Origin: Winogradskyella sp. MH6
GTDB lineage: Bacteria; Bacteroidota; Bacteroidia; Flavobacteriales; Flavobacteriaceae
Reading direction: 5' to 3'
Length of the DNA: 64,000 nucleotides
Assembly (NCBI RefSeq): GCF_022810765.1
Contig: NZ_CP094494.1
Span: forward strand, 3,224,001 to 3,288,000
Shown: in pieces, positions 1 through 64,000 of the stretch
Layout: every line of letters starts with the position of its first letter
Numbering within the stretch: the first letter of the stretch is position 1
Notes under the pieces: generated by a model
What the model was told of the DNA's origin: nothing
Databases searched by the model: none
What the model saw: only the letters and a program-made list of their open reading frames with translations
Position numbers and translations under genes: made by a program

Positions 1-822
1 TGCTGCTGCAAACGGATCTGCATTAGGATCCATCATTAGCTTTACTTCATTAGTAACGGCTTCTAAGTTGTTGAACTTTCCTTTTGGTTCTACACTTCCG
101 AAATAAGTATTTGGAAACGCCAAAAGGATATGCAAGTGTTTAGAAAAATAGAGGTAATTTAAAAAGATTAATATACCCACAATATGTAACCACCAAGCTG
201 AACGTTCTATAATATGTAACGTATCAGTATTATCTCCAAACCATGGTGCTATAAACTGCGAAATAACATTACCATGCCCTAAATTTTGAAACGTTGTGTC
301 TGTGGCATTCATTACTAGAAATAAACACATTAATACCACTTCAAAATACAAAATAATGTTACCATCATTCTTTGGCCAACCTTTCATTTCTGAACTAAGG
401 AAGCGTTTTAGTTTAATGACATTACGTCGTAACCAAAACACAACTACAGCAACGAGTACCAATACCGCTAAAATTTCGAAGGCACCAATTAGAAAACCGT
501 AAACAGACTCTGGTAAAACTTTAAGTCCTATACGATGTGTACCGAAAAGACCATCTATAATGATTTCTAAAACTTCAATATTAATAATGATAAAACCAAT
601 ATAAACTACAATATGCAGAAAGCCTGCTATTGGTCGTTTTACCATTTTGCTTTGCCCTAAAGCTATTCTGGCCATATTTCGCCAGCGTTCGCTCTTATGA
701 TCACTAGCATCGACTTCTCTACCAAGCTTAATGTTGCGAATAAGTGTCTTAATATTTTTTGCAAAATAACCGATACCCAAAACCAGGATAACTGCAAAAA
801 GTATATTTGGTATATATTCCAT
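1..822 (-). CDS. (Fe-S)-binding oxidoreductase, N-terminal membrane part (cut by window edge)
   Basis: An open frame starts with ATG at 820-822 (MEYIPNILFAVI...) and runs 274 codons off the left edge with no stop. The visible part is a membrane domain with several hydrophobic helices separated by basic loops, like the N-terminal region of the membrane-bound heterodisulfide-reductase-type Fe-S oxidoreductases common in Flavobacteriia. The cysteine-rich cluster-binding domains would lie outside the window, so the assignment rests on the membrane part and on context. It follows the MlaD gene by 5 bases, which makes cotranscription likely. The electron partner is unknown. Confidence 0.7.
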   Translation of the reverse strand, partial: MEYIPNILFAVILVLGIGYFAKNIKTLIRNIKLGREVDASDHKSERWRNMARIALGQSKMVKRPIAGFLHIVVYIGFIIINIEVLEIIIDGLFGTHRIGLKVLPESVYGFLIGAFEILAVLVLVAVVVFWLRRNVIKLKRFLSSEMKGWPKNDGNIILYFEVVLMCLFLVMNATDTTFQNLGHGNVISQFIAPWFGDNTDTLHIIERSAWWLHIVGILIFLNYLYFSKHLHILLAFPNTYFGSVEPKGKFNNLEAVTNEVKLMMDPNADPFAAA

Positions 823-827
823 AAAAA

Positions 828-1769
828 TTAATTCTTTTGGTCTTCTGTTGGTGGTTGATACGGAATTTCTTTCTTAGATAAAATCCTTCTGTATCGTGCA
901 GGATGTAATTTTATATCGAGTAATAACTCCTCCATTTCTTTAGACGCTGCTTCAAGATTATTATAAAGGGCATCGTCATTAAGTAGTTTACCAAGTGTAC
1001 CATCATTACTGTTTACACTTGCCAATAATGTATTTATTGAAGTTAAAGACTCATCAAACTTTGAAATGGTTTTAGCCAACTCTATATCTTTTATATCATC
1101 TGAAAGCTTCGATAAGTTTTCACTTGTTACACTGAAGCTACTCAGAATCTCTGCAATTTTATTGTCATTTTCTTTTATAACACCTTGAACAGAATAAGAT
1201 AAAGACTTAAAGGATTTAAGCGTAGCATTTAATTCTTCAATAGTACTTTTTAATCCAGCTTCTGAGTCATCAACTACCATCTTATTAAGATTGGTCATTA
1301 ATGTATCTGCTGAACGAAGAGTACTGTCTAAATCTGTACTTAGACCTGAAAAATTACTTTTTAATGAGGTGATTAAGCCTGGTTGTACTTCAGATGGAAT
1401 AAAATCACCTGGTTTAGCTAATTCTCCTTGGTTTGAATTTACAATAGCAAGCGCATTACCTCCCATTAAACCTGTTTCATAGAGTCTAATAACACTACTT
1501 TTAGAAAACTTTAATTTAGGATTTACGGAAAAATACACCCTAGTTTTACCAGTCTCAAAATCGTATTTAATCTCTTCTACCTTACCTACCTTATTACCTT
1601 TAACGGTTACAGAAGATGATGGACTGAGCGCATTATAATCAAACTCGGTATAATACGTATTGGTATTGGAGAAAAGATCATCTCCTTTTAAAAACGTAAA
1701 TAAATAAACGAAAAGGGCAATACCAGATAATACTAATACTGCTGTTTTAACTTCTCTAGAAATTTTCAA
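828..1769 (-). CDS. MlaD/Mce family lipid-transport protein
   Basis: A 313-residue protein with one N-terminal membrane anchor (about residues 8-25), then an Mce/MlaD domain (about 38-115, containing SVTVKGNKVGKVEEI and GLMGGNALAIV) and a long, mostly helical C-terminal region. In the family, such proteins form periplasmic hexamers that carry phospholipids between the inner and outer membranes for an MlaEF-type ABC transporter. No permease or ATPase gene adjoins it here. It lies between a cell-wall amidase and an Fe-S oxidoreductase on the same strand. A match to the Bacteroidota promoter element lies 22 bases upstream, so it may have its own promoter. Confidence 0.88.
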   Translation of the reverse strand: MKISREVKTAVLVLSGIALFVYLFTFLKGDDLFSNTNTYYTEFDYNALSPSSSVTVKGNKVGKVEEIKYDFETGKTRVYFSVNPKLKFSKSSVIRLYETGLMGGNALAIVNSNQGELAKPGDFIPSEVQPGLITSLKSNFSGLSTDLDSTLRSADTLMTNLNKMVVDDSEAGLKSTIEELNATLKSFKSLSYSVQGVIKENDNKIAEILSSFSVTSENLSKLSDDIKDIELAKTISKFDESLTSINTLLASVNSNDGTLGKLLNDDALYNNLEAASKEMEELLLDIKLHPARYRRILSKKEIPYQPPTEDQKN

Positions 1770-1791
1770 TGGGCTTAGATTTGATTGAAAA

Positions 1792-1799
1792 CAAAATTA
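1792..1799 (-). promoter_or_regulatory. TAnnTTTG promoter element of the mlaD-like gene
   Basis: On the minus strand the sequence reads TAATTTTG, a perfect match to the Bacteroidota -7 element, 22 bases before the mlaD-like ATG and inside the 54-base gap behind the amidase gene. Confidence 0.5.
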
Positions 1800-1823
1800 G
1801 GAATAAAATTATAAATAATAATT

Positions 1824-2954
1824 CTAATTAGTGGCAGATTTTAAAGCCTCGTCTAGCTCTATTTGCTCACCTTTTTTATTATAGGCAACCACAAAGCTAG
1901 AGGTATACCCTTTAGACTTTGCTTCTTCTTGTAGTTGCTTTACCTTATTGTAATCTGAAGTGCTTCCGTAAAAATACTTATAGAGTTTGCCTACTTTGAG
2001 TTTACTAATATCTGATAACCCATTAAAATTATAAGATTTCGTTTCTAAGTCTTTAGAACTCGCAGCAATCTGTACTTTAAAGGTAATGCCTTCATACACC
2101 AATGGTAAATTCTCTAAAGTCTCTACCGTTTCGGTATCTAGTTTTTCGGTGCCTAAAATACTGCTGCCTACATTATCATCTAGCTCTTTCTTGTAATCTA
2201 TAATAGCATCTTTTATTGCATTGGCAACTTTTACCTGACCACTTTTTGAATTTAAAAAAGCCCCTTCAGTTTTGTTGGTAATAAAACCTGTCTCTATTAA
2301 AACACTTGGCATATATGTATTATGCATAACCCATAAACTAGCTTGTTTTAAACCTCTACTTTTTCGCTTGGCTTTACCTTTAAAATTATCTTCAATTTTT
2401 CGTGCCAATACAATACTCTGTTCAACGTAAACTTCTTGCTCAATAGTTAAAGCAATGGTAGATTCTGCCGAGCTTGGATCAAAGCCCTCATAATGCTGTT
2501 CATAGTTATCCTCTAAAAAGATTACTTCGTTTTCAGCTTTAGCTACTGCCATATTTCGTTCTGAATTCTTAGCTCCTAAAACAAAAGTTTCAGTTCCAGA
2601 AGCTTGAGAATGATGAGCATTACAATGTATAGACACAAAAAGATCAGCATCTGCCTTATTAGCTATTTTTGCTCTGTTTTTTAACGTTACAAATACATCT
2701 GTTTTTCGCGTATATATAACCTTGAAATCATTATTCTTCTCTAGTTCTGCTCCTAATAATAATGTTATTTTTAATGCTATATCTTTTTCTTTGTAACCAT
2801 TCTCTGTAGGTCTCCCAGGATCATGACCACCATGACCTGCATCTAAAACCACAACAAACTTATCGTCTTGTGCATGTAATGATGTAAAGCATGTTAAAGA
2901 AGTGATAAAAGTGAGAACTATGAATACTATTATATATTTTCGTTTCGTTTGCAT
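1824..2954 (-). CDS. N-acetylmuramoyl-L-alanine amidase (Amidase_3) with SPOR-like C-terminus
   Basis: A 376-residue exported enzyme. It has a signal peptide (about 1-28, ending SLHAQ) and a zinc amidase domain starting VVLDAGHGGHDPG, where the His is the first metal ligand; the GYKEKDIAL Glu and the SIHCNAHH His follow in the usual order. The C-terminal 80 residues (ITFKVQIAASSKDL...) resemble a SPOR-type peptidoglycan-binding domain that directs such enzymes to division sites. It cleaves the bond between the glycan strand and the stem peptide. It is transcribed divergently from lptD, which matches the gene order I expect in flavobacteria. Confidence 0.92.
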   Translation of the reverse strand: MQTKRKYIIVFIVLTFITSLTCFTSLHAQDDKFVVVLDAGHGGHDPGRPTENGYKEKDIALKITLLLGAELEKNNDFKVIYTRKTDVFVTLKNRAKIANKADADLFVSIHCNAHHSQASGTETFVLGAKNSERNMAVAKAENEVIFLEDNYEQHYEGFDPSSAESTIALTIEQEVYVEQSIVLARKIEDNFKGKAKRKSRGLKQASLWVMHNTYMPSVLIETGFITNKTEGAFLNSKSGQVKVANAIKDAIIDYKKELDDNVGSSILGTEKLDTETVETLENLPLVYEGITFKVQIAASSKDLETKSYNFNGLSDISKLKVGKLYKYFYGSTSDYNKVKQLQEEAKSKGYTSSFVVAYNKKGEQIELDEALKSATN

Positions 2955-3058
2955 ATTTAATCTAACGGTTTATAAACTCGAATTATTACGCAGTATAGTT
3001 AGTAATATCTATTTTTAAACTTTAGAAATTTAATAAGATAATCACAAAAAAATATCTG

Positions 3059-3066
3059 TACTTTTG
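3059..3066 (+). promoter_or_regulatory. TAnnTTTG promoter element overlapping the annotated lptD start
   Basis: TACTTTTG is an exact match to TAnnTTTG. Its last three bases are the TTG that opens the lptD reading frame. If it is used as the -7 element, transcription would begin a few bases after that TTG, and translation would have to start further downstream. Confidence 0.5.
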
Positions 3067-5865
3067 GCGTTTCAAAAACCGAGCCATACTTTTACAAAAA
3101 TACATTTAAAAGGATTGCGTACAAATAGCTTACACATACTTTTTGCCTTGAGTTTTACAGTGTTTATCAACACTTTTAGCTTGGCTCAAGAATTACCAAA
3201 AAAGAACGAAGCAATTCTTTCTGAGCAAAAAACAGATTCTACTGTTGTTGCTAAGGATAAGATTGAAATTAATGCCGATTCGCTATTAAACCCACCACCA
3301 AACACAAAAGTAGTTGACTCTACCAAAAATGACTCCGTAAAAAAGGAAGGCTTCTTAAAAGATATCGTAACCTACAAGGCACAAGATTATGTGGCTGTAA
3401 ACCAAAAGAAACAGCAAATTAGGTTATACAATAAGGCTGAAGTAAAGTACGAAGACATGGAGATTACTGCTGGTGTTATAGTCATTGATTACAGCAAAAA
3501 CCTTGTATATGCTGGTAGAATTAAAGACTCTACAGGCTATTCGCAAAAACCTGTATTTACACAAGGTGCTAATGTTATAGAACCAGATTCTATTATTTTC
3601 AATACCGACTCTAGAAAAGCATTAATTTTTAACTCTGTAACCGAACAAAGTGGTGGAACGGTAATTGCCGAGCGAACAAAGAGAGAAAACGACTCTGTAT
3701 ATTTTATTTCGCAAGGTAAATTTACCACCTCAGAAAACATTGAAGACCCTGAGTATTATATTAAAATGAATAGGGCTAAAATAGTACCAAACAAAAAGAT
3801 TGTAACTGGTATGAGCCAAATGTACATTTATGATGTACCTACACCTATTGCCATTCCTTTTGCATATTTTCCAATGTCTAAAAAGCAAACTTCTGGTATT
3901 ATTTTTCCTTCGTTTGGTGAAGATACTGGTAACGACAGAGGCTATTTTTTACAAAACGGAGGTTACTATTTTGCTATAAGTGATTATCTAGATTTAGCAG
4001 TATTAGGAGATTATTATACCAATGGTAGTTATGGCTTAAGGCTACAAAGCAACTATGCTGTACGTTATAAATTTAGAGGTAATTTTAGCTTTAGATACGA
4101 GAACCTGATTAATAGCGAGCGTGGTTTCCCAGATTTTTCAAAAAGTACCATTTACAATATTAGATGGTCGCATAGCCAAGACGCCAAAGCCAATCCGAAT
4201 TCAAGATTTTCAGCATCGGTAAACTTAGGTAGTAGCCAGTATTTTACACAGTCTATCAATCAAATTAATCAGTCAAATTTTTTAACCAATACCCTAGCCT
4301 CTTCGGTATCGTATTCTAAGACATTTCAGGGAGAACCTCAGGTAAATCTAAGTTTATCTGCTACGCACAACCAAAACACCAATACCGAAGCCATCAATTT
4401 AACCTTGCCAACCATGCAAGCGTCCATGACCAGAGTGTATCCGTTTGCACCTAAATCTGGTACTAAAAAAGGGATAATTCAAAACGTTAACTTTCAGGTA
4501 AATGCCAGAGGTGAATACCGTATTAACACTACCGATTCCCTATTCGGAAAAAGTGAAATGTTTGATGATGCTCGTGCTGGTATGCGTTACTCTATACCAG
4601 TAACCACAAACTTTAAGGTTTTTGATCATTTTAGCGCAAGTGTTAATGCTAATTTTGAAGAAAACTGGACCCTAAAAACGGTAAACAAGTCTTGGGACAT
4701 TGTCAATCAGGAAGAAATTGAAATTGTAAAAAATGGTTTTGACCGTTATTTAACCTACAACTTTGGTGCAAGTATTGGTACAACTTTGTATGGTATGTAC
4801 AACTTTCAGAAAAAGGGAAAAGATCCAAAAATACAAGCTATTAGACATGTTATGCGTCCGTCTATAAGCTATAATGTTTCTCCTGCTTTTGATCAATACT
4901 ATGAAACTTACGATGTTATAGATGCCGATGGCACCACAAGCGATCAAGTAGAATACACGCGCTTTGAGAATTCACTCTTCGGAAGACCTGGTAACCGCTA
5001 CTCTAGTAGTATCGGTCTTACAGTTGGTAATAATTTTGAAGCCAAAATACGTGCTAAAGATTCAACCGAAACAGAGCCTAAAAAAATCTTTCTATTAAAT
5101 AACCTTAACTTAACTACATCTTACGATTTAGCAGCAGATTCCTTAAACTGGAGTCCACTAAGAGTTACCGGAGGAACCCAAATTCTTAATAAGAAGATGA
5201 ATATTAACTTTGGCATGACCTTAAATCCGTATGCTTTAGACAGCAACAATAATCTCATCAATAAGTTCAATATTAATAATGGTGGAAGTTTATTCCGTAT
5301 GACATCAGCTAATTTAAATCTTAGCTACAGCTTAAATAACGATACATTTTCTGGAAAGGATAAAGAGGAAGAAAGAGACGAAGAAGCAGACCGTCGTTCT
5401 GCAACCGCCAATGCAAGAGCAGACGACCTCTTTGGTGTATCTCAAGATTTTGCAGATCAGCGACTCGGTGACCAGAAAAAAGACAAAAGCAAAGAAGATG
5501 AAGAAAATAATGAGTTCTACAACTATAAAATGCCTTGGAGTCTGAGATTGTCTTATGCTGCCAACTATAACAACAATAGACGACAAGACGAAATAACCTC
5601 GCACTCCTTAATGTTTTCTGGTGATGTAGAATTGTCTCCGCGTTGGTCTATTGGTGCATCATCTGGTTACGATTTTTTAAACCAAGGCTTTACCTTTACA
5701 CAATTACGTTTTGAACGCGATTTACTAAGTTGGAGAATGAATTTTACTTGGGTACCTTTTAGTAACCGTAGCTCATGGAACTTTTTTATAGGTATTAAGT
5801 CTAACTTACTTAAAGATTTAAAATACGATCAACGTAGGCAACCAGACCGTCAATTGGGCAATTAG
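3064..5865 (+). CDS. lptD: LPS-assembly outer-membrane protein LptD
   Basis: A 933-residue outer-membrane protein. It has a signal peptide (about residues 20-41, ending FSLAQE), an OstA-type beta-jellyroll region (about 100-250, for example KAEVKYEDMEITAGVIVIDY) and a long C-terminal beta-barrel rich in alternating aromatic strands. A highly charged insert (about 760-818) interrupts the barrel. In the family, LptD and LptE insert lipopolysaccharide into the outer leaflet; no lptE is seen here. The longest frame begins with TTG at 3064, which overlaps a promoter match. The next usable start is TTG at 3115, which would still keep the hydrophobic signal core, so the N-terminus is uncertain. Confidence 0.88.
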   Translation: MAFQKPSHTFTKIHLKGLRTNSLHILFALSFTVFINTFSLAQELPKKNEAILSEQKTDSTVVAKDKIEINADSLLNPPPNTKVVDSTKNDSVKKEGFLKDIVTYKAQDYVAVNQKKQQIRLYNKAEVKYEDMEITAGVIVIDYSKNLVYAGRIKDSTGYSQKPVFTQGANVIEPDSIIFNTDSRKALIFNSVTEQSGGTVIAERTKRENDSVYFISQGKFTTSENIEDPEYYIKMNRAKIVPNKKIVTGMSQMYIYDVPTPIAIPFAYFPMSKKQTSGIIFPSFGEDTGNDRGYFLQNGGYYFAISDYLDLAVLGDYYTNGSYGLRLQSNYAVRYKFRGNFSFRYENLINSERGFPDFSKSTIYNIRWSHSQDAKANPNSRFSASVNLGSSQYFTQSINQINQSNFLTNTLASSVSYSKTFQGEPQVNLSLSATHNQNTNTEAINLTLPTMQASMTRVYPFAPKSGTKKGIIQNVNFQVNARGEYRINTTDSLFGKSEMFDDARAGMRYSIPVTTNFKVFDHFSASVNANFEENWTLKTVNKSWDIVNQEEIEIVKNGFDRYLTYNFGASIGTTLYGMYNFQKKGKDPKIQAIRHVMRPSISYNVSPAFDQYYETYDVIDADGTTSDQVEYTRFENSLFGRPGNRYSSSIGLTVGNNFEAKIRAKDSTETEPKKIFLLNNLNLTTSYDLAADSLNWSPLRVTGGTQILNKKMNINFGMTLNPYALDSNNNLINKFNINNGGSLFRMTSANLNLSYSLNNDTFSGKDKEEERDEEADRRSATANARADDLFGVSQDFADQRLGDQKKDKSKEDEENNEFYNYKMPWSLRLSYAANYNNNRRQDEITSHSLMFSGDVELSPRWSIGASSGYDFLNQGFTFTQLRFERDLLSWRMNFTWVPFSNRSSWNFFIGIKSNLLKDLKYDQRRQPDRQLGN

Positions 5866-6011
5866 ATATGCTAGACAACTTAGATTGTTAGAGTTTTAGA
5901 CAAAAACATCCATGATATTATGAAAGCCCACAATGGACATTTTGCGAATAATCATCACCCTAAATAACAATTAAACAACTGAACCCTAGTATCTTGACAA
6001 AATTTAAATAG

Positions 6012-6392
6012 ATGAAAAAAATTATTAACACACCAAACGCTCCTGCTCCTATAGGACCTTATAACCAAGCTGTTTTAGTTGGCAATACCTTATATACTTC
6101 CGGACAAATAGCATTACATCCTAAGACTATGCTATTGGTTACGGATACTATTGAGGAAGAGACAAAACAGGTTATGGAAAACATGAAAGCGGTCTTAGCT
6201 GCTGCAGACATGACCTTTGAAAATGTTATTAAAACATCTATCTTCATTAGCGACATGCACAATTTCGCTAAGATCAATACCGTTTATGCCACCTATTTTA
6301 ACGAAGACACAGCTCCTGCCAGAGAGACTGTAGAAGTCGCTAACCTACCTAAATTTGTAAATGTAGAGATTAGTATGATTGCGGTTAAATAA
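6012..6392 (+). CDS. ridA: RidA family reactive enamine/imine deaminase
   Basis: A 126-residue protein matching the RidA/YjgF family along its whole length. It has the N-terminal IGPYNQAVLVGNTLYTSGQ segment, the central VIKTSIFISDMHNFAKIN segment and the active-site Arg104 in PARETVEV. RidA trimers hydrolyse reactive 2-aminoacrylate and related imines released by pyridoxal-phosphate enzymes. It lies 146 bases after lptD, a spacer in which I see no promoter match, and is followed by a hairpin that probably ends the transcript. Confidence 0.95.
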   Translation: MKKIINTPNAPAPIGPYNQAVLVGNTLYTSGQIALHPKTMLLVTDTIEEETKQVMENMKAVLAAADMTFENVIKTSIFISDMHNFAKINTVYATYFNEDTAPARETVEVANLPKFVNVEISMIAVK

Positions 6393-6429
6393 AGCAAATC
6401 AAAATCCTTTTGGGTGTTTAGAAGTGAGC

Positions 6430-6492
6430 CAGAAACTGTAAATAAACTATATGTGTTTTAACTATTAGTTTTAGTTCTGTCTGGTTTTTTAT
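6430..6492 (+). terminator. Probable terminator after ridA
   Basis: CCAGAAACT near 6431 can pair imperfectly with AGTTCTGTCTGG near 6472-6483, followed by TTTTTT. It lies between the convergent ridA and OsmC genes. Confidence 0.5.
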
Positions 6493-6893
6493 TCAGTTAG
6501 TTTTTCAATTTTACCATTTATGCTACACGAGCTTTTGACTGTATTAAATATTGTTCCAAATTTCTCTATGTTCTTTTTGAGCAAATCAATATTTAAACTA
6601 TTGTCTTGAGTGTAGATTTTCAACTCATAATTTAACTCGTCCATCCTTGGTGGTTTTTCGAGACGTGTTGCACTAACTATTAATTCTGCATTAGAATATT
6701 CAAAATTCATTAAATGCGAAAAACGTTCAACATTCTTAAGTATACATGCAGAAAAAGAGCCTAAAAACAGTTCGGCCGGATTTGGCAAATCATCAGCTGA
6801 TTCTGATGTAATTCCAAAAGCAATTTCAGATGATTTGATTTTTATTGAAGCATTGTTTTCTGAAATTGAGCTTGCCTTACTAAAATACTTCAT
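6489..6893 (-). CDS. OsmC family peroxiredoxin-like protein
   Basis: A 134-residue protein of the OsmC/Ohr fold. The two redox cysteines are present: Cys50 in LGSFSACIL and Cys123 in VKSSCSING. Between them is the usual strand-helix pattern. Family members reduce organic hydroperoxides using these cysteines. It is a single gene, convergent with ridA and 89 bases before the YwqK-like gene; no promoter consensus was found upstream. It could belong to the general OsmC branch rather than Ohr; the sequence alone does not decide this. Confidence 0.88.
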   Translation of the reverse strand: MKYFSKASSISENNASIKIKSSEIAFGITSESADDLPNPAELFLGSFSACILKNVERFSHLMNFEYSNAELIVSATRLEKPPRMDELNYELKIYTQDNSLNIDLLKKNIEKFGTIFNTVKSSCSINGKIEKLTE

Positions 6894-6982
6894 AAGCCTT
6901 GTTATAATATTTTATTCTGAATTAGTTTAACATTTTGGTCGTAAAGAACTAGCTACACTTCATGTCTTAAAGTTAGCAACTG

Positions 6983-8269
6983 CTACTCTTTAACAATGCC
7001 ATCTACATATGTTTTTGTTTTGGTTAGTTTACCGTTTTCATCATAGTAATTTACGGTACCATTGCCATGTACTAAAGTACCTTTATCAAGGATGTTGCCT
7101 TTATTATCATAACAAGAGATAATATCCATAAATTTACCATCATCCCATAATCTTATTTGATAGAGACTATTATTTCTATGATAAATTTTCCACTCTCCTG
7201 TGGCTTTACCGTTAGTAAAGTTTCCAATTTCTTGTAACTGTCCATTATCGTGATAATGTTTCCATTCTCCAATTTTCTTATAATTTTCACGTATTCCGAC
7301 AGCTGATAATTGGCCATTCTCATGATAAGACTTCCACACTCCTTGTGATCCAAAAGTTCCTATTTCAGATAATTGACCATTGTCGTAGTAGAATTTCCAT
7401 TCACCTATTTTTTTACCATTTTCTGTATATCCTATTTCAGATAATTGACCGTTTTCATGATAATGTTTCCATTCACCAGTAGTTTTATCATTTTTATAAT
7501 GCCCTATCCCAGATAATTGACCATTATCATGATAAACTTTCCATAGGCCTTCTAATTCGCCAGCTTTAAAAACTCCTATCTCAGCTAATTGACCATTTTC
7601 ATGGTATATTTTCCATTCATCTACCTGATCATCATTTTCAAAGGTTCCTACAGCAGCCTGTTTACCATTTTCATGGTATTTTTTCCATGTGCCATCTAGT
7701 TGTCCATTAGCATTATATAATACTACTCTTTCTAATTGACCTGCTTCATAATAATACTTCCATTCACCTACCTTTATGTCATTATCATAGCTTCCTATTA
7801 TAGATAATTTACCATTCTCAAAATAACTTTTCCATTCACCAGCCTTTTGTCCAGTAGTATTATAGTTTTCTACCAGTTCCAATTGACCATTCTCATAATA
7901 GTACTTCCATTCACCCACTTGTTTTCTGTTTTCATAACTTCCCACACCCATTAATTGTCCACTTTCATGATAGGTTTTCCATATACCGACAGTAATACCA
8001 TTCTCAAATGTTCCAACTGTTTCTAATTTACCATTTTCATAATAAAACTTCCACTCACCAGTATTTTTATCATTGTCATAGTGTCCTATTTTAGATAACT
8101 TTCCATTTTCATAATAATACTTCCATTCGCCTGTGGCTTTTCCATTTGTATCGAGTTTTCCTATTTCAGATAATTGACCATTGTCATAATATTCCTTGTG
8201 TAATTCTTGAGCATAGAAAAAGTTAGTAGTTACGACTAACATAAGTAAAAAAAATAAGGTTTTTTTCAT
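6983..8269 (-). CDS. YwqK/MORN-like repeat protein, secreted, 14 repeats
   Basis: A 428-residue protein with a signal peptide (about 1-20, ending FFYAQE). The rest is built of tandem units of about 23-28 residues following the pattern YxxNGQLxxIGxxxNGKxxGEWK. I count 14 copies of the WK core. One unit, near EIGTFGSQGVWKSYHENG, is shortened. Databases often call such proteins 'toxin-antitoxin system YwqK family antitoxin', but no toxin gene is adjacent and the protein is predicted to be exported, so that label is probably misleading here. The beta-hairpin repeats suggest a surface or periplasmic binding scaffold; the function is unknown. Confidence 0.85.
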   Translation of the reverse strand: MKKTLFFLLMLVVTTNFFYAQELHKEYYDNGQLSEIGKLDTNGKATGEWKYYYENGKLSKIGHYDNDKNTGEWKFYYENGKLETVGTFENGITVGIWKTYHESGQLMGVGSYENRKQVGEWKYYYENGQLELVENYNTTGQKAGEWKSYFENGKLSIIGSYDNDIKVGEWKYYYEAGQLERVVLYNANGQLDGTWKKYHENGKQAAVGTFENDDQVDEWKIYHENGQLAEIGVFKAGELEGLWKVYHDNGQLSGIGHYKNDKTTGEWKHYHENGQLSEIGYTENGKKIGEWKFYYDNGQLSEIGTFGSQGVWKSYHENGQLSAVGIRENYKKIGEWKHYHDNGQLQEIGNFTNGKATGEWKIYHRNNSLYQIRLWDDGKFMDIISCYDNKGNILDKGTLVHGNGTVNYYDENGKLTKTKTYVDGIVKE

Positions 8270-8394
8270 AGTGTATAAGTTTTGTATAGGGCTTAATAAG
8301 GTTCTTATAAAACCATTAGTTTAGGATTAAAATTACTGTTTTTTTTAAAGTATTGCATTAAATTGGGTTGCGCGTATCGTATCTGTGTAGTTTG

Positions 8395-9111
8395 TTATGC
8401 GACATTAACATTAAATAAATAACCAACTAAAGCCGTGAGTCCCATTGCAACTGTTCCCCAAAAAGTAATTCGGATTATTGCTTTGCCAATACTCGAACCA
8501 CCAGTTTTAGCTGCCAATGCACCTAGAATTATTAGAAAAAATAGTGCAAAACCATAAAGTGAATATTCCATACTTGAAAGAGGCAGAAATAATGTTACTA
8601 AAAAAGGCAGTAGCCCTCCTACTGTAAAAGCTGCACCAGAAGCAAAAGCAGCTTGTATTGGTTTAGCTTGACTGATTTCATTAATTCCTAATTCGTCTCT
8701 AATATGAGCTCCCAAAGCATCATGCTCTGTTAATTCTTTAGCCACTGTTAATGCTGTCTCTTTTTTAAGTCCTCTTTTTTCATAAATTTCGGCGAGTCGT
8801 TGTAATTCAATTTCTGGCATTTCATTGAGTTCTTCCTTTTCGCGCTCAATATCAGCTTTTTCAACATCTGTTTGCGAACTCACAGAAACATATTCTCCTG
8901 CTGCCATTGATAAAGCTCCAGCAACTAATCCGGCTAACGTAGCCAAAATAATTGGCTCTCGCATATCACTAGCTGCTGCAACTCCAATTGCAATACTGGC
9001 AGTAGATAATATACCATCATTAGCTCCTAGTACAGCTGCTCTCAACCAATTGCTCCGATTTATATAATGAGGTGCTAAGTAATCCTCAAATTCGTCTATG
9101 TTTTCTGCCAT
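8395..9111 (-). CDS. VIT1/CCC1 family iron/manganese transporter
   Basis: A 238-residue membrane protein. The N-terminal motif NWLRAAVLGANDGILSTASI and the following GALSMAAGEYVSVSSQTDVEKADIE match the VIT family. The family metal-binding cytoplasmic helix pair is seen as the Glu-rich stretch at about 85-140. Hydrophobic segments near 150-235 complete the five-helix topology. Family members export or sequester Fe2+ or Mn2+ using the proton gradient. It stands alone between the YwqK-like gene and a 252-base gap, with no obvious regulator. Confidence 0.9.
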   Translation of the reverse strand: MAENIDEFEDYLAPHYINRSNWLRAAVLGANDGILSTASIAIGVAAASDMREPIILATLAGLVAGALSMAAGEYVSVSSQTDVEKADIEREKEELNEMPEIELQRLAEIYEKRGLKKETALTVAKELTEHDALGAHIRDELGINEISQAKPIQAAFASGAAFTVGGLLPFLVTLFLPLSSMEYSLYGFALFFLIILGALAAKTGGSSIGKAIIRITFWGTVAMGLTALVGYLFNVNVA

Positions 9112-9134
9112 TTATTGTATGTATTTAAATTAAC

Positions 9135-9206
9135 TACCATGTCCAGTACATCCAAACTAAGTTCGGTGTTTTATTCCAAAACGCAAAACATTCTTAATGA
9201 ACTTAC
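9135..9206. repeat. Dispersed intergenic repeat, copy 1 (degenerate)
   Basis: This stretch contains CTAAGTTCGGTGTTTTA and TCTTAATGAACTTAC. Both resemble segments in the same order in the spacer at 16122-16325 (CTAAGTTCGGTCTTTTA and GCTTAATGAGTTTAC). It lies upstream of the VIT gene and no gene was found in it. Confidence 0.45.
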
Positions 9207-9293
9207 ACCTTAAATTGGGTCTCACCTATCCGTCTCATAAATAAAAATAGCCTTTTTTTTAACTCACTGTTCAGTTTGAAAAATATTCATATT

Positions 9294-9333
9294 AAAAAAG
9301 AAAAGCGGTTCAAGTTTACACTTAAACCGCTTT
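9294..9333 (-). terminator. Rho-independent terminator of the ygiD-like gene
   Basis: On the minus strand, AAAGCGGTTTAAG pairs with the facing CTTGAACCGCTTT and is followed by a T-rich TTTTCTTTT. It lies 31 bases beyond the stop codon of the dioxygenase gene. Confidence 0.8.
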
Positions 9334-9363
9334 ATTCTATATACAATAATAGTTCTACTATTT

Positions 9364-10251
9364 TTAATTGGGTTCAATTTTAACTGATGTCATTGTCAAT
9401 GAACCTCCTACGGGTTTATCGTTGAATAAACTTATCTTTTCGTTCTCGTCTTTTAACGCCAAGGTATATAGTAGTGGCAAATAGTGCTCTGGTGTAGGAA
9501 TAGCCAAATCAAACGCTCTTCCTTGCGATTTAAAATCTATCAAAGGTTGAAAATCGTTACTCAAAATATAACTTTTCATTTTTTCATTAGCCTCAGTGGC
9601 CCAATCAAAAGCAAATTCTTCGTTGAGCTTTCGCCATGCAACCATTCGCAGGTTATGCACCATATTTCCACTTCCTATAATCAGCACACCTTTTTGACGA
9701 AGACTACTAATTTGTTTCGCCAATTCAAAATGATAACGAGCAGGTTGTGTATAATCTATACTCATTTGAATTACAGGAATATCTGCATTTGGGTAAAGAT
9801 GTCTTATAACACTCCATGCACCATGGTCTAGTCCCCAATTATCATCTAATCCAACTTCTGTATTGGTAATCAGCTTTTTGGTTTCTTCTGCTAATTCCGG
9901 ACTTCCAGGTGCAGGATATTGTACATCAAACAATGCCTGCGGAAACCCTCCAAAATCATGGATAGTTGGTGGGTTTTGCATGGCTGTTACATAAGTACCT
10001 CTGGTTTCCCAATGCGCCGAAATACAAAGAATAGCATTTGGCTTTGTAAGTTCTTGACCTATTTTTCTAAATCCGGCAACAAATTCATTTTCCTCAATGG
10101 CATTCATTGGGCTTCCATGACCCAAAAACAGTACAGGCATTTTAGATGTACTGTTCATTTGGGCAGTCATTTTATCTAAATCTTTTACATTCATACATGA
10201 AGTGAGTACTGGCAAAAGTGCCATTGATTTTATAAATTCCTTTCGGTTCAT
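9364..10251 (-). CDS. ygiD: 4,5-DOPA dioxygenase extradiol-like protein (YgiD family)
   Basis: A 295-residue class III extradiol ring-cleavage dioxygenase homologue. Candidate metal and active-site histidines are in LFLGHGSPMN (His45), CISAHWETRG (His80) and LDHGAWSVIRHLYP (His143). The usual start of YgiD (VLFLGHGSPMN) is preceded here by about 38 residues containing MNRKEFIKSMALLPVLTSC, a possible lipoprotein leader with Cys19. This suggests export, which would be odd for a cytosolic enzyme. It is the last gene of a probable araC-yceI-ygiD run and is followed by a clear terminator. The true substrate is unknown. Confidence 0.88.
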   Translation of the reverse strand: MNRKEFIKSMALLPVLTSCMNVKDLDKMTAQMNSTSKMPVLFLGHGSPMNAIEENEFVAGFRKIGQELTKPNAILCISAHWETRGTYVTAMQNPPTIHDFGGFPQALFDVQYPAPGSPELAEETKKLITNTEVGLDDNWGLDHGAWSVIRHLYPNADIPVIQMSIDYTQPARYHFELAKQISSLRQKGVLIIGSGNMVHNLRMVAWRKLNEEFAFDWATEANEKMKSYILSNDFQPLIDFKSQGRAFDLAIPTPEHYLPLLYTLALKDENEKISLFNDKPVGGSLTMTSVKIEPN

Positions 10252-10302
10252 TCATATAAAAATTAGTCTATTTATGCTTTGATAGTCTATGCCTAAACTT
10301 TA

Positions 10303-10896
10303 TTACTTCCCTGGCTGAACAAATTCCCCGTTGAATGCAATACGCACTTCATCACTAATAATAGCTTCTGGAAATTTATCTCCCACAGCAAAGTCTGAAC
10401 GGTTTAGAGTACCTGTAACCTTAAAAGCAATCGTTTTTTTAGAACTCATAGGATTTACGGTTTCTCCCTTGTAAATCAAGTCTAAAACAACTGACTTTGT
10501 AATACCGTGCATGGTCAGGTTTCCGTTAAGCTTGTATGTTCCTTCAGATACTTTTTCCAATCCTGTACTTTTAAAAGTTATGGTTGGGAATTTTTCAGCA
10601 TCAAAAAAATCAGCACTTTTTAGATGGTTGTCTCGTGCTTCAACAAGTGTATTTATAGAATTGGTCTCAGCTGTTAGCTCTATAGAGGCATCGCTCAAAT
10701 CAGATTTTGAGGTGTTTACATTTATGGCAACTTGATTAAAAGTTCCGCTAATATCATTAATGCCTAAATGTGTTACTGTAAAATGTAATTGAGAATGTGC
10801 TGGGTCATTAGACCAGTTTTTGGTTTCTGATTGTGCATTTACATGAATTGCAGTGATGAACAAAAGTGCTCCTAAAATTAAGTTTAAACGTTTCAT
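10303..10896 (-). CDS. YceI family periplasmic lipid/isoprenoid-binding protein
   Basis: A 197-residue exported protein: signal peptide about 1-21 (ending HVNAQ), then the lipocalin-like YceI domain, including WSNDPAHSQLHFTVTHLGI, DNHLKSADFFDAEKFPTI and GNLTMHGITKSVVLDL. Known members bind polyisoprenoid chains or related amphiphiles in a beta-barrel pocket. It lies 51 bases upstream of the dioxygenase and 84 bases downstream of an AraC-type regulator, so the three may form one response unit. A weak promoter-like match occurs at 10922-10929 (CATCTTTG on the coding strand, one mismatch to TAnnTTTG). Confidence 0.93.
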   Translation of the reverse strand: MKRLNLILGALLFITAIHVNAQSETKNWSNDPAHSQLHFTVTHLGINDISGTFNQVAINVNTSKSDLSDASIELTAETNSINTLVEARDNHLKSADFFDAEKFPTITFKSTGLEKVSEGTYKLNGNLTMHGITKSVVLDLIYKGETVNPMSSKKTIAFKVTGTLNRSDFAVGDKFPEAIISDEVRIAFNGEFVQPGK

Positions 10897-10980
10897 TTTT
10901 TATTGTTTTAAATTAACAATGCAAAGATGAGACATAATACAAGTAATCTGTTTACACTTTTAAGAAGTCGTGTGGTAATT

Positions 10981-11814
10981 TTAGGAAATAAGGCTGTTTT
11001 TCATTTCTTCTTTAAACTCACTTGGTGATTGTCCGGTTTTCTTTTTAAAGACTTTAGAGAAATAGGAATTTTCATTATAGCCTAGTTCGTAAGCAATCTC
11101 AGAAATGGTTTTATCGGTTGAAATCAAAAGATTTTTAGCTTCAATGAGTTTTCTGGTTTCTATAATTTCAGAAGTACTTTGCTCTAATATATTTTGGCAA
11201 ATGATGTTTAGATTACGTGACGACATAAACAATTTTTCAGCATAAAACTCTACTCCTACAGGTCGCCTAAAATTTTCTTCTAAAATGCTCAGAAAGTTGC
11301 CAAAGGAGATGTGTTGGGTTTTTGGAGATTCATTTTCTTCTGGAAGCGTTTTTTTTCTTTCTGCTTCTATCATTGTTAAAAGAACACTTAATAATTGCCT
11401 AATAATACCGTAATCTATAGTCTCCTCTTGAGTTTCGTCATAGATCATTTCGCAAATATTAACCAATCGTCCAAAGCAATTGTCTTTATGCAGTTCTATA
11501 TTAGCCTGATTATGGTAGAGCGAATACAGTTGAAAGGTGGTCTCTGGAATAAACTCACTTTTAAACCTAATTCCCCATATATCACATTTTCCATCTAAGG
11601 TTTTTGGCTCTACTTTGTGTACTTTACCTCTTGTTACAAAGCTCACAAAAGGTGCTTCAATTTTAGTGGTTTTAAAATCTATAAAATGTTCTAACTCTCC
11701 TTCCAAACCAATAAGTAATTCCTCAAAATTGTGGTTATGAGGTTCATTTGGTAATTCAGCAATTCTTTGTGCTTCTTCAGCATCTACTTTAAATATATGA
11801 AAGAGTTTTTTCAT
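10981..11814 (-). CDS. AraC family transcriptional regulator
   Basis: A 277-residue protein. The N-terminal 130 residues form a cupin-like sensor region (NEPHNHNFEELLIGLEGELEHF), and the C-terminal 100 residues are the double helix-turn-helix of the AraC/XylS family (ISEIAYELGYNENSYFSKVF followed by KKKTGQSPSEFKEEM). The histidines in the sensor resemble a small-ligand or metal cupin, but the ligand cannot be told. It lies just upstream of yceI and ygiD on the same strand and is their most likely regulator. Confidence 0.93.
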   Translation of the reverse strand: MKKLFHIFKVDAEEAQRIAELPNEPHNHNFEELLIGLEGELEHFIDFKTTKIEAPFVSFVTRGKVHKVEPKTLDGKCDIWGIRFKSEFIPETTFQLYSLYHNQANIELHKDNCFGRLVNICEMIYDETQEETIDYGIIRQLLSVLLTMIEAERKKTLPEENESPKTQHISFGNFLSILEENFRRPVGVEFYAEKLFMSSRNLNIICQNILEQSTSEIIETRKLIEAKNLLISTDKTISEIAYELGYNENSYFSKVFKKKTGQSPSEFKEEMKNSLIS

Positions 11815-11832
11815 TGGTTTATTTCGGCTTAC

Positions 11833-11935
11833 TTACAAAGGGTTTTGTATAGAAAATCAATTATGATTTTCGCATTGATAAACTAAGATAGCAAAATTGC
11901 AATGAATTATAGCACTTGTTGTAGGCGTGTTATTT
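11833..11935 (-). repeat. attC-like cassette-junction element A
   Basis: It lies between the AraC gene and the CPCC gene. Read on the minus strand it starts inside the CPCC stop codon (AAATAACACGCCTACAACAA), then GTGCTATAATTCATTGCAA and TTGCTATCTTAG, then a 7-bp hairpin (GAAAATC / GATTTTC, 11852-11871), ending CTATACAAAACCC. The same blocks in the same order occur in the element at 21725-21865. Confidence 0.6.
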
Positions 11936-12208
11936 AACTATTCGTTTTTTAGATTTGAACCGCTTTCTATGATTTTTTGGTATTACATTTTTAACCATCG
12001 TTGAATCACAAGCACCATATTTTTCAAAATTCAAACGTCCTTCTCTTAAGGTTATATGATTGGGACCAGAATGTTTATCTAATTCAGTTATGTCAATTGC
12101 GTCATCTTCCCAAAAACAGATTGGGCATATGTCATATACACCACGTTCACTCAATGTGTAATAGTCACAACAAGGGCATTGAAGTTCACTTTCCATATGT
12201 AGTTCCAT
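11930..12208 (-). CDS. CPCC family cysteine-rich (zinc-ribbon-like) protein
   Basis: A 92-residue protein with cysteines at 11, 13, 14, 28 and 31 in the pattern CPCC...CPICFWEDD, the hallmark of a family known only as CPCC cysteine-rich proteins. The four cysteines CxxC...CxxC probably bind zinc. The second half is basic (RKRFKSKKRIVK at the end). An alternative start is Met5. Its stop codon forms part of an attC-like element, and there is another such element upstream, so it looks like a single-gene cassette. Confidence 0.82.
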   Translation of the reverse strand: MELHMESELQCPCCDYYTLSERGVYDICPICFWEDDAIDITELDKHSGPNHITLREGRLNFEKYGACDSTMVKNVIPKNHRKRFKSKKRIVK

Positions 12209-12210
12209 AT

Positions 12211-12287
12211 ATTAGCTTTAACATAGAAAATGCTCAGAAATCCGAAACAAGCAATTACTTTTAGCAATTATTACATAATGCTATTTC
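12211..12287 (-). repeat. attC-like cassette-junction element B (diverged)
   Basis: It lies between the CPCC gene and the first DUF6090 gene. Shared blocks on the minus strand are AAATAGCATTATGTAATAAT at the DUF6090 stop codon, then TTGCTAAAAGTAATTGCTTG, close to the AGTAATTGCTTG of the element at 20178-20340, then CGGATTTCTGAG and ATTTTCTATGTTAAAGC. The outer repeats are weakly conserved. Confidence 0.45.
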
Positions 12288-13042
12288 TTTAGTTCTAATT
12301 CAATTTCTTTTATTTGAGATTTCATTTCTTTTATTGCATAATTCATGTTTCTTTTAGCAATGGGTATAAAACCACCTGCAATAACTAGAAATTCATTAAA
12401 GTCATCGCTATCATGAATTAGCTCATAATTAATACTGTAGTCTACTTTTATACCATCTGATTCATCAGAGACAACTTCTTTTTTAAATATTGTAGAAACC
12501 AAGTCATTTTTTTTATAGAGTTGCCTTCTAATAAATTCATTGACCCAAAACTCAACCCCTTTCATTTTAACCTCATACAAATTTGTAATACTGTTTCTGA
12601 GTTGTGAATTCGAAATTTTATCTAATCCTGTAGATTTGATAGACTCGTATGGACTATAATTTATTACTAATGCAATACCACCGCGTCTCACCTTGGTAAA
12701 ATGATAAACTAGTGAATCATAAGGGTAAGTGGGTTCATTTCTAACAGTTGTTAACTTAATAACGCTTTGTTTTAAATCTTCAATAGTCTTTAGCCCACCC
12801 TCCATGTTAGATATATCTTTTTCTAAAGCATCCTTAATCTCCCTGAGCATTGTCAACTCATAATCTCTATTTATTCTTTCTTGATTCTTATTATTAATTT
12901 GTAGTGCGATCAAAATCCCAATAACAACAAGCACAATTTCGCCAACAGCGTAAAGTAAATACTTGCTAAACTTACCTGCCCGTCCGGCAGGCGGGTTTTC
13001 AGAAAGTAAGTTTTGTCTAATCTTTCTAAAGAACTTAATCAT
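12281..13042 (-). CDS. DUF6090 family membrane-anchored protein, copy 1 (with in-frame palindrome insert)
   Basis: A 253-residue paralogue of four other genes nearby. It starts MIKFFRKIRQNLLSEN and has one hydrophobic segment (AVGEIVLVVIGILIALQIN) followed by a helical, charged domain ending ELKK. DUF6090 proteins have no known function; a basic N-terminus, one membrane helix and a large outer domain suggest an inner-membrane anchor. This copy carries seven extra residues (PPAGRAG) between SEN and KFSKY compared with copy 5 (TENKFSKYL). The corresponding 21 bases contain the CCTGCC...GGCAGG palindrome found in spacers elsewhere in the window. Confidence 0.85.
   Translation of the reverse strand: MIKFFRKIRQNLLSENPPAGRAGKFSKYLLYAVGEIVLVVIGILIALQINNKNQERINRDYELTMLREIKDALEKDISNMEGGLKTIEDLKQSVIKLTTVRNEPTYPYDSLVYHFTKVRRGGIALVINYSPYESIKSTGLDKISNSQLRNSITNLYEVKMKGVEFWVNEFIRRQLYKKNDLVSTIFKKEVVSDESDGIKVDYSINYELIHDSDDFNEFLVIAGGFIPIAKRNMNYAIKEMKSQIKEIELELKK
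12975..12995. repeat. CCTGCC palindromic repeat inserted inside a DUF6090 gene
   Basis: CCTGCC and GGCAGG form a 6-bp stem around a 5-base loop, followed by CGGG. Related palindromes lie between genes at 16169-16188 and 24149-24168. This copy is inside the coding region and keeps the reading frame. Confidence 0.7.
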
Positions 13043-13044
13043 AG

Positions 13045-13069
13045 GTTGGTTGTTGTGCGTTCGTTATTT
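13045..13069 (-). repeat. attC-like element, short form C
   Basis: On the minus strand AAATAACGAACGCACAACAA spans the stop codon of DUF6090 copy 2, and the ATG of copy 1 follows 21 bases after that stop. Only the first half of the element (the R''-like side) is present. Confidence 0.5.
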
Positions 13070-13822
13070 TTTAGTGAGTCTTATCTCTGACTCTATTGAT
13101 TCAATAATAAAAACCATTTCCGCTCTCAACATGGGACCTTCTGTAAATGTCTCGGCCATATATCCATAAACATATACCATCAAGTTTTCATATTTATCGG
13201 CTTTAATCATTTCTATAATGTCAGTTTTATATTTAGTTAGTTCTTCTTCTGTAAATTCTTCAAAATTCCATTCCTTTTTGAAATTTAACGTTCTGTTTTG
13301 TATAATGTATGGATACAAATTATTTGTTACGAATGTCATTACGTTGGTTTCTTCTTCTTTGTAATCAACTAGAAGGTCTTGCAATTTTGAAATTCTTTGT
13401 TTCAACGAATCATTGGAAATAAGTTCTATTTTTCCTGAATTTATAACTGAACGATAAATTCCTTGATAAGGATCGTATGTGTAATTATTATGGGAATTTC
13501 TCGTTAATGCTCTTAAGCTATCCAGATGCAAATCTTCAATTTCAGAAGTCATTAATACCTCTATACTTTTTTTTCTTGTGAGGTGTTTTTTGTATATATC
13601 ATCAAATACAACAAGGTTTTCACTGAATTCTTGATGAAGACTTTCCAATAATTTAAGTTCTTCATTTTTCAATAATCTATTGGTGTTCCAATTATTCAAT
13701 TGCAGAGCTATGAATATACCAATAACAACAAGGATTATTTCGCCAATGGCATATTTTAGATATTTGCCTGTTTTACCTTCTGAAAGTAAGTTTTGGCGGA
13801 TTTTACGAAAGAACTTTATCAT
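13064..13822 (-). CDS. DUF6090 family membrane-anchored protein, copy 2
   Basis: A 252-residue protein. The first 45 residues (MIKFFRKIRQNLLSEGKTG, then KYLKYAIGEIILVVIGIFIALQ without a break) are nearly the same as in the other copies, while the rest is much more divergent, with a long helical region (about 50-230). The start is set by this conserved N-terminus. About 40 bases upstream of the ATG are nearly identical to those upstream of copy 4 at 19486-19528, so these two share a duplicated 5' region. The stop codon TAA is part of the attC-like core AAATAACGAACG. Function unknown. Confidence 0.85.
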   Translation of the reverse strand: MIKFFRKIRQNLLSEGKTGKYLKYAIGEIILVVIGIFIALQLNNWNTNRLLKNEELKLLESLHQEFSENLVVFDDIYKKHLTRKKSIEVLMTSEIEDLHLDSLRALTRNSHNNYTYDPYQGIYRSVINSGKIELISNDSLKQRISKLQDLLVDYKEEETNVMTFVTNNLYPYIIQNRTLNFKKEWNFEEFTEEELTKYKTDIIEMIKADKYENLMVYVYGYMAETFTEGPMLRAEMVFIIESIESEIRLTKK

Positions 13823-13866
13823 TAGAGGTTAGTTTCTCTAAAGATATGATTTTTAATTAATTGATA
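13823..13866 (-). repeat. Duplicated upstream region of DUF6090 copies 2 and 4 (copy at 13.8 kb)
   Basis: AGAGGTTAGTTTCTCTAAAG followed by ATATGATTTTTAATTAATTGA is repeated with two or three differences at 19486-19528. AGAG and CTCT at the ATG-proximal end can form a small hairpin. Confidence 0.7.
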
Positions 13867-13977
13867 TACAGAAATCATGAAGTACAGCTTAAAAATAGTA
13901 ACCTATTCAATAATACATATAAACCAATACCATGACCTGTTTCGATATTAGCTCAGTGCATTACTAGCCACTATATA

Positions 13978-15312
13978 TTATTCATATCCTATTTTTACAG
14001 CTACTAAAATTGCAATAGCCGCAATGATTAGTATTATCAAAGTAGGTTTTACTATAAACTTAATCCAATTATTATACTTTATGCCTCCCAATGCTAATAC
14101 TGCCATTAAAGCACCATTTGTAGGTACAATAACATCCATCATAATGGTTCCATACTGATAAGCAAGCACACATACCTGTCTAGAAAGGCCTATCAAATCT
14201 GCAAGAGGTGTCAAAATTGGCATTGTTAAAATAGCTTGTCCAGAATAACTAGGTATCGGAAAATGAAGAATACAGTGCGAAACCATCATAAGAACAGCAG
14301 ATATGGAAGTCGGCACATTTTCTAATGGCGAAAAAAGCCCATAGACAATCGTATCTATAATTATCCCTTCACTTAAAATAATAGAAATACTGTTTGCAAG
14401 CCCTATGATGATACATGCAAAAATCATCTCTTTAAAACCATCAACATATAGCTCTGTAGTTTTATTAAATCCAAAATTTGATATAATGCCACATAATATA
14501 CCCAGTGCAAAAAAACAAGCCGACATTTCACTAAAACCCCAACCCAAAGAAATCAACCCATAGGTTACAACCCCAAATGTCAGCACAAGGAGAGATAATA
14601 TCACTTTGTTCCTTACCGTTAAGGTATTTACCTCTAGTTCTACTATAGATTTTTCAACGCGGTTCTTATTGGCATAACGCACAATATAAAGAGTCCAAAC
14701 CACACAAGCTATGAATAGAAAGATAAGTCTAAACTCAGTTCCCGATAACAGCTCAACCTCAGCTTCCTTTTGTGCAATCAAAACCCCAAAAGGATTAAAA
14801 GGACTAAAAGCAGCACCCACAACTGCCGACCCATAACTCGCGCTAAGTATTGTCATAGTATTATATCCAAGTGTACGGCCAAATAATAGCAATATAGGAG
14901 TCATTGCTATAATTTCTTCTTGCAATGCTATTGTAAATCCAGCGGTTAAGAACAGCAGGTTAATAATTATCAAAGCAAAAACCTCCTTGCCTTTAAGGAT
15001 GGTTATTAATTGATTTAATCCTTGATTTAAAGCACCTGTCTTTTCAATAATATAAAAACAGCCTCCCAACAGTAATATTAAAACAATAAGATCTGCTCGT
15101 CCAGCAATGCCCTTTGGTATGGCAAGTAAAGCATCAAAAGCCGAAAGAGAAGGTGCCTCTATATGTTCATAAGAATTGGGTACAACAATCGTACGGTTAT
15201 TTTCAGCATTAACTTCGCGTTGGTAATTACCTTGTGGAATTATAAATGTAAGAACCCATGCAATAAGTATTACAGATAAAATGATAACAAATGCATTAGG
15301 AAATCTTTTCAT
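13978..15312 (-). CDS. YfcC family membrane carrier (C4-dicarboxylate/amino-acid type)
   Basis: A 444-residue integral membrane protein of the YfcC/DcuC-like group. It begins MKRFPNAFVIILSVILIAWV with FIIPQGNY (first helix and the usual periplasmic start) and has about 11-12 hydrophobic segments. Conserved-looking family motifs include ALQEEIIAMTPILLLFGRTLGY with SYGSAVVGAAFSPFNPFG and, near the end, FPIPSYSGQAILTMPILTPL. Relatives are proposed to carry dicarboxylates, arginine/ornithine or short peptides; the substrate here is unknown. Its ATG overlaps the stop of the upstream gene (ATGA), so the two are translationally coupled. Confidence 0.88.
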   Translation of the reverse strand: MKRFPNAFVIILSVILIAWVLTFIIPQGNYQREVNAENNRTIVVPNSYEHIEAPSLSAFDALLAIPKGIAGRADLIVLILLLGGCFYIIEKTGALNQGLNQLITILKGKEVFALIIINLLFLTAGFTIALQEEIIAMTPILLLFGRTLGYNTMTILSASYGSAVVGAAFSPFNPFGVLIAQKEAEVELLSGTEFRLIFLFIACVVWTLYIVRYANKNRVEKSIVELEVNTLTVRNKVILSLLVLTFGVVTYGLISLGWGFSEMSACFFALGILCGIISNFGFNKTTELYVDGFKEMIFACIIIGLANSISIILSEGIIIDTIVYGLFSPLENVPTSISAVLMMVSHCILHFPIPSYSGQAILTMPILTPLADLIGLSRQVCVLAYQYGTIMMDVIVPTNGALMAVLALGGIKYNNWIKFIVKPTLIILIIAAIAILVAVKIGYE

Positions 15313-16106
15313 TTTTTAAGGTTTAAAAATCTTATATCATTCATATTGTACTCGTTTTCATATGTTCCGATTTTTTTAAAATAATAATATCTTAATCGTT
15401 CAGAACAAGATTTGTAATTGTCATAACCCCTAACTGAATATTCTAGTATTTTAAATGGCTTCCATTCATTTTTGTTAAATTCAAAGCCGTTTCCAATATA
15501 TTCATTTTTCTTTGAGAATTTGTTAAACCCCTTATTTATAAGTAATCCGGCAATAACATCTTTTCCATCATCTGAAAAAAACAAGGTATCTATAATAGAC
15601 TCGTTATTTTCAAGTCGTATAGGTAAATCAATTGCCCAAGCTCTTTCAATAGTATCGTTATAGACCTTGTCTTTAAAAGACCTCAAAGCTAATTCTGAAG
15701 GTCTTTGAACGATTTCTAATGTCACCAAACTATCAACCAACTTTTCAAGTTTCAATTTATCACGTTCATATTTTTCAGAATTAACCTTTACTGTATAGAG
15801 AAATTCATCAGGTGTTGTTGTATCGGTTATTTTTAAGAAATATTCTTTTGCAAAATACCGCATGGATATAATCGCAGTAGGACAACTCAAAATTAGAAGC
15901 AACCAAACACTTATTTTTTTTATGTTTTGTTTGAATGATATTAAAATAAATAAGACCGTTGCAAGAAACAGAACTATTGAGGTAATCATTAAGGTACCAA
16001 TTATATGCCCTAAGGCATAGTAACCGTTGCCGCTTAACAAATGAAAAACTGAAATTAGAATTCCAATTATTAAAATTCCATATAATATCTTAATTCCGTG
16101 TTTCAT
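15309..16106 (-). CDS. Membrane protein of unknown function, coupled to YfcC
   Basis: A 265-residue protein with three or four hydrophobic helices in its first 100 residues (ILYGILIIGILISVFHLL, LIGTLMITSIVLFLATVLFI, ISVWLLLILSCPTAIISM) and a soluble C-terminal domain of about 160 residues with many Lys and Glu. I do not recognise a family. The last four bases (ATGA) overlap the start of the YfcC carrier, so the two proteins are probably made together. The ATG lies just after a dispersed repeat in the 230-base spacer upstream. Confidence 0.75.
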   Translation of the reverse strand: MKHGIKILYGILIIGILISVFHLLSGNGYYALGHIIGTLMITSIVLFLATVLFILISFKQNIKKISVWLLLILSCPTAIISMRYFAKEYFLKITDTTTPDEFLYTVKVNSEKYERDKLKLEKLVDSLVTLEIVQRPSELALRSFKDKVYNDTIERAWAIDLPIRLENNESIIDTLFFSDDGKDVIAGLLINKGFNKFSKKNEYIGNGFEFNKNEWKPFKILEYSVRGYDNYKSCSERLRYYYFKKIGTYENEYNMNDIRFLNLKK

Positions 16107-16121
16107 ATTTCAGCACATAAT

Positions 16122-16225
16122 AAGATACAGTTCTGTTTTAATAAACCATATCCATTAATACAGAAGCACCTGCCTATCAGTAGGCAGGAGTTTAGCTCAA
16201 TTAAGCTAAGTTCGGTCTTTTAAAC
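16122..16225. repeat. Dispersed intergenic repeat, copy 2, with palindrome insert
   Basis: AAGATACAGTTCTGTTTTAA, followed by ACCATATCCATTAATACAGAA and, after a gap, AAGTTCGGTCTTTTAAAC, matches 37115-37198 block by block. A CCTGCCTA...TAGGCAGG palindrome sits between the two halves and is absent from the 37-kb copy. Confidence 0.65.
16169..16188. repeat. CCTGCC palindromic repeat (intergenic)
   Basis: CCTGCCTATCAGTAGGCAGG is a perfect 8-bp stem with a TCAG loop. It is one of three related palindromes in the window. Confidence 0.8.
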
Positions 16226-16236
16226 AAAAAAAGCAA

Positions 16237-16252
16237 TACGTAGTACTACGTA
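16237..16252. repeat. Perfect 16-bp palindrome TACGTAGTACTACGTA
   Basis: The sequence equals its own reverse complement with no loop. It lies 85 bases before the zinc-ribbon gene, in the same spacer as the dispersed repeat. It could be a dimeric protein-binding site or part of a mobile repeat. Confidence 0.6.
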
Positions 16253-16325
16253 GTTTTAGTTCGTATCTATTTGCTTAGCTTTATTATTTTCTAGCAGGAA
16301 AAAACAACCGCTTAATGAGTTTACT

Positions 16326-16333
16326 TATATTTG
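16326..16333 (+). promoter_or_regulatory. TAnnTTTG promoter element directly before the zinc-ribbon gene
   Basis: TATATTTG matches TAnnTTTG exactly and ends 3 bases before the ATG at 16337. Transcription would start at or just after the start codon, so a leaderless mRNA is possible. Confidence 0.5.
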
Positions 16334-16336
16334 GCT

Positions 16337-16564
16337 ATGTCTTTAATCAGTTGTAAAGAGTGCCATAACTTAATAAGCGATCAAGCACCAAAATGCCCAC
16401 ATTGTGGTGTCGTTTTAAAATCAGATAATACAGGGTGTATTTTAGCCTCTGGTTGCACAGGAACATTAGTGGTCATCATTATTCTTTTATTAATTTTTAT
16501 TTATGGTGTTTTCGCTTTCTTTTTTGATTTAATAAAAGAAATATGGAATGCCATGTATGGCTAA
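16337..16564 (+). CDS. Small zinc-ribbon membrane protein
   Basis: A 75-residue protein (MSLISCKECHNLI...). It has a zinc-ribbon with CxxC at residues 6-9 and CPHCG at about 20-24, then one long hydrophobic segment (about 40-68, TLVVIIILLLIFIYGVFAFFF) and a short tail. A TTG at 16331 would add two residues, but it overlaps a promoter match, so I take ATG at 16337. It is the only plus-strand gene in the 6.5-24 kb stretch and breaks the minus-strand run. Small zinc-ribbon membrane proteins are common in bacteria and mostly unstudied. Confidence 0.75.
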   Translation: MSLISCKECHNLISDQAPKCPHCGVVLKSDNTGCILASGCTGTLVVIIILLLIFIYGVFAFFFDLIKEIWNAMYG

Positions 16565-16634
16565 ACCTAACACATCTGTTATGCATTTCACCTATAAGAA
16601 ACTAACGATAATTTAGACAAAAAGCCATAATCAT

Positions 16635-17747
16635 TTAAATTACCTCAGATAAACTTTTATCATTCTGCAAAATAGACTCACTTCTATTGTACAAAATCAA
16701 TGCTGCATTATTAATCTCTTCCACAGATAGTTGTTGCCACTGATTGTAGTTAGACACATACTCTGACTTAAAGATAATTTGAGATAAATTATTGATTACA
16801 CTGTAATTTGCATACGCATGTGCGTAACTTCTATTCTCAGAATTAGCTCCGTTTAAAAATTGTGCAACCCTATCATAAATTGTAGCTTCAGAACAAAACA
16901 TTAACTCAATGAGTTTAGCTCTGTATTCCAAATCGGCTGAACTTAAATTAGGATAGTCATTCAAATCCGTAAAATGAAGACTTTCGTGTTTCAGATAAGA
17001 AATTTTAAAGCGCTCAGACGCTAAGTCATATTCATTCATGTTGCAATACAATGTTGCAGATTCCTTTTCAGCCCAACCACCAACCTGTGAAGACCCAAAT
17101 GTAGCGTAATCATCATATCCGTTTAAAACATAATTTTCAATAAACTTTACTGTTGTAGTAATAGTGTCCTTAGGTAAGTACACCTCATAAGTTTCACTCA
17201 ATGCTCTATCCCATAGTATTAAGTCCTGAAGTCCGTCTCTATACATAAACTTTGCACTAAAACCTTCCTTCTCAATTATTCGTTTTAACTCAACATCGTT
17301 TTTAATTGTTTGTTGTAAGCTATCCTTTGAAAGCTTTGTTAAGCTATGAGACAATAAATAGTCTGCAAGCTTATGATAGAGTAAAGAGTCCGTTCTAATG
17401 TCACTTGCGTCTTTCAAGAGTTCGGTTCTCCAATAGTCTCTATAAATATTTGAAATGTCGTCTATTACTTTGTTTCCTGAAATATTTTCGATTGCTTCTT
17501 CTTTTGTAATAAAGCGTTCATACATTTTAGTCTTCCACTTTTGATAAGCAATATTGATTAATGGATTTGAAAGACTTTCAGTTTCTTCCAGTTCGTCAAG
17601 AACATATTTGATTTCTCCATTTCCGGCTTTAGACTTTAGTAGCAACAGAGTCTCTTTATCCTTTTCAAAATTTCTGCTTCCTAAAAAGAATAAGCACACC
17701 AAAACTCCAATAATAATTAAAAGTATAGTTCTTGTTCTTTTTTTCAT
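16635..17747 (-). CDS. Protein of unknown function with N-terminal membrane anchor
   Basis: A 370-residue protein that starts MKKRTRTILLIIIGVLVCLF, a basic stretch and one membrane helix, and continues as a mainly alpha-helical domain with several Tyr- and Leu-rich helices (for example SLTKLSKDSLQQTIKNDVEL and YRAKLIELMFCSEATIYDRV). I recognise no family. It may be held in the membrane with a periplasmic helical domain, like the DUF6090 proteins next to it. The 146-base spacer on its upstream side is an attC-like element shared with DUF6090 copy 3. Confidence 0.7.
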   Translation of the reverse strand: MKKRTRTILLIIIGVLVCLFFLGSRNFEKDKETLLLLKSKAGNGEIKYVLDELEETESLSNPLINIAYQKWKTKMYERFITKEEAIENISGNKVIDDISNIYRDYWRTELLKDASDIRTDSLLYHKLADYLLSHSLTKLSKDSLQQTIKNDVELKRIIEKEGFSAKFMYRDGLQDLILWDRALSETYEVYLPKDTITTTVKFIENYVLNGYDDYATFGSSQVGGWAEKESATLYCNMNEYDLASERFKISYLKHESLHFTDLNDYPNLSSADLEYRAKLIELMFCSEATIYDRVAQFLNGANSENRSYAHAYANYSVINNLSQIIFKSEYVSNYNQWQQLSVEEINNAALILYNRSESILQNDKSLSEVI

Positions 17748-17760
17748 TTGGGTGTTAATT

Positions 17761-17900
17761 ATGGCTAACGGTTCAAGGTCTTTTGCGTTGGTTGGAAACT
17801 AAGATAGTAAAAAGAGCCTTAAAAAGTTCAACAAGAGTAGTTTCCGAGAGGAAAAACCTGAAGCTATGAACTATAGCCTTTGTTGTACGTTCGTTATTTT
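17761..17900 (-). repeat. attC-like cassette-junction element F
   Basis: On the minus strand AAATAACGAACGTACAACAA spans the stop codon of DUF6090 copy 3, followed by AGGCTATAGTTCATAGCTTC, then CTATCTTAGTTTCC, and ends GAACCGTTAGCCAT before the next gene. GTTAGCC at the end resembles the integron R' core GTTRRRY (one mismatch). The long inverted repeat seen at 21.7 kb is weak here. Confidence 0.5.
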
Positions 17901-18670
17901 TTTAAATCCAATTTTAATTGTTCAATCATTATGTTGGTTTTATTAAGACGCATATCGTTAAAAAATATCGTTTTTAAATTTAACTCGTAATAGGTATTTA
18001 ATAAAGTAATGAATTTGATTTGCACACTATTCCAATCAACATTATTCCATACTTGATTATTTAGATTTTGGTTAACAATATTCATTCCTTTAGAATGCAT
18101 TGCAGGAATGTTGTTTATGTATTCAAAATATACTTCATTTTTGCTTGTGATTATTTCTTGAATCATAAATGAATATTTTCTAGTATATCCATAAAAACTC
18201 ACGATTTCCTCTTGTAGTTCATTATCAAGTAAAGTTATTTGACCAGAACTTTGAAGCGATTGAAAAGTATTGTCACTTATAAGTGGATATTCAGTAGTGG
18301 CTAACATTATCCAAGGTTCTCTTTTAAAAAAAGTCAAGCTTTTTCTAATGACACTGTTTAAAGTGTCTTTGTCTGAACTAGAACGATTAAGTATTGTTCT
18401 TAAGCTGTCAATAGTCTTATTTTCTTGTTTTGCGTGAGATAAATGAAATTCGAAATGACTAACATCCAATAATAAATCGTTAATCAGTTCGGTTTTATAT
18501 ACTGAAACTAATTCTTGATTTTTTCGATTTTCATTCCAATTATTAATCTGCAGTGCAATCAAAATTCCAATAACCACAAGTACAATCTCACCAATAGCAT
18601 ATTTAAGATACTTACCTGTTTTTCCTTCCGTAAGTAAGTTTTGTCTAATTTTTCTAAAGAATTTTATCAT
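17894..18670 (-). CDS. DUF6090 family membrane-anchored protein, copy 3
   Basis: A 258-residue paralogue with the shared N-terminus MIKFFRKIRQNLLTEGKTG, the membrane helix (IGEIVLVVIGILIALQINNW) and then a helical outer domain that differs from its neighbours (for example VSHFEFHLSHAKQENKTIDS). It ends QLKLDLKK, close to the ELELKK end of copy 1. The stop TAA begins the attC-like core. The upstream spacer to copy 4 is only 56 bases and contains a short form of the same core. No specific function is known. Confidence 0.85.
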   Translation of the reverse strand: MIKFFRKIRQNLLTEGKTGKYLKYAIGEIVLVVIGILIALQINNWNENRKNQELVSVYKTELINDLLLDVSHFEFHLSHAKQENKTIDSLRTILNRSSSDKDTLNSVIRKSLTFFKREPWIMLATTEYPLISDNTFQSLQSSGQITLLDNELQEEIVSFYGYTRKYSFMIQEIITSKNEVYFEYINNIPAMHSKGMNIVNQNLNNQVWNNVDWNSVQIKFITLLNTYYELNLKTIFFNDMRLNKTNIMIEQLKLDLKK

Positions 18671-18691
18671 TGGTATTGGTTGGTCATAATA

Positions 18692-18724
18692 AGCACAATA
18701 GTTTGTTGTACGTTCGTTATTTTT
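18692..18724 (-). repeat. attC-like element, short form G
   Basis: On the minus strand it reads AAATAACGAACGTACAACAA, then ACTATTGTGCTT: the left core plus a reduced right half (ATTGTGC), between DUF6090 copies 4 and 3. Only about 33 bases are present, so the internal hairpin is lost. Confidence 0.5.
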
Positions 18725-18726
18725 AA

Positions 18727-19485
18727 CTATTCAATCTCTTTTTCAATCATTTTATTCAATTCAATGGCCTGTTTATTAATAGATTCAAAGCTCTCACCAG
18801 TTCGGATCTGAGATTGAATAGTAAACGGAAGTAATTCTATAAACTCAGGTTTATTTATCATTCGTTCATACACCTCTTTGGCTTCTGATATAGAGTACTG
18901 TTCCGTTTGTGTAAAACTCCCCATATTTATTTGTTGACGTGAAGAGAGTATTCCTCGGCGCTCTTTAAAATAATTCAATTGATTATCCTGACGAATAAAA
19001 TTATATTGGCCACGCTGTGATGTCCAGGAATAATAATCCTGAATCTTACTTCTTAGCTTTTCATTTCTAATAAGGGAAAGCTTTCCGCTAGATTTGATTT
19101 CTTCAAAAGTGTTATCCGAAATTACAGGATCATTGGTATAACCTGCATATTCAACACTTTGTATAAAGTAAGTGGCAGAATCTTCAGCTAAATTTGGTTC
19201 ATCAATAGACCCTAACAAAAACTCGGCACGTTCCATCCGATTTTTATTTGCGCGAATAGCGTTTGAGATATTTTCAACATCGGTTTTTATCTCGGCCTGT
19301 AAGCGTACCAAGAAATTTTTTTCCTGATTGCGGTTTTTACGACTCTCGTTCCAGTTGTTTATCTGCAACGCAATCAAAATCCCTATAACCACAAGGATAA
19401 TTTCACCTACTGCATATTTTAAATACTTTCCGGTTTTCCCTTCCGTAAGTAAGTTTTGTCTAATTTTTCTAAAGAACTTTATCAT
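18727..19485 (-). CDS. DUF6090 family membrane-anchored protein, copy 4
   Basis: A 252-residue paralogue with the shared N-terminus (MIKFFRKIRQNLLTEGKTG), one membrane helix (about 28-47) and a charged helical domain. The segment SDNTFEEIKSSGKLSLI parallels SDNTFQSLQSSGQITLL of copy 3. This NTFxxLxSSGxIxLI stretch (about residue 125) seems to be the second conserved site of the family. It shares its upstream region with copy 2. It stops at TAG six bases before the attC-like core, unlike copies 2 and 3, whose TAA lies in the core. Confidence 0.85.
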   Translation of the reverse strand: MIKFFRKIRQNLLTEGKTGKYLKYAVGEIILVVIGILIALQINNWNESRKNRNQEKNFLVRLQAEIKTDVENISNAIRANKNRMERAEFLLGSIDEPNLAEDSATYFIQSVEYAGYTNDPVISDNTFEEIKSSGKLSLIRNEKLRSKIQDYYSWTSQRGQYNFIRQDNQLNYFKERRGILSSRQQINMGSFTQTEQYSISEAKEVYERMINKPEFIELLPFTIQSQIRTGESFESINKQAIELNKMIEKEIE

Positions 19486-19528
19486 CAGAGGTTAGTTTCT
19501 CTAAAGATATGATTTTAAATTAATTGAG
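19486..19528 (-). repeat. Duplicated upstream region of DUF6090 copies 2 and 4 (copy at 19.5 kb)
   Basis: This is almost the same as 13823-13866 (AGAGGTTAGTTTCTCTAAAG, ATATGATTTTAAATTAATTGA), directly in front of the start codon. Beyond it the two spacers differ. Confidence 0.7.
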
Positions 19529-19545
19529 ATTACTAAATAATGTAT

Positions 19546-19608
19546 CACAACGGTTTGTGTGTAGTACGTATTCCGTGGGTATGCAATATAAACCGTATTG
19601 TATTGCTG
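19546..19608 (-). repeat. attC-like element, small form H
   Basis: The 7-bp ends ACGGTTT (19550-19556) and AAACCGT (19590-19596) pair perfectly. The flanks CACAACGG on one side and ATTGTATTGC on the other resemble the outer repeats of the element at 21.7 kb. It lies between the 177-residue orphan and DUF6090 copy 4. Confidence 0.5.
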
Positions 19609-19611
19609 TTT

Positions 19612-20145
19612 TTATTTTTCTACCAGAAATGGTTGATTCTTTAATTGCCTTTCATAATCCGCTTTCGTTTTGAATGGCCAATATTCAAAATCACCTTCTT
19701 TTTTCATTAATTCAAATTGTTGCTCTCTAGACATTTTTATATTTCTATAATACTGTCCAAAGGTTATTATGCTTTTCAATAAGTCATTAAAAGAAAATCG
19801 AATAATTGGATTAGTCATATCTACATAATTCCAATCGTATTCCTGATCTGAATGAAGGAATAAAATAAGTCTCGCAATATCTTTTATCTGTCCTTCTGTC
19901 AATTCATGTTTTCCTTTCAGCTTATGATTATAAGTGTCATTGTAGAGGCACCAAGAAAATTCAAGAATAGGTCTGATAATTTTATCATCGCATTTACTTT
20001 CTTTTGAGCGATAATATTGTTCTGGAAGCCAACCATAAGTTACATCATCCATTATTCGCTCTTCAAAATCATCGTTGCTTATCTGACCTGTCGAGAGTTG
20101 TCTCAGGTGTAGCGCAAGTTTCTTTCTTCTTTCTAGGTCAATCAC
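19612..20145 (-). CDS. Protein of unknown function (177 residues)
   Basis: A soluble protein starting with GTG (MIDLERRKKLALHLRQLSTG), with a Trp/Tyr-rich middle (PILEFSWCLYNDTYNHKLKG, SDQEYDWNYVDMTNPIIRF) and a basic end. I do not recognise a family. No in-frame ATG lies near the start; GTG at 20143-20145 fits best, and the frame stays open upstream to a CTG. It is flanked on both sides by attC-like elements, so it looks like a single-gene cassette. No signal peptide or membrane segment is visible. Confidence 0.65.
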   Translation of the reverse strand: MIDLERRKKLALHLRQLSTGQISNDDFEERIMDDVTYGWLPEQYYRSKESKCDDKIIRPILEFSWCLYNDTYNHKLKGKHELTEGQIKDIARLILFLHSDQEYDWNYVDMTNPIIRFSFNDLLKSIITFGQYYRNIKMSREQQFELMKKEGDFEYWPFKTKADYERQLKNQPFLVEK

Positions 20146-20177
20146 ATTTTTCAGTTTTCTAATGCACCTAAGGGCTC

Positions 20178-20340
20178 GGCTATGAGTAATTGTGTGGTTT
20201 AAGCAACTAATTTAGCAAATACAAACCGGATAGAAAATCCGCAAGACACCAGCAAACAGTGCGAATTGTGCGCTAGCAAATTTTCAGAAGTAGGCAAGAA
20301 CAAGCAATTACTTATAGCCATTGTTGTGTGTGGTATTTCT
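20178..20340 (-). repeat. attC-like cassette-junction element I
   Basis: The ends GGCTATGAGTAATTG (20178-20192) and CAATTACTTATAGCC (20305-20319) are inverted repeats with one mismatch. Outside them, on the minus strand, ACCACACACAACAATGG leads from the stop of the lipoprotein gene. An internal CGGAT...ATCCG hairpin corresponds in place to the GGAAATCC hairpin of the 21.7-kb element. Confidence 0.6.
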
Positions 20341-20344
20341 TATA

Positions 20345-20875
20345 TTAATTATCTATATCATACTTTTTATAAAAATAAGTCGCTCTGCCTTTTTCAATCT
20401 TATTATCTTTTAAATAAGACATAAATACAGGCTCGCTGACTTTGAGTGGTGTGTTTTTTAGATTATCTTTATCTTCAGAATTTAAAGAGAGTTCAAATAC
20501 TTTCAGAGTATTTTCTTTTAATTCAATCGCATATACATCTCCAAACTTTTTTCCTTCATCCCATCCCGATAAACATGCATATTTCTGTCCATCGATATAG
20601 TGCATTGTTAAGTCGCATTTAATTGTTTCTGTAGTTTTTTTCTCTAGATTTCGAAAAGTCATTTTAACATATGCCCAATAGTCATCCTTTTTTCTAACTT
20701 CCATATAAGTTTTAACTTCATCCATTACAGTAATATCCCAACCTCCTTCTAAATCATCATCAATTTTTACTTTATTTGATTTTAAAACAACATTTGATAT
20801 TGGTGATGGACACCCATAGAGTAAGGTGACACATAAAACAATAGCAATTATTTTTAATTTATTAAATTTTTTCAT
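20345..20875 (-). CDS. Lipoprotein of unknown function
   Basis: A 176-residue protein. It has a lipoprotein signal peptide with the lipobox LLYGC (Cys22): MKKFNKLKIIAIVLCVTLLY, then GCPSP. The mature part is beta-rich (GGWDITVMDEVKTYMEVRKK, YAIELKENTLKVFELSLN) and may form a small lipocalin-like or barrel domain. Asp is absent at position +2, so it is probably sorted to the outer membrane. No family is recognised. It is flanked by attC-like elements at 20178-20340 and 20897-21135. Confidence 0.72.
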   Translation of the reverse strand: MKKFNKLKIIAIVLCVTLLYGCPSPISNVVLKSNKVKIDDDLEGGWDITVMDEVKTYMEVRKKDDYWAYVKMTFRNLEKKTTETIKCDLTMHYIDGQKYACLSGWDEGKKFGDVYAIELKENTLKVFELSLNSEDKDNLKNTPLKVSEPVFMSYLKDNKIEKGRATYFYKKYDIDN

Positions 20876-20896
20876 GTTCAGTTAATTTAAATTACA

Positions 20897-21135
20897 GCAA
20901 ACGGTCTTGTGCAACCGTCAGTTACGGAATTAAAGTTAATGATTTTCGGTTTAGCACTGGCGTTAGCAATTCCGAGTGGATTCGAGAGCCTGTCCTGAGC
21001 ATTATCGAATTCAAAATATATTTTGAATGAAGATACCTTACAACGTAAGTCGAAGAGCAGTCGAATCCTCCAACCCGAGCATAGCGAACAGGTGTCAGCA
21101 AATTGCGGTTATACATTGTTGTGCAACGTTTTTTA
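20897..21135 (-). repeat. attC-like cassette-junction element J with nested insert
   Basis: The outer parts match the family: AACGTTGCACAACAATGTATAACCGCAATTTGC on the minus strand (read in two pieces) and TTGCACAAGACCGTTTGC at the far end. A separate inverted-repeat unit (20978-21068) with a perfect 20-bp palindrome at its centre sits inside and enlarges the spacer. Confidence 0.5.
20978..21068. repeat. Inverted-repeat unit with central 20-bp perfect palindrome
   Basis: It is bounded by GGATTCGA (20978-20985) and TCGAATCC (21061-21068). ATTCAAAATATATTTTGAAT at 21009-21028 is its own reverse complement. The part CCTGTCCTGAGCATTATCGA is the kind of short repeat that is scattered in many Bacteroidota genomes. 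No coding potential is evident. Confidence 0.6.
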
Positions 21136-21698
21136 TTCACTTTTTTCTAATTGTTTATGCGAACCATCGCAATTCGGTTTTCGTTTTGAGAGCCCACATA
21201 CACAGTCGTTCAATCCATAACCATCCATTATTCTTTTCATATTTTTCTCAATTCGAGATATCTTTGTCTTGGATTGCTTTGGTTTATCAAAATGTAAGAG
21301 ATAACCTCTTTGACGTCCAGCTGTCAAATTCTTAAACGCTTTTTCAAAGTCAGCATTTTCTGAAAAAATTTGTTCCAACTCTTCTGGTACATTAAATTCA
21401 GAAGTTTTTTTCTTTTCAACTTTCTTACCTAATTTTTCAATTCCGATTGCACGTTTTCAGTTTGTTGTACTAAAATCTTTTCAGGGTCTTTGAGTAATAC
21501 TCCTTTATTAAATAAAATCGCACAGTAATCTTTAAACTCGTGAATTAAAACTATATTTTTCCCATTGTCAGTATAGCAAGGATGCATCCATTTGAAGTCT
21601 TCAATTAATCCACAATCAAGTATAATTTCACGAAGTCTGGTCAATTCCGATTTCCATTTTTTAAGTCCGCTAAGGTATCTGTTTACGTCTTCGTTCAT
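21133..21698 (-). pseudogene. Broken YdeI/OmpD-associated family gene (DUF1801 - YdeI - CDGSH)
   Basis: Two frames together make up one gene. The first, from ATG at 21696-21698 (MNEDVNRYLSGLKKWKSE) to TAG at 21429, is a DUF1801 domain ending QQTENVQSELKN. The second, open from about 21450 (RAIGIEKLGKKVEKKKTSEF) to 21133, is the YdeI-type C-terminal domain with NLTAGRQRGYLLHF and KQSKTKISRIEKNM, ending in CVCGLSKRKPNCDGSH, an exact CDGSH-type iron-sulfur motif. The 566-base length is not a multiple of three. Compared with family members as I recall them, a stretch of roughly 25 residues at the joint also seems to be missing. It is probably inactive, though the C-terminal part could be translated alone from TTG at 21376. 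Confidence 0.75.
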
Positions 21699-21724
21699 TG
21701 GTTTTGCGGTTTCTCTCAAATGTT

Positions 21725-21865
21725 GCACAACGGTTTTGTGTATGGCTCGTTGCGGGAAATCCTCGCGGATTTCCCGCCGTAACCGAAAGATAGCAAATTG
21801 CAAGGAATTTTCGAAAGAGAATTCAGCCGCAATGAGCTATACACGGTGTTGTGCTTTCGTTATTT
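21725..21865 (-). repeat. attC-like cassette-junction element K (best-preserved copy)
   Basis: The outer 7-mers GCACAAC (21725-21731) and GTTGTGC (21848-21854) are perfect inverted repeats. Inner arms of 18 bases (21738-21755 and 21827-21844; GTGTATGGCTCGTTGCGG against its partner) match at 16 positions. A central hairpin CGGGAAATCC/GGATTTCCCG (21753-21776) has 10 perfect pairs. This R''-L''-hairpin-L'-R' layout and 130-base size match integron attC sites, and each outer 7-mer differs from the attC consensus (RYYYAAC, GTTRRRY) by one base. Confidence 0.7.
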
Positions 21866-22639
21866 CTAATTTTTTCGACATTTTTTCACTAATAAGTCAT
21901 AAGGTGAATTCATTAAATTACTTATTGTTGTTAAATGCTGTTTCTCTCTATCTGTCATTGAAATATTGAACAATAATTCCATTTGAAACTTTTCGTAATA
22001 TTCGTTGTCTTTGTCCTTTGTCCAATCAACTTGCTTTAAAGTATGAAGAATCTCTGGTCCAATGATTTGATTCACGTATTCCAATTCTTGTGTACCACCA
22101 AATTCGATTGAACTGTTGAACAATCCAAATATGTTTTTTAGATTTTCATCTCTATTTTGTTTCATTTGAGTCTGTACGTTTTCCAATTCACTATAATATT
22201 GAATTAGGCTATTTTTAATTTTGATGTCATTAAGCAACTTAATGTTTCCTGATGAGATTAAATCTTTGAATGTAACATCGCGAACCACAAAAACATCACC
22301 TCTGATAGCTATTAAAAATTTGTTCAAAAGATATTTCTTGCTCTTTGTTCCTGAATCTAATTCCAACAAAAGCTCTTTACTTGTTTCAATCCTTTTATCG
22401 GCTTTTTCTAAAGATTGGACAATTAGTTGCTTGTCCATTTCTAAATCGTCCAAGATTCTGTTATAATAATTAAGTTCCGCTTTTATGTTCTTTCTATTGT
22501 CATTCCAATTGTTAATAGACAAAGCAATCAAAATTCCAATAACCACAAGCACTATTTCCCCAATCGCATAAATCAGATATTTACTGAATTTATTTTCAGT
22601 CAGCATTTTTTGTCTAATTTTCCTAAAGAATTTTATCAT
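21866..22639 (-). CDS. DUF6090 family membrane-anchored protein, copy 5
   Basis: A 257-residue paralogue starting MIKFFRKIRQKMLTENKFS, with the membrane helix IGEIVLVVIGILIALSINNW and a helical outer domain containing DVTFKDLISSGNIKLLNDI, the second conserved site of the family. Unlike copies 2-4 it has NKFSKYL instead of GKTGKYLK, as in copy 1 without its insert. It is the first gene of the minus-strand run, 43 bases after a TAGGTTTG promoter match, and is followed directly by the best attC-like element. Confidence 0.86.
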   Translation of the reverse strand: MIKFFRKIRQKMLTENKFSKYLIYAIGEIVLVVIGILIALSINNWNDNRKNIKAELNYYNRILDDLEMDKQLIVQSLEKADKRIETSKELLLELDSGTKSKKYLLNKFLIAIRGDVFVVRDVTFKDLISSGNIKLLNDIKIKNSLIQYYSELENVQTQMKQNRDENLKNIFGLFNSSIEFGGTQELEYVNQIIGPEILHTLKQVDWTKDKDNEYYEKFQMELLFNISMTDREKQHLTTISNLMNSPYDLLVKKCRKN

Positions 22640-22662
22640 TGGTTAGCGTTTTCTGATAATGA

Positions 22663-22692
22663 AGCACAACGTTAGTATATACAAACCTAGCC
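22663..22692 (-). repeat. attC-like half element at the head of the run
   Basis: On the minus strand, GGTTTGTATATACTAACGTTGTGCTTC ends the upstream region of DUF6090 copy 5. TAACGTTGTGC equals the 3' end of the family (ACCGTTGTGC). The 5' half is not recognisable. Confidence 0.4.
22682..22689 (-). promoter_or_regulatory. TAnnTTTG promoter at the head of the cassette-like run
   Basis: The minus strand reads TAGGTTTG, 43 bases before the ATG of DUF6090 copy 5. A TTG lies about 20 bases further upstream (GGGTTGTATATG), at suitable -33 spacing. It is the only TAnnTTTG match I found in front of any minus-strand gene between 11.8 and 22.7 kb. Confidence 0.5.
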
Positions 22693-22816
22693 AAAAAAGT
22701 AAGCATATACAACCCTAATTATGTGTTATTCAGCACCTTTTTACAAATTATGGCATAACCATATAAAAGTGAGTTATGTCGCACCTTAGTACATTCTAAA
22801 CCAAACTCCCAAGCAC

Positions 22817-23557
22817 CTATCTACCAAACAACACAGCACCATAACCATCACCACCAGGCAATAAAAAAAGCCCATCATTCACACGTTGGTAAAACGCCAC
22901 GCGCGCCACAGCAACCAATGCACCATCACCCTCAGGCAAGCCATCTACCGCAATAGCAAAAGCAGTAGCATCAAAATCCCTATCAACAAAAACACCATCA
23001 GCCATAACACTAGTATAAGTACAAGTATCAAAATCAAAACGCAGCACACCAACCACAACCTCCATCGTATCCGCCCCATTAGGAAAGCGCGCACCAGCAA
23101 TGCTAAAATCGCTAACCTCAAAACGCAAAGCATCCCAATCAAAACCATACGTACCATCAAACAAACGAGGCCGCTCTGGCGTTACCTTAAAGTCACTCAA
23201 CATTCTCGGGCCATAAGCCGTAGCATAGCCAACACCAACCCTACGCTCCCCACGCTTAGAAGTAGCATCCAAATCCTTAATACCTAAAAACAAGCGCATC
23301 AATCGCGCATGCAACGTCCCATCCTTATAACCCACCAAAAAAGGCCGTAAAGCCAGCTTAAAATGCTTATTTACCTTAGAGCATAGCGCAAACTCAGTGT
23401 TACTCTCACGTACACGCTCCATACTTGGGCTCGTCTTTATAGCCTTAGCCGTAAAGCCACCACCAGCACGTCGCGCCGTAGGCACACCCTTTCTGTAGTA
23501 AAAATTAACACCACCCAAAGTCCCTTCAAAAAACACAATCCCTTTCTGTCTTGCCAT
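22817..23557 (-). CDS. Orphan protein, MARQKGI-GTLGGVNFY type, atypical base composition
   Basis: A 246-residue protein. Its N-terminus (MARQKGIVFFEGTLGGVNFY, then RKGVPTARRAGGG) and the following REs/Arg-rich helix (about 45-75) resemble a group of conserved Bacteroidota proteins of unknown function that begin with a similar GTIGG.xFY motif. The second half is beta-rich, with many Asp, Gly and Val. Two sampled stretches have 53-58% G+C against roughly a third in neighbouring genes, and the coding strand is strongly G+T rich. No signal peptide or membrane segment is seen. Three 11-base tandem repeats lie 57 bases upstream. It was probably acquired or is under unusual base selection. Confidence 0.72.
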   Translation of the reverse strand: MARQKGIVFFEGTLGGVNFYYRKGVPTARRAGGGFTAKAIKTSPSMERVRESNTEFALCSKVNKHFKLALRPFLVGYKDGTLHARLMRLFLGIKDLDATSKRGERRVGVGYATAYGPRMLSDFKVTPERPRLFDGTYGFDWDALRFEVSDFSIAGARFPNGADTMEVVVGVLRFDFDTCTYTSVMADGVFVDRDFDATAFAIAVDGLPEGDGALVAVARVAFYQRVNDGLFLLPGGDGYGAVLFGR

Positions 23558-23613
23558 AATATACTTATTTTCAATAACATAAATATATAAAAAATATATA
23601 ACAAATCCCCATT

Positions 23614-23645
23614 TATGCCGACTATATGCCGACTATATGCCGACT
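23614..23645. repeat. Three tandem 11-bp repeats (TATGCCGACTA)
   Basis: Units lie at 23614-23624, 23625-23635 and 23636-23646, the last ending CTT rather than CTA. The period of one helical turn and the position 57 bases before the start codon of the orphan gene suggest a protein-binding array. Confidence 0.7.
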
Positions 23646-23673
23646 TTATACCGTACTAAAGGTATGTTTCCTT

Positions 23674-23683
23674 AGGATATCCT
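23674..23683. repeat. Palindrome AGGATATCCT
   Basis: A perfect 10-bp palindrome, extended on both sides by imperfect symmetry (CCTTAGGATATCCTTAAGG). It lies between the tandem repeats and the ferredoxin terminator, possibly an operator. Confidence 0.4.
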
Positions 23684-23700
23684 TAAGGGTAAAAACAAAA

Positions 23701-23727
23701 AAATCCCGAGCCATAAGCTCAGGATTA
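23701..23727 (-). terminator. Rho-independent terminator of the ferredoxin gene
   Basis: On the minus strand AATCCTGAGC, a short loop and GCTCGGGATT form a stem followed by TTTTTG, 34 bases beyond the ferredoxin stop. Confidence 0.8.
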
Positions 23728-23760
23728 TTAGTCATCATTCATTAATAATGGTGCATCAAT

Positions 23761-25269
<1,509 letters not shown>

Positions 25270-25349
25270 TGCAAAAATTAGCAATTTATTAATGTTTTAT
25301 AGGCAATAAATTAGCACCTTTGTAACTGTTCAAACAAAAAACAACAACA

Positions 25350-25441
25350 TTCTGAAGCATCAGAAATGAAACTATATTCTTCATGAAACATCTATAATCA
25401 TCTTAAGTCTAATAGCGAAAATGATAATAAGATGTTCCATG
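25350..25441 (+). promoter_or_regulatory. Structured leader of the serC-serA mRNA
   Basis: The 202-base leader holds a small hairpin TTCTGA-AGCA-TCAGAA (25350-25365) and a long stem whose arms are 25382-25401 (CATGAAACATCTATAATCAT) and 25421-25441, with only a few mismatches. A candidate ORF of six residues (25366-25386, MKLYSS) runs into the first arm. No T-run follows the long stem, so if it regulates, it may act by translation or by Rho rather than by simple termination. Confidence 0.45.
25366..25386 (+). CDS. Candidate leader peptide MKLYSS upstream of serC
   Basis: ATG AAA CTA TAT TCT TCA TGA: six residues ending in two serine codons, in the leader of the serine biosynthesis operon. The serine codons lie at the foot of the long stem at 25382-25441, so a ribosome waiting there would cover its first arm. 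This is the classical arrangement of attenuation control, but chance is possible for so short a frame. Confidence 0.3.
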   Translation: MKLYSS

Positions 25442-25471
25442 TGACCATTAAAAAGCAATAAATATTAACAG

Positions 25472-26533
25472 ATGAAAAAACATAATTTTAGTGCAGGCCC
25501 TTGCGTACTACCAAAATCCGTAATCCAAAAAGCTTCTGAAGCCCTTATAAACTTTGACGATGGCTTATCACTTATAGAGATTTCACATCGTAGCAAGCCT
25601 TTTGTAGACGTTATGGAAAAAGCAAGAGCTTTGGCCTTAGAGCTTTTAGGTCTAGAAGGTAAAGGCTATAAAGCCTTATTCTTACAAGGTGGAGCTAGCA
25701 CGCAGTTTTTAATGGTAGCCTTAAACCTTCTTGAGAAAAGAGCTGGATATTTAAATACGGGTACTTGGAGTGACAAGGCTATAAAAGAAGCTAAAATTTA
25801 TGATGATATCTATGAAGTAGCCTCTTCAAAGAGTGCTAACTTTAATTACATACCAAAAGGTTACGATATCCCAGAAGATTACGATTATTTTCACTGCACG
25901 TCTAACAATACCATTTTTGGAACACAAATGAAGAGTTTCCCAGACTCGCCAATTCCTATGGTTTGCGATATGAGTAGTGATATCTTCTCGCGTCAATTAG
26001 ACTTCACACAGTTTGATTTAATCTATGCAGGTGCACAAAAAAATATGGGTCCTGCAGGTACAACACTAGTGGTTGTAAAAGAAGATATCTTAGGAAAAGT
26101 ATCGCGCAAAATTCCTTCTATGATGGACTATAAAGTACACATCAGCAAAGGAAGTATGTTCAATACACCACCTGTATTTGCGGTTTATACCTCAATGTTA
26201 ACCTTACAATGGTTAAAAGATTTAGGTGGTATAAAAGCAATCGAAGAAGAAAACGAAAAGAAAGCACGTTTAATTTACTCAGAAATAGACTTAAACCCTC
26301 TCTTTAAAGGTTATGCGGTAAAAGAAGATCGCTCTATCATGAATGCGACTTTTACATTAGAAAACGAAAACCTTAAAGAAACATTTGATGCCATGTGGGC
26401 AGAAGCCGGAATCAACGGACTTAATGGTCACAGAAGTGTTGGAGGCTACAGAGCATCTATGTACAACGCTCTAAGTTTAGACAGTGTAAAAGCACTTGTA
26501 GAGGTTATGAGCGAACTAGAACGTAAAGCTTAA
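25472..26533 (+). CDS. serC: Phosphoserine aminotransferase
   Basis: A 353-residue class V aminotransferase. The start HNFSAGPCVLP and the pyridoxal-phosphate Lys190 in YAGAQKNMGPAG fix the family, and the C-terminal GLNGHRSVGGYRASMYNA is typical of SerC. It converts 3-phosphohydroxypyruvate and glutamate to phosphoserine (and has a known side role in vitamin B6 synthesis). It is 28 bases upstream of serA, so the two steps of serine synthesis are made together. The leader carries a possible attenuator. Confidence 0.97.
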   Translation: MKKHNFSAGPCVLPKSVIQKASEALINFDDGLSLIEISHRSKPFVDVMEKARALALELLGLEGKGYKALFLQGGASTQFLMVALNLLEKRAGYLNTGTWSDKAIKEAKIYDDIYEVASSKSANFNYIPKGYDIPEDYDYFHCTSNNTIFGTQMKSFPDSPIPMVCDMSSDIFSRQLDFTQFDLIYAGAQKNMGPAGTTLVVVKEDILGKVSRKIPSMMDYKVHISKGSMFNTPPVFAVYTSMLTLQWLKDLGGIKAIEEENEKKARLIYSEIDLNPLFKGYAVKEDRSIMNATFTLENENLKETFDAMWAEAGINGLNGHRSVGGYRASMYNALSLDSVKALVEVMSELERKA

Positions 26534-26561
26534 AAAAATAAAACAAAGAATTCCTAATTAC

Positions 26562-27512
26562 ATGAAAGTATTAGCAAACGATGGTGTTTCTCAAAGTGGT
26601 ATCGACGCTTTAGAAGCAGCTGGTTACGAAGTGATAACAACAACAGTTGCACAAGAACAATTACAAAACTACATAAACGATAAAGAGATTTCTGTACTCT
26701 TGGTAAGAAGCGCTACCAAAGTAAGAAAAGACATTATAGACAACTGCCCTAGCCTTAAAATTATTGGTCGTGGTGGTGTTGGTATGGATAATATAGACGT
26801 TGAGTATGCAAGAGAAAAAGGGCTTCATGTTATTAATACTCCTGCTGCATCTTCACATTCTGTAGCCGAATTGGTATTTGGTCACTTCTATGGCTTAGCT
26901 AGGTTCCTTCATAACTCTAATCGCGATATGCCTTTAGAAGGAGATGCAAACTTTAAAGCACTTAAAAAAGCTTACGCTAAAGGTGTTGAATTAAAAGGAA
27001 AAACTCTAGGAGTTATAGGTTTTGGCAGGATAGGACAAGCTACTGCTAAAATAGGAATTGGTGCAGGTATGAACATCGTAGCCTTTGATCCTTTTATTGA
27101 AGAAACCACTTTAGAATTAGACTTTTTTGATGGTCAAAAAGCAAGCTTCAACATAAAAACGGTATCTAAAGAAGAGGTTTTAAAACAAGCAGATTTTATA
27201 ACACTTCATGTACCAGCTCAAAAAGAGTACGTTATTGATGAAGCTGACTTTAACCAAATGAAGGATGGTGTTATTATAGCCAATGCTGCACGTGGTGGAG
27301 TTGTAAATGAAGTAGCGTTAGTAAAAGCAATAGAAAGTGGTAAAGTAGCGAGAGCTGCCTTAGATGTTTTTGAAAAAGAACCACAACCAGAAGTTCAATT
27401 GCTTATGAATCCTGCTTTATCGTTAACACCTCATACTGGTGCTGCAACCAATGAAGCACAAGACAGAATTGGTGCTGAACTTGCTGAACAGATTATTACT
27501 ATATTAGGCTAA
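26562..27512 (+). CDS. serA: D-3-phosphoglycerate dehydrogenase (short form)
   Basis: A 316-residue D-2-hydroxyacid dehydrogenase. It has the NAD-binding [14 protein letters not shown] and the catalytic set Arg ([11 protein letters not shown]), Glu (DVFEKEP) and His (LTPHTGAAT). It lacks the C-terminal ACT domain of E. coli SerA, so direct feedback inhibition by serine may be absent. This fits the possible attenuation control of the operon. Its place behind serC supports the assignment over other 2-hydroxyacid dehydrogenases. A terminator follows at 27544-27572. Confidence 0.95.
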
Positions 27513-27543
27513 CAAAATAAATGTGACCTAAATAAACAAAATG

Positions 27544-27572
27544 AGTCCTATAATTGTATGGGACTTTTTTTG
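27544..27572 (+). terminator. Terminator of the serC-serA operon
   Basis: AGTCCTATAATTGTATGGGACT forms a stem of 7 to 9 pairs with one wobble, followed by TTTTTTTG. Confidence 0.85.
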
Positions 27573-27615
27573 TACCTTTTTTAACTGAATTTATTAACCT
27601 TAATTTTATAAAACA

Positions 27616-28251
27616 ATGGCAGGAATATTAGACTTATTAAATAGTGATTTAGGAAAAACCATAATCAGTGGTGTTTCTGGTTCAACAGGAACGGATCAAG
27701 ACAAAACAAGTAGTGTGTTAACAATGGCTTTACCTGTGCTTATGAAAGCTATGGAGCGTAATGCTTCTACTCCTGAAGGAGCTCAAGGTCTTATGGGCGC
27801 TTTAAGCAATAAGCACGATGGTAGTATCTTAGATAATTTAGGTGGCCTTTTTGGAGGTGGAGTTGATGAAGAGGTAAAAACTGATGGGTCTAAAATTTTA
27901 GGTCATATCTTAGGGAGTAAACAACAAGGTGTAGAGCAAGTTATTGGTCAAAAATCTGGATTAGATGCTGGTTCTGTTGGTAACATTCTAAAAGTTGCGG
28001 CACCAATCTTAATGGGTGTTTTAGGTAAACAATCTCGTCAAAAGAATGTAAGTTCTCAAAATGACCTTACTGGTTTATTAGGCGGACTACTTGGTGGTAA
28101 CGATACTCAAAACGAACAAAGTTTCCTAGAAAAGATATTAGATGCCGATGGTGATGGCAGTGTTATAGACGACGTTGCAGGAATGGTACTTGGTGGTGCT
28201 AAGAAAAAAGGTGGTCTTGGTGGTCTTTTAGGAGGCTTGTTTGGAAAATAA
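27616..28251 (+). CDS. DUF937 family protein
   Basis: A 211-residue protein with the DUF937 pattern: repeated short hydrophobic helices and Gly-rich turns (MAGILDLLNSDLGKTIISGV, ILDNLGGLFGGGVDEEV, ILKVAAPILMGVLGKQSRQK) and a very Gly-rich end (KKGGLGGLLGGLFGK). An Asp-rich stretch, DADGDGSVIDD (about residue 180), resembles a calcium-binding loop. No function is established for the family. It has its own terminator downstream (28278-28305). Confidence 0.9.
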   Translation: MAGILDLLNSDLGKTIISGVSGSTGTDQDKTSSVLTMALPVLMKAMERNASTPEGAQGLMGALSNKHDGSILDNLGGLFGGGVDEEVKTDGSKILGHILGSKQQGVEQVIGQKSGLDAGSVGNILKVAAPILMGVLGKQSRQKNVSSQNDLTGLLGGLLGGNDTQNEQSFLEKILDADGDGSVIDDVAGMVLGGAKKKGGLGGLLGGLFGK

Positions 28252-28277
28252 AATCCTACCATGATTTACATATACTA

Positions 28278-28305
28278 AAGCAACTCTTAGGAGTTGCTTT
28301 TTTTC
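28278..28305 (+). terminator. Terminator after the DUF937 gene
   Basis: AAAGCAACTCTTAGGAGTTG, then CTTTTTTTC: a perfect 9-bp stem with a 4-base loop and a T-run. Confidence 0.9.
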
Positions 28306-28439
28306 TATCTTAAAAAGATGTCTTACTCACCAAATAGCCCTATTTACTCATTCGCGGTTTCATTCTTTACAAATAGTGTTTTACTTTGTTTAACACTAAT
28401 AATTCTTAATTGATTAAAATAATTAATATCTTTATTGTT

Positions 28440-28877
28440 ATGAAAAAGATGATTCCATTTGTTGTTCTTATTGCGCTAATAGCTAGTTGCAAATCGTACA
28501 ATTCAAACCCAACGATTAACAATGGTAATGACAATGCTTTAGTAGAAAACGACACGGTTTCTATTAGTGGTGATGAAAGTGACTACGAAATTATTATTAT
28601 AGAACCTGGTTTTAACGCATGGTTAGCCAGTACAGCAAGACCTCGAGGTTTTCATTCCCAATCATATCTAGAAAAAAGAAATGCCTTTTTGGTACAGGCT
28701 TGGAACCAAAGAAACCTTCAACCATACAGCTATAATCCAGAATTGTATCAAGTAAGAATAGATTACGACACACGTACAGACTATGGTTATGAAGTTAACT
28801 ACAAACTCTACAACTACTTTTTATACTTTCAGTTAAAATATAAACAGCAGCTAACCTCCATTATTCCTAGAATTTAG
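28440..28877 (+). CDS. DUF6146-like lipoprotein
   Basis: A 145-residue lipoprotein starting from ATG at 28440 (MKKMIPFVVLIALIASCKSY), with the lipobox LIASC (Cys17). The mature part has the conserved-looking segment FNAWLASTARPRGFHSQSYLE and a Trp/Tyr-rich C-terminus (VNYKLYNYFLYFQLKYKQQL), features I associate with the flavobacterial DUF6146 family. The function is unknown; it is probably anchored in the outer membrane. A TTG start 30 bases earlier is possible but would not give a proper signal peptide. Confidence 0.7.
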   Translation: MKKMIPFVVLIALIASCKSYNSNPTINNGNDNALVENDTVSISGDESDYEIIIIEPGFNAWLASTARPRGFHSQSYLEKRNAFLVQAWNQRNLQPYSYNPELYQVRIDYDTRTDYGYEVNYKLYNYFLYFQLKYKQQLTSIIPRI

Positions 28878-28879
28878 TG

Positions 28880-28887
28880 TAATTTTG
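28880..28887 (+). promoter_or_regulatory. TAnnTTTG promoter before the DUF6787-like gene
   Basis: TAATTTTG, 19 bases before the ATG at 28906. The perfect palindrome GCACTTT-A-AAAGTGC lies between promoter and start. Confidence 0.55.
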
Positions 28888-28905
28888 CAGCACTTTAAAA
28901 GTGCT

Positions 28906-29400
28906 ATGAAAAGGTTTAAAGAAAATTGGGAAATTCAGCATAATTGGCAATTAATTTTTCCGTTAATTGGTCTCTTAGGCTTAGGATATTCTTCATACAA
29001 ATTAGCGACAGCTTTCTTTGCTGAATTTGGCACTATTGTAACCGTCTTTGCTACAGTTGTATTGTTCTATGGCTTATTAGTGTTAACATTAAAACTCTTT
29101 AAAATACTTGAAAAGCGCTGGATACTTGACTATAAATGGGAAATGATACGAGTATTTCTCGTTTTTGCTGTAACCGGATCTTCTTCCTTATTTATCGGTA
29201 GACCAATAATACAACTTCTTGGAATTACTAAAGAAAACTTAAACCCTATACTCTACTGGATATTATTTATTATCATTGGGCTTATTTTTTATCAAATTCT
29301 CCTAGTAACATTTGGCTGGCTATTTGGTCAATTTAAATTCTTTTGGGAATTTGAAAAAAAAATGTTGAGACGATTTGGTTTAAAACGCTTTGTGGATTGA
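28906..29400 (+). CDS. DUF6787-like membrane protein
   Basis: A 164-residue protein from ATG at 28906 (MKRFKENWEIQHNWQLIFPL) with four hydrophobic helices (about 17-38, 45-68, 82-105, 114-142) and a basic C-terminus (RRFGLKRFVD). The N-terminal KENWEIQHNWQLIFPLIGLLG looks like the signature of a small flavobacterial membrane family listed as DUF6787; I give this name with caution. A TTG start seven codons earlier overlaps the promoter match and is unlikely. Its stop overlaps the start of the next gene. Confidence 0.7.
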   Translation: MKRFKENWEIQHNWQLIFPLIGLLGLGYSSYKLATAFFAEFGTIVTVFATVVLFYGLLVLTLKLFKILEKRWILDYKWEMIRVFLVFAVTGSSSLFIGRPIIQLLGITKENLNPILYWILFIIIGLIFYQILLVTFGWLFGQFKFFWEFEKKMLRRFGLKRFVD

Positions 29401-29738
29401 GTAAAAAAACTATCATAAAACATATATTCAAAGTACTTTCTTTAATACTGATACTCGCAGTATTATTACCTTCTGCGGTAAAGCTTTCTCATGTTTTTGT
29501 GCACCACAAACACGAAGTCTGTAAAAATGACAACAATGATAAAACACATTTCCACGAGTTAGATGTTGATTGTGAATTTTACAAGTTTAAATTAACCCAG
29601 CAATTCTTTTTTAAACAAAAAGTTTTAGAACTAAGACACACGGAAGATAATTTTAAAATTACTGCATCTCAATATGAGTTTATCAGTAAATTTCAAAAAC
29701 TTCAAACCTCACTCCGTGGTCCACCACAACTGATTTAA
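29397..29738 (+). CDS. Small His/Cys-containing exported protein before a TonB receptor
   Basis: A 113-residue protein starting with TTG at 29397, four bases inside the preceding gene (TTGA overlap), so coupled translation is likely. A membrane helix or signal (about 13-33) is followed by a metal-ligand-rich stretch: HVFVHHKHEVC, then HFHELDVDCEFYKF. The sequence has seven His and two Cys within 35 residues. Similar small proteins commonly precede TonB-dependent receptors that handle metals. I infer a role in metal capture or sensing in the periplasm; this is not shown by the sequence alone. Confidence 0.65.
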   Translation: MSKKTIIKHIFKVLSLILILAVLLPSAVKLSHVFVHHKHEVCKNDNNDKTHFHELDVDCEFYKFKLTQQFFFKQKVLELRHTEDNFKITASQYEFISKFQKLQTSLRGPPQLI

Positions 29739-29784
29739 TAGTATTCGGAAAAACTTAGTTTCTCAAATTATTAAATCATAAAAC

Positions 29785-32007
29785 ATGAAAAAAATATTAG
29801 TGCTAACCCTATGCATATTTAGCATGGGCTTAAGCGCACAACAACAACTTAAAGGCAAGGTCATTGATAAAAAAACAAAACAAGACATAAGCTTTGCCTC
29901 ATTATATTTCCCAGAACTAGAAATTGGTGCTACAGCTGATGGTAGTGGCGAATTTGTTTTAGAATTAAGTTCTGGCACATATAAGCTAGTAGTATCTAGC
30001 ATAGGGTATGAAACCAAATCAGTTCAAGTTTCAATACCAACTTCAGAAGACCTTATTATTGAACTTTCAGAGTCTGCCATAGAAATGGAAGAAGTTATTA
30101 TATCTACACCATTTCATAAGCTGCAGAGCGAAAATGTAATGAAGGTAGAACAGATAAAAATGAGTGACGTAAACAGATCTGGTTCCATTTCGTTATCAGA
30201 AGGAATTACTAATGTTGCAGGTGTTGAGAGCGTAACTACAGGTAATGGTATTGGCAAACCTGTCATAAGAGGTTTAAGTTCTAACCGAGTTTTGGTATAT
30301 ACTCAAGGGGTTAGACTAGAAAACCAGCAATATGGTGACGAACATGGTCTTGGTGTAAATGGCGCAGGAATTGAAAGTGTAGAAATTATAAAAGGACCTG
30401 CCTCGTTACTCTATGGTAGTGATGCCTTAGGTGGTGTGTTGTATTTAAATCCCGAACGCTTTGCTAACAATAATGAATCTAGCGCAGATGCATCTGTAAA
30501 CTATTTTAGTAATACCAGAGGTTACTCAACCAATGCTGGTTACAAAAGCTCAAAAGATGCCTTCAAATTTCTTTTTAGAGGTAGTCTTACCGAGCACTCA
30601 GACTATAAAACCAATAAATATAGAGTTACCAACACGCGCTACAGAGAGCAAGATTTTAAAGCAGGTTTTGGATACCAGTCTTCAAAATTTAAAACTGAAT
30701 TGCGCTATAATCTGAATAATGCCAAAATAGGATTACCGGAAGAGATTGGTATTCAATCTACTAATAAAGCGCCTTTGCTACCTTATCAAAATATAGATAA
30801 TCATATATTTAGTTCTAAGTCTACCCTATTCTTTGAAAATTCTAGTTTAGATTTAATCTTAGGCTATACGTACAACAACAGAAAAGAATTTGAAGAACAT
30901 CATCATCATGACGAAGATGAAGACGAAGACCATGATGAAGAACACGAAGAAGGTGAAATACTAGAACCTGCACTTCATATGAAGCTTAAAACCTTCAACT
31001 ATAACATGAAGTACAATCTACCAAAACTTGGTAAGTTTGAGACTATTGTTGGTGTACAAGGTATGAATCAAATCAACACTAATTATGGTGAAGAAACCCT
31101 AATACCAAATGCAACCACAAACGATATTGGTGTTTTAGCAACATCACATATTCATTTTGAAACTGTAGATGTACAACTAGGTGCAAGATATGATTACAGA
31201 GAAATTTCTATACAAAATATAGACAACAGAAATTTTAATGCTTTTAATGGTGCTTTAGGTTTTAAAACCAACTTATTTGAAAAGGCTACTGTAAGACTAA
31301 ATTTAGCATCTGGTTTTAGAGCACCTAATTTATCAGAATTAGCTTCAGATGGTACGCACGAAGGTACAAACCGATACGAAATAGGAAATTTAGACTTAGA
31401 AAACGAACAAAATTTTCAAGTCGATTTGGCTTTAGAATATAAAAATGAACACATTGAGTTTTTTGCTAATGCCTTTTATAACAAGGTGAACAATTATATC
31501 TTCTTAAACCCAAATGGTGATTTTATTGATAATGATCCTGTATTTATTTACGAGCAAGAAAATGCAAGTTTATATGGTGGTGAATTTGGTTTTCACTTAC
31601 ATCCACACCCTTTAGACTGGCTACACTTTGAAAGTAGCTTTGAAACGGTTACTGGTAAATTAGATAATGATGATTATTTACCGCTTATTCCTGCTAACTC
31701 GCTTACAAATACTATTAGAGCAGAGTTTGATTCTCAACTGTTTAAAAACAGTTATGCATTTGTAAAATTGCGTTCTACATTTGCTCAAAATAATGTCAAT
31801 CCGTTTGAGACAAGTACAGATGGTTATAATTTATTGAGTTTAGGTTTAGGAGGAACGGTAACAGTTTTCAATAATAATTTAGATGTTAGCTTAACCGCAA
31901 CAAATCTATTAGACACAGAATATATTCATCATCTGTCTCGACTAAAACCCGATGGTATTTTGAATATGGGTCGAAATATTAATATTGGTGTTACTTACAC
32001 ACTTTAA
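29785..32007 (+). CDS. TonB-dependent outer-membrane receptor, probably for a divalent metal
   Basis: A 740-residue receptor. It has a signal peptide (ending GLSAQQ), then a carboxypeptidase-like regulatory domain (about 22-105), a plug (about 110-230, GKPVIRGLSSNRVLVYTQGV and PASLLYGSDALGGVL) and a 22-strand beta-barrel ending in the family signature (NIGVTYTL). An extracellular loop near residues 372-395 is made almost only of His, Asp and Glu (HHHHDEDEDEDHDEEHEEGE), a likely metal sponge. Together with the His-rich gene before it, this points to Zn, Cu, Ni or Co uptake rather than sugars. Confidence 0.9.
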   Translation: MKKILVLTLCIFSMGLSAQQQLKGKVIDKKTKQDISFASLYFPELEIGATADGSGEFVLELSSGTYKLVVSSIGYETKSVQVSIPTSEDLIIELSESAIEMEEVIISTPFHKLQSENVMKVEQIKMSDVNRSGSISLSEGITNVAGVESVTTGNGIGKPVIRGLSSNRVLVYTQGVRLENQQYGDEHGLGVNGAGIESVEIIKGPASLLYGSDALGGVLYLNPERFANNNESSADASVNYFSNTRGYSTNAGYKSSKDAFKFLFRGSLTEHSDYKTNKYRVTNTRYREQDFKAGFGYQSSKFKTELRYNLNNAKIGLPEEIGIQSTNKAPLLPYQNIDNHIFSSKSTLFFENSSLDLILGYTYNNRKEFEEHHHHDEDEDEDHDEEHEEGEILEPALHMKLKTFNYNMKYNLPKLGKFETIVGVQGMNQINTNYGEETLIPNATTNDIGVLATSHIHFETVDVQLGARYDYREISIQNIDNRNFNAFNGALGFKTNLFEKATVRLNLASGFRAPNLSELASDGTHEGTNRYEIGNLDLENEQNFQVDLALEYKNEHIEFFANAFYNKVNNYIFLNPNGDFIDNDPVFIYEQENASLYGGEFGFHLHPHPLDWLHFESSFETVTGKLDNDDYLPLIPANSLTNTIRAEFDSQLFKNSYAFVKLRSTFAQNNVNPFETSTDGYNLLSLGLGGTVTVFNNNLDVSLTATNLLDTEYIHHLSRLKPDGILNMGRNINIGVTYTL

Positions 32008-32010
32008 AAT

Positions 32011-32040
32011 AAAAAAGCACTCAAATTGAGTGCTTTTTTT
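32011..32040. terminator. Bidirectional terminator between the TonB receptor and the 88-residue gene
   Basis: AAAAAAGCACTCAAATTGAG, then TGCTTTTTTT: a perfect stem with an A-run and a T-run on the two sides, suited to end transcripts from both directions. Confidence 0.9.
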
Positions 32041-32307
32041 TTATGCTTTAGAAAAAGACGGTTTAGCTTTTAAGACAAATGTGTATAACCACATTAACGA
32101 GAATGTAGGTATCACGTCAAAGAACGGTAATGCCTCCTCTGCAAATGAAATAACCGCAGCCACCTTACCTTCTCTTCCTTTATACATCTTTGTCATTAAA
32201 TAGGCAGATAAAGGTGCCCAAACAATATCAAAAGGAGGAAAAACAAAAGATACATAACCTAATGCATCAAAGAGAATACTTAGTCCCAGTTTTCTATATC
32301 TATTCAT
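32041..32307 (-). CDS. Small conserved membrane protein
   Basis: An 88-residue protein with three or four hydrophobic segments (ILFDALGYVSFVFPPFDIVW, APLSAYLMTKMY, ALPFFDVIPTFSLMWLYTFV). The start MNRYRKLGLSI is basic. I do not have a family name, but the PPFDIVWAPLSA motif is typical of a small protein seen in flavobacterial genomes. The function is unknown. It is convergent with the TonB receptor gene; the two share a terminator. Confidence 0.75.
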   Translation of the reverse strand: MNRYRKLGLSILFDALGYVSFVFPPFDIVWAPLSAYLMTKMYKGREGKVAAVISFAEEALPFFDVIPTFSLMWLYTFVLKAKPSFSKA

Positions 32308-32449
32308 GTATTATTTTAAATATTAATTCGTTTAATATTAAGCAATAAGCGTTCCAAAATTTAGTACTGTCAGTTCATATTGTTAATTCTGTTAACATAT
32401 CTTAAACCTTTTTAACGTTTAATTAAGAAGCTTGCATATTTTCACAAGT

Positions 32450-32457
32450 TAGTTTTG
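32450..32457 (+). promoter_or_regulatory. TAnnTTTG promoter of the DUF5916 gene
   Basis: TAGTTTTG, with TTG at 32432-32434 as a possible -33 element. The resulting leader of about 115 bases contains no clear hairpin. Confidence 0.5.
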
Positions 32458-32576
32458 TAAAAATGAATTGTGTATAAGCTTAAGAGTATAAAACCTCCAT
32501 TACCAAATAAAAGTGTAACAATCAATCAAAACGTTAATCTTTATTAGCGAACCAAAGAATTCATCAATCAATCATT

Positions 32577-35096
32577 ATGAACATACGTTCTGTTTTCATT
32601 CTGTTTATTCTTATTTTTTGCAGTGTTGCACATTCGCAAGAAGAAAATACTGTCCTTTCCAAGGATAAAAAAACACTCAACATTACCAGAGCTACTCAAA
32701 AACCCAAAATTGATGGTGTTTTAGACGATGCTATTTGGGAAAATGCAGAAATAGCAACTGGCTTTATACAATTTAGACCAGATATTGGCAATACACGACA
32801 AACAGAGGAGCGAACTGAAGTAAAAATGAGCTATGATGATGATGCTATCTATGTTGCAGCATATCTATACGATGATCCCACAAAAATATTAAAGCAACTG
32901 ACTTCGCGTGATAATTTTGGACAGAACGACTTTTTTGCTGTGATTTTAAATCCCAATAACGATGCACAAAACGATACTGAGTTTTTTGTGTTCAGTTCTG
33001 GTCAGCAAGCAGACGCTATAGCTAATCCTAGTATTGGAGAAGACTTTAGCTGGAATGCTGTTTGGCAAAGTGCTGTACAAATTGTAGATGATGGTTGGAT
33101 TGTAGAAATGGAAATACCATACAGAACCTTACGTTTTGCAGACCAGGAAGAACCAACTTGGGGACTTCAATTTCATAGACACTTTAGAAGGGAACGTTCA
33201 CAATACACATGGAATAAGTACGACCCAAAACAAGGAAACATAGGTCTTTATCATGGAGAGCTAAAAGGCTTAAAAAATCTAAAACCACCTGTAAGGCTTA
33301 ACCTCTACCCTTTTTCAACAGGAATTTTGAATAGCTACGATGGTGATACCGAAACCGATTTAACCTTTGGAATGGATGTTAAATATGGTATTACAGATAA
33401 CTTTACGCTAGATGCTACTTTGGTGCCAGATTTTAGTCAGGCTGGTTTTGACAGAGTGGTTTTAAATCTTGGCCCTTTTGAGCAGACATTTTCAGAACAA
33501 CGTCAGTTTTTTACTGAAGGTGTCGATTTGTTTTCTAAAGGAGATTTATTCTTTTCAAGACGTGTTGGAGGAAGACCTAGCGGTGAACTAAATTTAGCCG
33601 ATAATGAAGAAGCTAACATACCTGACGAAGTTAAAGTGCTAAACGCTTTAAAAGTTTCGGGTAGAACAAAAAAAGGACTTGGAGTCGGAATTTTTAATGC
33701 CATTACCGAAAAAACCTTCGCTACTATTACCAATACCGATACTAACGAAAAACGTCGTGAGGTTGTAGAACCTTTTACCAATTACAACATTTTGGTTGTA
33801 GACCAACAGTTTAATGGTAATTCTTCTATAAGTCTTATAAATACTAATGTAATGCGTGAAGGTGAGTATAGAGATGCAAATGCTACTGCATTGGTAACAA
33901 ACATACAAAACAAACGCAACACGTATCGTATAAGAGGAGAAGCAAAAATGAGTAATGTTAATCCTCAGTTTAATAATACACAAACAGGCTACAGTACGTT
34001 TTTCTATGTTGCTAAATCTCACGGAAATTTAAGATACAGTTTTGACCATAGTTTTGCCGATACCAAATACGAAATCAATGATTTGGGACTCAATTTTAGA
34101 AACAACTTTAACAACTTTGGAGCAGATATATGGTATCAGATTTTTGAACCTAAAGGCAACTTAAACCGGTACAGCGCCAGCGCCTATATTAACTATAGAA
34201 ACCTTGCTAATCCTGGCACATTTACAGGTACCAATTTTGGTGCAGAGTACAATGCCCAGACCAAAACGTTGAACAATTATGGATTTTGGGTAGATATGGA
34301 ACCAGGCAAACAGTATGACTACTTTGAATCTAGAGACGGACGCTATTTTATATATGAAAATATAGCGAGTACAGGTGGATACTATTCTTCAAACTATAAC
34401 AAAGTCTTTGCTTTTGATATTAATGCTAATACCTTCAAAATATTTGAAGATGGTAGAGATTTATTTGGTTATAACTTATCCTTAAACCCAAGAGTTAGAC
34501 CAAATGACAAACTTTTAATGGTGTATAGCTTTAACTTAAACATGTCTAACGGATCTCGTGGTTATGCTACTTACCAAGACGATCAGCCTATTTTTGGGGA
34601 ACGAAATCGTAAGCGAGTAACCAACACCATTTCTGCAAACTACACATTTAATCCTTTTAACTCACTTGCATTAACATTTAGGCATTATTGGGACACTGTA
34701 AATTACGATAACGAGCTATTTACACTACTAGACAATGGTCTTCTCACAACAGAACAAGGCTATACGGTAGATAATGTTGAGGAATCTCCAAACATTAATT
34801 TTAGCACATGGAATATAGATCTAAGCTACTCATGGCAGTTTGCGCCTGGCAGTTTCTTAACCGCTTTATACCGAAACCAGCTTTTTAATTTCGATACGAA
34901 GTCTCAGGATAGTTATTCTGAAAGTTTAGGCACACTTTTCGATCAACCAATACAGCATACTATTTCCGTAAGACTTCAATATTTCTTAGACTTTAATGGT
35001 ATTAAATCTATTTTTAAAAAGAACGACAAACCTCAAACTGGGCAAGCCAATAACTTCTTTTCACCTCGTAAAAGAAAATTTGGTATCAACTCTTAA
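32577..35096 (+). CDS. DUF5916 outer-membrane protein with CBM9-like N-terminal domain
   Basis: An 839-residue protein. It has a signal peptide (about 1-20, ending AHSQE), a carbohydrate-binding family 9-like domain (about 35-225, including PKIDGVLDDAIWENAEIATG and WIVEMEIPYRTLRF), then a DUF5916 beta-barrel with many alternating aromatic and polar strands. The LFFSRRVGG-type motif (near 325) is a strong mark of DUF5916. The family is often found with sugar or peptide utilisation genes, but none adjoins it here. It probably sits in the outer membrane; the substrate is unknown. Confidence 0.9.
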   Translation: MNIRSVFILFILIFCSVAHSQEENTVLSKDKKTLNITRATQKPKIDGVLDDAIWENAEIATGFIQFRPDIGNTRQTEERTEVKMSYDDDAIYVAAYLYDDPTKILKQLTSRDNFGQNDFFAVILNPNNDAQNDTEFFVFSSGQQADAIANPSIGEDFSWNAVWQSAVQIVDDGWIVEMEIPYRTLRFADQEEPTWGLQFHRHFRRERSQYTWNKYDPKQGNIGLYHGELKGLKNLKPPVRLNLYPFSTGILNSYDGDTETDLTFGMDVKYGITDNFTLDATLVPDFSQAGFDRVVLNLGPFEQTFSEQRQFFTEGVDLFSKGDLFFSRRVGGRPSGELNLADNEEANIPDEVKVLNALKVSGRTKKGLGVGIFNAITEKTFATITNTDTNEKRREVVEPFTNYNILVVDQQFNGNSSISLINTNVMREGEYRDANATALVTNIQNKRNTYRIRGEAKMSNVNPQFNNTQTGYSTFFYVAKSHGNLRYSFDHSFADTKYEINDLGLNFRNNFNNFGADIWYQIFEPKGNLNRYSASAYINYRNLANPGTFTGTNFGAEYNAQTKTLNNYGFWVDMEPGKQYDYFESRDGRYFIYENIASTGGYYSSNYNKVFAFDINANTFKIFEDGRDLFGYNLSLNPRVRPNDKLLMVYSFNLNMSNGSRGYATYQDDQPIFGERNRKRVTNTISANYTFNPFNSLALTFRHYWDTVNYDNELFTLLDNGLLTTEQGYTVDNVEESPNINFSTWNIDLSYSWQFAPGSFLTALYRNQLFNFDTKSQDSYSESLGTLFDQPIQHTISVRLQYFLDFNGIKSIFKKNDKPQTGQANNFFSPRKRKFGINS

Positions 35097-35186
35097 TTTT
35101 TGGTCAATTCTTTAGTTTCTCAGTACAAGATTACAAGCTCAACTTTGCTCGGAACAACATTAAAAGCTAACAACTTAAAAGTCCAA

Positions 35187-35215
35187 CAATCTAAGCGTCT
35201 AATAATCTAAAAAAA
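35187..35215. repeat. TCTAA-type short repeat before lolD
   Basis: AACAATCTAAGCGTCTAATAATCTAAAA. The same phrase AACAATCTAAG, with flanking TCTAA units, appears in reverse complement after lptD (5871-5900). Confidence 0.4.
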
Positions 35216-35233
35216 TAGTATTTTCGCTGTTGT

Positions 35234-35896
35234 ATGATAAAAGCTACCAACATTCACAAATCGTATAAAGATCTACACGTTTTAAAAGGTGTAGATATTA
35301 ACATTGCTGAAAGTGAAATTATCTCTATAGTTGGTGCTTCAGGAGCTGGTAAAACCACGTTGCTGCAAATTTTGGGTACACTAGATAAACCCGATTTTAA
35401 AAGTGATACAACCTTAGAAATCAACGGACAATCTATTACAACACTTAACGATAAGGCCTTAGCAAAATTTAGAAACAAGCATATTGGTTTTATCTTTCAG
35501 TTTCACCAATTATTACCAGAATTTACAGCTTTAGAGAATGTTTGTATACCTGCATTTATCAATAACACTCCAAAAGCAGAAGCCGAAAAACGTGCTATAG
35601 AATTGCTAGAGTATTTAGGTTTAAAGGATAGAATACACCACAAGCCAAATAGCATGTCTGGTGGTGAACAACAGCGTGTTGCTGTAGCTAGAGCTTTAAT
35701 TAATCAACCCAACATCATTTTTGCCGATGAGCCTTCTGGTAATTTAGATAGCGAATCTGCAGAACAACTGCATCAACTATTTTTTAAGCTTAGAGATGAG
35801 TTTAAACAAACGTTTGTCATTGTTACTCACAACCAAGAACTAGCTAACATGGCAGACCGAAAATTAACAATGGTTGATGGGAAGATTGTAAGCTAA
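35234..35896 (+). CDS. lolD: ABC transporter ATP-binding protein, LolD-type
   Basis: A 220-residue ATPase with Walker A (GASGAGKTT, about 34-42), the signature [14 protein letters not shown] and Walker B ([12 protein letters not shown]). The [18 protein letters not shown] segment is typical of LolD, which powers release of lipoproteins from the inner membrane to the LolA chaperone. The permease gene (lolC/E) is not in the window; flavobacteria often keep lolD apart. It is convergent with the small secreted protein at 35902. An AhpC- or MacB-type ATPase is less likely. Confidence 0.85.
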
Positions 35897-35901
35897 AACT
35901 T

Positions 35902-36354
35902 CTACTCTGTTTTATTTTCTTTCATATAATCAGAAATTGCTGACCTAGAGTATAATTCTCCAAGTGCATGTGCAAAAGCCGTGGTCATTCTTTCATCCCA
36001 ATTTTTAACATCATTTTCAAAAGATTTTTGTAATTGGGCATTGTTTATTGGCATTCCTAAATAATAGGTTCTTCCTGAAACTTCTGACTTAGCAATGATT
36101 AAAATACCTGCTAATTTGTTCTCCTTTGTTCTTACAAGAGCATTAAAATTAAACGAATAATCACTTTTAGTTATACTATCTATAAGATCTATTTTATAGC
36201 CACTCTTTATATCTAGACCAGAAGATTGTTGCATTTCGTAGCCTCTTATCATGTAATTGTATTCTTCAGAACTGGTTCCGTTAGTTTCAGAATTTTGAGA
36301 AAATGATAAATTTAAAGTTAGGATAATCGCAAAAAGAGAAAGTATTCTTTTCAT
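35902..36354 (-). CDS. Small secreted protein of unknown function
   Basis: A 150-residue protein with a clear signal peptide (about 1-19, LSLFAIILTLNLSFSQN), then a domain with NFNALVRTKENKLAGILIIA, GRTYYLGMPI and a helical end (TTAFAHALGELYSRSAISDY). I do not recognise a family. It is a single gene, five bases from the convergent lolD stop, and a 174-base spacer before it holds no clear promoter. It is probably periplasmic. Confidence 0.7.
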   Translation of the reverse strand: MKRILSLFAIILTLNLSFSQNSETNGTSSEEYNYMIRGYEMQQSSGLDIKSGYKIDLIDSITKSDYSFNFNALVRTKENKLAGILIIAKSEVSGRTYYLGMPINNAQLQKSFENDVKNWDERMTTAFAHALGELYSRSAISDYMKENKTE

Positions 36355-36499
36355 TGTGTAGGTAAATTTAAGATTAGGGTTAAGCCAAATATATTAATAT
36401 TTTACTTTCAAAATTATTTTAGCAACAATTAATTTATATAGTGAATTTGGATAGTTAACCGCAACAACTTTTTTTAGAATCAAGAAAAGTTTAAGCAAA

Positions 36500-36528
36500 C
36501 CACAAGGTATACCAGAACAGACAATTAC
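36500..36528 (-). repeat. Remnant of attC-like junction sequence after the MepB-like gene
   Basis: ACCACAAGGTATACCAGAACA, then GACAATTACTTACAG, resembles the ACAAGCAATTACTTATAGCC end of the element at 20178-20340. It adjoins the stop codon of the MepB-like gene, as the elements of the 12-22 kb run adjoin theirs. The match is weak. Confidence 0.3.
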
Positions 36529-37056
36529 TTACAGACTTCCTATGTTCGTAGTACAATATAATTCGTTTACTTTTTTAAAATCAGTTGTTTTATTAATCTC
36601 ATAAAAATAATTCAATTGCCATTTTTGAGTCTTTTCCGCCTGTTTATTTAGTGTTTTATCCCAAATTGGATAAACTCTAAATCCTCTTTTTCCATCCTTT
36701 TTTTCAGAGGTAATGAAGCCTTTATTGATTAATTCGGATTTTGGAAATACGAACTGTCCAAAACGGTCTCCAGATTTTGAGTTAATTACATAAAAATCAA
36801 ATTGGTCATTTTCAGAATAAGGTTCCGTTTCTTTATTTTGATTTCGTTTCCAAAAAGTCACAAATTGTCCAACTTTTTTAGGTGTAATTTTTGAACTTCT
36901 TGAAACAATTTTCATTCCATTTAGTTCAAATTGGCAAGCGTCATATTCGATTCCTTCAAGTTCGTTATTCACTTTGGAAATATTAAGAGATAATTTGTCG
37001 TAAATTTTAGTTTTAACCTCAATAAGATTTTTATTCAAAGTTTCAATTTCAATCAT
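36529..37056 (-). CDS. MepB family protein
   Basis: A 175-residue protein matching the MepB family: CQFELNGMKIVSRSSKITPK, then KVGQFVTFWKRNQNKETEPY, DFYVINSKSGDRFGQFVFPK and SEKKDGKRGFRVYPIWDK. MepB was named from a Staphylococcus multidrug-efflux operon, but its role is unknown, and no mepA-type pump is adjacent here. It is cytosolic, with no signal or membrane segment. A remnant of a junction element at its 3' end suggests it may once have been a mobile cassette. Confidence 0.82.
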   Translation of the reverse strand: MIEIETLNKNLIEVKTKIYDKLSLNISKVNNELEGIEYDACQFELNGMKIVSRSSKITPKKVGQFVTFWKRNQNKETEPYSENDQFDFYVINSKSGDRFGQFVFPKSELINKGFITSEKKDGKRGFRVYPIWDKTLNKQAEKTQKWQLNYFYEINKTTDFKKVNELYCTTNIGSL

Positions 37057-37114
37057 TTATAATTATTATCTCTAATGTTCAAGTATTTTGCTGTTGATTT
37101 TACATAAATCAGTT

Positions 37115-37198
37115 AAGATACAGTTCCGTTTAATGAACTATATCGATTGATACTGAAACATGTTCAGCATAGGTAAGCAAGTTCGTCCTTTTAAACCA
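37115..37198. repeat. Dispersed intergenic repeat, copy 3
   Basis: AAGATACAGTTCCGTTTAAT, then AACTATATCGATTGATACTGAA, then AAGTTCGTCCTTTTAAACCA. Each block pairs with one in the 16122-16225 copy, in the same order, with single-base differences. Confidence 0.65.
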
Positions 37199-37276
37199 AT
37201 AAGTCAACACATAGAGTCACGTATTTTCAAACTAGTGCTTTACTAAATTAAAAGTTTTCTAACTCGTTTTAAATCT

Positions 37277-37284
37277 TATATTTG
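37277..37284 (+). promoter_or_regulatory. TAnnTTTG promoter of the DUF6263-like gene
   Basis: TATATTTG, 27 bases before the ATG. Confidence 0.6.
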
Positions 37285-37311
37285 CTCGTATAACATTTAT
37301 AAAATTACAAA

Positions 37312-38046
37312 ATGAAAAAAATACTATTAGCCCTATTGCTGTGTGTTGGCACCTTAGCCTTTTCGCAAGAGAAAGTTTTATTACGTTTAAACTATGAAAA
37401 AGGTGATACCTATGAAGTAAAAATGACAATGAACCAAAATATGGGAGAAATGATGACTATGGATATGACCATGTCTATGAATCTTAATGTTACCAATGTT
37501 GAAGACGACAATATTGTAACAGAAGCTACATATAGCCATGCTAAAATGGACATGGAATCTATGGGTCAAAAAATGGGATACGATTCTAACACTAAAGAGT
37601 CAGAGATGGATCCGTTTGCACAAGGTATGCATGTTGAAATGAAAAAGCTCTTAGAAACTGTTATAGAGATTGAAAATGATAAACTGGGTAACATTACTAG
37701 TACAGAACTTAAAGCTGGTACGTCTGATATTAGCGCTTTTAAAGATAATATGAGCGGTATGGTATATCCTGAAGACGCTGTAGAAGTTGGTACTAAGTGG
37801 ACTGTAACAAAAGAACAACAAGGTATGACTTTTGAATACACTTATGAAGTTGTATCTATTACCAGTGATACTGTAGAATTAGAAATAAAAGGAAACATTA
37901 CTGGTACTGCTGACGGTACTTTTGATGGAAAAAGTAGTATTGATATAGATACAGGAAATGTTGATATATCAGAAATGAATATGTCTTTTTCAGTAGAAGG
38001 ACAGGATGTTAAATCTAAAATTGTAATAACATCTATAAAAAAATAA
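37312..38046 (+). CDS. DUF6263-like secreted protein
   Basis: A 244-residue exported protein with a signal peptide (about 1-19, ending LAFSQEK). The next part is very Met-rich (NQNMGEMMTMDMTMSMNLNV) and the second half is beta-rich (GMVYPEDAVEVGTKWTV, TVELEIKGNITGTADG), a pattern I associate with DUF6263, a family from Bacteroidota of unknown role. The Met-rich stretch may bind copper or simply be hydrophobic; this is open. It has a promoter and a terminator of its own. Confidence 0.8.
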   Translation: MKKILLALLLCVGTLAFSQEKVLLRLNYEKGDTYEVKMTMNQNMGEMMTMDMTMSMNLNVTNVEDDNIVTEATYSHAKMDMESMGQKMGYDSNTKESEMDPFAQGMHVEMKKLLETVIEIENDKLGNITSTELKAGTSDISAFKDNMSGMVYPEDAVEVGTKWTVTKEQQGMTFEYTYEVVSITSDTVELEIKGNITGTADGTFDGKSSIDIDTGNVDISEMNMSFSVEGQDVKSKIVITSIKK

Positions 38047-38067
38047 TGCTACAATTAATGCAAAACT

Positions 38068-38097
38068 AAAAAGCTCAGAATTATCTGGGCTTTTTTT
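38068..38097 (+). terminator. Terminator after the DUF6263-like gene
   Basis: AAAGCTCAGAATTATCTGGG, then CTTTTTTT: an 8-bp stem with one wobble and a T-run. Confidence 0.8.
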
Positions 38098-38181
38098 ATT
38101 ACCGTAAACTCTAAACACTTTAGGATATAAAAACTATGAGACAAAACCATAATTTTAATAGCAATACACTTACAAAAACTG

Positions 38182-38189
38182 TAATTTTG
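38182..38189 (+). promoter_or_regulatory. TAnnTTTG promoter of fumC
   Basis: TAATTTTG, 26 bases before the fumC ATG. Confidence 0.65.
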
Positions 38190-38215
38190 CAAGGCGTTAA
38201 AAAACATACATTATC

Positions 38216-39613
38216 ATGACATACAGAATAGAAAAAGACACCATGGGTGAGGTTAAAGTGCCTGCAGATAAACTTTGGGGAGCACAAACTGAACGTTCTC
38301 GTAATAATTTTAAAATTGGTGCACCAGCCTCTATGCCTTTAGAAGTGGTTTATGGCTTTGCGTATCTAAAAAAAGCTGCTGCTTATGCTAACTGCGATTT
38401 AGGAGTTTTAGACAAAAACAAACGCGATCTTATAGCACAAGTTTGTGATGAGATTTTAGAAGGTAAACACAATGACCAATTTCCTTTAGTAATTTGGCAA
38501 ACAGGTTCTGGTACGCAAAGTAACATGAATGTAAATGAAGTCGTTGCCAACAGAGCTCACCAAATAGCTGGCAAAGTAATTGGTGAAGGTAACAAAACCA
38601 TTCAGCCAAACGATGATGTTAACAAGTCGCAATCATCAAATGACACCTTCCCTACTGGTATGCATATTGCTGCTTACAAAAAAGTAGTAGAAACGACTAT
38701 TCCTGGTGTTATTCAGTTAAGAAACACATTACATAACAAATCTATTGCCTTTAAAGATGTAGTTAAAATTGGTCGTACACACCTTATGGATGCGACACCT
38801 TTAACTTTAGGTCAGGAATTTTCGGGCTATGTATCGCAATTAGACCATGGCTTAAAAGCTTTAGAAAATACTTTAGCGCATCTAAGTGAATTAGCTTTAG
38901 GTGGTACTGCTGTTGGTACAGGTTTAAACACACCTGAAGGTTACGATGTATTAGTAGCTAAGTACATTGCTGAGTTTACAGGTTTACCATTTGTTACAGC
39001 AGAAAATAAATTTGAAGCCTTAGCAGCTCATGATGCTATTGTAGAGACACATGGTGCCTTAAAGCAATTAGCCGTATCTCTGAACAAAATAGCTAATGAC
39101 ATTAGAATGATGGCTTCTGGTCCACGCTCAGGTATTGGTGAGATCATCATTCCTGCTAATGAACCAGGAAGCTCTATTATGCCAGGAAAAGTAAATCCTA
39201 CACAGTGTGAGGCCTTAACTATGGTTTGTGCACAAGTAATGGGTAATGATGTTGCTGTTACTGTTGGTGGTACACAAGGGCATTACGAGCTTAACGTATT
39301 TAAACCTATGATGGCTGCCAATATTCTTCAATCAGCGCAATTAATTGGTGATGCTTGCGTAAGTTTTGAAGAAAATTGTGCTAGTGGTATTGAACCAAAC
39401 CATGCTGTGATTAAAGAATTGCTTAACAACTCATTAATGTTAGTAACCGCTCTAAACACCAAGATTGGTTACTATAAAGCTGCAGAGATTGCAAATACAG
39501 CTCATAAAAACGGAACGACTCTAAAAGAAGAAGCTATTAATTTGGGTTACGTTTCTGCAGAAGACTATGACGAATGGGTAAAACCAGAAGACATGGTTGG
39601 TAGTTTAAAGTAA
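38216..39613 (+). CDS. fumC: Class II fumarate hydratase
   Basis: A 465-residue enzyme of the fumarase/aspartase superfamily. The signature [11 protein letters not shown] (about 318-328) and the substrate-site motifs [22 protein letters not shown] and [11 protein letters not shown] match FumC rather than aspartase. It hydrates fumarate to L-malate in the citric-acid cycle as an iron-free tetramer. The length is the usual one. It is a single gene with a promoter and a long inverted-repeat terminator. Confidence 0.97.
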
Positions 39614-39637
39614 TTACATAATTAAAAGATAAGAATT

Positions 39638-39696
39638 CGCCAATTTGAATGTGGTTTTGAAAATAACAAAAACCCATACTCAAATTGGCGTTTTTT
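39638..39696 (+). terminator. Terminator of fumC
   Basis: CGCCAATTTGA and TCAAATTGGCG pair perfectly at the base, with GTGGTTTT facing AAAACCCAT inside, followed by TTTTTT. Confidence 0.85.
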
Positions 39697-39776
39697 AGTA
39701 GTATAATACTTTACTATGTGCAATATTTAAATTACTGAATATCAACAAAAAAAAGTACCATCATAAAATAAATTCC

Positions 39777-39784
39777 TACATTTG
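39777..39784 (+). promoter_or_regulatory. TAnnTTTG promoter of the FG-GAP protein gene
   Basis: TACATTTG, 22 bases before the ATG. Confidence 0.6.
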
Positions 39785-39806
39785 CACAAACAAACCACAA
39801 TTCAAT

Positions 39807-41210
39807 ATGAAAAAAATTTTACTTTCAACTTTATTCTTTTTAATGTTTGCTTTTTCTGTAGATGCGCAAACGGTTTGGGCAGCAAAATCAACTATTAATG
39901 CCAGTACAGGAGATGCACCTTATGCTATTGATTCTGGTCTTATAGATGGTGATGCTTTTCAAGATATTATTATTGGTACATCTTTGGATAATACCATTGA
40001 ATGGTACAAAAACAATGGAGATAATACATTCACACTTCAAACTTTAGTAACGAATACTTTAAGCGGAATTGGTACTGTTAAATTAGTAGACCTCAACGGA
40101 GATTCATATCTTGATATTTTAGCAACTGCTTATGGTAATAACAAAGTGGTTTGGTTTTCTAATGATGGTTCTGGGAACTTTTCTTCTGAAAATGTAATCT
40201 CATCTTCTGTTAATGGAGCTTCTGATGTGTCTTTAGGAGACATTAATGGAGATACTATTGTAGATTTTGCCATTACTGCTTATAATAGTGGTGAAGTGGT
40301 TTGGTTTTCTAATGATGGCTCAGGGAATTTTACACTAGAATCAGAAAAAATTGATGATACCTTAAATGCTCCAGGCAATGTAGATCTTAGCGATATTGAT
40401 GGTGATGGTGACTTAGATGCACTTGTTGCTACAGCTGTCTATAGTGGTGATGTTATTGAAATTTTTAGAAATGACCTTGTACCTGGTGGTACAGTAAGCT
40501 TTACAAAAGATGCAACTTCTGTAACAACAGGAAAAGTTGGAGTTTTTAGTGCTGCTTTTATGGATTTGGATGGTGATACCAACCTAGATATTTTGGCAAC
40601 AGAAGTTTCTTATGGTGGTGGACCAGCAGGAAATCTGTACTGGTACGAAGATAATGGTGCTGGTTTTACAGAGACCGTATTTACAACATCAATAGCTAAT
40701 CCTTCTGTGGCACAATTTATAGATGTAGATAATGATGGTTTAAAAGACATTGTACTAAGTAGTGGTTCTTCTGGTGCAGGAAATGACCTCGTTTGGTTTA
40801 AAAATAACGGAGCTGGTAGTTTTGGTAGCGAAACTGTAATTGACAATACACAAAGCCAAGCGTTTGTATTCACAGTTAATGACTTTGATAATGATGGAGA
40901 TAATGACATTGCGAGTTGTGCCTATAATCAAGATGCTTTAAACTATTTTGAAAATGAACTAGAGTCTTTGGGTACACCAACGTTTACCAACTTATCCTTT
41001 AAAATGTTCCCTAATCCAACAAAAGATGTTATAAATTTTGAAGGTCTAGAAGACAACACAATCAATATTTCTGTTACTGATGTTTTAGGAAAAGTGGTTC
41101 TTACTAAATCTCAAAATTCAAATCAAACTCTAGATGTTTCTAGTTTGGCAAATGGAATTTATACCATAAGCATCAATGAAAAATTTACTTCTAAATTTAT
41201 TAAAGAATAG
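39807..41210 (+). CDS. Secreted FG-GAP/VCBS repeat protein with type IX sorting domain
   Basis: A 467-residue protein with a signal peptide (about 1-20, ending VDAQTVW) and a seven-bladed propeller built of FG-GAP/VCBS-like repeats with calcium-binding loops (DLNGDSYLDIL, DINGDTIVDFA, DIDGDGDLDAL, DLDGDTNLDIL, DVDNDGLKDIV, DFDNDGDNDIA). The last 75 residues are a T9SS type A sorting domain (MFPNPTKDVINFEG ... VSSLANGIYTISI ... KFIKE). It would be exported through the Por machinery and stay attached to the cell surface. Ligand unknown. Confidence 0.93.
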   Translation: MKKILLSTLFFLMFAFSVDAQTVWAAKSTINASTGDAPYAIDSGLIDGDAFQDIIIGTSLDNTIEWYKNNGDNTFTLQTLVTNTLSGIGTVKLVDLNGDSYLDILATAYGNNKVVWFSNDGSGNFSSENVISSSVNGASDVSLGDINGDTIVDFAITAYNSGEVVWFSNDGSGNFTLESEKIDDTLNAPGNVDLSDIDGDGDLDALVATAVYSGDVIEIFRNDLVPGGTVSFTKDATSVTTGKVGVFSAAFMDLDGDTNLDILATEVSYGGGPAGNLYWYEDNGAGFTETVFTTSIANPSVAQFIDVDNDGLKDIVLSSGSSGAGNDLVWFKNNGAGSFGSETVIDNTQSQAFVFTVNDFDNDGDNDIASCAYNQDALNYFENELESLGTPTFTNLSFKMFPNPTKDVINFEGLEDNTINISVTDVLGKVVLTKSQNSNQTLDVSSLANGIYTISINEKFTSKFIKE

Positions 41211-41232
41211 ATTTATTAAATATTTCAATTTT

Positions 41233-41266
41233 AAAACGCTGATACTTTATATCAGCGTTTTTTTTT
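41233..41266 (+). terminator. Terminator of the FG-GAP protein gene
   Basis: AAAACGCTGATACTTTATAT, then CAGCGTTTTTTTTT: a perfect stem, A- and T-flanked. Confidence 0.9.
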
Positions 41267-41304
41267 ATCAAAAAAAATAGAGAACTTTACCAAAAAGCCA
41301 ACCT

Positions 41305-42573
41305 ATGTCCATTCTTATAAAAAATATAAAACAACTCGTTCAGGTTCATGACTATAATGTAATGATTGTTAAGGGCGAGGACATGAAAACCCTTCCTGTT
41401 ATAGAAAATGCATACCTCTACATAGAGCACGATACCATTATAGAATATGGTACTATGGAGTATTGTGAAGGCATTGAAGCTGAAACCATTATAGATGCTA
41501 CTGGTAAAATCGTTTTACCTGCCTGGTGCGACTCGCATACACATATTGTTTATGCTGGTAACCGTACATCTGAGTTTGTAGATAGAATAAATGGTTTAAG
41601 CTACGAAGATATTGCCAATCGTGGCGGAGGTATTTTAAACTCTGCAAAATTGCTTCAAGACACTTCTGAAGATGACTTATATGAGCAGTCTATCAATCGT
41701 CTTGAAGAACTTATAAGAATGGGAACCTGTGCTTTTGAAATTAAGACAGGCTATGGTTTAACCGTTGAAGCAGAATTAAAAATGCTTCGTGTTATAAAGC
41801 GTATAAAACAAGAAAGCCTGGCTAAAATTACTCCTACGCTTTTAGCTGCTCATGCCATTCCTGCTGAATATAAAGACAAAAAAGATGAGTATATCAAGCT
41901 CATCACAGAAAAGCTTATTCCAAAAGCTTCAAAATTAAATATTAGCCATTACATTGATGTATTTTGTGAGAAAGGTTATTTTGATATTGAAGACACCGAA
42001 GCCATTTTAAAAGCTGCTGCTAAGTATAATATGAGACCAAAACTTCATGTCAATCAGTTTAATATTCTTGGAGGTGTTGGTCTTGGTGTAAAGTACAATG
42101 CATTATCTGTAGATCATCTTGAAGAATTGAATGATGACGATATAAAAGCTCTAAAAAATTCTGAAACTATGCCAGTAGCATTACCTGGTTGTTCCTATTT
42201 TTTAAGCATTCCTTATACTCCTGCCAGAAAAATGATTGATGCAGGTCTACCATTAGCTATTGCCACAGATTATAATCCTGGCTCTGCTCCAAGTGGAAAT
42301 ATGAATTTTGTTGTTAGTGCAGCTTGTGTGAAATTAAAAATGACACCCGAAGAAGCTATTAACGCTGCAACCATAAATGGCGCGTATGCCATGGGAATTA
42401 GCAGTATGTACGGTAGTATTACCAGAGGAAAAAAAGCAAATCTTATTATTACTAAACCATTAAGTGATTATAGTGAAATACCTTACGCTTTTGCTCACGA
42501 TCCTATTGAGCAAGTGATAATTAATGGACAATTAAAGGACATAAAAAATCCGGAAGAAAACTTCCGGATTTAA
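41305..42573 (+). CDS. hutI: Imidazolonepropionase
   Basis: A 422-residue amidohydrolase with the zinc ligands in DSHTHIVYAGNR, later His residues (AAHAIPAEYK, KLHVNQFNILGG, SVDHLEEL) and the Asp in ATDYNPGSAPSGN. FEIKTGYGL is typical of HutI. It hydrolyses imidazolone-5-propionate to formimidoyl-glutamate, the third step of histidine breakdown. HutG, the next step, is 1 kb away on the same strand, but histidase and urocanase are not in the window. The last codons carry a terminator for the opposite strand. Confidence 0.96.
   Translation: MSILIKNIKQLVQVHDYNVMIVKGEDMKTLPVIENAYLYIEHDTIIEYGTMEYCEGIEAETIIDATGKIVLPAWCDSHTHIVYAGNRTSEFVDRINGLSYEDIANRGGGILNSAKLLQDTSEDDLYEQSINRLEELIRMGTCAFEIKTGYGLTVEAELKMLRVIKRIKQESLAKITPTLLAAHAIPAEYKDKKDEYIKLITEKLIPKASKLNISHYIDVFCEKGYFDIEDTEAILKAAAKYNMRPKLHVNQFNILGGVGLGVKYNALSVDHLEELNDDDIKALKNSETMPVALPGCSYFLSIPYTPARKMIDAGLPLAIATDYNPGSAPSGNMNFVVSAACVKLKMTPEEAINAATINGAYAMGISSMYGSITRGKKANLIITKPLSDYSEIPYAFAHDPIEQVIINGQLKDIKNPEENFRI
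42547..42570 (-). terminator. Minus-strand terminator inside the end of hutI
   Basis: The stem AATCCGGAAG / CTTCCGGATT (10 perfect pairs, loop of 4) is followed on the minus strand by TTTTTT. It lies 30 bases beyond the stop of the coiled-coil gene at 42600 and is made wholly of the last eight codons of hutI. Confidence 0.75.
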
Positions 42574-42599
42574 CTATCAATCAATCAATCTTTGAAATC

Positions 42600-43487
42600 T
42601 TATTTCAGAGTGAACTCTGAAGTAGAAATCAGTTCTTTATCATTAAAAACGTTGACTTGGTAACGTCCTTTTTCAAAATCTGAATCTTCAGACTGTGCTA
42701 TATACTCACAGATGTTAAGGTTTCTGTTTTCGTAATTGAAACGGCTAATTAAACTGTAATTTAACACTTGGTCTTCAAATTGTACTTGCTCATTAGAACC
42801 TAAAACATTGTTTTTAGGATCTATTACCTGTACATATAACTCTTTGTCACCCGCTTCAGTTAAAGTGTTTTTAGCAACTGTAAAACAGATTTTAATTTTA
42901 TCGCTTCGACCTGCTCTTTCAGTTGGGATTTGTCTTCCGCTACGTCTTTCAATAACACCCATACCTTTAAGACCTACCGTTTGTAGAGCTGCAGCATCTT
43001 CTACAACAGTAGCCAATTCCGTATTTTGTACTAATAAAGAATCTGTAAATACTGTACGCTCGGCAAGTTGCACTTGTGTACTATCTAAAGATGTCGCCAA
43101 ATATTCGTTTTCTACTTTTAGACGATCATTTTCGGCTAACAACTCGTCCATTTCTTCTTGTAATGCTAAGAATTTCTTTTTGTATCTCCATAGACTGTTT
43201 ACACTATTCTGAGATACTTTAAGAGAATCCATTAAACCTTGAATACGATCTCTTGCCTCAATTAAATCCTGATCTTTAACCTCACTGGCCGCAATAGCTT
43301 CGTCATATTGACTTCTAATATTGCTGTAATCATTCATTAATTGTTCCTTCTCTGTAATGTAAGCTTTTTCTTCTTCCTTTTTTTCAGTATACAGTTTAGA
43401 AGCATAGAAAGCAGTTCCTAAAAATAATACCAATAGAATACCTAATCCTACCTTAAGACCGATGCTAGTTTTTTGTGAACCTTCCAT
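42600..43487 (-). CDS. Membrane-anchored coiled-coil protein
   Basis: A 295-residue protein with one N-terminal membrane helix (about 11-28, GLKVGLGILLVLFLGTAFYA), then a coiled coil (about 32-165, with heptads such as LQEEMDELLAENDRLKVENE), and a beta-rich C-terminal domain (SDKIKICFTVAKNTLTEAGD, LYVQVIDPKNNVLG). Proteins with this layout occur in many Flavobacteriia, and I have no family name for it. It may be a periplasmic scaffold. It lies between the two hut genes on the other strand and does not seem related to histidine use. Confidence 0.78.
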   Translation of the reverse strand: MEGSQKTSIGLKVGLGILLVLFLGTAFYASKLYTEKKEEEKAYITEKEQLMNDYSNIRSQYDEAIAASEVKDQDLIEARDRIQGLMDSLKVSQNSVNSLWRYKKKFLALQEEMDELLAENDRLKVENEYLATSLDSTQVQLAERTVFTDSLLVQNTELATVVEDAAALQTVGLKGMGVIERRSGRQIPTERAGRSDKIKICFTVAKNTLTEAGDKELYVQVIDPKNNVLGSNEQVQFEDQVLNYSLISRFNYENRNLNICEYIAQSEDSDFEKGRYQVNVFNDKELISTSEFTLK

Positions 43488-43597
43488 AAAATTTGTGTTT
43501 AAGTTATTTGTTAATTCTTGTTTTATTAATCTAATTTAAAGGTTAAAATTTTTAAATAAAGCTGTACTTTTATTTCAATCTTTAATTAAACATCCAA

Positions 43598-44611
43598 ATG
43601 CAAAATCTCGTATTATTTACTTCAAAAGATCGCGATACACTTTTAAAGCTTCGTAAAGGAGAATCAAAATTTGGAGAACATATTCAGTTAATATCTAACC
43701 TCACTAACATATACGATGATATTACCAATTTAGATGTTGACTATATTATTTTTGGTATTTCTGAAGACATTGGAGTTTATGCAAATTACGGACAAACAGG
43801 CACTTACAAAGCTTGGGAGGCTGTAGTAAAAGTTTTGTTAAATATTCAAAACAATAGCTTTACCAACCCAAAACGGGTTTTAATTTTAGGACATTTAGAA
43901 TATTCTGAAGCCAGAGAAATCGTTAATCAAAAACCATCAAAAAAGAATATTGCTAAGGCCAGAACACTTGTTGAAGCTATTGATAAGGATGTGACACATT
44001 TAGTTTCATCAATTGTTAAAGCAGGTAAAACACCTATTATTATTGGTGGTGGACACAATAATGCTTACGGAAACATAAAGGGCTTAGCACTGGCTAAAAA
44101 TGACAGAGTAAATGTTGTTAACTTTGATGCACATACCGATTTTAGAGCTGAAGAAGGAAGACATAGTGGAAATGGATTTAGTTATACGTATGCTGAAGGA
44201 TTTTTAAAAAATTATTTCATTTTTGGTTTGCACGAAAACTATACTTCAGACAAACTTTTTAAAACACTCAATAAAGTAAAAGCTATTAAATACAACACTT
44301 ACGAAGCACTCGAAGTCAGAAACGAATTAGACTATAACGCTGAGTTAGAACGTGGTCTTAATCATATTTCTTCTAAACCTTATGGTATAGAAATAGATTG
44401 TGATGCTATAGAAAACATTCCGAGCAGTGCAGCTACTCCTAGCGGATTTAGAGTGAAGCAAGCCAGACAGTTTTTACATTTTTTTGCTAAGCACGAAAAT
44501 GCAAGTTATTTGCACATCTGCGAAGCTGCACCAACCAATAAAACCGAAACAAAAGTAGGTAAGCTCATTACCTACTTAATTACCGACTTTATTAGAGCCC
44601 ATGAACATTAA
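43598..44611 (+). CDS. hutG: Formimidoylglutamase
   Basis: A 337-residue arginase-superfamily enzyme. The manganese ligands are seen in IIGGGHNNAYG, NFDAHTDFR and EIDCDAIENIPSSAATPSGF. This last Asp-Cys-Asp form with PSSAATPSGF resembles flavobacterial formimidoylglutamases rather than arginase or agmatinase. It cleaves formimidoyl-glutamate to glutamate and formamide, finishing histidine breakdown. HutI lies upstream on the same strand. The GNAT gene overlaps its end by 11 bases. Confidence 0.9.
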   Translation: MQNLVLFTSKDRDTLLKLRKGESKFGEHIQLISNLTNIYDDITNLDVDYIIFGISEDIGVYANYGQTGTYKAWEAVVKVLLNIQNNSFTNPKRVLILGHLEYSEAREIVNQKPSKKNIAKARTLVEAIDKDVTHLVSSIVKAGKTPIIIGGGHNNAYGNIKGLALAKNDRVNVVNFDAHTDFRAEEGRHSGNGFSYTYAEGFLKNYFIFGLHENYTSDKLFKTLNKVKAIKYNTYEALEVRNELDYNAELERGLNHISSKPYGIEIDCDAIENIPSSAATPSGFRVKQARQFLHFFAKHENASYLHICEAAPTNKTETKVGKLITYLITDFIRAHEH

Positions 44612-45065
44612 AATTGTTGATTACAAGCCAGATTATGCTAAACGTTTCTATGACTTAAATATAGAATGGCTAAAAAGCTTTTTCTACGTAGAGCCATTTG
44701 ATGAAGAGGTTTTGAGCCAACCAGAAACCTATATCATTAAAAAAGGTGGTTATGTTTTCTTTGCTTTAAAAGATGAGACTGTAGTTGGGACTGTTGCACT
44801 TATGCCAACCGAAGAATTTGGTGTTTTAGAACTTACTAAAATGGCTGTTTCACTAGAGACTCGTGGGCAGAAAATAGGCCAAAAATTATTACAGTTTTGT
44901 ATTGAATTTGCAAAATCGCAACAATTAAAAGCACTTCTACTCTACTCTAGTACTAAACTAGAAAATGCAATTTATCTCTATCGTAAGTACGGTTTTAAGG
45001 AGTTAGAACTAGAATCTGACAGCCCTTACAAACGTTCAGATATAAAAATGTTATTAGAATTGTAA
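44601..45065 (+). CDS. GNAT family N-acetyltransferase
   Basis: A 154-residue GNAT protein with the acetyl-CoA-binding segment LTKMAVSLETRGQKIGQKLL (Q/RxxGxG/A pattern, RGQKIG) and the end motif AIYLYRKYGFKELELE. The start overlaps hutG by 11 bases, which suggests coupled translation. The acceptor substrate is unknown. It is convergent, with 12 bases of overlap, with the membrane gene at 45054. Confidence 0.9.
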   Translation: MNIKIVDYKPDYAKRFYDLNIEWLKSFFYVEPFDEEVLSQPETYIIKKGGYVFFALKDETVVGTVALMPTEEFGVLELTKMAVSLETRGQKIGQKLLQFCIEFAKSQQLKALLLYSSTKLENAIYLYRKYGFKELELESDSPYKRSDIKMLLEL

Positions 45066-45587
45066 CATATCAATGTACTGATTATTCTTTCTTACCATCA
45101 GAATAAAGCTCAAGACAAAACCACATATCAATGCCAACAGATTAAATAAATTACGCTTTTGGATTTCTAATTTATAGACCTTTTCATAACTATGAGATCC
45201 ATTCATTATATAAATCAATATTAGCATTATCACTAGAAAAACCAATTTAAGCACCAATTCAGATGTATGAAAGTCATCATTATATCTTAGATCCAAGACG
45301 GACAATCCAAATATATTCCAGATGACAAAATAAAAGTATGCCAAAATTATAAACCAGCTTATTTTACGCCGGATTAAAACGGCCATAGTTGGCAATAATA
45401 TTATAATAAAAGCTTTAAAAATTCCAGACTGTCCTGGAATTGATAAAAATAATTTATCCGAGAAATTAATACCACTATAATCCCTAATCTCTAAGATTTT
45501 TATAACAACCTCATAAGCTGTATCAATAAAAGCTATTAAAATGAGTACGTAAGTAATGAATAAAGGCTTTATCTTATTTAAAAGCAT
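45054..45587 (-). CDS. Integral membrane protein of unknown function
   Basis: A 177-residue protein with five hydrophobic segments (about 8-28, 52-70, 75-92, 110-128, 146-165) and short charged loops. I do not recognise a family. It is the last gene in the minus-strand direction of a long co-directional run that begins near 56.9 kb, 50 bases after the SulP gene. Its final 12 bases overlap the GNAT gene on the other strand. Confidence 0.7.
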   Translation of the reverse strand: MLLNKIKPLFITYVLILIAFIDTAYEVVIKILEIRDYSGINFSDKLFLSIPGQSGIFKAFIIILLPTMAVLIRRKISWFIILAYFYFVIWNIFGLSVLDLRYNDDFHTSELVLKLVFLVIMLILIYIMNGSHSYEKVYKLEIQKRNLFNLLALICGFVLSFILMVRKNNQYIDMLQF

Positions 45588-45637
45588 AAATAGTACTTTT
45601 AAATATTAGTAAACCTAAATAAAACAATGTTACAGTT

Positions 45638-47293
45638 TTATAGCTTAAAATGGATTTTTAAATAATCAAAGGCTCCATTGATATCATCAAAAATATGAGT
45701 TTCGGAAATTAAGTCTGGAACAATATCAATGGACACCAGCTTATCTTTTGGCTGTTCTTGTACCGCTGTTAATAAGACTTGTATTCCACGTTGTTCTAAA
45801 TCTAAAACCGCATTTTCTAAAGCATATAATCCTGATTGATCTATATAAGGCACACGATCCATTCTTATAATTAGTGCTTTAACTTGTTCTGGTATATTTT
45901 TTATTTCATCCTGGAAGTGAGATGTAAACCCAAAAAACAATGGTCCGTAAAGATGCTTTATATATACTTTATCTTTATAAGTTTCATAAAATTCTTTTTC
46001 GTCTTGCCATGGTTTTTCTCCATCAAAACCAGCAATGGTACCAACTTCCATGCCTTTTTCTCCAATATCACTGGCGCGTTTCATAAATAATAGAGAAGCC
46101 AACAATAACCCAATACCAACAGCTTGTATTAAACTACCAAACGTGGTAATTAATAGTACGATGATTAAAACTACAGCATCTGCTCTTGGCACTACCAATA
46201 AATGCTTTAGACCTTTAGTATCAATGATTTTAAACGCTATTGGAATTAATAAACCAGCCAAAACTGATAACGGAATAAAGGCAGCTAATTTGCCCAAACC
46301 TAGCAATACAGCCAATAAAAATAAGCCATGTATCGCTCCTGATAATCGTGTTCGTCCACCAGAATTAATATTAATCACGGTTCCTTTTGTAGCTCCTGCA
46401 CCAGGAATACCACCAAAAATAGCTGCAATAGAGTTTCCAATACCTTGACCAATTAACTCTCTGTTACTGTTATGCTTTGTTTTGGTCATATTATCTGCAA
46501 TTACAGAAGTTAACAAGGAGTCTATAGAACCCAAAACTGCCAAAACTAGGGCATATTCTAAAATAATACTATAAGCACTCGCATCTACAGAAAACAATCC
46601 TGACACTTGTAAACTTGGCAAACCTGATGGTATTTCTCCAATAATTGGCACATCCCATTTTAAAAAATAACTCGTTACCGAAGCCAATATTAAAGCTACC
46701 AAAGCACTTGGAATAGCTTTGGTGATGTAAGGAAATACTAAATACACTACAATTGTAAAAGTACCTAAAGCTACCGCTTGCCAATTAAAATCAGAGAACA
46801 ATCTAGGCAAATCCTGCATTACTAACCATGTTGATTTTTCAGAACCTAAACCTGCAAAAGGGAATAATTGAAGTATAATAATGATGAGTCCTACTCCACT
46901 CATAAAACCAGAAACTACAGGGTACGGAAAATACTTTACATAACCTGCAATATTGATAAGCCCAAATACAATCTGAAAAATTCCGCCTAATAAAAATGTA
47001 AGAATAACAATAGGCATAGCGGCTTCAAGACTTCCTGTAATTTCAATGGCAGCTGCAACCAATGCAGCAGATACAACAGTCATTGGACCTGTTGGTCCAC
47101 TGGCTTGTGTTGTTGTTCCTCCAAAAATGGCGGCAAAAATACCAACAGCAATGGCACCATACAGTCCTGCAATAGCTCCTAATCCAGATTGTACACCGAA
47201 TGCTAAAGCCAATGGCAAGGCTACAACGCCTGCGACTAAGCCTCCTGTTAAATCACCTTTTAAATTTTTAAAATCGTAGAATTTTGAACTCAT
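45638..47293 (-). CDS. SulP family inorganic anion transporter with STAS domain
   Basis: A 551-residue carrier that begins LKGDLTGGLVAGVVALPLAL (the SulP signature), has about 12-14 hydrophobic segments and the TTTQASGPTGPMTVV and GIPGAGATKGTVININSGG motifs, and ends with a cytoplasmic STAS domain (about 440-545, VKALIIRMDRVPYIDQSGLYALENA). The family moves sulfate, bicarbonate, chloride or similar anions. No carbonic anhydrase gene, the usual partner of bicarbonate types, is next to it. It lies 25 bases after the 564-residue membrane protein. Confidence 0.93.
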   Translation of the reverse strand: MSSKFYDFKNLKGDLTGGLVAGVVALPLALAFGVQSGLGAIAGLYGAIAVGIFAAIFGGTTTQASGPTGPMTVVSAALVAAAIEITGSLEAAMPIVILTFLLGGIFQIVFGLINIAGYVKYFPYPVVSGFMSGVGLIIIILQLFPFAGLGSEKSTWLVMQDLPRLFSDFNWQAVALGTFTIVVYLVFPYITKAIPSALVALILASVTSYFLKWDVPIIGEIPSGLPSLQVSGLFSVDASAYSIILEYALVLAVLGSIDSLLTSVIADNMTKTKHNSNRELIGQGIGNSIAAIFGGIPGAGATKGTVININSGGRTRLSGAIHGLFLLAVLLGLGKLAAFIPLSVLAGLLIPIAFKIIDTKGLKHLLVVPRADAVVLIIVLLITTFGSLIQAVGIGLLLASLLFMKRASDIGEKGMEVGTIAGFDGEKPWQDEKEFYETYKDKVYIKHLYGPLFFGFTSHFQDEIKNIPEQVKALIIRMDRVPYIDQSGLYALENAVLDLEQRGIQVLLTAVQEQPKDKLVSIDIVPDLISETHIFDDINGAFDYLKIHFKL

Positions 47294-47318
47294 AAGTTGG
47301 TTAAGTGTGTTTATATAT

Positions 47319-49013
47319 TTAGTTATTTAAAGCTTTCAAAGAATCTATTTGTCGTTGCAAAGCATTTATCATTTCAGAGTTTTCATTGACCTTTGGGATA
47401 GTTTTAAGTGAGTCTATTTGCATCTGCATAAGATCCTCATCTTTTGGCTGCTCTTGATAATAATACCCAATACCTTCACTAGATCTCCAAGCTTCATTTA
47501 GTTGGTTGTAAACTGTTTCGTCCCAAGAACTTGGATGTTTTACATCTATCCAAATAACATCGCGATATTCGCTATCAATTAAGACTAAATCTGGTGTTGC
47601 AGAACCATCGAATTGCTGTGAATTTGTATCACTTATTGAAGAAATAGTTCCTAAAAAGAACATGCGCTTCCTGCCTGCAATATCTTTTATGTAAGGTCTA
47701 AATTCAACTGGAGTACTTGCGTTCCAATCGTATTCTTTTCGAGATTCCTTAACTTTTAATGGCATTGCAGACACACCTGCATAACCTTGTTTTTTGGTGG
47801 CATGATCGTAGTAATACAACTTATCTGTTCCGTCTGCTGGAACAAACACACTATAGCTTAAACTTGTGCGCTCTTCACCTACTGGTTCTAAACCAAACCA
47901 ATGATATAAACCGCTATACGCATCAGAATTACTTCCTGCAAAATCAAAATCCGTTACATACGGTTGCTGATTTTGATCTTTTGGCATTACAGGAATCTTA
48001 ACCGCAGTTTCCATATTCCAAGGTAATGGATCGCTAAAGCCTCCTAAAAACTTTAAAGATTCTGCCTGAAGCTGAGAAACACTCTCTGCTAAGGTATTTT
48101 GCTTTTGTAAAAACTTATAATTTTTTATTTCGTCTGGACTTACAAATGTGCCTTTACCTATTAATATGCGCTCAAAATAATCGTTAATATCGTGCTCACC
48201 ACTTTCAATAATCATTACTCCTCCAAAGGTTGGATAGGGAAAAAAGAAGCCTTTCCACTTTATTAAGCTGACTACTTGTACCCAATCACCTTCATCGTTT
48301 TTCATGTAAAAGGTGTCGCTTGGCTCATAATTAAAAAGCATCCAAGGATTAAAACGCTGAACAACTGCATTGTAAGTATTTCTGCTAAACTTTAAAGATT
48401 CGCCTATTGAAAAAGTAACATCGATTCTATTTTCATTCGAAAATCTTGGGAAAGGTGTTGTGCTACTTACAGCAAAAACTTCTTCGGTATTATCGCTTAT
48501 GCGTTGCATAATGTACTTTTCGCTTGGTTGAATCGCCATAGTCCATTTATTCTCTGTGCCAATTCTTACCAAATGTGGTAGCGATACATCTTTGGTCTCA
48601 CCTACACTCTCATTAGCCATTGAAAATATGTTTCTTAATGGCTGAATACGCTCATTTTGGGTTAATGGCAGCTCATCAATTTCAACTTTATTAAGACTAT
48701 TGAATACGTTATACGTCTTCATGTAATCATACAATCCTTGATTCCAGCCTAAGAAATAAAGCAGTCCAAAAAACACAATGAGAATACCCAAAATACCTAA
48801 TCGACCACCTGTACTTGCAGTTTTTCTGAACTTTCTTAAGCCCAAAACCAAAATAATAACACTCAGTAGAATTACAAAAATGTATTTTCTAAAGAACAAT
48901 AACACTGGTTGATAATCGTCTCTAAAAAAGAAAAGTAAAATAAGTAGTAACAAACCAAGAAAGATGGTTATTCGTTTTTGCTTTGCTCCTTTATTCCAAT
49001 AGTTTTTTATCAT
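47319..49013 (-). CDS. Large membrane-anchored protein of the AAA/coiled-coil operon
   Basis: A 564-residue protein with three N-terminal membrane helices (about 15-33, 38-58, 70-92), a large soluble domain (about 120-520, likely beta-rich, for example RTSLSYSVFVPADGTDKLYY and GRKRMFFLGTISSISDTNSQ) and a short coiled-coil end (about 525-560, QIDSLKTIPKVNENSEMINA). I do not recognise it. It probably faces the periplasm or cell interior as an assembly platform for its co-directional neighbours. Two inverted TCCTGC palindromes lie in the 93-base gap before it. Confidence 0.7.
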   Translation of the reverse strand: MIKNYWNKGAKQKRITIFLGLLLLILLFFFRDDYQPVLLFFRKYIFVILLSVIILVLGLRKFRKTASTGGRLGILGILIVFFGLLYFLGWNQGLYDYMKTYNVFNSLNKVEIDELPLTQNERIQPLRNIFSMANESVGETKDVSLPHLVRIGTENKWTMAIQPSEKYIMQRISDNTEEVFAVSSTTPFPRFSNENRIDVTFSIGESLKFSRNTYNAVVQRFNPWMLFNYEPSDTFYMKNDEGDWVQVVSLIKWKGFFFPYPTFGGVMIIESGEHDINDYFERILIGKGTFVSPDEIKNYKFLQKQNTLAESVSQLQAESLKFLGGFSDPLPWNMETAVKIPVMPKDQNQQPYVTDFDFAGSNSDAYSGLYHWFGLEPVGEERTSLSYSVFVPADGTDKLYYYDHATKKQGYAGVSAMPLKVKESRKEYDWNASTPVEFRPYIKDIAGRKRMFFLGTISSISDTNSQQFDGSATPDLVLIDSEYRDVIWIDVKHPSSWDETVYNQLNEAWRSSEGIGYYYQEQPKDEDLMQMQIDSLKTIPKVNENSEMINALQRQIDSLKALNN

Positions 49014-49020
49014 GATTTCC

Positions 49021-49044
49021 CATTCCTGCGAAGGCAGGAATCTC
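49021..49044. repeat. TCCTGC palindrome, copy 1
   Basis: CATTCCTGCGAAGGCAGGAA followed by TCTC: the TTCCTGC/GCAGGAA stem has 7 pairs. It is inverted relative to the copy at 49081. Confidence 0.75.
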
Positions 49045-49080
49045 CTATTTTTAATTTATTTTATTCTATGACATGCTATG

Positions 49081-49106
49081 AGATTCCTGCCTTCACAGGA
49101 ATGACA
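49081..49106. repeat. TCCTGC palindrome, copy 2
   Basis: AGATTCCTGCCTTCACAGGA followed by ATGACA: the ATTCCTG...CAGGAAT stem has 7 pairs. It faces copy 1, with about 40 bases between. Confidence 0.75.
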
Positions 49107-49655
49107 TTACATAAGACCCTTATCCTTCAATCGGTCACGTGCTGATTTTTGTTCTGCTTCAGGTTCTGGCTCTTTAGCAATCTCTTTTTTTGCTTCTTCT
49201 ACTGCTTTATTATCCTTGTGTTTCAAATCTTCTATAAGGTGTTTTCCTTTCTCAACAGCATCTTCTACAAAATCACCTAGTGAGTCGCTTTTTTCCTCAA
49301 CAACCTCAGTAGTTTTAATTACAAAATTGGCTAGATATGTGCCTAATAATGTTCCTGTTGCAAAGGTTGCAAAGCCAGATAATGCAAAGTAATTTGAAAA
49401 GATTTCTATTGGCGTTAAAAACTGTAATACCAATCCTAATACTAACAAAGTAATTACTACAAAAAGCAATCTTGGAATAAATGGTTGCTTGTAAATAAAT
49501 CCTTTGGGATTATCAGCGCTCATTTGTAACTCTTTGCTGTTTAGCATTTTATTAAAAAAGCGGTATACTCCATTTCCGTTAGACTCTCTCCAATAGAGAA
49601 AGATGCCAAATAGTATTGCCGAAACGAAAATGATAATGTCCATTCCTAATCCCAT
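49107..49655 (-). CDS. Membrane protein of the AAA/coiled-coil operon (182 residues)
   Basis: It has three hydrophobic segments (about 4-22, 60-82, 88-112; LGMDIIIFVSAILFGIFLYW, IPRLLFVVITLLVLGLVLQF) and a highly charged C-terminal tail of about 65 residues, rich in Lys and Glu, ending SARDRLKDKGLM. There is no known family. It lies 41 bases after the 411-residue gene and 93 bases before the 564-residue one, within the same run, and could link the ATPase machinery to the membrane. Confidence 0.68.
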   Translation of the reverse strand: MGLGMDIIIFVSAILFGIFLYWRESNGNGVYRFFNKMLNSKELQMSADNPKGFIYKQPFIPRLLFVVITLLVLGLVLQFLTPIEIFSNYFALSGFATFATGTLLGTYLANFVIKTTEVVEEKSDSLGDFVEDAVEKGKHLIEDLKHKDNKAVEEAKKEIAKEPEPEAEQKSARDRLKDKGLM

Positions 49656-49696
49656 GATATTCTTTTTAAGGTTCCTATAAAATTAGTCTAAAAAAC

Positions 49697-50932
49697 TTAA
49701 ATATTGTTACTAATGGTCTCAATCACCCAATCCTGAAAAGACGAATCCCAAGTCTCATAATTCTTGTAAAACTGCTCTTTATCGTACCAATACAAGAAGA
49801 GCACATCTTTTGGAGCGATATTAATTAATAACTTATGAATTAAATCCCGATGCTCAGAAGATAATGATGAATGTGGTTGATGTAAAGCAAAATACATAGA
49901 CTGATCTACCATATCTTCTATCTTATAGGCATTACTGCGTTCTAGTTTTTCCAAATACAGCTCCACTCCCATTACCTGTTTTCTGGCATCAATATTAATT
50001 TTATTGAGATAACTTTTAAACAGTGCTTTACTATCTAGAATCTCTTTAATAGGATGTTCTGGCTGTTCTAATTTGTTGTACAATTCAAACTTCTTTATAC
50101 GATCATAATTTGGTGTTGTTACCATATATTCTAAATCGCACTCAATAATGATGTGGCTTTTTAGCTTTTCAACTAGTTCTGGTTGGTCTATATAATATAT
50201 CAACACATCATGAATGGTATCTTTTATGGCTTCTTTGTAGGAGTCTTCATTTTCAAAAACCACAATGGTTTGAATGAAATCTCTTAACAAGTAAACACCT
50301 CCAAAAGCACGTGTATAAAAAGAACCTGTAGTATAATGCAACGGATAAAGATTAAGATCTCTATTGCGTAAATCTCCATAGGTCTTTGCAGAATCTAGCA
50401 ACTCTTTATGAATGTCTTCGTCTATAAAGTTGTTACCTGTTCTAAATTTATCTACAAGTTGAAGTTGTTCTTTTTGCTTCTCTTCAAGATTATCAATGAG
50501 TCTAAAACTAATACTTACATCGTCGTATTTTAAAATATCTAAAGGCTCATAAAATACATCAATATCCTGATCAAAATCAATACAAATAGCAGAATCTCTG
50601 GTAATATCATTGATTTTGCTACCATGCGTTCTAAAGATGTGTTGCATCATGTCTCTATCGAAAGAATGAAATGGTAAATGCACAGGCTTTCCTTTTTGTA
50701 AAGGGGAAATAATAATGCCTTGTGGGTTTGCACCTCCATGATTGAGATAATGTACATTTTTCTTCTCTTCGGCAATTTCAGGACTCCAACCTATACCATC
50801 TATAGAAAAGGATGTGAGCTTGGTTTCCTTAAAGCCAAGTGTTTTTAAACATTTATTATAGCGTTCTACCAGCTTACCACTAACTGGTATAAGTTCGCTT
50901 CTGTATAGATTTGCTTGTTTTAGTTTGTTCAT
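49697..50932 (-). CDS. Uncharacterised protein (DUF6638-like) of the AAA/coiled-coil operon
   Basis: A 411-residue soluble protein with ELIPVSGKLVERYNKCLKTL near the start and GVYLLRDFIQTIVVFENEDS and HQPHSSLSSEHRDLIHKLL further on. I associate this with the flavobacterial family DUF6638, with moderate certainty. No catalytic motif is visible. It follows the NUDIX gene by 70 bases. A short repeat with the phrase TTTCGACTACGCTCAAGATG lies in the gap before it. The function is unknown; its fixed place by the AAA ATPase gene suggests a shared complex. Confidence 0.68.
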   Translation of the reverse strand: MNKLKQANLYRSELIPVSGKLVERYNKCLKTLGFKETKLTSFSIDGIGWSPEIAEEKKNVHYLNHGGANPQGIIISPLQKGKPVHLPFHSFDRDMMQHIFRTHGSKINDITRDSAICIDFDQDIDVFYEPLDILKYDDVSISFRLIDNLEEKQKEQLQLVDKFRTGNNFIDEDIHKELLDSAKTYGDLRNRDLNLYPLHYTTGSFYTRAFGGVYLLRDFIQTIVVFENEDSYKEAIKDTIHDVLIYYIDQPELVEKLKSHIIIECDLEYMVTTPNYDRIKKFELYNKLEQPEHPIKEILDSKALFKSYLNKINIDARKQVMGVELYLEKLERSNAYKIEDMVDQSMYFALHQPHSSLSSEHRDLIHKLLINIAPKDVLFLYWYDKEQFYKNYETWDSSFQDWVIETISNNI

Positions 50933-50944
50933 TGCATTGCTGCC

Positions 50945-50972
50945 TTTCGACTACGCTCAAGATGAACTTAAG
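50945..50972. repeat. Short dispersed repeat, TTTCGACTACGCTCAAGATG type
   Basis: The sequence belongs to a class of about 25-base repeats spread between genes in Bacteroidota. Another member, with CCTGTCCTGAGCATTATCGA, lies in the unit at 20978-21068. A degenerate TCCTG...CAGGA palindrome follows at 50994-51013. Confidence 0.5.
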
Positions 50973-51002
50973 CGATAATCTTTTTGTTTTTGAGATTCCT
51001 AT

Positions 51003-51593
51003 CTAAGCAGGAATTAATTTATTTAATTGTGCATGCTGCAATAACATAATTGTTTTTGCATCTATAATCTCTCCATTTGCTATCATTTCTAATGCTTTTA
51101 CAAATGGTATTTCTAATACTTCAATATCTTCATTAAGGCTTTCTAAGCCACCTCCTTCGCTGATCTTCATTTCATCAGTATATTCGCCAACAAAACACGT
51201 AAACCGTTCTGTACTACCACCTGGTGTTGCAAAAGCACTATACACTTTTTTAAGTTCAGGGATTTTATAACCTGTTTCTTCCAATATTTCTCTTTTCATA
51301 GCGTCTTCTGCTGAAATATCATCATCTTCTAACATTCCTGCTGGCACTTCTAATAAAAAACCATCTTCTACTCCATTCATATAAGCTGGTAAACGGAATT
51401 GCTTTACCAAAATAACGGTTTGCTTTTCGACATCATACAACAAGGCTGCTCCTGCATTACCACGCTCTAAAACTTCCCAAGTATTATTGACCCAATTTCC
51501 GTCATTTAGTTGATAATTGAATTTTACTTGAGATAAAGTAAAGTACTTATCTGAAAGAATGGTACGGTTGATATTTTTGATGCGTTTGGTCAT
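51003..51593 (-). CDS. nudK: NUDIX hydrolase, GDP-mannose pyrophosphatase NudK-like
   Basis: A 196-residue protein matching NudK over its whole length: TILSDKYFTL start, EVLERGNAGAALLYD, the Nudix box as PAGMLEDDDISAEDAMKREI-LEETGY (with one extra residue before the REILEETGY part), FATPGGSTERFTCFVGEY, and NEDIEVLEIPFVKALEMI with IDAKTIMLL near the end. NudK hydrolyses GDP-mannose. It lies 4 bases after the 97-residue gene, so it may truly be part of the operon, perhaps acting on a nucleotide product of its neighbours; this is only inference. Confidence 0.88.
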   Translation of the reverse strand: MTKRIKNINRTILSDKYFTLSQVKFNYQLNDGNWVNNTWEVLERGNAGAALLYDVEKQTVILVKQFRLPAYMNGVEDGFLLEVPAGMLEDDDISAEDAMKREILEETGYKIPELKKVYSAFATPGGSTERFTCFVGEYTDEMKISEGGGLESLNEDIEVLEIPFVKALEMIANGEIIDAKTIMLLQHAQLNKLIPA

Positions 51594-51597
51594 AACA

Positions 51598-51891
51598 TTA
51601 CAGTAAGAACTTTATAAAACCAAGAACAGCGATTATAATTAGAACAGAGACAATACTAAAAATTTTGATTTCTCTTTTGCGTTGCTTTTTTGCATTTATT
51701 TGTATTTGTTCTTTAATTCTTACGAGCTCCTCTTCAGGTACTGTTTTAAATTTTGGTTTTTCCTTTACTTCAGAAGAATAAAGTCCTTCTCTATTATTTT
51801 GTTTAAACTTTTCACGATTAGATGGACGCTGTGCTCGGTTTTGTTTCATCCGATTTATCATATCCAAAACATGTCCTGCTCCTAATCCCAT
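51598..51891 (-). CDS. Small basic membrane protein of the AAA/coiled-coil operon (97 residues)
   Basis: A 97-residue protein with a basic, Asn- and Gln-rich N-terminal part (MKQNRAQRPSNREKFKQNNR), a short coiled stretch (EEELVRIKEQIQINAKKQRK) and one C-terminal membrane helix (about 77-96, IFSIVSVLIIIAVLGFIKFL), that is, a tail-anchored layout. No family is recognised. It is 4 bases before the NUDIX gene and 71 bases after the AAA gene. It may anchor a soluble complex to the membrane. Confidence 0.7.
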   Translation of the reverse strand: MGLGAGHVLDMINRMKQNRAQRPSNREKFKQNNREGLYSSEVKEKPKFKTVPEEELVRIKEQIQINAKKQRKREIKIFSIVSVLIIIAVLGFIKFLL

Positions 51892-51926
51892 TATTTTCTA
51901 TTCTAAAAACAATTCATTTATAATTT

Positions 51927-51952
51927 AGATTCCTGTCTTCTCAGGAATGACA
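51927..51952. repeat. TCCTGT palindrome, copy 4
   Basis: AGATTCCTGTCTTCTCAGGA followed by ATGACA: a 7-bp stem (ATTCCTG / CAGGAAT) with 6 loop bases, of the same family as the copies at 49.0-49.1 kb. It lies between the AAA gene and the 97-residue gene. Confidence 0.7.
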
Positions 51953-51962
51953 ACTATAGCTT

Positions 51963-53924
51963 TTAATTTTCTTTCCCAAAACGTTCTCTCGCTTCCGTTT
52001 CAATATTTAACTGATTGATTCTGGCATCAACTTTTCGTTTAAAGTCGGTATCAGCAATCGTTGCTACATTATCTAGATATCTTACTACTTCTTGTCTTCT
52101 TATGTCACTAAAATCTAAGCCTTTCATGTTGGCTCGCATCAACTCTTGAAGCATACCGAATTTGGTATCATAATCTTTTTTGAAATACACTTCTGGATTA
52201 TTGAACCAATCGTCTTCTAAGTCGAAATCCGTTAAACGTAAGGAGACGGCTTTTTGAATGTTTCGTACATCACGCGATGAAAAGAATGGAAATATCTTCT
52301 GAATTTCAGTATATAAATGCGCATAGAACATATGCTCATTGTCCTTGTATTTGCTCGATACTTTGTCAAATGTATCTAATACTCGATCTTCGGTTGGCTT
52401 GTCTATTTTATCTAATATTTCCCCTAAATTCTTTGCGACTTTCTGTGCATCGAGATACTTATAATCGCTAGGATTTTTCATATTAATGAAATCTGGCATG
52501 GTATCTTCGAGCTTTTTCCACCATAGGTAATCCTGATCCACAAAGTCATTTTCGTTACGAGCTCCATCGATTTTAAATCTCCCTTGTACACGAGAAATTA
52601 CAGCCTTATCCAACATTTCTGGTAAGTTGGTAAATAAACCAATAGAACTGTTACCATAATTAACAGCATAAGCACCTTCGGTATATCTAAGAAATACACC
52701 AATCACTTCCTTAACACCAGCAGAAACCCCTTGTGTAGTGCGTTCTTGAAGATTGTTCTCTGCATCATCAATTGGCGCAAAAATGAGTCGGGTTGGGTCT
52801 TGTAATGGTTTCATCCATTCTACCATTTTTTCAGCAGAACCACCTTGAAACGTTGAAATCAACGTATCTGGCATTGGGTGAAACAAAAACGGAATATTTA
52901 AATTTTCACTATGCTCTTTTAATCGTGTAGCTATTGCTGCAATGAGCATACTTTTACCTGTACCTGGAATTCCGTAGCCCATAAATACTGGCATAAAACC
53001 ACCGAGTTCTTGAAATGGATTCTTCTTAGCTTCAAAATCATAGCTTAATAAGCGCTCCGTTAATCGTCTGGCAAAGTGCTTAGCATCTTTGTTACCTACA
53101 ATTTGTTCAAATTGTATTTTATTAAACTCTACACTTACTGCTGTACCAGCAAAAACGTTGTTCCAACCATCAATCGTAAAGTCTGAATGTTCTAACTTAA
53201 ACGAACGATCTTCAATAGTATCTGTATATTCTAAAGTACTTTTTCTTAGTTGAATTTCATCTATAAGTGCTTCAAAATAAACGACTGTAAAATCGATAAC
53301 GTCTTTATCAGTTTTGATGATATCAGGATGTCCTAAATACTTATCGTAATAAAATAGTTGGCACGAAATTCCTTTTAAAGGCGATAAAAACGACACTTCT
53401 GGGATTCCTGCAAACTTCTGCTTCATTACAGATAAATCGTCCGACGCATGCGGTTTTAAATCGTGTAATATTTTATAAGCCGTAGCAAACAACATAAAGG
53501 CTGTTGCTGTTAACATTTTACTTTCGTACTCACGTTTTCCTGAGTTATCTAAAGCCGATTTATTTTCACTTAGAGTTGATAAACCTGAAGCATCATAATA
53601 ACTATCCTTTACCCAAATACCAAGTGTAATACCTTCTTGTACAGCATATAATGTTTGATTAAGAAATAAAGGAATTGCAACCGACTCTGGCAACAATTTC
53701 TTTTTTAAGCTTAAAATGGTTTTTGAAACTGAAGTTACAGAAACATTACTGCCATTGCTAGCACGCGATAGATACAACAAAATAGATTCATCCTTACCAT
53801 CGTTGTCTCGATTCTTGGCACGTTGACTTTGCTCCCACTGAATAGATTTGAGGTAAGATGTTGCTTCATCGCGAAGCATGTTGAGTTCATTTTGTTTTAT
53901 AGGAAATGTTGAGTTGTGTTGCAT
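51963..53924 (-). CDS. AAA+ ATPase (central gene of the unknown operon)
   Basis: A 653-residue protein. The N-terminal 300 residues are an unknown domain, then comes an AAA+ module: Walker A GYGIPGTGKSMLIAAIATRL (about 325-345), Walker B LIFAPIDDAENNL (Asp-Asp followed by Glu), a sensor stretch SSIGLFTNLPEMLDKAVISR and a likely arginine finger in SRVQGRFKIDGA. The C-terminal region is helical. There is no protease, helicase or DNA-binding motif. Such ATPases usually remodel partner proteins; the coiled-coil protein two genes upstream is a good candidate partner. It is present once here, and its family is unknown to me. Confidence 0.85.
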   Translation of the reverse strand: MQHNSTFPIKQNELNMLRDEATSYLKSIQWEQSQRAKNRDNDGKDESILLYLSRASNGSNVSVTSVSKTILSLKKKLLPESVAIPLFLNQTLYAVQEGITLGIWVKDSYYDASGLSTLSENKSALDNSGKREYESKMLTATAFMLFATAYKILHDLKPHASDDLSVMKQKFAGIPEVSFLSPLKGISCQLFYYDKYLGHPDIIKTDKDVIDFTVVYFEALIDEIQLRKSTLEYTDTIEDRSFKLEHSDFTIDGWNNVFAGTAVSVEFNKIQFEQIVGNKDAKHFARRLTERLLSYDFEAKKNPFQELGGFMPVFMGYGIPGTGKSMLIAAIATRLKEHSENLNIPFLFHPMPDTLISTFQGGSAEKMVEWMKPLQDPTRLIFAPIDDAENNLQERTTQGVSAGVKEVIGVFLRYTEGAYAVNYGNSSIGLFTNLPEMLDKAVISRVQGRFKIDGARNENDFVDQDYLWWKKLEDTMPDFINMKNPSDYKYLDAQKVAKNLGEILDKIDKPTEDRVLDTFDKVSSKYKDNEHMFYAHLYTEIQKIFPFFSSRDVRNIQKAVSLRLTDFDLEDDWFNNPEVYFKKDYDTKFGMLQELMRANMKGLDFSDIRRQEVVRYLDNVATIADTDFKRKVDARINQLNIETEARERFGKEN

Positions 53925-54008
53925 TTTTTTAGTTTTCAGTAATCAGTTTCCAGTGTTAAGTTGCACTATTATTAAAGAAATGAAGCTTGTTCAAAAATTA
54001 TCTATTTA

Positions 54009-54455
54009 CTAGTGCAATCTGTTATTATGAAGTCTTGCTGATTCTTTTATTTCTTCTGTTAAATTGGCATCATAGCTAAATCCATGAAACATCCATTTAT
54101 CGTTTGGCTTGTAAAACTGAAATGTGAATCTTAAGGGTTGTCTCTCATATTTAACGACAAAACTTTTTAACTCATAACAATCTGATAAATGCTTGTCTAA
54201 AATATGTTCATAACCATAGTATTTTCCAACATAATCCTCGGTGAGATTGCTCATCTGGTTTTTGAGTGCAATAACATCATCACTTGATTTACTTATCCAA
54301 TCATTTAAATCATACAAATAATCTAAAGCTACTGTTGAGCCTTCATTCTTGTATTTATTAAAAAAGGTTTCTACAATTTCATCCGGTGAATCTTGTGCCG
54401 ACAAGTATGAAAAGGTAAAAAAAGCTAAGAATAAGAATGTGGTTTTTAATTTCAT
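54009..54455 (-). CDS. Small secreted protein of the AAA/coiled-coil operon
   Basis: A 148-residue protein with a signal peptide (about 1-20, LFLAFFTFSYLSAQDSP) and a helical, aromatic-rich domain (LDYLYDLNDWISKSSDDVIA, RQPLRFTFQFYKPNDKWMFH). It looks like a small periplasmic alpha+beta protein of the NTF2-like kind that ends in a PNDKWMFHGFSYD strand, but the match is weak. Its ATG overlaps the stop of the 348-residue gene (ATGA), which indicates coupled translation. Confidence 0.7.
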   Translation of the reverse strand: MKLKTTFLFLAFFTFSYLSAQDSPDEIVETFFNKYKNEGSTVALDYLYDLNDWISKSSDDVIALKNQMSNLTEDYVGKYYGYEHILDKHLSDCYELKSFVVKYERQPLRFTFQFYKPNDKWMFHGFSYDANLTEEIKESARLHNNRLH

Positions 54456-55498
54456 TTTTCAATTTTTAAATCAGAAACCTGAACTGGCGGAATCGCTAAT
54501 TTGTTCATGATTTCTGGTGTTTTATTGTATAATAATTGTATGATTCTATGCGGTGCAAAAACATAGCGCTGCCTAAATGGACTTGCCCATTTCTGAAACG
54601 TTTGTTTGCTAAAAAAGCTACCTTCTTTAAATTCGCTTTTTGATACAAGTTCATCTACCTTAAACGAAACTACATAAGATTCTAATGGAATTGTTTTCTT
54701 AGCAATACCATCTAAGATAGCATGTGTTATTTCGTTTTCATCTTTTGCAAACACATTATGAATTGGTCCTAAATCTATTCGTTTAACGAGTTTTGGTAAA
54801 ACCTTTGGTAAACGCTTGTCTATGGCATAAGCCATAGTATCTAAATTCATCTCACGATCTGATGTATTCTTTAAAACCGAATAAATTTCGTCTTTGTAAC
54901 CATTAACATCCCTTCCATCGTAATTAAAATACATGAAACAAACAAAAGGTCTGTTGTGAGTAACATCATAAAAGCTCCAACTTACCAAATGTTCTGCTGG
55001 TGAGCCTTGAGGTGCAGCTATAATCTTGCCTTGTACAAAACGATTGAAGATATACTCCTTCTTTGCGGATGAATAATACACTATCGAAGCTGCTTGAAAC
55101 AATTTACGTTTAGAAATTGGTTCTTTCTTTCTCATTAATGTATCTAGAAACTCATCTTTAAGAACATCAATATTTGTGAGCTTAGTTAAATACTCTTCTC
55201 GCAATTCCAGGTCATTGAAGAGATATCTAAATTCCAGATAATTAGGAAAACTAGAATCGGTAAGATCTACCTTCATGTTTTCCTCATCGTCATACATGTA
55301 TTTTACTCGCATGGCTTCAATAGAATACAACAACAAGTCTGTATACTGTTTAAACAATAATATTTCCTGTTGATTAAGTATTTGCTTGGCCTGAACTGCG
55401 GTAATTAATTCCTTGAGCGTAAAATCTATCATTTTGTGATAAAATACGTACTGCTCTTTAGAATCTAATACTGCGGAATCTAAGGGAGTTACAATCAT
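54452..55498 (-). CDS. Uncharacterised protein of the AAA/coiled-coil operon (348 residues)
   Basis: A soluble protein with LELREEYLTKLTNIDVLKDE, a beta-rich middle (SWSFYDVTHNRPFVCFMYFN) and, near the end, KQTFQKWASPFRQRYVFAPH with RIIQLLYNKTPEIMNKLAIP. I recognise no domain. It lies between the coiled-coil gene (95 bases) and the small secreted gene (4-base overlap). The order coiled-coil, 348-residue protein, secreted protein and AAA+ ATPase argues for a single unit, with this protein as adaptor or sensor. No signal peptide is seen. Confidence 0.68.
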   Translation of the reverse strand: MIVTPLDSAVLDSKEQYVFYHKMIDFTLKELITAVQAKQILNQQEILLFKQYTDLLLYSIEAMRVKYMYDDEENMKVDLTDSSFPNYLEFRYLFNDLELREEYLTKLTNIDVLKDEFLDTLMRKKEPISKRKLFQAASIVYYSSAKKEYIFNRFVQGKIIAAPQGSPAEHLVSWSFYDVTHNRPFVCFMYFNYDGRDVNGYKDEIYSVLKNTSDREMNLDTMAYAIDKRLPKVLPKLVKRIDLGPIHNVFAKDENEITHAILDGIAKKTIPLESYVVSFKVDELVSKSEFKEGSFFSKQTFQKWASPFRQRYVFAPHRIIQLLYNKTPEIMNKLAIPPVQVSDLKIEK

Positions 55499-55593
55499 GT
55501 TTTAGTAACAAGTATTTAAGTACAAAGTGTAAAGTAACAAGCCTTATCAAAAACTTTAAATTAGTGACTTGTTACTTTATACTTATCATAGAT

Positions 55594-56934
55594 TTACCCA
55601 AGTAAATCATCTTCATTAGCTTCTGGTTTTGGATCACTTGCTGGCTCACCATCACCTGAAGGTGCATTAGAATCTGCGCTATAATATTCATCAAAAATGG
55701 CTTTCATATCTATACCATAGCGGTCTGCAAAGTTTTTCTGTATTTCAGCATCTTTAGATCTAATATCTTTAAGCGCTTCTGCATAACTACCGTAAATACC
55801 TTGCATTACTTTTTCGTGTACTGGAATATTATCCATCATTTCCTGACGTGCTTTGGCACTAGCCGTATGCATTGCTGCCAAAGTTTCACCGATATGCTCA
55901 TCGGTTTTAACACCTAAGTGCTCTAAAATAGCTGCAAATTCTTGATCTGTACGTGCTTTTAAAGCCACTACATAACCATCGTAATATTTTAAACGCTCAT
56001 CGGTATCAGATTTTAACTTAGCACGATGCGTTTGAAGGTTACTACGTAAAGACGTTAGTACTTTTATAGTAAGGTTATGCTTATGCACAAAACTATCTTT
56101 TGAAGCCGCTAATGTGGTGTATGCATTTTTAAGCCCTTCTAGCTCCTCAACCTTTTGCTCTAAAGCCGTTACTTTTTCTAAGGCTTCTGAGTATTCTGGA
56201 GATTGTTTATCTGCGACTTCTTCTAAAGCTTGTCTTGCTTGCTTTAATAAAGCATATTGCTCTTCGAGCTTAGCTTCAACTTCCTCTTTCTTTTTAAGTG
56301 CTTTAGTATGGTTATCGCTGGCCTCTACAATAGCAGATTTTAAGCTTTCTTCAACTTCTTTAATTTCGAGTTCTCTGTCTTTTAGACGCTTAATTGCTGC
56401 TTGACTCTTAAATGACAATTCGTTTAACAAGGTCTGCACATCTGCAGTTTCTATACGTTGCTGAAACATAGCTTTTGCTTTATTATCAGCACCATCACGT
56501 TGTTTTTGTGCTTCAGCTAATTCGTCTTCAGCCTTTTTAATTTTAGATTTTCTTCCCCAAAGGTTATTCCACCAAGTATCTGGTTTTGCTTTAGCATCTT
56601 CAAGTTCAACTCTAGCACGTTCTAGACGTTTTACAGCATCATCAATAATCTTTTGCTCCGCAGCATTTAATGCTGAAAAACCTTCGAACATAATACCAAC
56701 TTCATCCTGGTAATCTGTTAAGTCCTTAATAGCATCAAGAAGAGTTGTTCTATCCTTCTCTGCCATATCTACAACATTATCTAAAGTAGCATTTAAGATT
56801 TTCTGACGACTTTCAGGATCATCTTCTTGCGCCAACTTAGACTTCATTTGGTCTATGGCTTTTCCCCAATTTACATCTACTTTTTCAGGTTTCTCTTGTG
56901 AGTTGGTTTCTAATAAATCAAAATCATCAGACAT
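55594..56934 (-). CDS. Long coiled-coil protein, first gene of the unknown operon
   Basis: A 446-residue, highly charged protein. Residues about 85-290 form a long coiled coil (KKAEDELAEAQKQRDGADNK, AKLEEQYALLKQARQALEEV-type heptads), with a Trp pair in PDTWWNNLWGRK near 117. The C-terminal 140 residues (RSNLQTHRAKLKSDTDERLK ... YAEALKDIRSKDAEIQKNFA) look like a helical bundle, then an acidic tail ending EANEDDLLG. Automated labels such as 'microtubule-binding' or toxic-anion-resistance-like are possible, but I see no defining motif. It may polymerise or form a scaffold worked on by the AAA+ ATPase. Confidence 0.72.
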   Translation of the reverse strand: MSDDFDLLETNSQEKPEKVDVNWGKAIDQMKSKLAQEDDPESRQKILNATLDNVVDMAEKDRTTLLDAIKDLTDYQDEVGIMFEGFSALNAAEQKIIDDAVKRLERARVELEDAKAKPDTWWNNLWGRKSKIKKAEDELAEAQKQRDGADNKAKAMFQQRIETADVQTLLNELSFKSQAAIKRLKDRELEIKEVEESLKSAIVEASDNHTKALKKKEEVEAKLEEQYALLKQARQALEEVADKQSPEYSEALEKVTALEQKVEELEGLKNAYTTLAASKDSFVHKHNLTIKVLTSLRSNLQTHRAKLKSDTDERLKYYDGYVVALKARTDQEFAAILEHLGVKTDEHIGETLAAMHTASAKARQEMMDNIPVHEKVMQGIYGSYAEALKDIRSKDAEIQKNFADRYGIDMKAIFDEYYSADSNAPSGDGEPASDPKPEANEDDLLG

Positions 56935-57101
56935 GTTGTATCGTATTATTTAGTTGAACAATTTTTAGGATAAGCAATTTCGGTATTTTTTTAAGACTAT
57001 AAAAACTTTACCACCAAATTATAAGTAGCTTATGTTATAAAAATGTTACAAAATTTCAGTTACCGCTATTTGTTGAATATCTTTATAAAAAATCAACATC
57101 T

Positions 57102-57875
57102 ATGAAAGTTTTAAAAATCACATTTATTATTGCATTATCAATAACAGTCTTAGGTTGTAAAAATGAAAAAAAAGAGACCGAACTCGCTGTTGATGGCACA
57201 AATGAAGTCTTTGAAGAAAGTGTTAAAGTAATTCCCATAACACACGGTACACTTGTGCTAGAATCAAAATCTGAAGTCATTTATGTAGATCCAACTGGTG
57301 GCTCTGAAGCTTTTAAGGGGCAGAAATCTCCAACTTTAGTCCTAATTACCGATATACATGGAGATCATTTAAGTACCTCTACCTTAGAAGCTTTAAATCT
57401 AACAGACGTAACTATTATAGCACCTAAAGCAGTTACTGATAAAATACCAAGTACAGTGAGTAATAATATTATTACACTTAATAATAATGAAACTACAAAA
57501 CATAATGCTATTAATATTGAAGCAATACCTATGTACAATTTGAGGGAGGAAGCACTAAAGTTTCATACCAAGGGAAGAGGTAATGGTTATGTATTAGATA
57601 TAAATGATGAACGCATATATATTTCGGGAGATACAGAAGATATTCCTGAAATGCGCAACTTAAAAAATATAGACAAAGCTTTTGTTTGCATGAATCTACC
57701 CTACACCATGACTGTAGAGAGCGCAGCTAGTGCAGTTTTAGACTTTAAACCAAAAACTGTATTTCCATACCACTACAGAGGCACTGATGGACTAAGTGAC
57801 GTAAATTTATTTAAGACAATTGTTAATGATTCAATTAAATCTATAAATGTGGAACTTTTGAAATGGTACAACTAA
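57102..57875 (+). CDS. MBL-fold metal-dependent hydrolase, lipoprotein
   Basis: A 257-residue lipoprotein (MKVLKITFIIALSITVLGC, Cys19). The beta-lactamase fold is of the UlaG-like type: KSEVIYVDPTGG, LITDIHGDHLS, ISGDTEDIPEM and VFPYHYRGTDG. The first His of the usual HxHxDH motif is Asp here (DIHGDH), while the other metal ligands, including the final FPYHY His, seem to remain. It faces the periplasm or outer membrane. No substrate is known. It stands alone between the long operon and a small membrane gene. Confidence 0.85.
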   Translation: MKVLKITFIIALSITVLGCKNEKKETELAVDGTNEVFEESVKVIPITHGTLVLESKSEVIYVDPTGGSEAFKGQKSPTLVLITDIHGDHLSTSTLEALNLTDVTIIAPKAVTDKIPSTVSNNIITLNNNETTKHNAINIEAIPMYNLREEALKFHTKGRGNGYVLDINDERIYISGDTEDIPEMRNLKNIDKAFVCMNLPYTMTVESAASAVLDFKPKTVFPYHYRGTDGLSDVNLFKTIVNDSIKSINVELLKWYN

Positions 57876-58078
57876 AATTTCTGTGTTAAATTTTTGAGTT
57901 GTTAACAACTTCTTAAAAGCTGAATTTAGACCGAAAACACTGTTATTCATCGAAGATTTGACCCGCTTTAACGATGAATTTGTTCAAAACAAAAGTGTAA
58001 ATTATTTAAAATTAGGGATTTGGATAAGGTTTTTTTTCTATCTTAGCATCATAGAACCCAAATCTAATTGTATCAATC

Positions 58079-58303
58079 ATGCTTAAAACACTGCTTTTCA
58101 AAGCTTTATTAGTGACGACTACTCAGCTTACTATGATTCTCATTGCTGTAGCATCTATATTCCTTGTTTTCATAATTATAGCCATAGTTAAAATGTATAA
58201 ATTGAAAGCTGAGAATAAGAAATTGATGGAGACTAATGCATTTAAGGATGTAGATGAATCTTATAAAGATTTTACAGGTGGACACCTTTACGGAGATAAT
58301 TAA
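58079..58303 (+). CDS. Small membrane protein of unknown function (74 residues)
   Basis: One long hydrophobic segment (about 15-40, TQLTMILIAVASIFLVFIII), then a basic coiled stretch (KMYKLKAENKKLMETNAFKD) and the end KDFTGGHLYGDN. Some cytochrome-oxidase-related small proteins have this layout, but no such cluster is nearby, so I leave it open. The 200-base spacer before it has no clear gene. A bidirectional terminator follows. Confidence 0.65.
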   Translation: MLKTLLFKALLVTTTQLTMILIAVASIFLVFIIIAIVKMYKLKAENKKLMETNAFKDVDESYKDFTGGHLYGDN

Positions 58304-58324
58304 AAAACCAAAATAGAATTAAAT

Positions 58325-58351
58325 AAAAAAGCCAGCAAATGCTGGCTTTTT
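58325..58351. terminator. Bidirectional terminator between the small membrane gene and ettA
   Basis: AAAAAAGCCAGCAAATGCTG, then GCTTTTT: a perfect stem, with A-run and T-run on its two sides, between convergent genes. Confidence 0.9.
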
Positions 58352-58375
58352 CTGTATTAATAATTTATCAATAAG

Positions 58376-60067
58376 CTACCTTACTAACTTTTTATATTTG
58401 ATTCGTTTTGGCATTAAATCTCCACCAAGGCGCTTCTTTTTATTCTCTTCGTAATCACTAAATCCACCTTCAAAGAAATAAACTTGAGAATCACCTTCAA
58501 AAGCTAAAATATGCGTACATATACGATCTAAGAACCATCTATCGTGACTGATGACTACAGCACAACCAGCAAAGTTTTCTAAACCTTCTTCAAGCGCACG
58601 TAATGTATTAACATCAAGATCATTAGTAGGCTCATCTAAAAGTAACACATTACCTTCTTCTTTTAAAGTCATTGCTAAATGAAGTCGGTTTCTTTCACCA
58701 CCAGAAAGTAACTTAACTTTTTTGTTTTGTTCACTTCCTGAGAAGTTAAAACGACTTAAATAAGCTCTAGAGTTTACTTGACGTCCACCCATCATTACCA
58801 ACTCTTGCTCATCACTAAAGTTTTGCCAGATTGTTTTCTCTGGATCTATATTTGAGTGACTTTGATCTACATAAGCAATCTTAGCTGTATCTCCCACCTT
58901 AAACTCACCTTTATCTGGTGTTTCTTCTCCCATTATCATTCTAAAAATGGTGGTTTTACCAGCACCATTTGGCCCAATTACACCAACAATACCTGCTTGT
59001 GGTAAATTGAAGTTTAAGTCTTCATACAACAACTTATCGCCATAAGCCTTACTTACACCAACAGCTTCAATAACATTTGTACCCAATCTCGGTCCATTTG
59101 GTATATATATTTCAAGTTTTTCATCAAGTTGTTTTTGATCTTGACTCATTAACTTATCGTAATTCTTCAAACGTGCTTTTTGCTTAGTTTGGCGCCCTTT
59201 TGCTCCTTGTCTTACCCATTCCAACTCTCGTTCTAACGTTTTTTGACGTTTAGAAGCCGATTTACTTTCTTGTGCTAAACGTTTAGACTTTTGATCTAAC
59301 CACGATGAGTAATTTCCTTTCCATGGAATACCTTCACCTCTATCCAGTTCCAAAATCCATCCCGCTACATTATCTAAGAAATATCTATCGTGCGTTACAG
59401 CAATAACAGTTCCTTTATATTGCGCCAAGTGATGCTCTAACCAATGTACAGACTCCGCATCCAAGTGGTTTGTTGGCTCATCTAACAGTAACACATCTGG
59501 CTCTTGTAAAAGTAAACGACAAAGTGCCACTCTACGACGCTCACCACCAGATAACACACCAATTTTTTTATCGCCTTCTGGTGTTCGTAGGGCATCCATT
59601 GCTATTTCTAACTTGGTGTCTAGTTCCCAAGCGTTTGTAGCATCTATTTGATCTTGTAATTCAGCCTGACGGTTCATAAGCTTTTCCATTTTATCAGGAT
59701 TGCTGTAAACTTCTTCTAAACCAAACTGATCATTAATGCTATTATATTCATCGAGAATTGCAACCACTTCAGCAGCACCTTCCTTAACAACTTCCATTAC
59801 TGTTTTTTCATCATCTAGTTGTGGCTCTTGCTCAAGATAACCAACAGTATATCCTGGTTTAAAAACTACATCTCCTTGATAATTTTTGTCAACACCTGCA
59901 ATAATCTTTAATAATGTAGATTTACCAGAACCGTTAAGACCTAAAATACCAATCTTGGCACCATAGAAAAAACTTAAGTATATATTTTTTAGAACTGGTG
60001 TATTTGCAGACTGAAACGTCTTTGTAACACCAGACATTGAAAATATGATTTGTTTATCATCGCTCAT
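58376..60067 (-). CDS. ettA: Energy-dependent translational throttle protein EttA
   Basis: A 563-residue ABC-F protein with two ATP-binding domains: Walker A GLNGSGKST and GPNGAGKTT, signatures LSGGERRRVALCRLL and LSGGERNRLHLAMTL, and Walker B VLLLDEPTNHLD and VLLLDEPTNDLD. The linker (about 245-320, RELEWVRQGAKGRQTKQKAR) is the P-site tRNA interaction motif of EttA. It binds the ribosome E site and gates the first elongation step by the ATP/ADP ratio. It lies 2 bases after a small membrane gene. Confidence 0.96.
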   Translation of the reverse strand: MSDDKQIIFSMSGVTKTFQSANTPVLKNIYLSFFYGAKIGILGLNGSGKSTLLKIIAGVDKNYQGDVVFKPGYTVGYLEQEPQLDDEKTVMEVVKEGAAEVVAILDEYNSINDQFGLEEVYSNPDKMEKLMNRQAELQDQIDATNAWELDTKLEIAMDALRTPEGDKKIGVLSGGERRRVALCRLLLQEPDVLLLDEPTNHLDAESVHWLEHHLAQYKGTVIAVTHDRYFLDNVAGWILELDRGEGIPWKGNYSSWLDQKSKRLAQESKSASKRQKTLERELEWVRQGAKGRQTKQKARLKNYDKLMSQDQKQLDEKLEIYIPNGPRLGTNVIEAVGVSKAYGDKLLYEDLNFNLPQAGIVGVIGPNGAGKTTIFRMIMGEETPDKGEFKVGDTAKIAYVDQSHSNIDPEKTIWQNFSDEQELVMMGGRQVNSRAYLSRFNFSGSEQNKKVKLLSGGERNRLHLAMTLKEEGNVLLLDEPTNDLDVNTLRALEEGLENFAGCAVVISHDRWFLDRICTHILAFEGDSQVYFFEGGFSDYEENKKKRLGGDLMPKRIKYKKLVR

Positions 60068-60069
60068 AA

Positions 60070-60252
60070 TTATACTCTTCCTTTTAATGCATTAAATACC
60101 CACGCAATAGCAAAAAAGCCTATTCCGACTGCTGCAAATCCCCAACCTGCAACTTCATCATAACGAAATGCCCCAAGTGCTATTAATCCTAGTCCAACAA
60201 TAATCATAATGGTTGTAGCCCATGCTAAAACCGTGTTTTTATTCATCGCCAT
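60070..60252 (-). CDS. Small membrane protein, CAL67264-like
   Basis: A 60-residue protein with two hydrophobic helices (TVLAWATTIMIIVGLGLIAL and AGWGFAAVGIGFFAIAWVF), ending NALKGRV. The pattern resembles the flavobacterial family called CAL67264 (named from a Gramella protein); this is from memory and moderate in certainty. It is 2 bases before ettA, so the two are likely cotranscribed, but a functional link is not clear. Confidence 0.72.
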   Translation of the reverse strand: MAMNKNTVLAWATTIMIIVGLGLIALGAFRYDEVAGWGFAAVGIGFFAIAWVFNALKGRV

Positions 60253-60310
60253 AATCTTATTCTTAATTTTAGATAGTTAGTTGAAAGCAAATATCGTTAT
60301 TTTAAAATAA

Positions 60311-60335
60311 AAAAGCACCACAAATTGTGGTGCCT
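60311..60335 (-). terminator. Terminator after the pirin gene
   Basis: On the minus strand GGCACCACAATTTGTGGTGC followed by TTTTTTATTTT: an 8-bp stem and T-run, just beyond the pirin stop. Confidence 0.8.
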
Positions 60336-60356
60336 TATCAATAAACCAAAGTTCTA

Positions 60357-61082
60357 TTATAGGGTAATCATTGGCACTTCAATAAATAATAATTCTGAGT
60401 TTTCGATTGCATTTATTTCAAAATCAGAAGTTTCAGAAATACCAATTGCATCTCTAGAATTTAAATTAAAATCTGAAATTGAAACGCCTCCACTAATAGT
60501 CATAACGTAAACTCCATGATCTTTACTTTTTAAAGCATAAGTAAAAGACTCTCCCTCTTTTAAATCAATACGAGATAGTTTAGCATCTTGATGGATTTTT
60601 AAACTGTTCTCGTCTTCATCTTTAAAAGATGTTACTAAAGTTTGAAGCTTTCCTTTTCTGTCAGCTTCACTAAATGTTTTTTGATCGTAACGAGGTTTTA
60701 CACTTCGTTCTTCTGGAATAATCCATATTTGAAACAAACTTAAATATTCATCAACAGAACCATTAATTTCTGAATGCTGCACACCTGTACCTGCAGACAT
60801 CACTTGTACTTCACCTGGAACAACTGGTATCCAATCATCTCCCATATTATCTCGATGCTTCAACACTCCTTTTAACGGAATGGTAATAATTTCCATATTA
60901 TCATGTGGATGTGTACCGAAACCCATTTTTGGTGCAATAATATCATCGTTCAATACTCTCAAGGCACCAAAATGAACTTTTTCAGGGTTATACCAACTTG
61001 CGAAACTAAAAGAGTGGTTGGCTTGTAACCATCCATGATTTGCAAATCCTCTATCTTCTGCTTTGTGAATTATTGTTTTCAT
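60357..61082 (-). CDS. Pirin family protein
   Basis: A 241-residue bicupin. The N-terminal cupin has the usual metal-site histidines in FGTHPHDNMEIITI, then GVLKHRDNMG and QVMSAGTGVQHSEIN. FASWYNPEKVHFGALRVLNDD is typical of pirins. The C-terminal cupin seems degraded. Some pirins have quercetinase activity, others act in stress responses. It is the last gene of a three-gene run after the FMN reductase and the MarR regulator, which suggests the MarR palindrome controls all three. Confidence 0.93.
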   Translation of the reverse strand: MKTIIHKAEDRGFANHGWLQANHSFSFASWYNPEKVHFGALRVLNDDIIAPKMGFGTHPHDNMEIITIPLKGVLKHRDNMGDDWIPVVPGEVQVMSAGTGVQHSEINGSVDEYLSLFQIWIIPEERSVKPRYDQKTFSEADRKGKLQTLVTSFKDEDENSLKIHQDAKLSRIDLKEGESFTYALKSKDHGVYVMTISGGVSISDFNLNSRDAIGISETSDFEINAIENSELLFIEVPMITL

Positions 61083-61103
61083 TTTTCTTTTCCTTTCTTA
61101 TTA

Positions 61104-61541
61104 TTATCTCAATTTGTCTAGCAAATCGCTTAATTGTTCTGCTTCTTTTTCTGTAATCTCACCCAACCAATCATCATTAAAATCATCTGAAATTTCTTCT
61201 AGTAATTCCAATCCCTTTTTGGTTATTTTAACATGAACGACTCTTCTGTCATTTTCGCAAGGAATACGCTCTATTAACTCTTTTGCACATAACTTATCTG
61301 TGAGTCTAGTAGCGTTGGGCGCACGCTCTATCATTCTATCCTTTACTATTTGCATGGGCAAAGGCTTATTAGCTCCTCTAAGAATTCTAAGAATATTGTA
61401 TTGCTGAGGAGAAATTCCAAATCCTGCAAAAAATGTATTTTGTTTTGCCGTAATCCAATTAGCTGTGTACAAAATATTTATTAAGGCTTTAGTTTTATTA
61501 TCCTTAAATTTTGAATTAACATCTTTTGCTATATCTCCCAT
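61104..61541 (-). CDS. MarR family transcriptional regulator
   Basis: A 145-residue protein with the winged helix of MarR (FGISPQQYNILRILRGANKP, RAPNATRLTDKLCAKELIER, NDRRVVHVKITKKGLELLEE). It has one Cys in KLCAKEL and one in PCENDRR, which might sense oxidants or quinones as in some MarR proteins; this is inference. It lies 1 base after the FMN reductase and 21 bases before the pirin gene. Two TTTCCAAGGAAA palindromes upstream of the reductase are its likely operator. Confidence 0.92.
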   Translation of the reverse strand: MGDIAKDVNSKFKDNKTKALINILYTANWITAKQNTFFAGFGISPQQYNILRILRGANKPLPMQIVKDRMIERAPNATRLTDKLCAKELIERIPCENDRRVVHVKITKKGLELLEEISDDFNDDWLGEITEKEAEQLSDLLDKLR

Positions 61542-61542
61542 T

Positions 61543-62076
61543 TTACAATGCTTTTTGTAGTTTTTCCACCTGTTCTAGAAGTTCATTATTTAACTCTTTA
61601 TTGGTAATTTTACCATTTTCAAAATTTGCATCAAATGATGGTAGTGAATATGTAGCTACAATGTTTCCATCGTGCCAAGGAAACCTTGCCTCTGCAATAG
61701 TTAAAACTGTTTGTCCGCCTCTTGCACCAGGTGAAGTAGCCATTAATAACATCGGTTTTTTGAATAGAAAATTACCTTCAATTCTAGTCATCCAATCGAA
61801 AAGGTTTTTGAACACCGTTGCATACACACCATTGTGCTCTGCTAACGAAAGTACAATACCATCTGACTCCTTTATTAAGTTCAATAGTCTATGTGCGCTT
61901 TCTGGAGCTTCATCTAATTCACTTTCTAGATCTACACCAAATAATGGCGCTTTAAAATCATTTAAATCAATTAAGTTCACATCTACATCTTTTAACAATG
62001 AAGATGCGTACTTAGCCAACTGTTTGTTTATTGAAGTACTACTGTTACTACCTGCAAATGCTAATATTTTTTTCAT
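61543..62076 (-). CDS. NAD(P)H-dependent FMN reductase family protein
   Basis: A 177-residue flavodoxin-like reductase from ATG at 62074-62076 (MKKILAFAGSNSSTSINKQL). GSNSSTS forms the phosphate loop for FMN, and MATSPGARGGQTVL and SLAEHNGVYATVFKNLFDW are typical of the ArsH/YieF-type NADPH reductase group. A longer frame starting 66 bases upstream would run into the promoter and is less likely. It is the first gene of the reductase-MarR-pirin run, and quinone or azo reduction is its likely role. Confidence 0.9.
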   Translation of the reverse strand: MKKILAFAGSNSSTSINKQLAKYASSLLKDVDVNLIDLNDFKAPLFGVDLESELDEAPESAHRLLNLIKESDGIVLSLAEHNGVYATVFKNLFDWMTRIEGNFLFKKPMLLMATSPGARGGQTVLTIAEARFPWHDGNIVATYSLPSFDANFENGKITNKELNNELLEQVEKLQKAL

Positions 62077-62096
62077 TCTGTTTGTTTTTGATGGTA

Positions 62097-62104
62097 CAAA
62101 TTTA
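62097..62104 (-). promoter_or_regulatory. TAnnTTTG promoter of the FMN reductase-MarR-pirin operon
   Basis: On the minus strand TAAATTTG, 21 bases before the ATG. The two palindromes at 62121-62147 would cover its -33 region. Confidence 0.6.
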
Positions 62105-62120
62105 GAAATAATAAATTTAT

Positions 62121-62147
62121 TTTCCAAGGAAAATATTTCCAAGGAAA
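62121..62147. promoter_or_regulatory. Double palindromic operator, probable MarR site
   Basis: TTTCCAAGGAAA occurs twice, at 62121-62132 and 62136-62147, each a perfect 12-bp palindrome, 15 bases apart from centre to centre. A half-like site TTTCTTTAAGGAAA lies at 62159-62172. Confidence 0.7.
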
Positions 62148-62264
62148 TATAATTAACTTTTCTTTAAGGAAATTTAATTTTTCATATAAAACATTATTGT
62201 TTTGTAAATTCGTGACGTATAAAATTCAGAATACCAAAATAAGTACAATTACATATTTACATAA

Positions 62265-63908
62265 ATGGATATAAAATTCAATAAGAACGAAGACCACAAT
62301 AAACTTCAACTTTCAGATTTAAAGAAACGATTAGCCAAAGTAAAACTTGGCGGTGGCGAAAAGAGTATCGCTAAACATCACAGCAAGGGCAAGATGACAG
62401 CCAGAGAGCGTATTAATTATTTGTTAGACCCAAAATCTAAATCTATAGAAATTGGCGCTTTTGCAGGTGAAGACATGTATCCTGAATATGGTGGTTGTCC
62501 ATCTGGAGGTGTTGTTGTGAAAATTGGATATGTAAAAGGTAAACAATGTATTGTTGTTGCTAATGACGCTACTGTAAAAGCTGGCGCTTGGTTTCCTATT
62601 ACCGGAAAAAAGAACCTAAGAGCACAAGAAATTGCCATAGAAAACAAACTTCCTATCATTTACCTTGTAGATAGTGCAGGTGTATTTTTACCTATGCAAG
62701 ATGAAATTTTTCCAGACAAAGAACATTTTGGGCGTATCTTTAGAAATAATGCAGTAATGAGTAGTATGGGTATTACTCAGATAGCTGCTGTTATGGGAAG
62801 TTGTGTAGCTGGTGGAGCTTACCTACCTATAATGAGTGATGAAGCTTTGATAGTAGATAAAACAGGTAGTATTTTCTTAGCAGGAAGCTATTTAGTAAAG
62901 GCTGCCATTGGGGAAACTATTGATAACGAAACTTTAGGAGGAGCTACGACACATTGTGAAATCTCTGGAGTTACAGATTATAAAGCTAAAGATGATAAAG
63001 ATGCTTTGAACACTATAAAAAATATTGTAGATAAAATTGGTGATTTTGATAAAGCTGGTTTTAACAGAGCTAAACCTGCCAAACCTGCTGAAAACCCAGA
63101 TGATATTTACGGTATACTTCCTGAAAGTAGAGCAGATCAATATGATATGAACGAGATTATCAAACGATTAGTTGATAACTCTGAATTTGAGGAATATAAA
63201 GCTGGTTATGGACAAACCATCATTACAGGATATGCTCGTATTGATGGATGGGCTGTTGGTATTGTTGCCAACCAAAGACAAATTGTAAAAACTAAAGGTG
63301 CTAAAACCAAACCTAGCGAAATGCAGTTTGGTGGTGTTATTTATAACGATTCTGCCGATAAGGCTACACGATTCATAGCCAACTGTAATCAGAAGAAAAT
63401 TCCTTTAGTCTTTTTGCAAGATGTTACCGGTTTTATGGTTGGTAGTAAATCTGAGCATGGTGGTATTATAAAAGATGGTGCCAAAATGGTGAATGCTGTG
63501 AGTAATTCTGTAGTGCCAAAATTTACGATTGTTATTGGTAATAGTTATGGAGCTGGTAATTATGCAATGTGTGGAAAAGCCTATGACCCAAGATTAATCG
63601 TAGCATGGCCAAGCGCTGAACTTGCTGTAATGAGCGGAAAATCGGCTGCTAAGGTTTTACTTCAAATTGAAACAGCTTCATTAAAAAAGAAAGGTGAAAC
63701 CATTACCAAAGAAAAAGAAGAAGAGCTTTTTAATAAAATAAAATCGAGATACGACAACCAAGTATCTCCTTATTACGCAGCAGCTCGACTATGGACCGAT
63801 GCTGTAATAGATCCTTTAGATACAAGAACGTGGATAAGTATGGGTATAGAAGCTGCCAACCACGCTCCTATTGAAAAACCTTTTAATTTAGGTGTGTTGC
63901 AGGTATAA
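62265..63908 (+). CDS. Acyl-CoA carboxylase carboxyltransferase (beta) subunit
   Basis: A 547-residue protein of the acyl-CoA carboxylase carboxyltransferase family, with both crotonase-like halves: LGGGEKSIAKHHSKGKMTAR, KENLRAQE-type biotin site near 130, IGITQIAAVMGSCVAGGAYL in the N half and FLQDVTGFMVGSKSEHGGII with GNSYGAGNYAMCGKAYDP in the C half. It transfers CO2 from a biotin protein to an acyl-CoA, probably propionyl-CoA or methylcrotonyl-CoA; the long C-terminal half fits the larger types. Biotin carboxylase partners are not in the window. Confidence 0.9.
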   Translation: MDIKFNKNEDHNKLQLSDLKKRLAKVKLGGGEKSIAKHHSKGKMTARERINYLLDPKSKSIEIGAFAGEDMYPEYGGCPSGGVVVKIGYVKGKQCIVVANDATVKAGAWFPITGKKNLRAQEIAIENKLPIIYLVDSAGVFLPMQDEIFPDKEHFGRIFRNNAVMSSMGITQIAAVMGSCVAGGAYLPIMSDEALIVDKTGSIFLAGSYLVKAAIGETIDNETLGGATTHCEISGVTDYKAKDDKDALNTIKNIVDKIGDFDKAGFNRAKPAKPAENPDDIYGILPESRADQYDMNEIIKRLVDNSEFEEYKAGYGQTIITGYARIDGWAVGIVANQRQIVKTKGAKTKPSEMQFGGVIYNDSADKATRFIANCNQKKIPLVFLQDVTGFMVGSKSEHGGIIKDGAKMVNAVSNSVVPKFTIVIGNSYGAGNYAMCGKAYDPRLIVAWPSAELAVMSGKSAAKVLLQIETASLKKKGETITKEKEEELFNKIKSRYDNQVSPYYAAARLWTDAVIDPLDTRTWISMGIEAANHAPIEKPFNLGVLQV

Positions 63909-63930
63909 TATTGTAAATATGGTACATAAA

Positions 63931-63957
63931 AAAAGAGCGCAAATTGCGCTCTTTTTA
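63931..63957 (+). terminator. Terminator after the carboxyltransferase gene
   Basis: AAAAAGAGCGCAAATTGCGC, then TCTTTTT: a perfect 9-bp or longer stem with A- and T-runs on its sides. Confidence 0.9.
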
Positions 63958-64000
63958 TTTATATATTTTAGCTAATTAGTGAGTTAAACTCTCTCTTTCA

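Follow-up and report, generated by a model that had tools for sequence, protein, structure and literature searches.

Within the window, the whole 64,000-nucleotide stretch of Winogradskyella sp. MH6 DNA that was analysed, the plausible long genes between 11.8 and 22.7 kb lie on the minus strand, much as the initial annotation had it, the sole plus-strand exception being a 77-aa open reading frame at 16331-16564. Read in their own direction, the minus-strand genes begin with a DUF6090 gene (21866-22639; PF19578) and a cassette-unit gene part of split YdeI/OmdA-like frames that matches PF13376 and PF09360 in one piece (21129-21731), followed by a 176-aa gene (20345-20875) and a 177-aa open reading frame (19612-20145), both without a Pfam match, and a DUF6090-type gene assigned by repeat and sequence likeness rather than by Pfam scan (18727-19485). 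Further along are a DUF6090 gene (17894-18670; PF19578), a 370-aa gene without a Pfam match (16635-17747), two more DUF6090 genes (13064-13822 and 12281-13042; both PF19578) and a CPCC cysteine-rich protein gene (11930-12208; PF14206). Searches of the window for Rfam families and for tRNA genes gave no match.

Related attC-like elements, all on the minus strand, start a few bases past stop codons in this region, in keeping with the earlier description. Four are recognised by covariance model at E <= 0.02 (21719-21859, 20890-21031, 20160-20334 and 17757-17893). The best copy (21719-21859), with its R'' (GCACAAC) at 21854-21848 and the G of its GTT at 21731, scores 123.7 bits with model R1, of which it was itself a training sequence. 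The second, taken by alignment to span 20890-21138, scores 42.7 bits over 20890-21031, has its R'' at 21127-21118 and carries a longer stretch between its arms than the other elements; the third scores 33.7 bits and has a degenerate right box (CTTAGG), and the fourth scores 22 bits (E 0.015). Two weaker elements lie at the downstream end of the array (11833-11935; E 0.46 over 11850-11908, left block with 5 mismatches) and at 19539-19608, the latter weak or shortened (E 0.8). Left-half remnants follow the DUF6090-type gene (18695-18722; left motif with 1 mismatch) and separate two DUF6090 genes (13045-13069; 0 mismatches), and no element was seen within 13.98-16.1 kb. The left block occurs at five places in the window at <=5 mismatches, and the right block at <=4 mismatches in one element and at one unrelated place (61748). 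Ten elements had been counted initially; repeated elements between the genes are real, but the full layout does not extend to ten copies, and part of the repetition comes from the five DUF6090-type paralogues.

In integrons, the bases that follow G^TT at the start of a cassette pair with the R'' box that closes that cassette. This pairing is kept in the unit at 21732-22670, which runs from the G of GTT at 22670 through the first DUF6090 gene to its element, and whose start, GTTGTGCTTC, compared with the reverse complement of R'', GTTGTGCTTTC (21848-21858), agrees at 6/7 bases after GTT. The unit at 21731 starts with GTTGTGCAAC, has the reverse complement at 21127-21118 and keeps its pairing at 7/7, and the unit of the 176-aa gene has lost its own (3/7 for the unit starting at 20902). 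The region is a small cassette array without an integrase, as first proposed for this stretch, and it is mostly decayed.

The attC layout claimed for the best copy is borne out on its plus (bottom) strand, where a single hairpin brings the outer boxes together with the inner ones (-31.3 kcal/mol, z -5.1), although the other strand folds as strongly in a different form (-29.9, z -5.5). Bottom-strand folding had been suggested as a check for every element. The fold of element 17757-17893 is no better than shuffles (z -0.5); element 11833-11935 reaches z -2.3, and among the lowest-energy folds of seven bottom strands the inner arms are joined in 3/7 and the outer boxes in 1/7. In an alignment fitted to the model, the inner arms are 93.8% paired (73.7% when shuffled) and changes on both sides occur in 13 of 14 arm pairs. 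The spacers are asymmetric, with three unpaired bases on the left and six on the right (3,6) in 194 of 231 sites. Arm covariation and these spacers characterise the sites between genes as folded and attC-like, with single-sequence folds agreeing in part. The integron R' consensus is GTTRRRY, which is rare here (16/263 sites), and GTT followed by a purine is found in 240/263.

At another locus of this genome (G000:C1:436144-453734) an array is complete and has a recombinase of its own: a tyrosine recombinase gene is followed, after a gap of 330 bases, by 16 sites with small unrelated genes, all in a single direction; elements also occur at scattered single places. A search of the genome and its relatives, as well as for a tyrosine recombinase in element-bearing genomes, had been advised at the outset. 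The complete genome of relative G769 holds 115 sites over 117 kb, and 22 of 26 recombinase loci have elements in the same fetched stretch, the nearest within 2.7 kb in 21 of them and 8.6 kb away in G001a. All or most elements lie downstream on the strand of the recombinase in 19 of these 22 loci, and the recombinase is divergent in three. Model R1 found no element in 4/26 loci, one of which (G030/L057) yielded two elements with R2. No typical attI was identified, the first site of the G000 array being a short hairpin element; in G769 a candidate attI lies between the recombinase and the first cassette. Judged by sequence, many relatives of this marine flavobacterium appear to gather single genes in one-way, integron-like arrays.

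R1 was built from 12 G000 elements and R2 from R1 matches, so that matches of either model to its own training set hold by construction. In the G000 search, 150 of 1572 first-look candidates were scored, so weak copies in this genome may be missed. No element at E <= 1 was present in 29 control loci, the best E among 42 control loci was 0.15, and in another control set 2/14 loci gave matches at E < 0.01, both of which hold fragments of this recombinase family.

The unit is usually one small gene and one attC-like site, arranged head to tail and one way, with the longest open reading frame forward in 116/126 cassettes, the ATG a median of 28 bases past GTT and the stop a median of 5 bases ahead of the element. 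An intact unit opens at GTT, and the bases that follow complement those before AAC in the site at its own end. Across 94 cassettes, a count that omits sites without a readable AAC (9/140) or GTT (18/140) and so under-counts decayed units, own-end pairing averages 6.52 of 7 bases, compared with 2.65 between the two boxes of one site and 2.67 in shuffles; the own-end score is higher in 81/83 comparisons, equal in two and lower in none. The own box is favoured by 113/113 cassettes in G769, and, in 16 additional loci with 45 cassettes (6.47 vs 2.82), by 43 of 44, the other being equal. The GTT boundary with complementary R' and R'' of one cassette that typifies integrons is therefore present, and is the pattern expected if units excise and insert as circles with the crossover at GTT.

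Duplicates and rearrangements of entire units occur, and some units stand alone at other places. In G769, 23 cassette pairs are 98-100% alike at non-adjacent places, and gene content differs beyond a conserved right flank; G011 has a tandem identical 640-base cassette, and in G022 the homology of a DinB cassette begins at the G of GTT. Duplicated and reordered units of this kind are traces that excision and integration of cassettes would leave.

The recombinase itself scores 245.5 bits against the XerA-type model NF040815, above the curated cut-off of 220, and 202.4 bits against the IntI model TIGR02249, below the cut-off of 265. Approximately 42 residues are absent where IntI has its additional domain (I2) near patch III, and 2a3v residues ~181-248 align opposite just 25 query residues. 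Between the conserved Lys region and HxLRH, 58 relatives have a spacing of 64-69 (2/60 not measurable), compared with 107 in 17 IntI (4/21 not measurable) and 72-73 in four XerC/D-like proteins (2/6 not measurable). Most members of the family have a further N-terminal part of ~100 residues, and trees place the arrayside recombinase outside the IntI clade. It is not IntI by the accepted definition, and the system is integron-like while failing one defining feature. With integrons, including sedentary chromosomal integrons and CALIN arrays, it shares small-gene cassettes arrayed in a single direction, sites built of outer and inner boxes, the GTT boundary with own-end pairing, an array of more than 100 sites, and satellite arrays without an integrase. 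It differs in lacking both the additional domain and a passing TIGR02249 score, in the N-terminal part and the rarity of GTTRRRY, and in the placing of the array, which is usually found downstream of the recombinase gene and on the same strand. From XerA-type recombinases (NF040815; PDB 5hxy, 4a8e) it differs by its place at array heads and its N-terminal extension.

An ordinary IntI integron, its integrase lost or elsewhere and the XerA-like gene a bystander, would suit a window array that itself has no integrase, and integrase-less arrays are common among known integrons (PMC9024848). However, TIGR02249 finds nothing over cut-off in this complete genome, and a true IntI occurs in 1/395 sampled genomes of the class; the recombinase adjoins elements in many genera, and an A4 search of the 115-site G769 returned this recombinase, two matches scoring much lower and nothing else, making this explanation very improbable. 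Host XerC and XerD have been proposed to move Xer-site (pdif) modules, GTT/AAC cores occur in Xer sites too, and XerC/D-like recombinases are present in this genome; yet 0/6 XerC/D-like loci have a nearby site, compared with 22/26 for the dedicated recombinase, and movement of the cassettes by the host pair is very improbable. The alternative in the initial annotation, REP/MITE-like hairpin repeats settled at gene ends and mobilised by a transposase of RAYT or another type, agrees with the scattered single elements and the degraded window copies but can be dismissed as having almost no probability, given zero matches to the Y1 transposase (PF01797) in G000 with a control positive in 5/14 genomes, 19/23 elements outside the main array lying <=23 bases from a same-strand stop codon, the differing gene content of G769, and the fact that a gene-end repeat gives no cause for a unit start matching its own far end over the nearer box or for near-identical gene-plus-site units.

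The 11.8-22.7 kb region of the window is most probably (roughly 0.87) an integrase-less, mostly decayed cassette array belonging to an integron-type system of Bacteroidia. The cassette reading first offered was right in kind, but the same genome also has a complete array, with a recombinase lacking the IntI-specific domain. On this reading the window array is a decayed offshoot of a system for capturing genes that has drawn little notice, and whose arrayside enzyme is without the domain held to define integron integrases. In the full arrays, with the XerA-like recombinase at the head, mostly upstream on the same strand and divergent in some, this adjoining enzyme would carry out cassette recombination with the bottom strand of the site, in folded form, as its substrate. 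It may sense orientation via the spacer asymmetry, and the N-terminal extension may substitute for the I2 helix. The window array would have been seeded or shed by the full system and would no longer be renewed. Activity, strand choice and mechanism are proposed here from comparison of sequences.

In a 61-row tree, IntI groups (99/91 support) with I2-less recombinases of one Firmicutes and two Patescibacteria-type MAGs. The rows were chosen, some with one element only; 21 of 30 fetched IntI loci were used (three with internal stops), L196 and L213 were omitted from the Lys-HxLRH spacing and six more rows from the other tree. Of these three I2-less recombinases, L190 lies beside a five-site array with own-end pairing of 6/7 in 4/4 cassettes, L186 has a clear site and a degraded one in its vicinity, and an array was looked for at L185 and none found. 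Independent origins were the first idea: an AU test rejected I2-less array recombinases and IntI as one clade (p 0.008) with L185, L186 and L190 among the rows kept outside; L190 later proved to adjoin an array, and with the three added one clade was not rejected (p 0.33), nor was a single clade of the 34 I2-less array rows (p 0.40), while grouping all I2-less recombinases apart from IntI was weakly disfavoured (p 0.084), all of these p values being loose because the groups were chosen after the tree was seen. With a generic site finder, cassette pairs appeared in 14/80 named loci, 1/14 IntI loci and none of 10 shuffles; the widened finder gave 6/46 loci against 4/46 shuffled, and trust in its results is therefore limited to loci where several pairs follow one another (L187, L190, L193). 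It is possible, and put forward tentatively, that I2-less cassette capture is widespread, with a recombinase that never had the I2 helix, and that IntI and its helix arose within such recombinases.

The I2 helix study describes intermediates in IntI evolution as lacking (PMC7790495), IntegronFinder demands the IntI-specific domain (PMC9668308), and for Bacteroidetes proper the 2022 survey gives a complete integron in Salinibacter (PMC9024848). The literature covered, titles and abstract openings with few subscription papers and without preprints, holds no description of this system. Clean traces of cassette recombination without I2 would mean another recombination route or a surviving earlier stage, and such a system would make the origin of integrons directly testable and open a large cassette-gene pool in marine and other Bacteroidia.

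All five IS110-like copies (PF01548 and PF02371) in the fetched G000 stretches are inserted at the same spot of the element, between the L' arm and ACCGTT, and in one orientation. IS1111 elements target attC sites; the IS110-like copies resemble these IS1111/IS110 targeters in inserting inside the site, and differ in that their host sites belong to an I2-less system.

The array system described here appears, on its sequence features, to be integron-like in its working, yet it lacks one defining feature of integrons: the additional domain (I2 helix) is held to define the integron integrase IntI, and the XerA-like tyrosine recombinase that heads full arrays of this system is without it. A search of the window's own genome (G000) for IntI gave zero matches over the cut-off, and the top match was a tyrosine recombinase with the same element type directly 3′ of it. 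The full array (G000:C1:436144-453734) consists of the recombinase, 82% identical to its W. ursingii counterpart, followed by 16 sites with small genes between them, the first site lying 330 bases past the recombinase. All of this array is on the plus strand, except three IS110-like copies on the opposite strand, and its cargo includes a Mrr/NERD nuclease, DinB, an AAA kinase, SMI1/KNR4 and a PIN match below cut-off; no Pfam match was found for five of the ten main-array genes tested. R1, a covariance model built from 12 elements of this genome, matches it 35 times at E < 0.001, comprising the 16 main-array sites, three in the window and 16 in small groups or singly. Among the 19 such elements of G000:C1 outside the main array, window included, 18 are on the minus strand, the main array being plus. 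A same-strand stop codon lies at most 23 bases away from 19 of 23 elements outside the main array. Five near-identical IS110-like elements are present in this genome (L010:644-1860, 2508-3724 and 10605-11821; also in loci L076 and L082), each inserted with identical orientation at the same spot of an attC-like element, between the L′ inner arm and ACCGTT; they are putative attC-targeting insertion sequences on this system.

The window array is a remnant. The small genes and related elements after stop codons described in the initial annotation are borne out on the minus strand from 22.7 to 11.8 kb, and the attC-like layout proposed for them is complete in one copy and partial in the others. 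Four window elements are detected by covariance model at E ≤ 0.02 and two more weakly, and two further copies are left halves alone. The bottom strand of the best copy (21719-21859) folds into a hairpin uniting outer and inner boxes; the top strand gives an equally strong fold of different shape. Part of the repetition in the window is due to five DUF6090-type paralogues (12281-22639; MIKFFRKIRQ...), four of which end in an element or left-half remnant, and similar stretches are found again in relatives. One cassette with boxes that still pair holds a YdeI/OmdA-like gene (21133-21803) that is broken into two reading frames and codes for a CDGSH motif at the C-terminus.

The boundary of an integron cassette lies directly 3′ of the G in GTT, and the bases that open the cassette have the same circular site of origin as the R″ outer box at its end. 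Since both come from one circular site, the start should complement the cassette's own R″ and not that of the adjoining site. Over 94 cassettes, the seven bases past GTT match the own end with a mean of 6.52 (64 perfect), compared with 2.65 for the two boxes within one site (83 sites) and 2.67 in shuffled controls (n = 10,000; maximum 3.22); the own-end match exceeds the junction match in 81 of 83 comparisons and equals it in two. AAC is readable in 131 and GTT in 122 of 140 elements, and decayed units are under-counted because pairs without either were left unscored. In the relative G769, where 115 sites, all on the minus strand, extend across 116,679 bases, the own end is favoured by all 113 scored cassettes (6.66 versus 2.79). 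This array runs for 117 kb from G769:C1:3335688 over the origin to about 102697 (L239, L228-L232, L236); its recombinase gene, at about 103757-104812, is divergent. Sixteen more loci, mostly from other genera such as Rufibacter, Algibacter and Seonamhaeicola, contribute 45 cassettes (6.47 versus 2.82; the own end scores higher in 43 of 44 comparisons and ties in one), the L071 cassette being counted in both sets. Within the window, the signature is retained in the units at 21.1-22.7 kb and lost in the other readable units.

Inner-arm pairing holds in 93.8% of cells, compared with 73.7% when shuffled, and 13 of 14 pairs show changes on both sides; since the arm alignment was fitted to the model, the shuffled and slid controls carry weight here. 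Folding of single sequences gives a less clear picture: among seven bottom strands, three unite the inner arms in their lowest-energy fold and one unites the outer boxes. Three bases on the left and six on the right are unpaired in 194 of the 231 sites with clear arms, the right spacer being longer in 228, and this fixed asymmetry could give direction. The bottom strand is probably the one used, and the adjacent recombinase presumably carries out the recombination, possibly with another feature taking the role of the I2 helix. The R′ box is GTT plus a purine in 240 of 263 sites (GTTRRRY in 16). Within cassettes, the gene's start codon lies a median of 28 bases past GTT and its stop a median of five bases ahead of the next element; 116 of 126 cassettes have their longest ORF in the forward direction. 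A short form of the element occurs in Rufibacter (L155, 7296-12390), where nine of ten sites measure 77-80 bases, in a GC-richer stretch.

Of 395 genomes sampled from the class, 195 encode relatives of the recombinase at E ≤ 1e-48, and part of these were checked for arrays. IntI exceeds the cut-off in one of 395 genomes of the class sample and in 105 of 395 of a phylum sample, where that one genome is again the sole carrier labelled as the same class. R1 gave 56 matches across 78 further loci and none at E ≤ 1 on 29 control loci; R2, a second model built from R1 matches, detects elements at 25 of 49 loci, partly by construction, and a single match (E 0.15) on 42 control loci. Two of 14 intended control loci matched at E < 0.01, and both contain fragments of this recombinase family. 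A literature search combining 'Winogradskyella' and 'integron' returned no paper. Bacteroidota are listed among integron phyla in a review (PMC8618304), and the IntegronFinder 2.0 paper reports a complete integron in Salinibacter ruber alongside those of Chlorobi and Ignavibacteriae (PMC9024848).

The additional domain is treated as belonging to the definition and detection of IntI in published work (PMC9668308), and an eLife study credits the I2 helix with the shift to single-strand sites and notes that intermediates are missing (PMC7790495). A quick tree placed IntI in one clade with the array recombinases outside. In a more careful tree, 30 of 34 element-bearing recombinases form one clade (99/93), four divergent-type recombinases a separate one (100/100) and IntI a third (100/100), the last grouped with the I2-less L185, L186 and L190 (99/91). 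L190 (Firmicutes MAG) carries five sites at 237-4722, with own-end pairing of 6/7 in four of four cassettes, and L186 (Peregrinibacteria MAG) a clear site and a degraded one (4203-4375 and about 2390-2550); no sites or array were found beside the L185 recombinase. The hypothesis that all cassette recombinases share one origin was not rejected (p 0.33), while keeping all I2-less proteins apart from IntI gave p 0.084; an earlier test without L185, L186 and L190 had given p 0.008 against grouping with IntI. We lean towards an order of events in which I2-less recombinases came first.

The arrays carry traces of cassette movement. G769 has, at non-adjacent places, 23 cassette pairs of 98-100% identity and four of 85%, and another genome, G011, has a perfect tandem of a 640-base cassette. 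The DinB cassette of the G000 main array is found again in G022 (93%) and G018 (90%). The G of GTT is the first homologous base in G022, and the G018 copy comes after a homologue of a cassette that is downstream of DinB in G000. Four genes that flank the window array on the right are kept in G769 (SerC-, LuxC- and ferredoxin-like, named by look, and 22817-23557), past which a Cas9-like gene and others stand in place of the window array; one DUF6090-like gene, together with a fragment, follows about 10 kb further on. This synteny is one-sided, as the left-flank genes had no match at the G769 locus. The Cas9-like protein (1134 aa) has Cas1- and Cas2-like neighbours, also named by look, at G769:C1:549406-556539.
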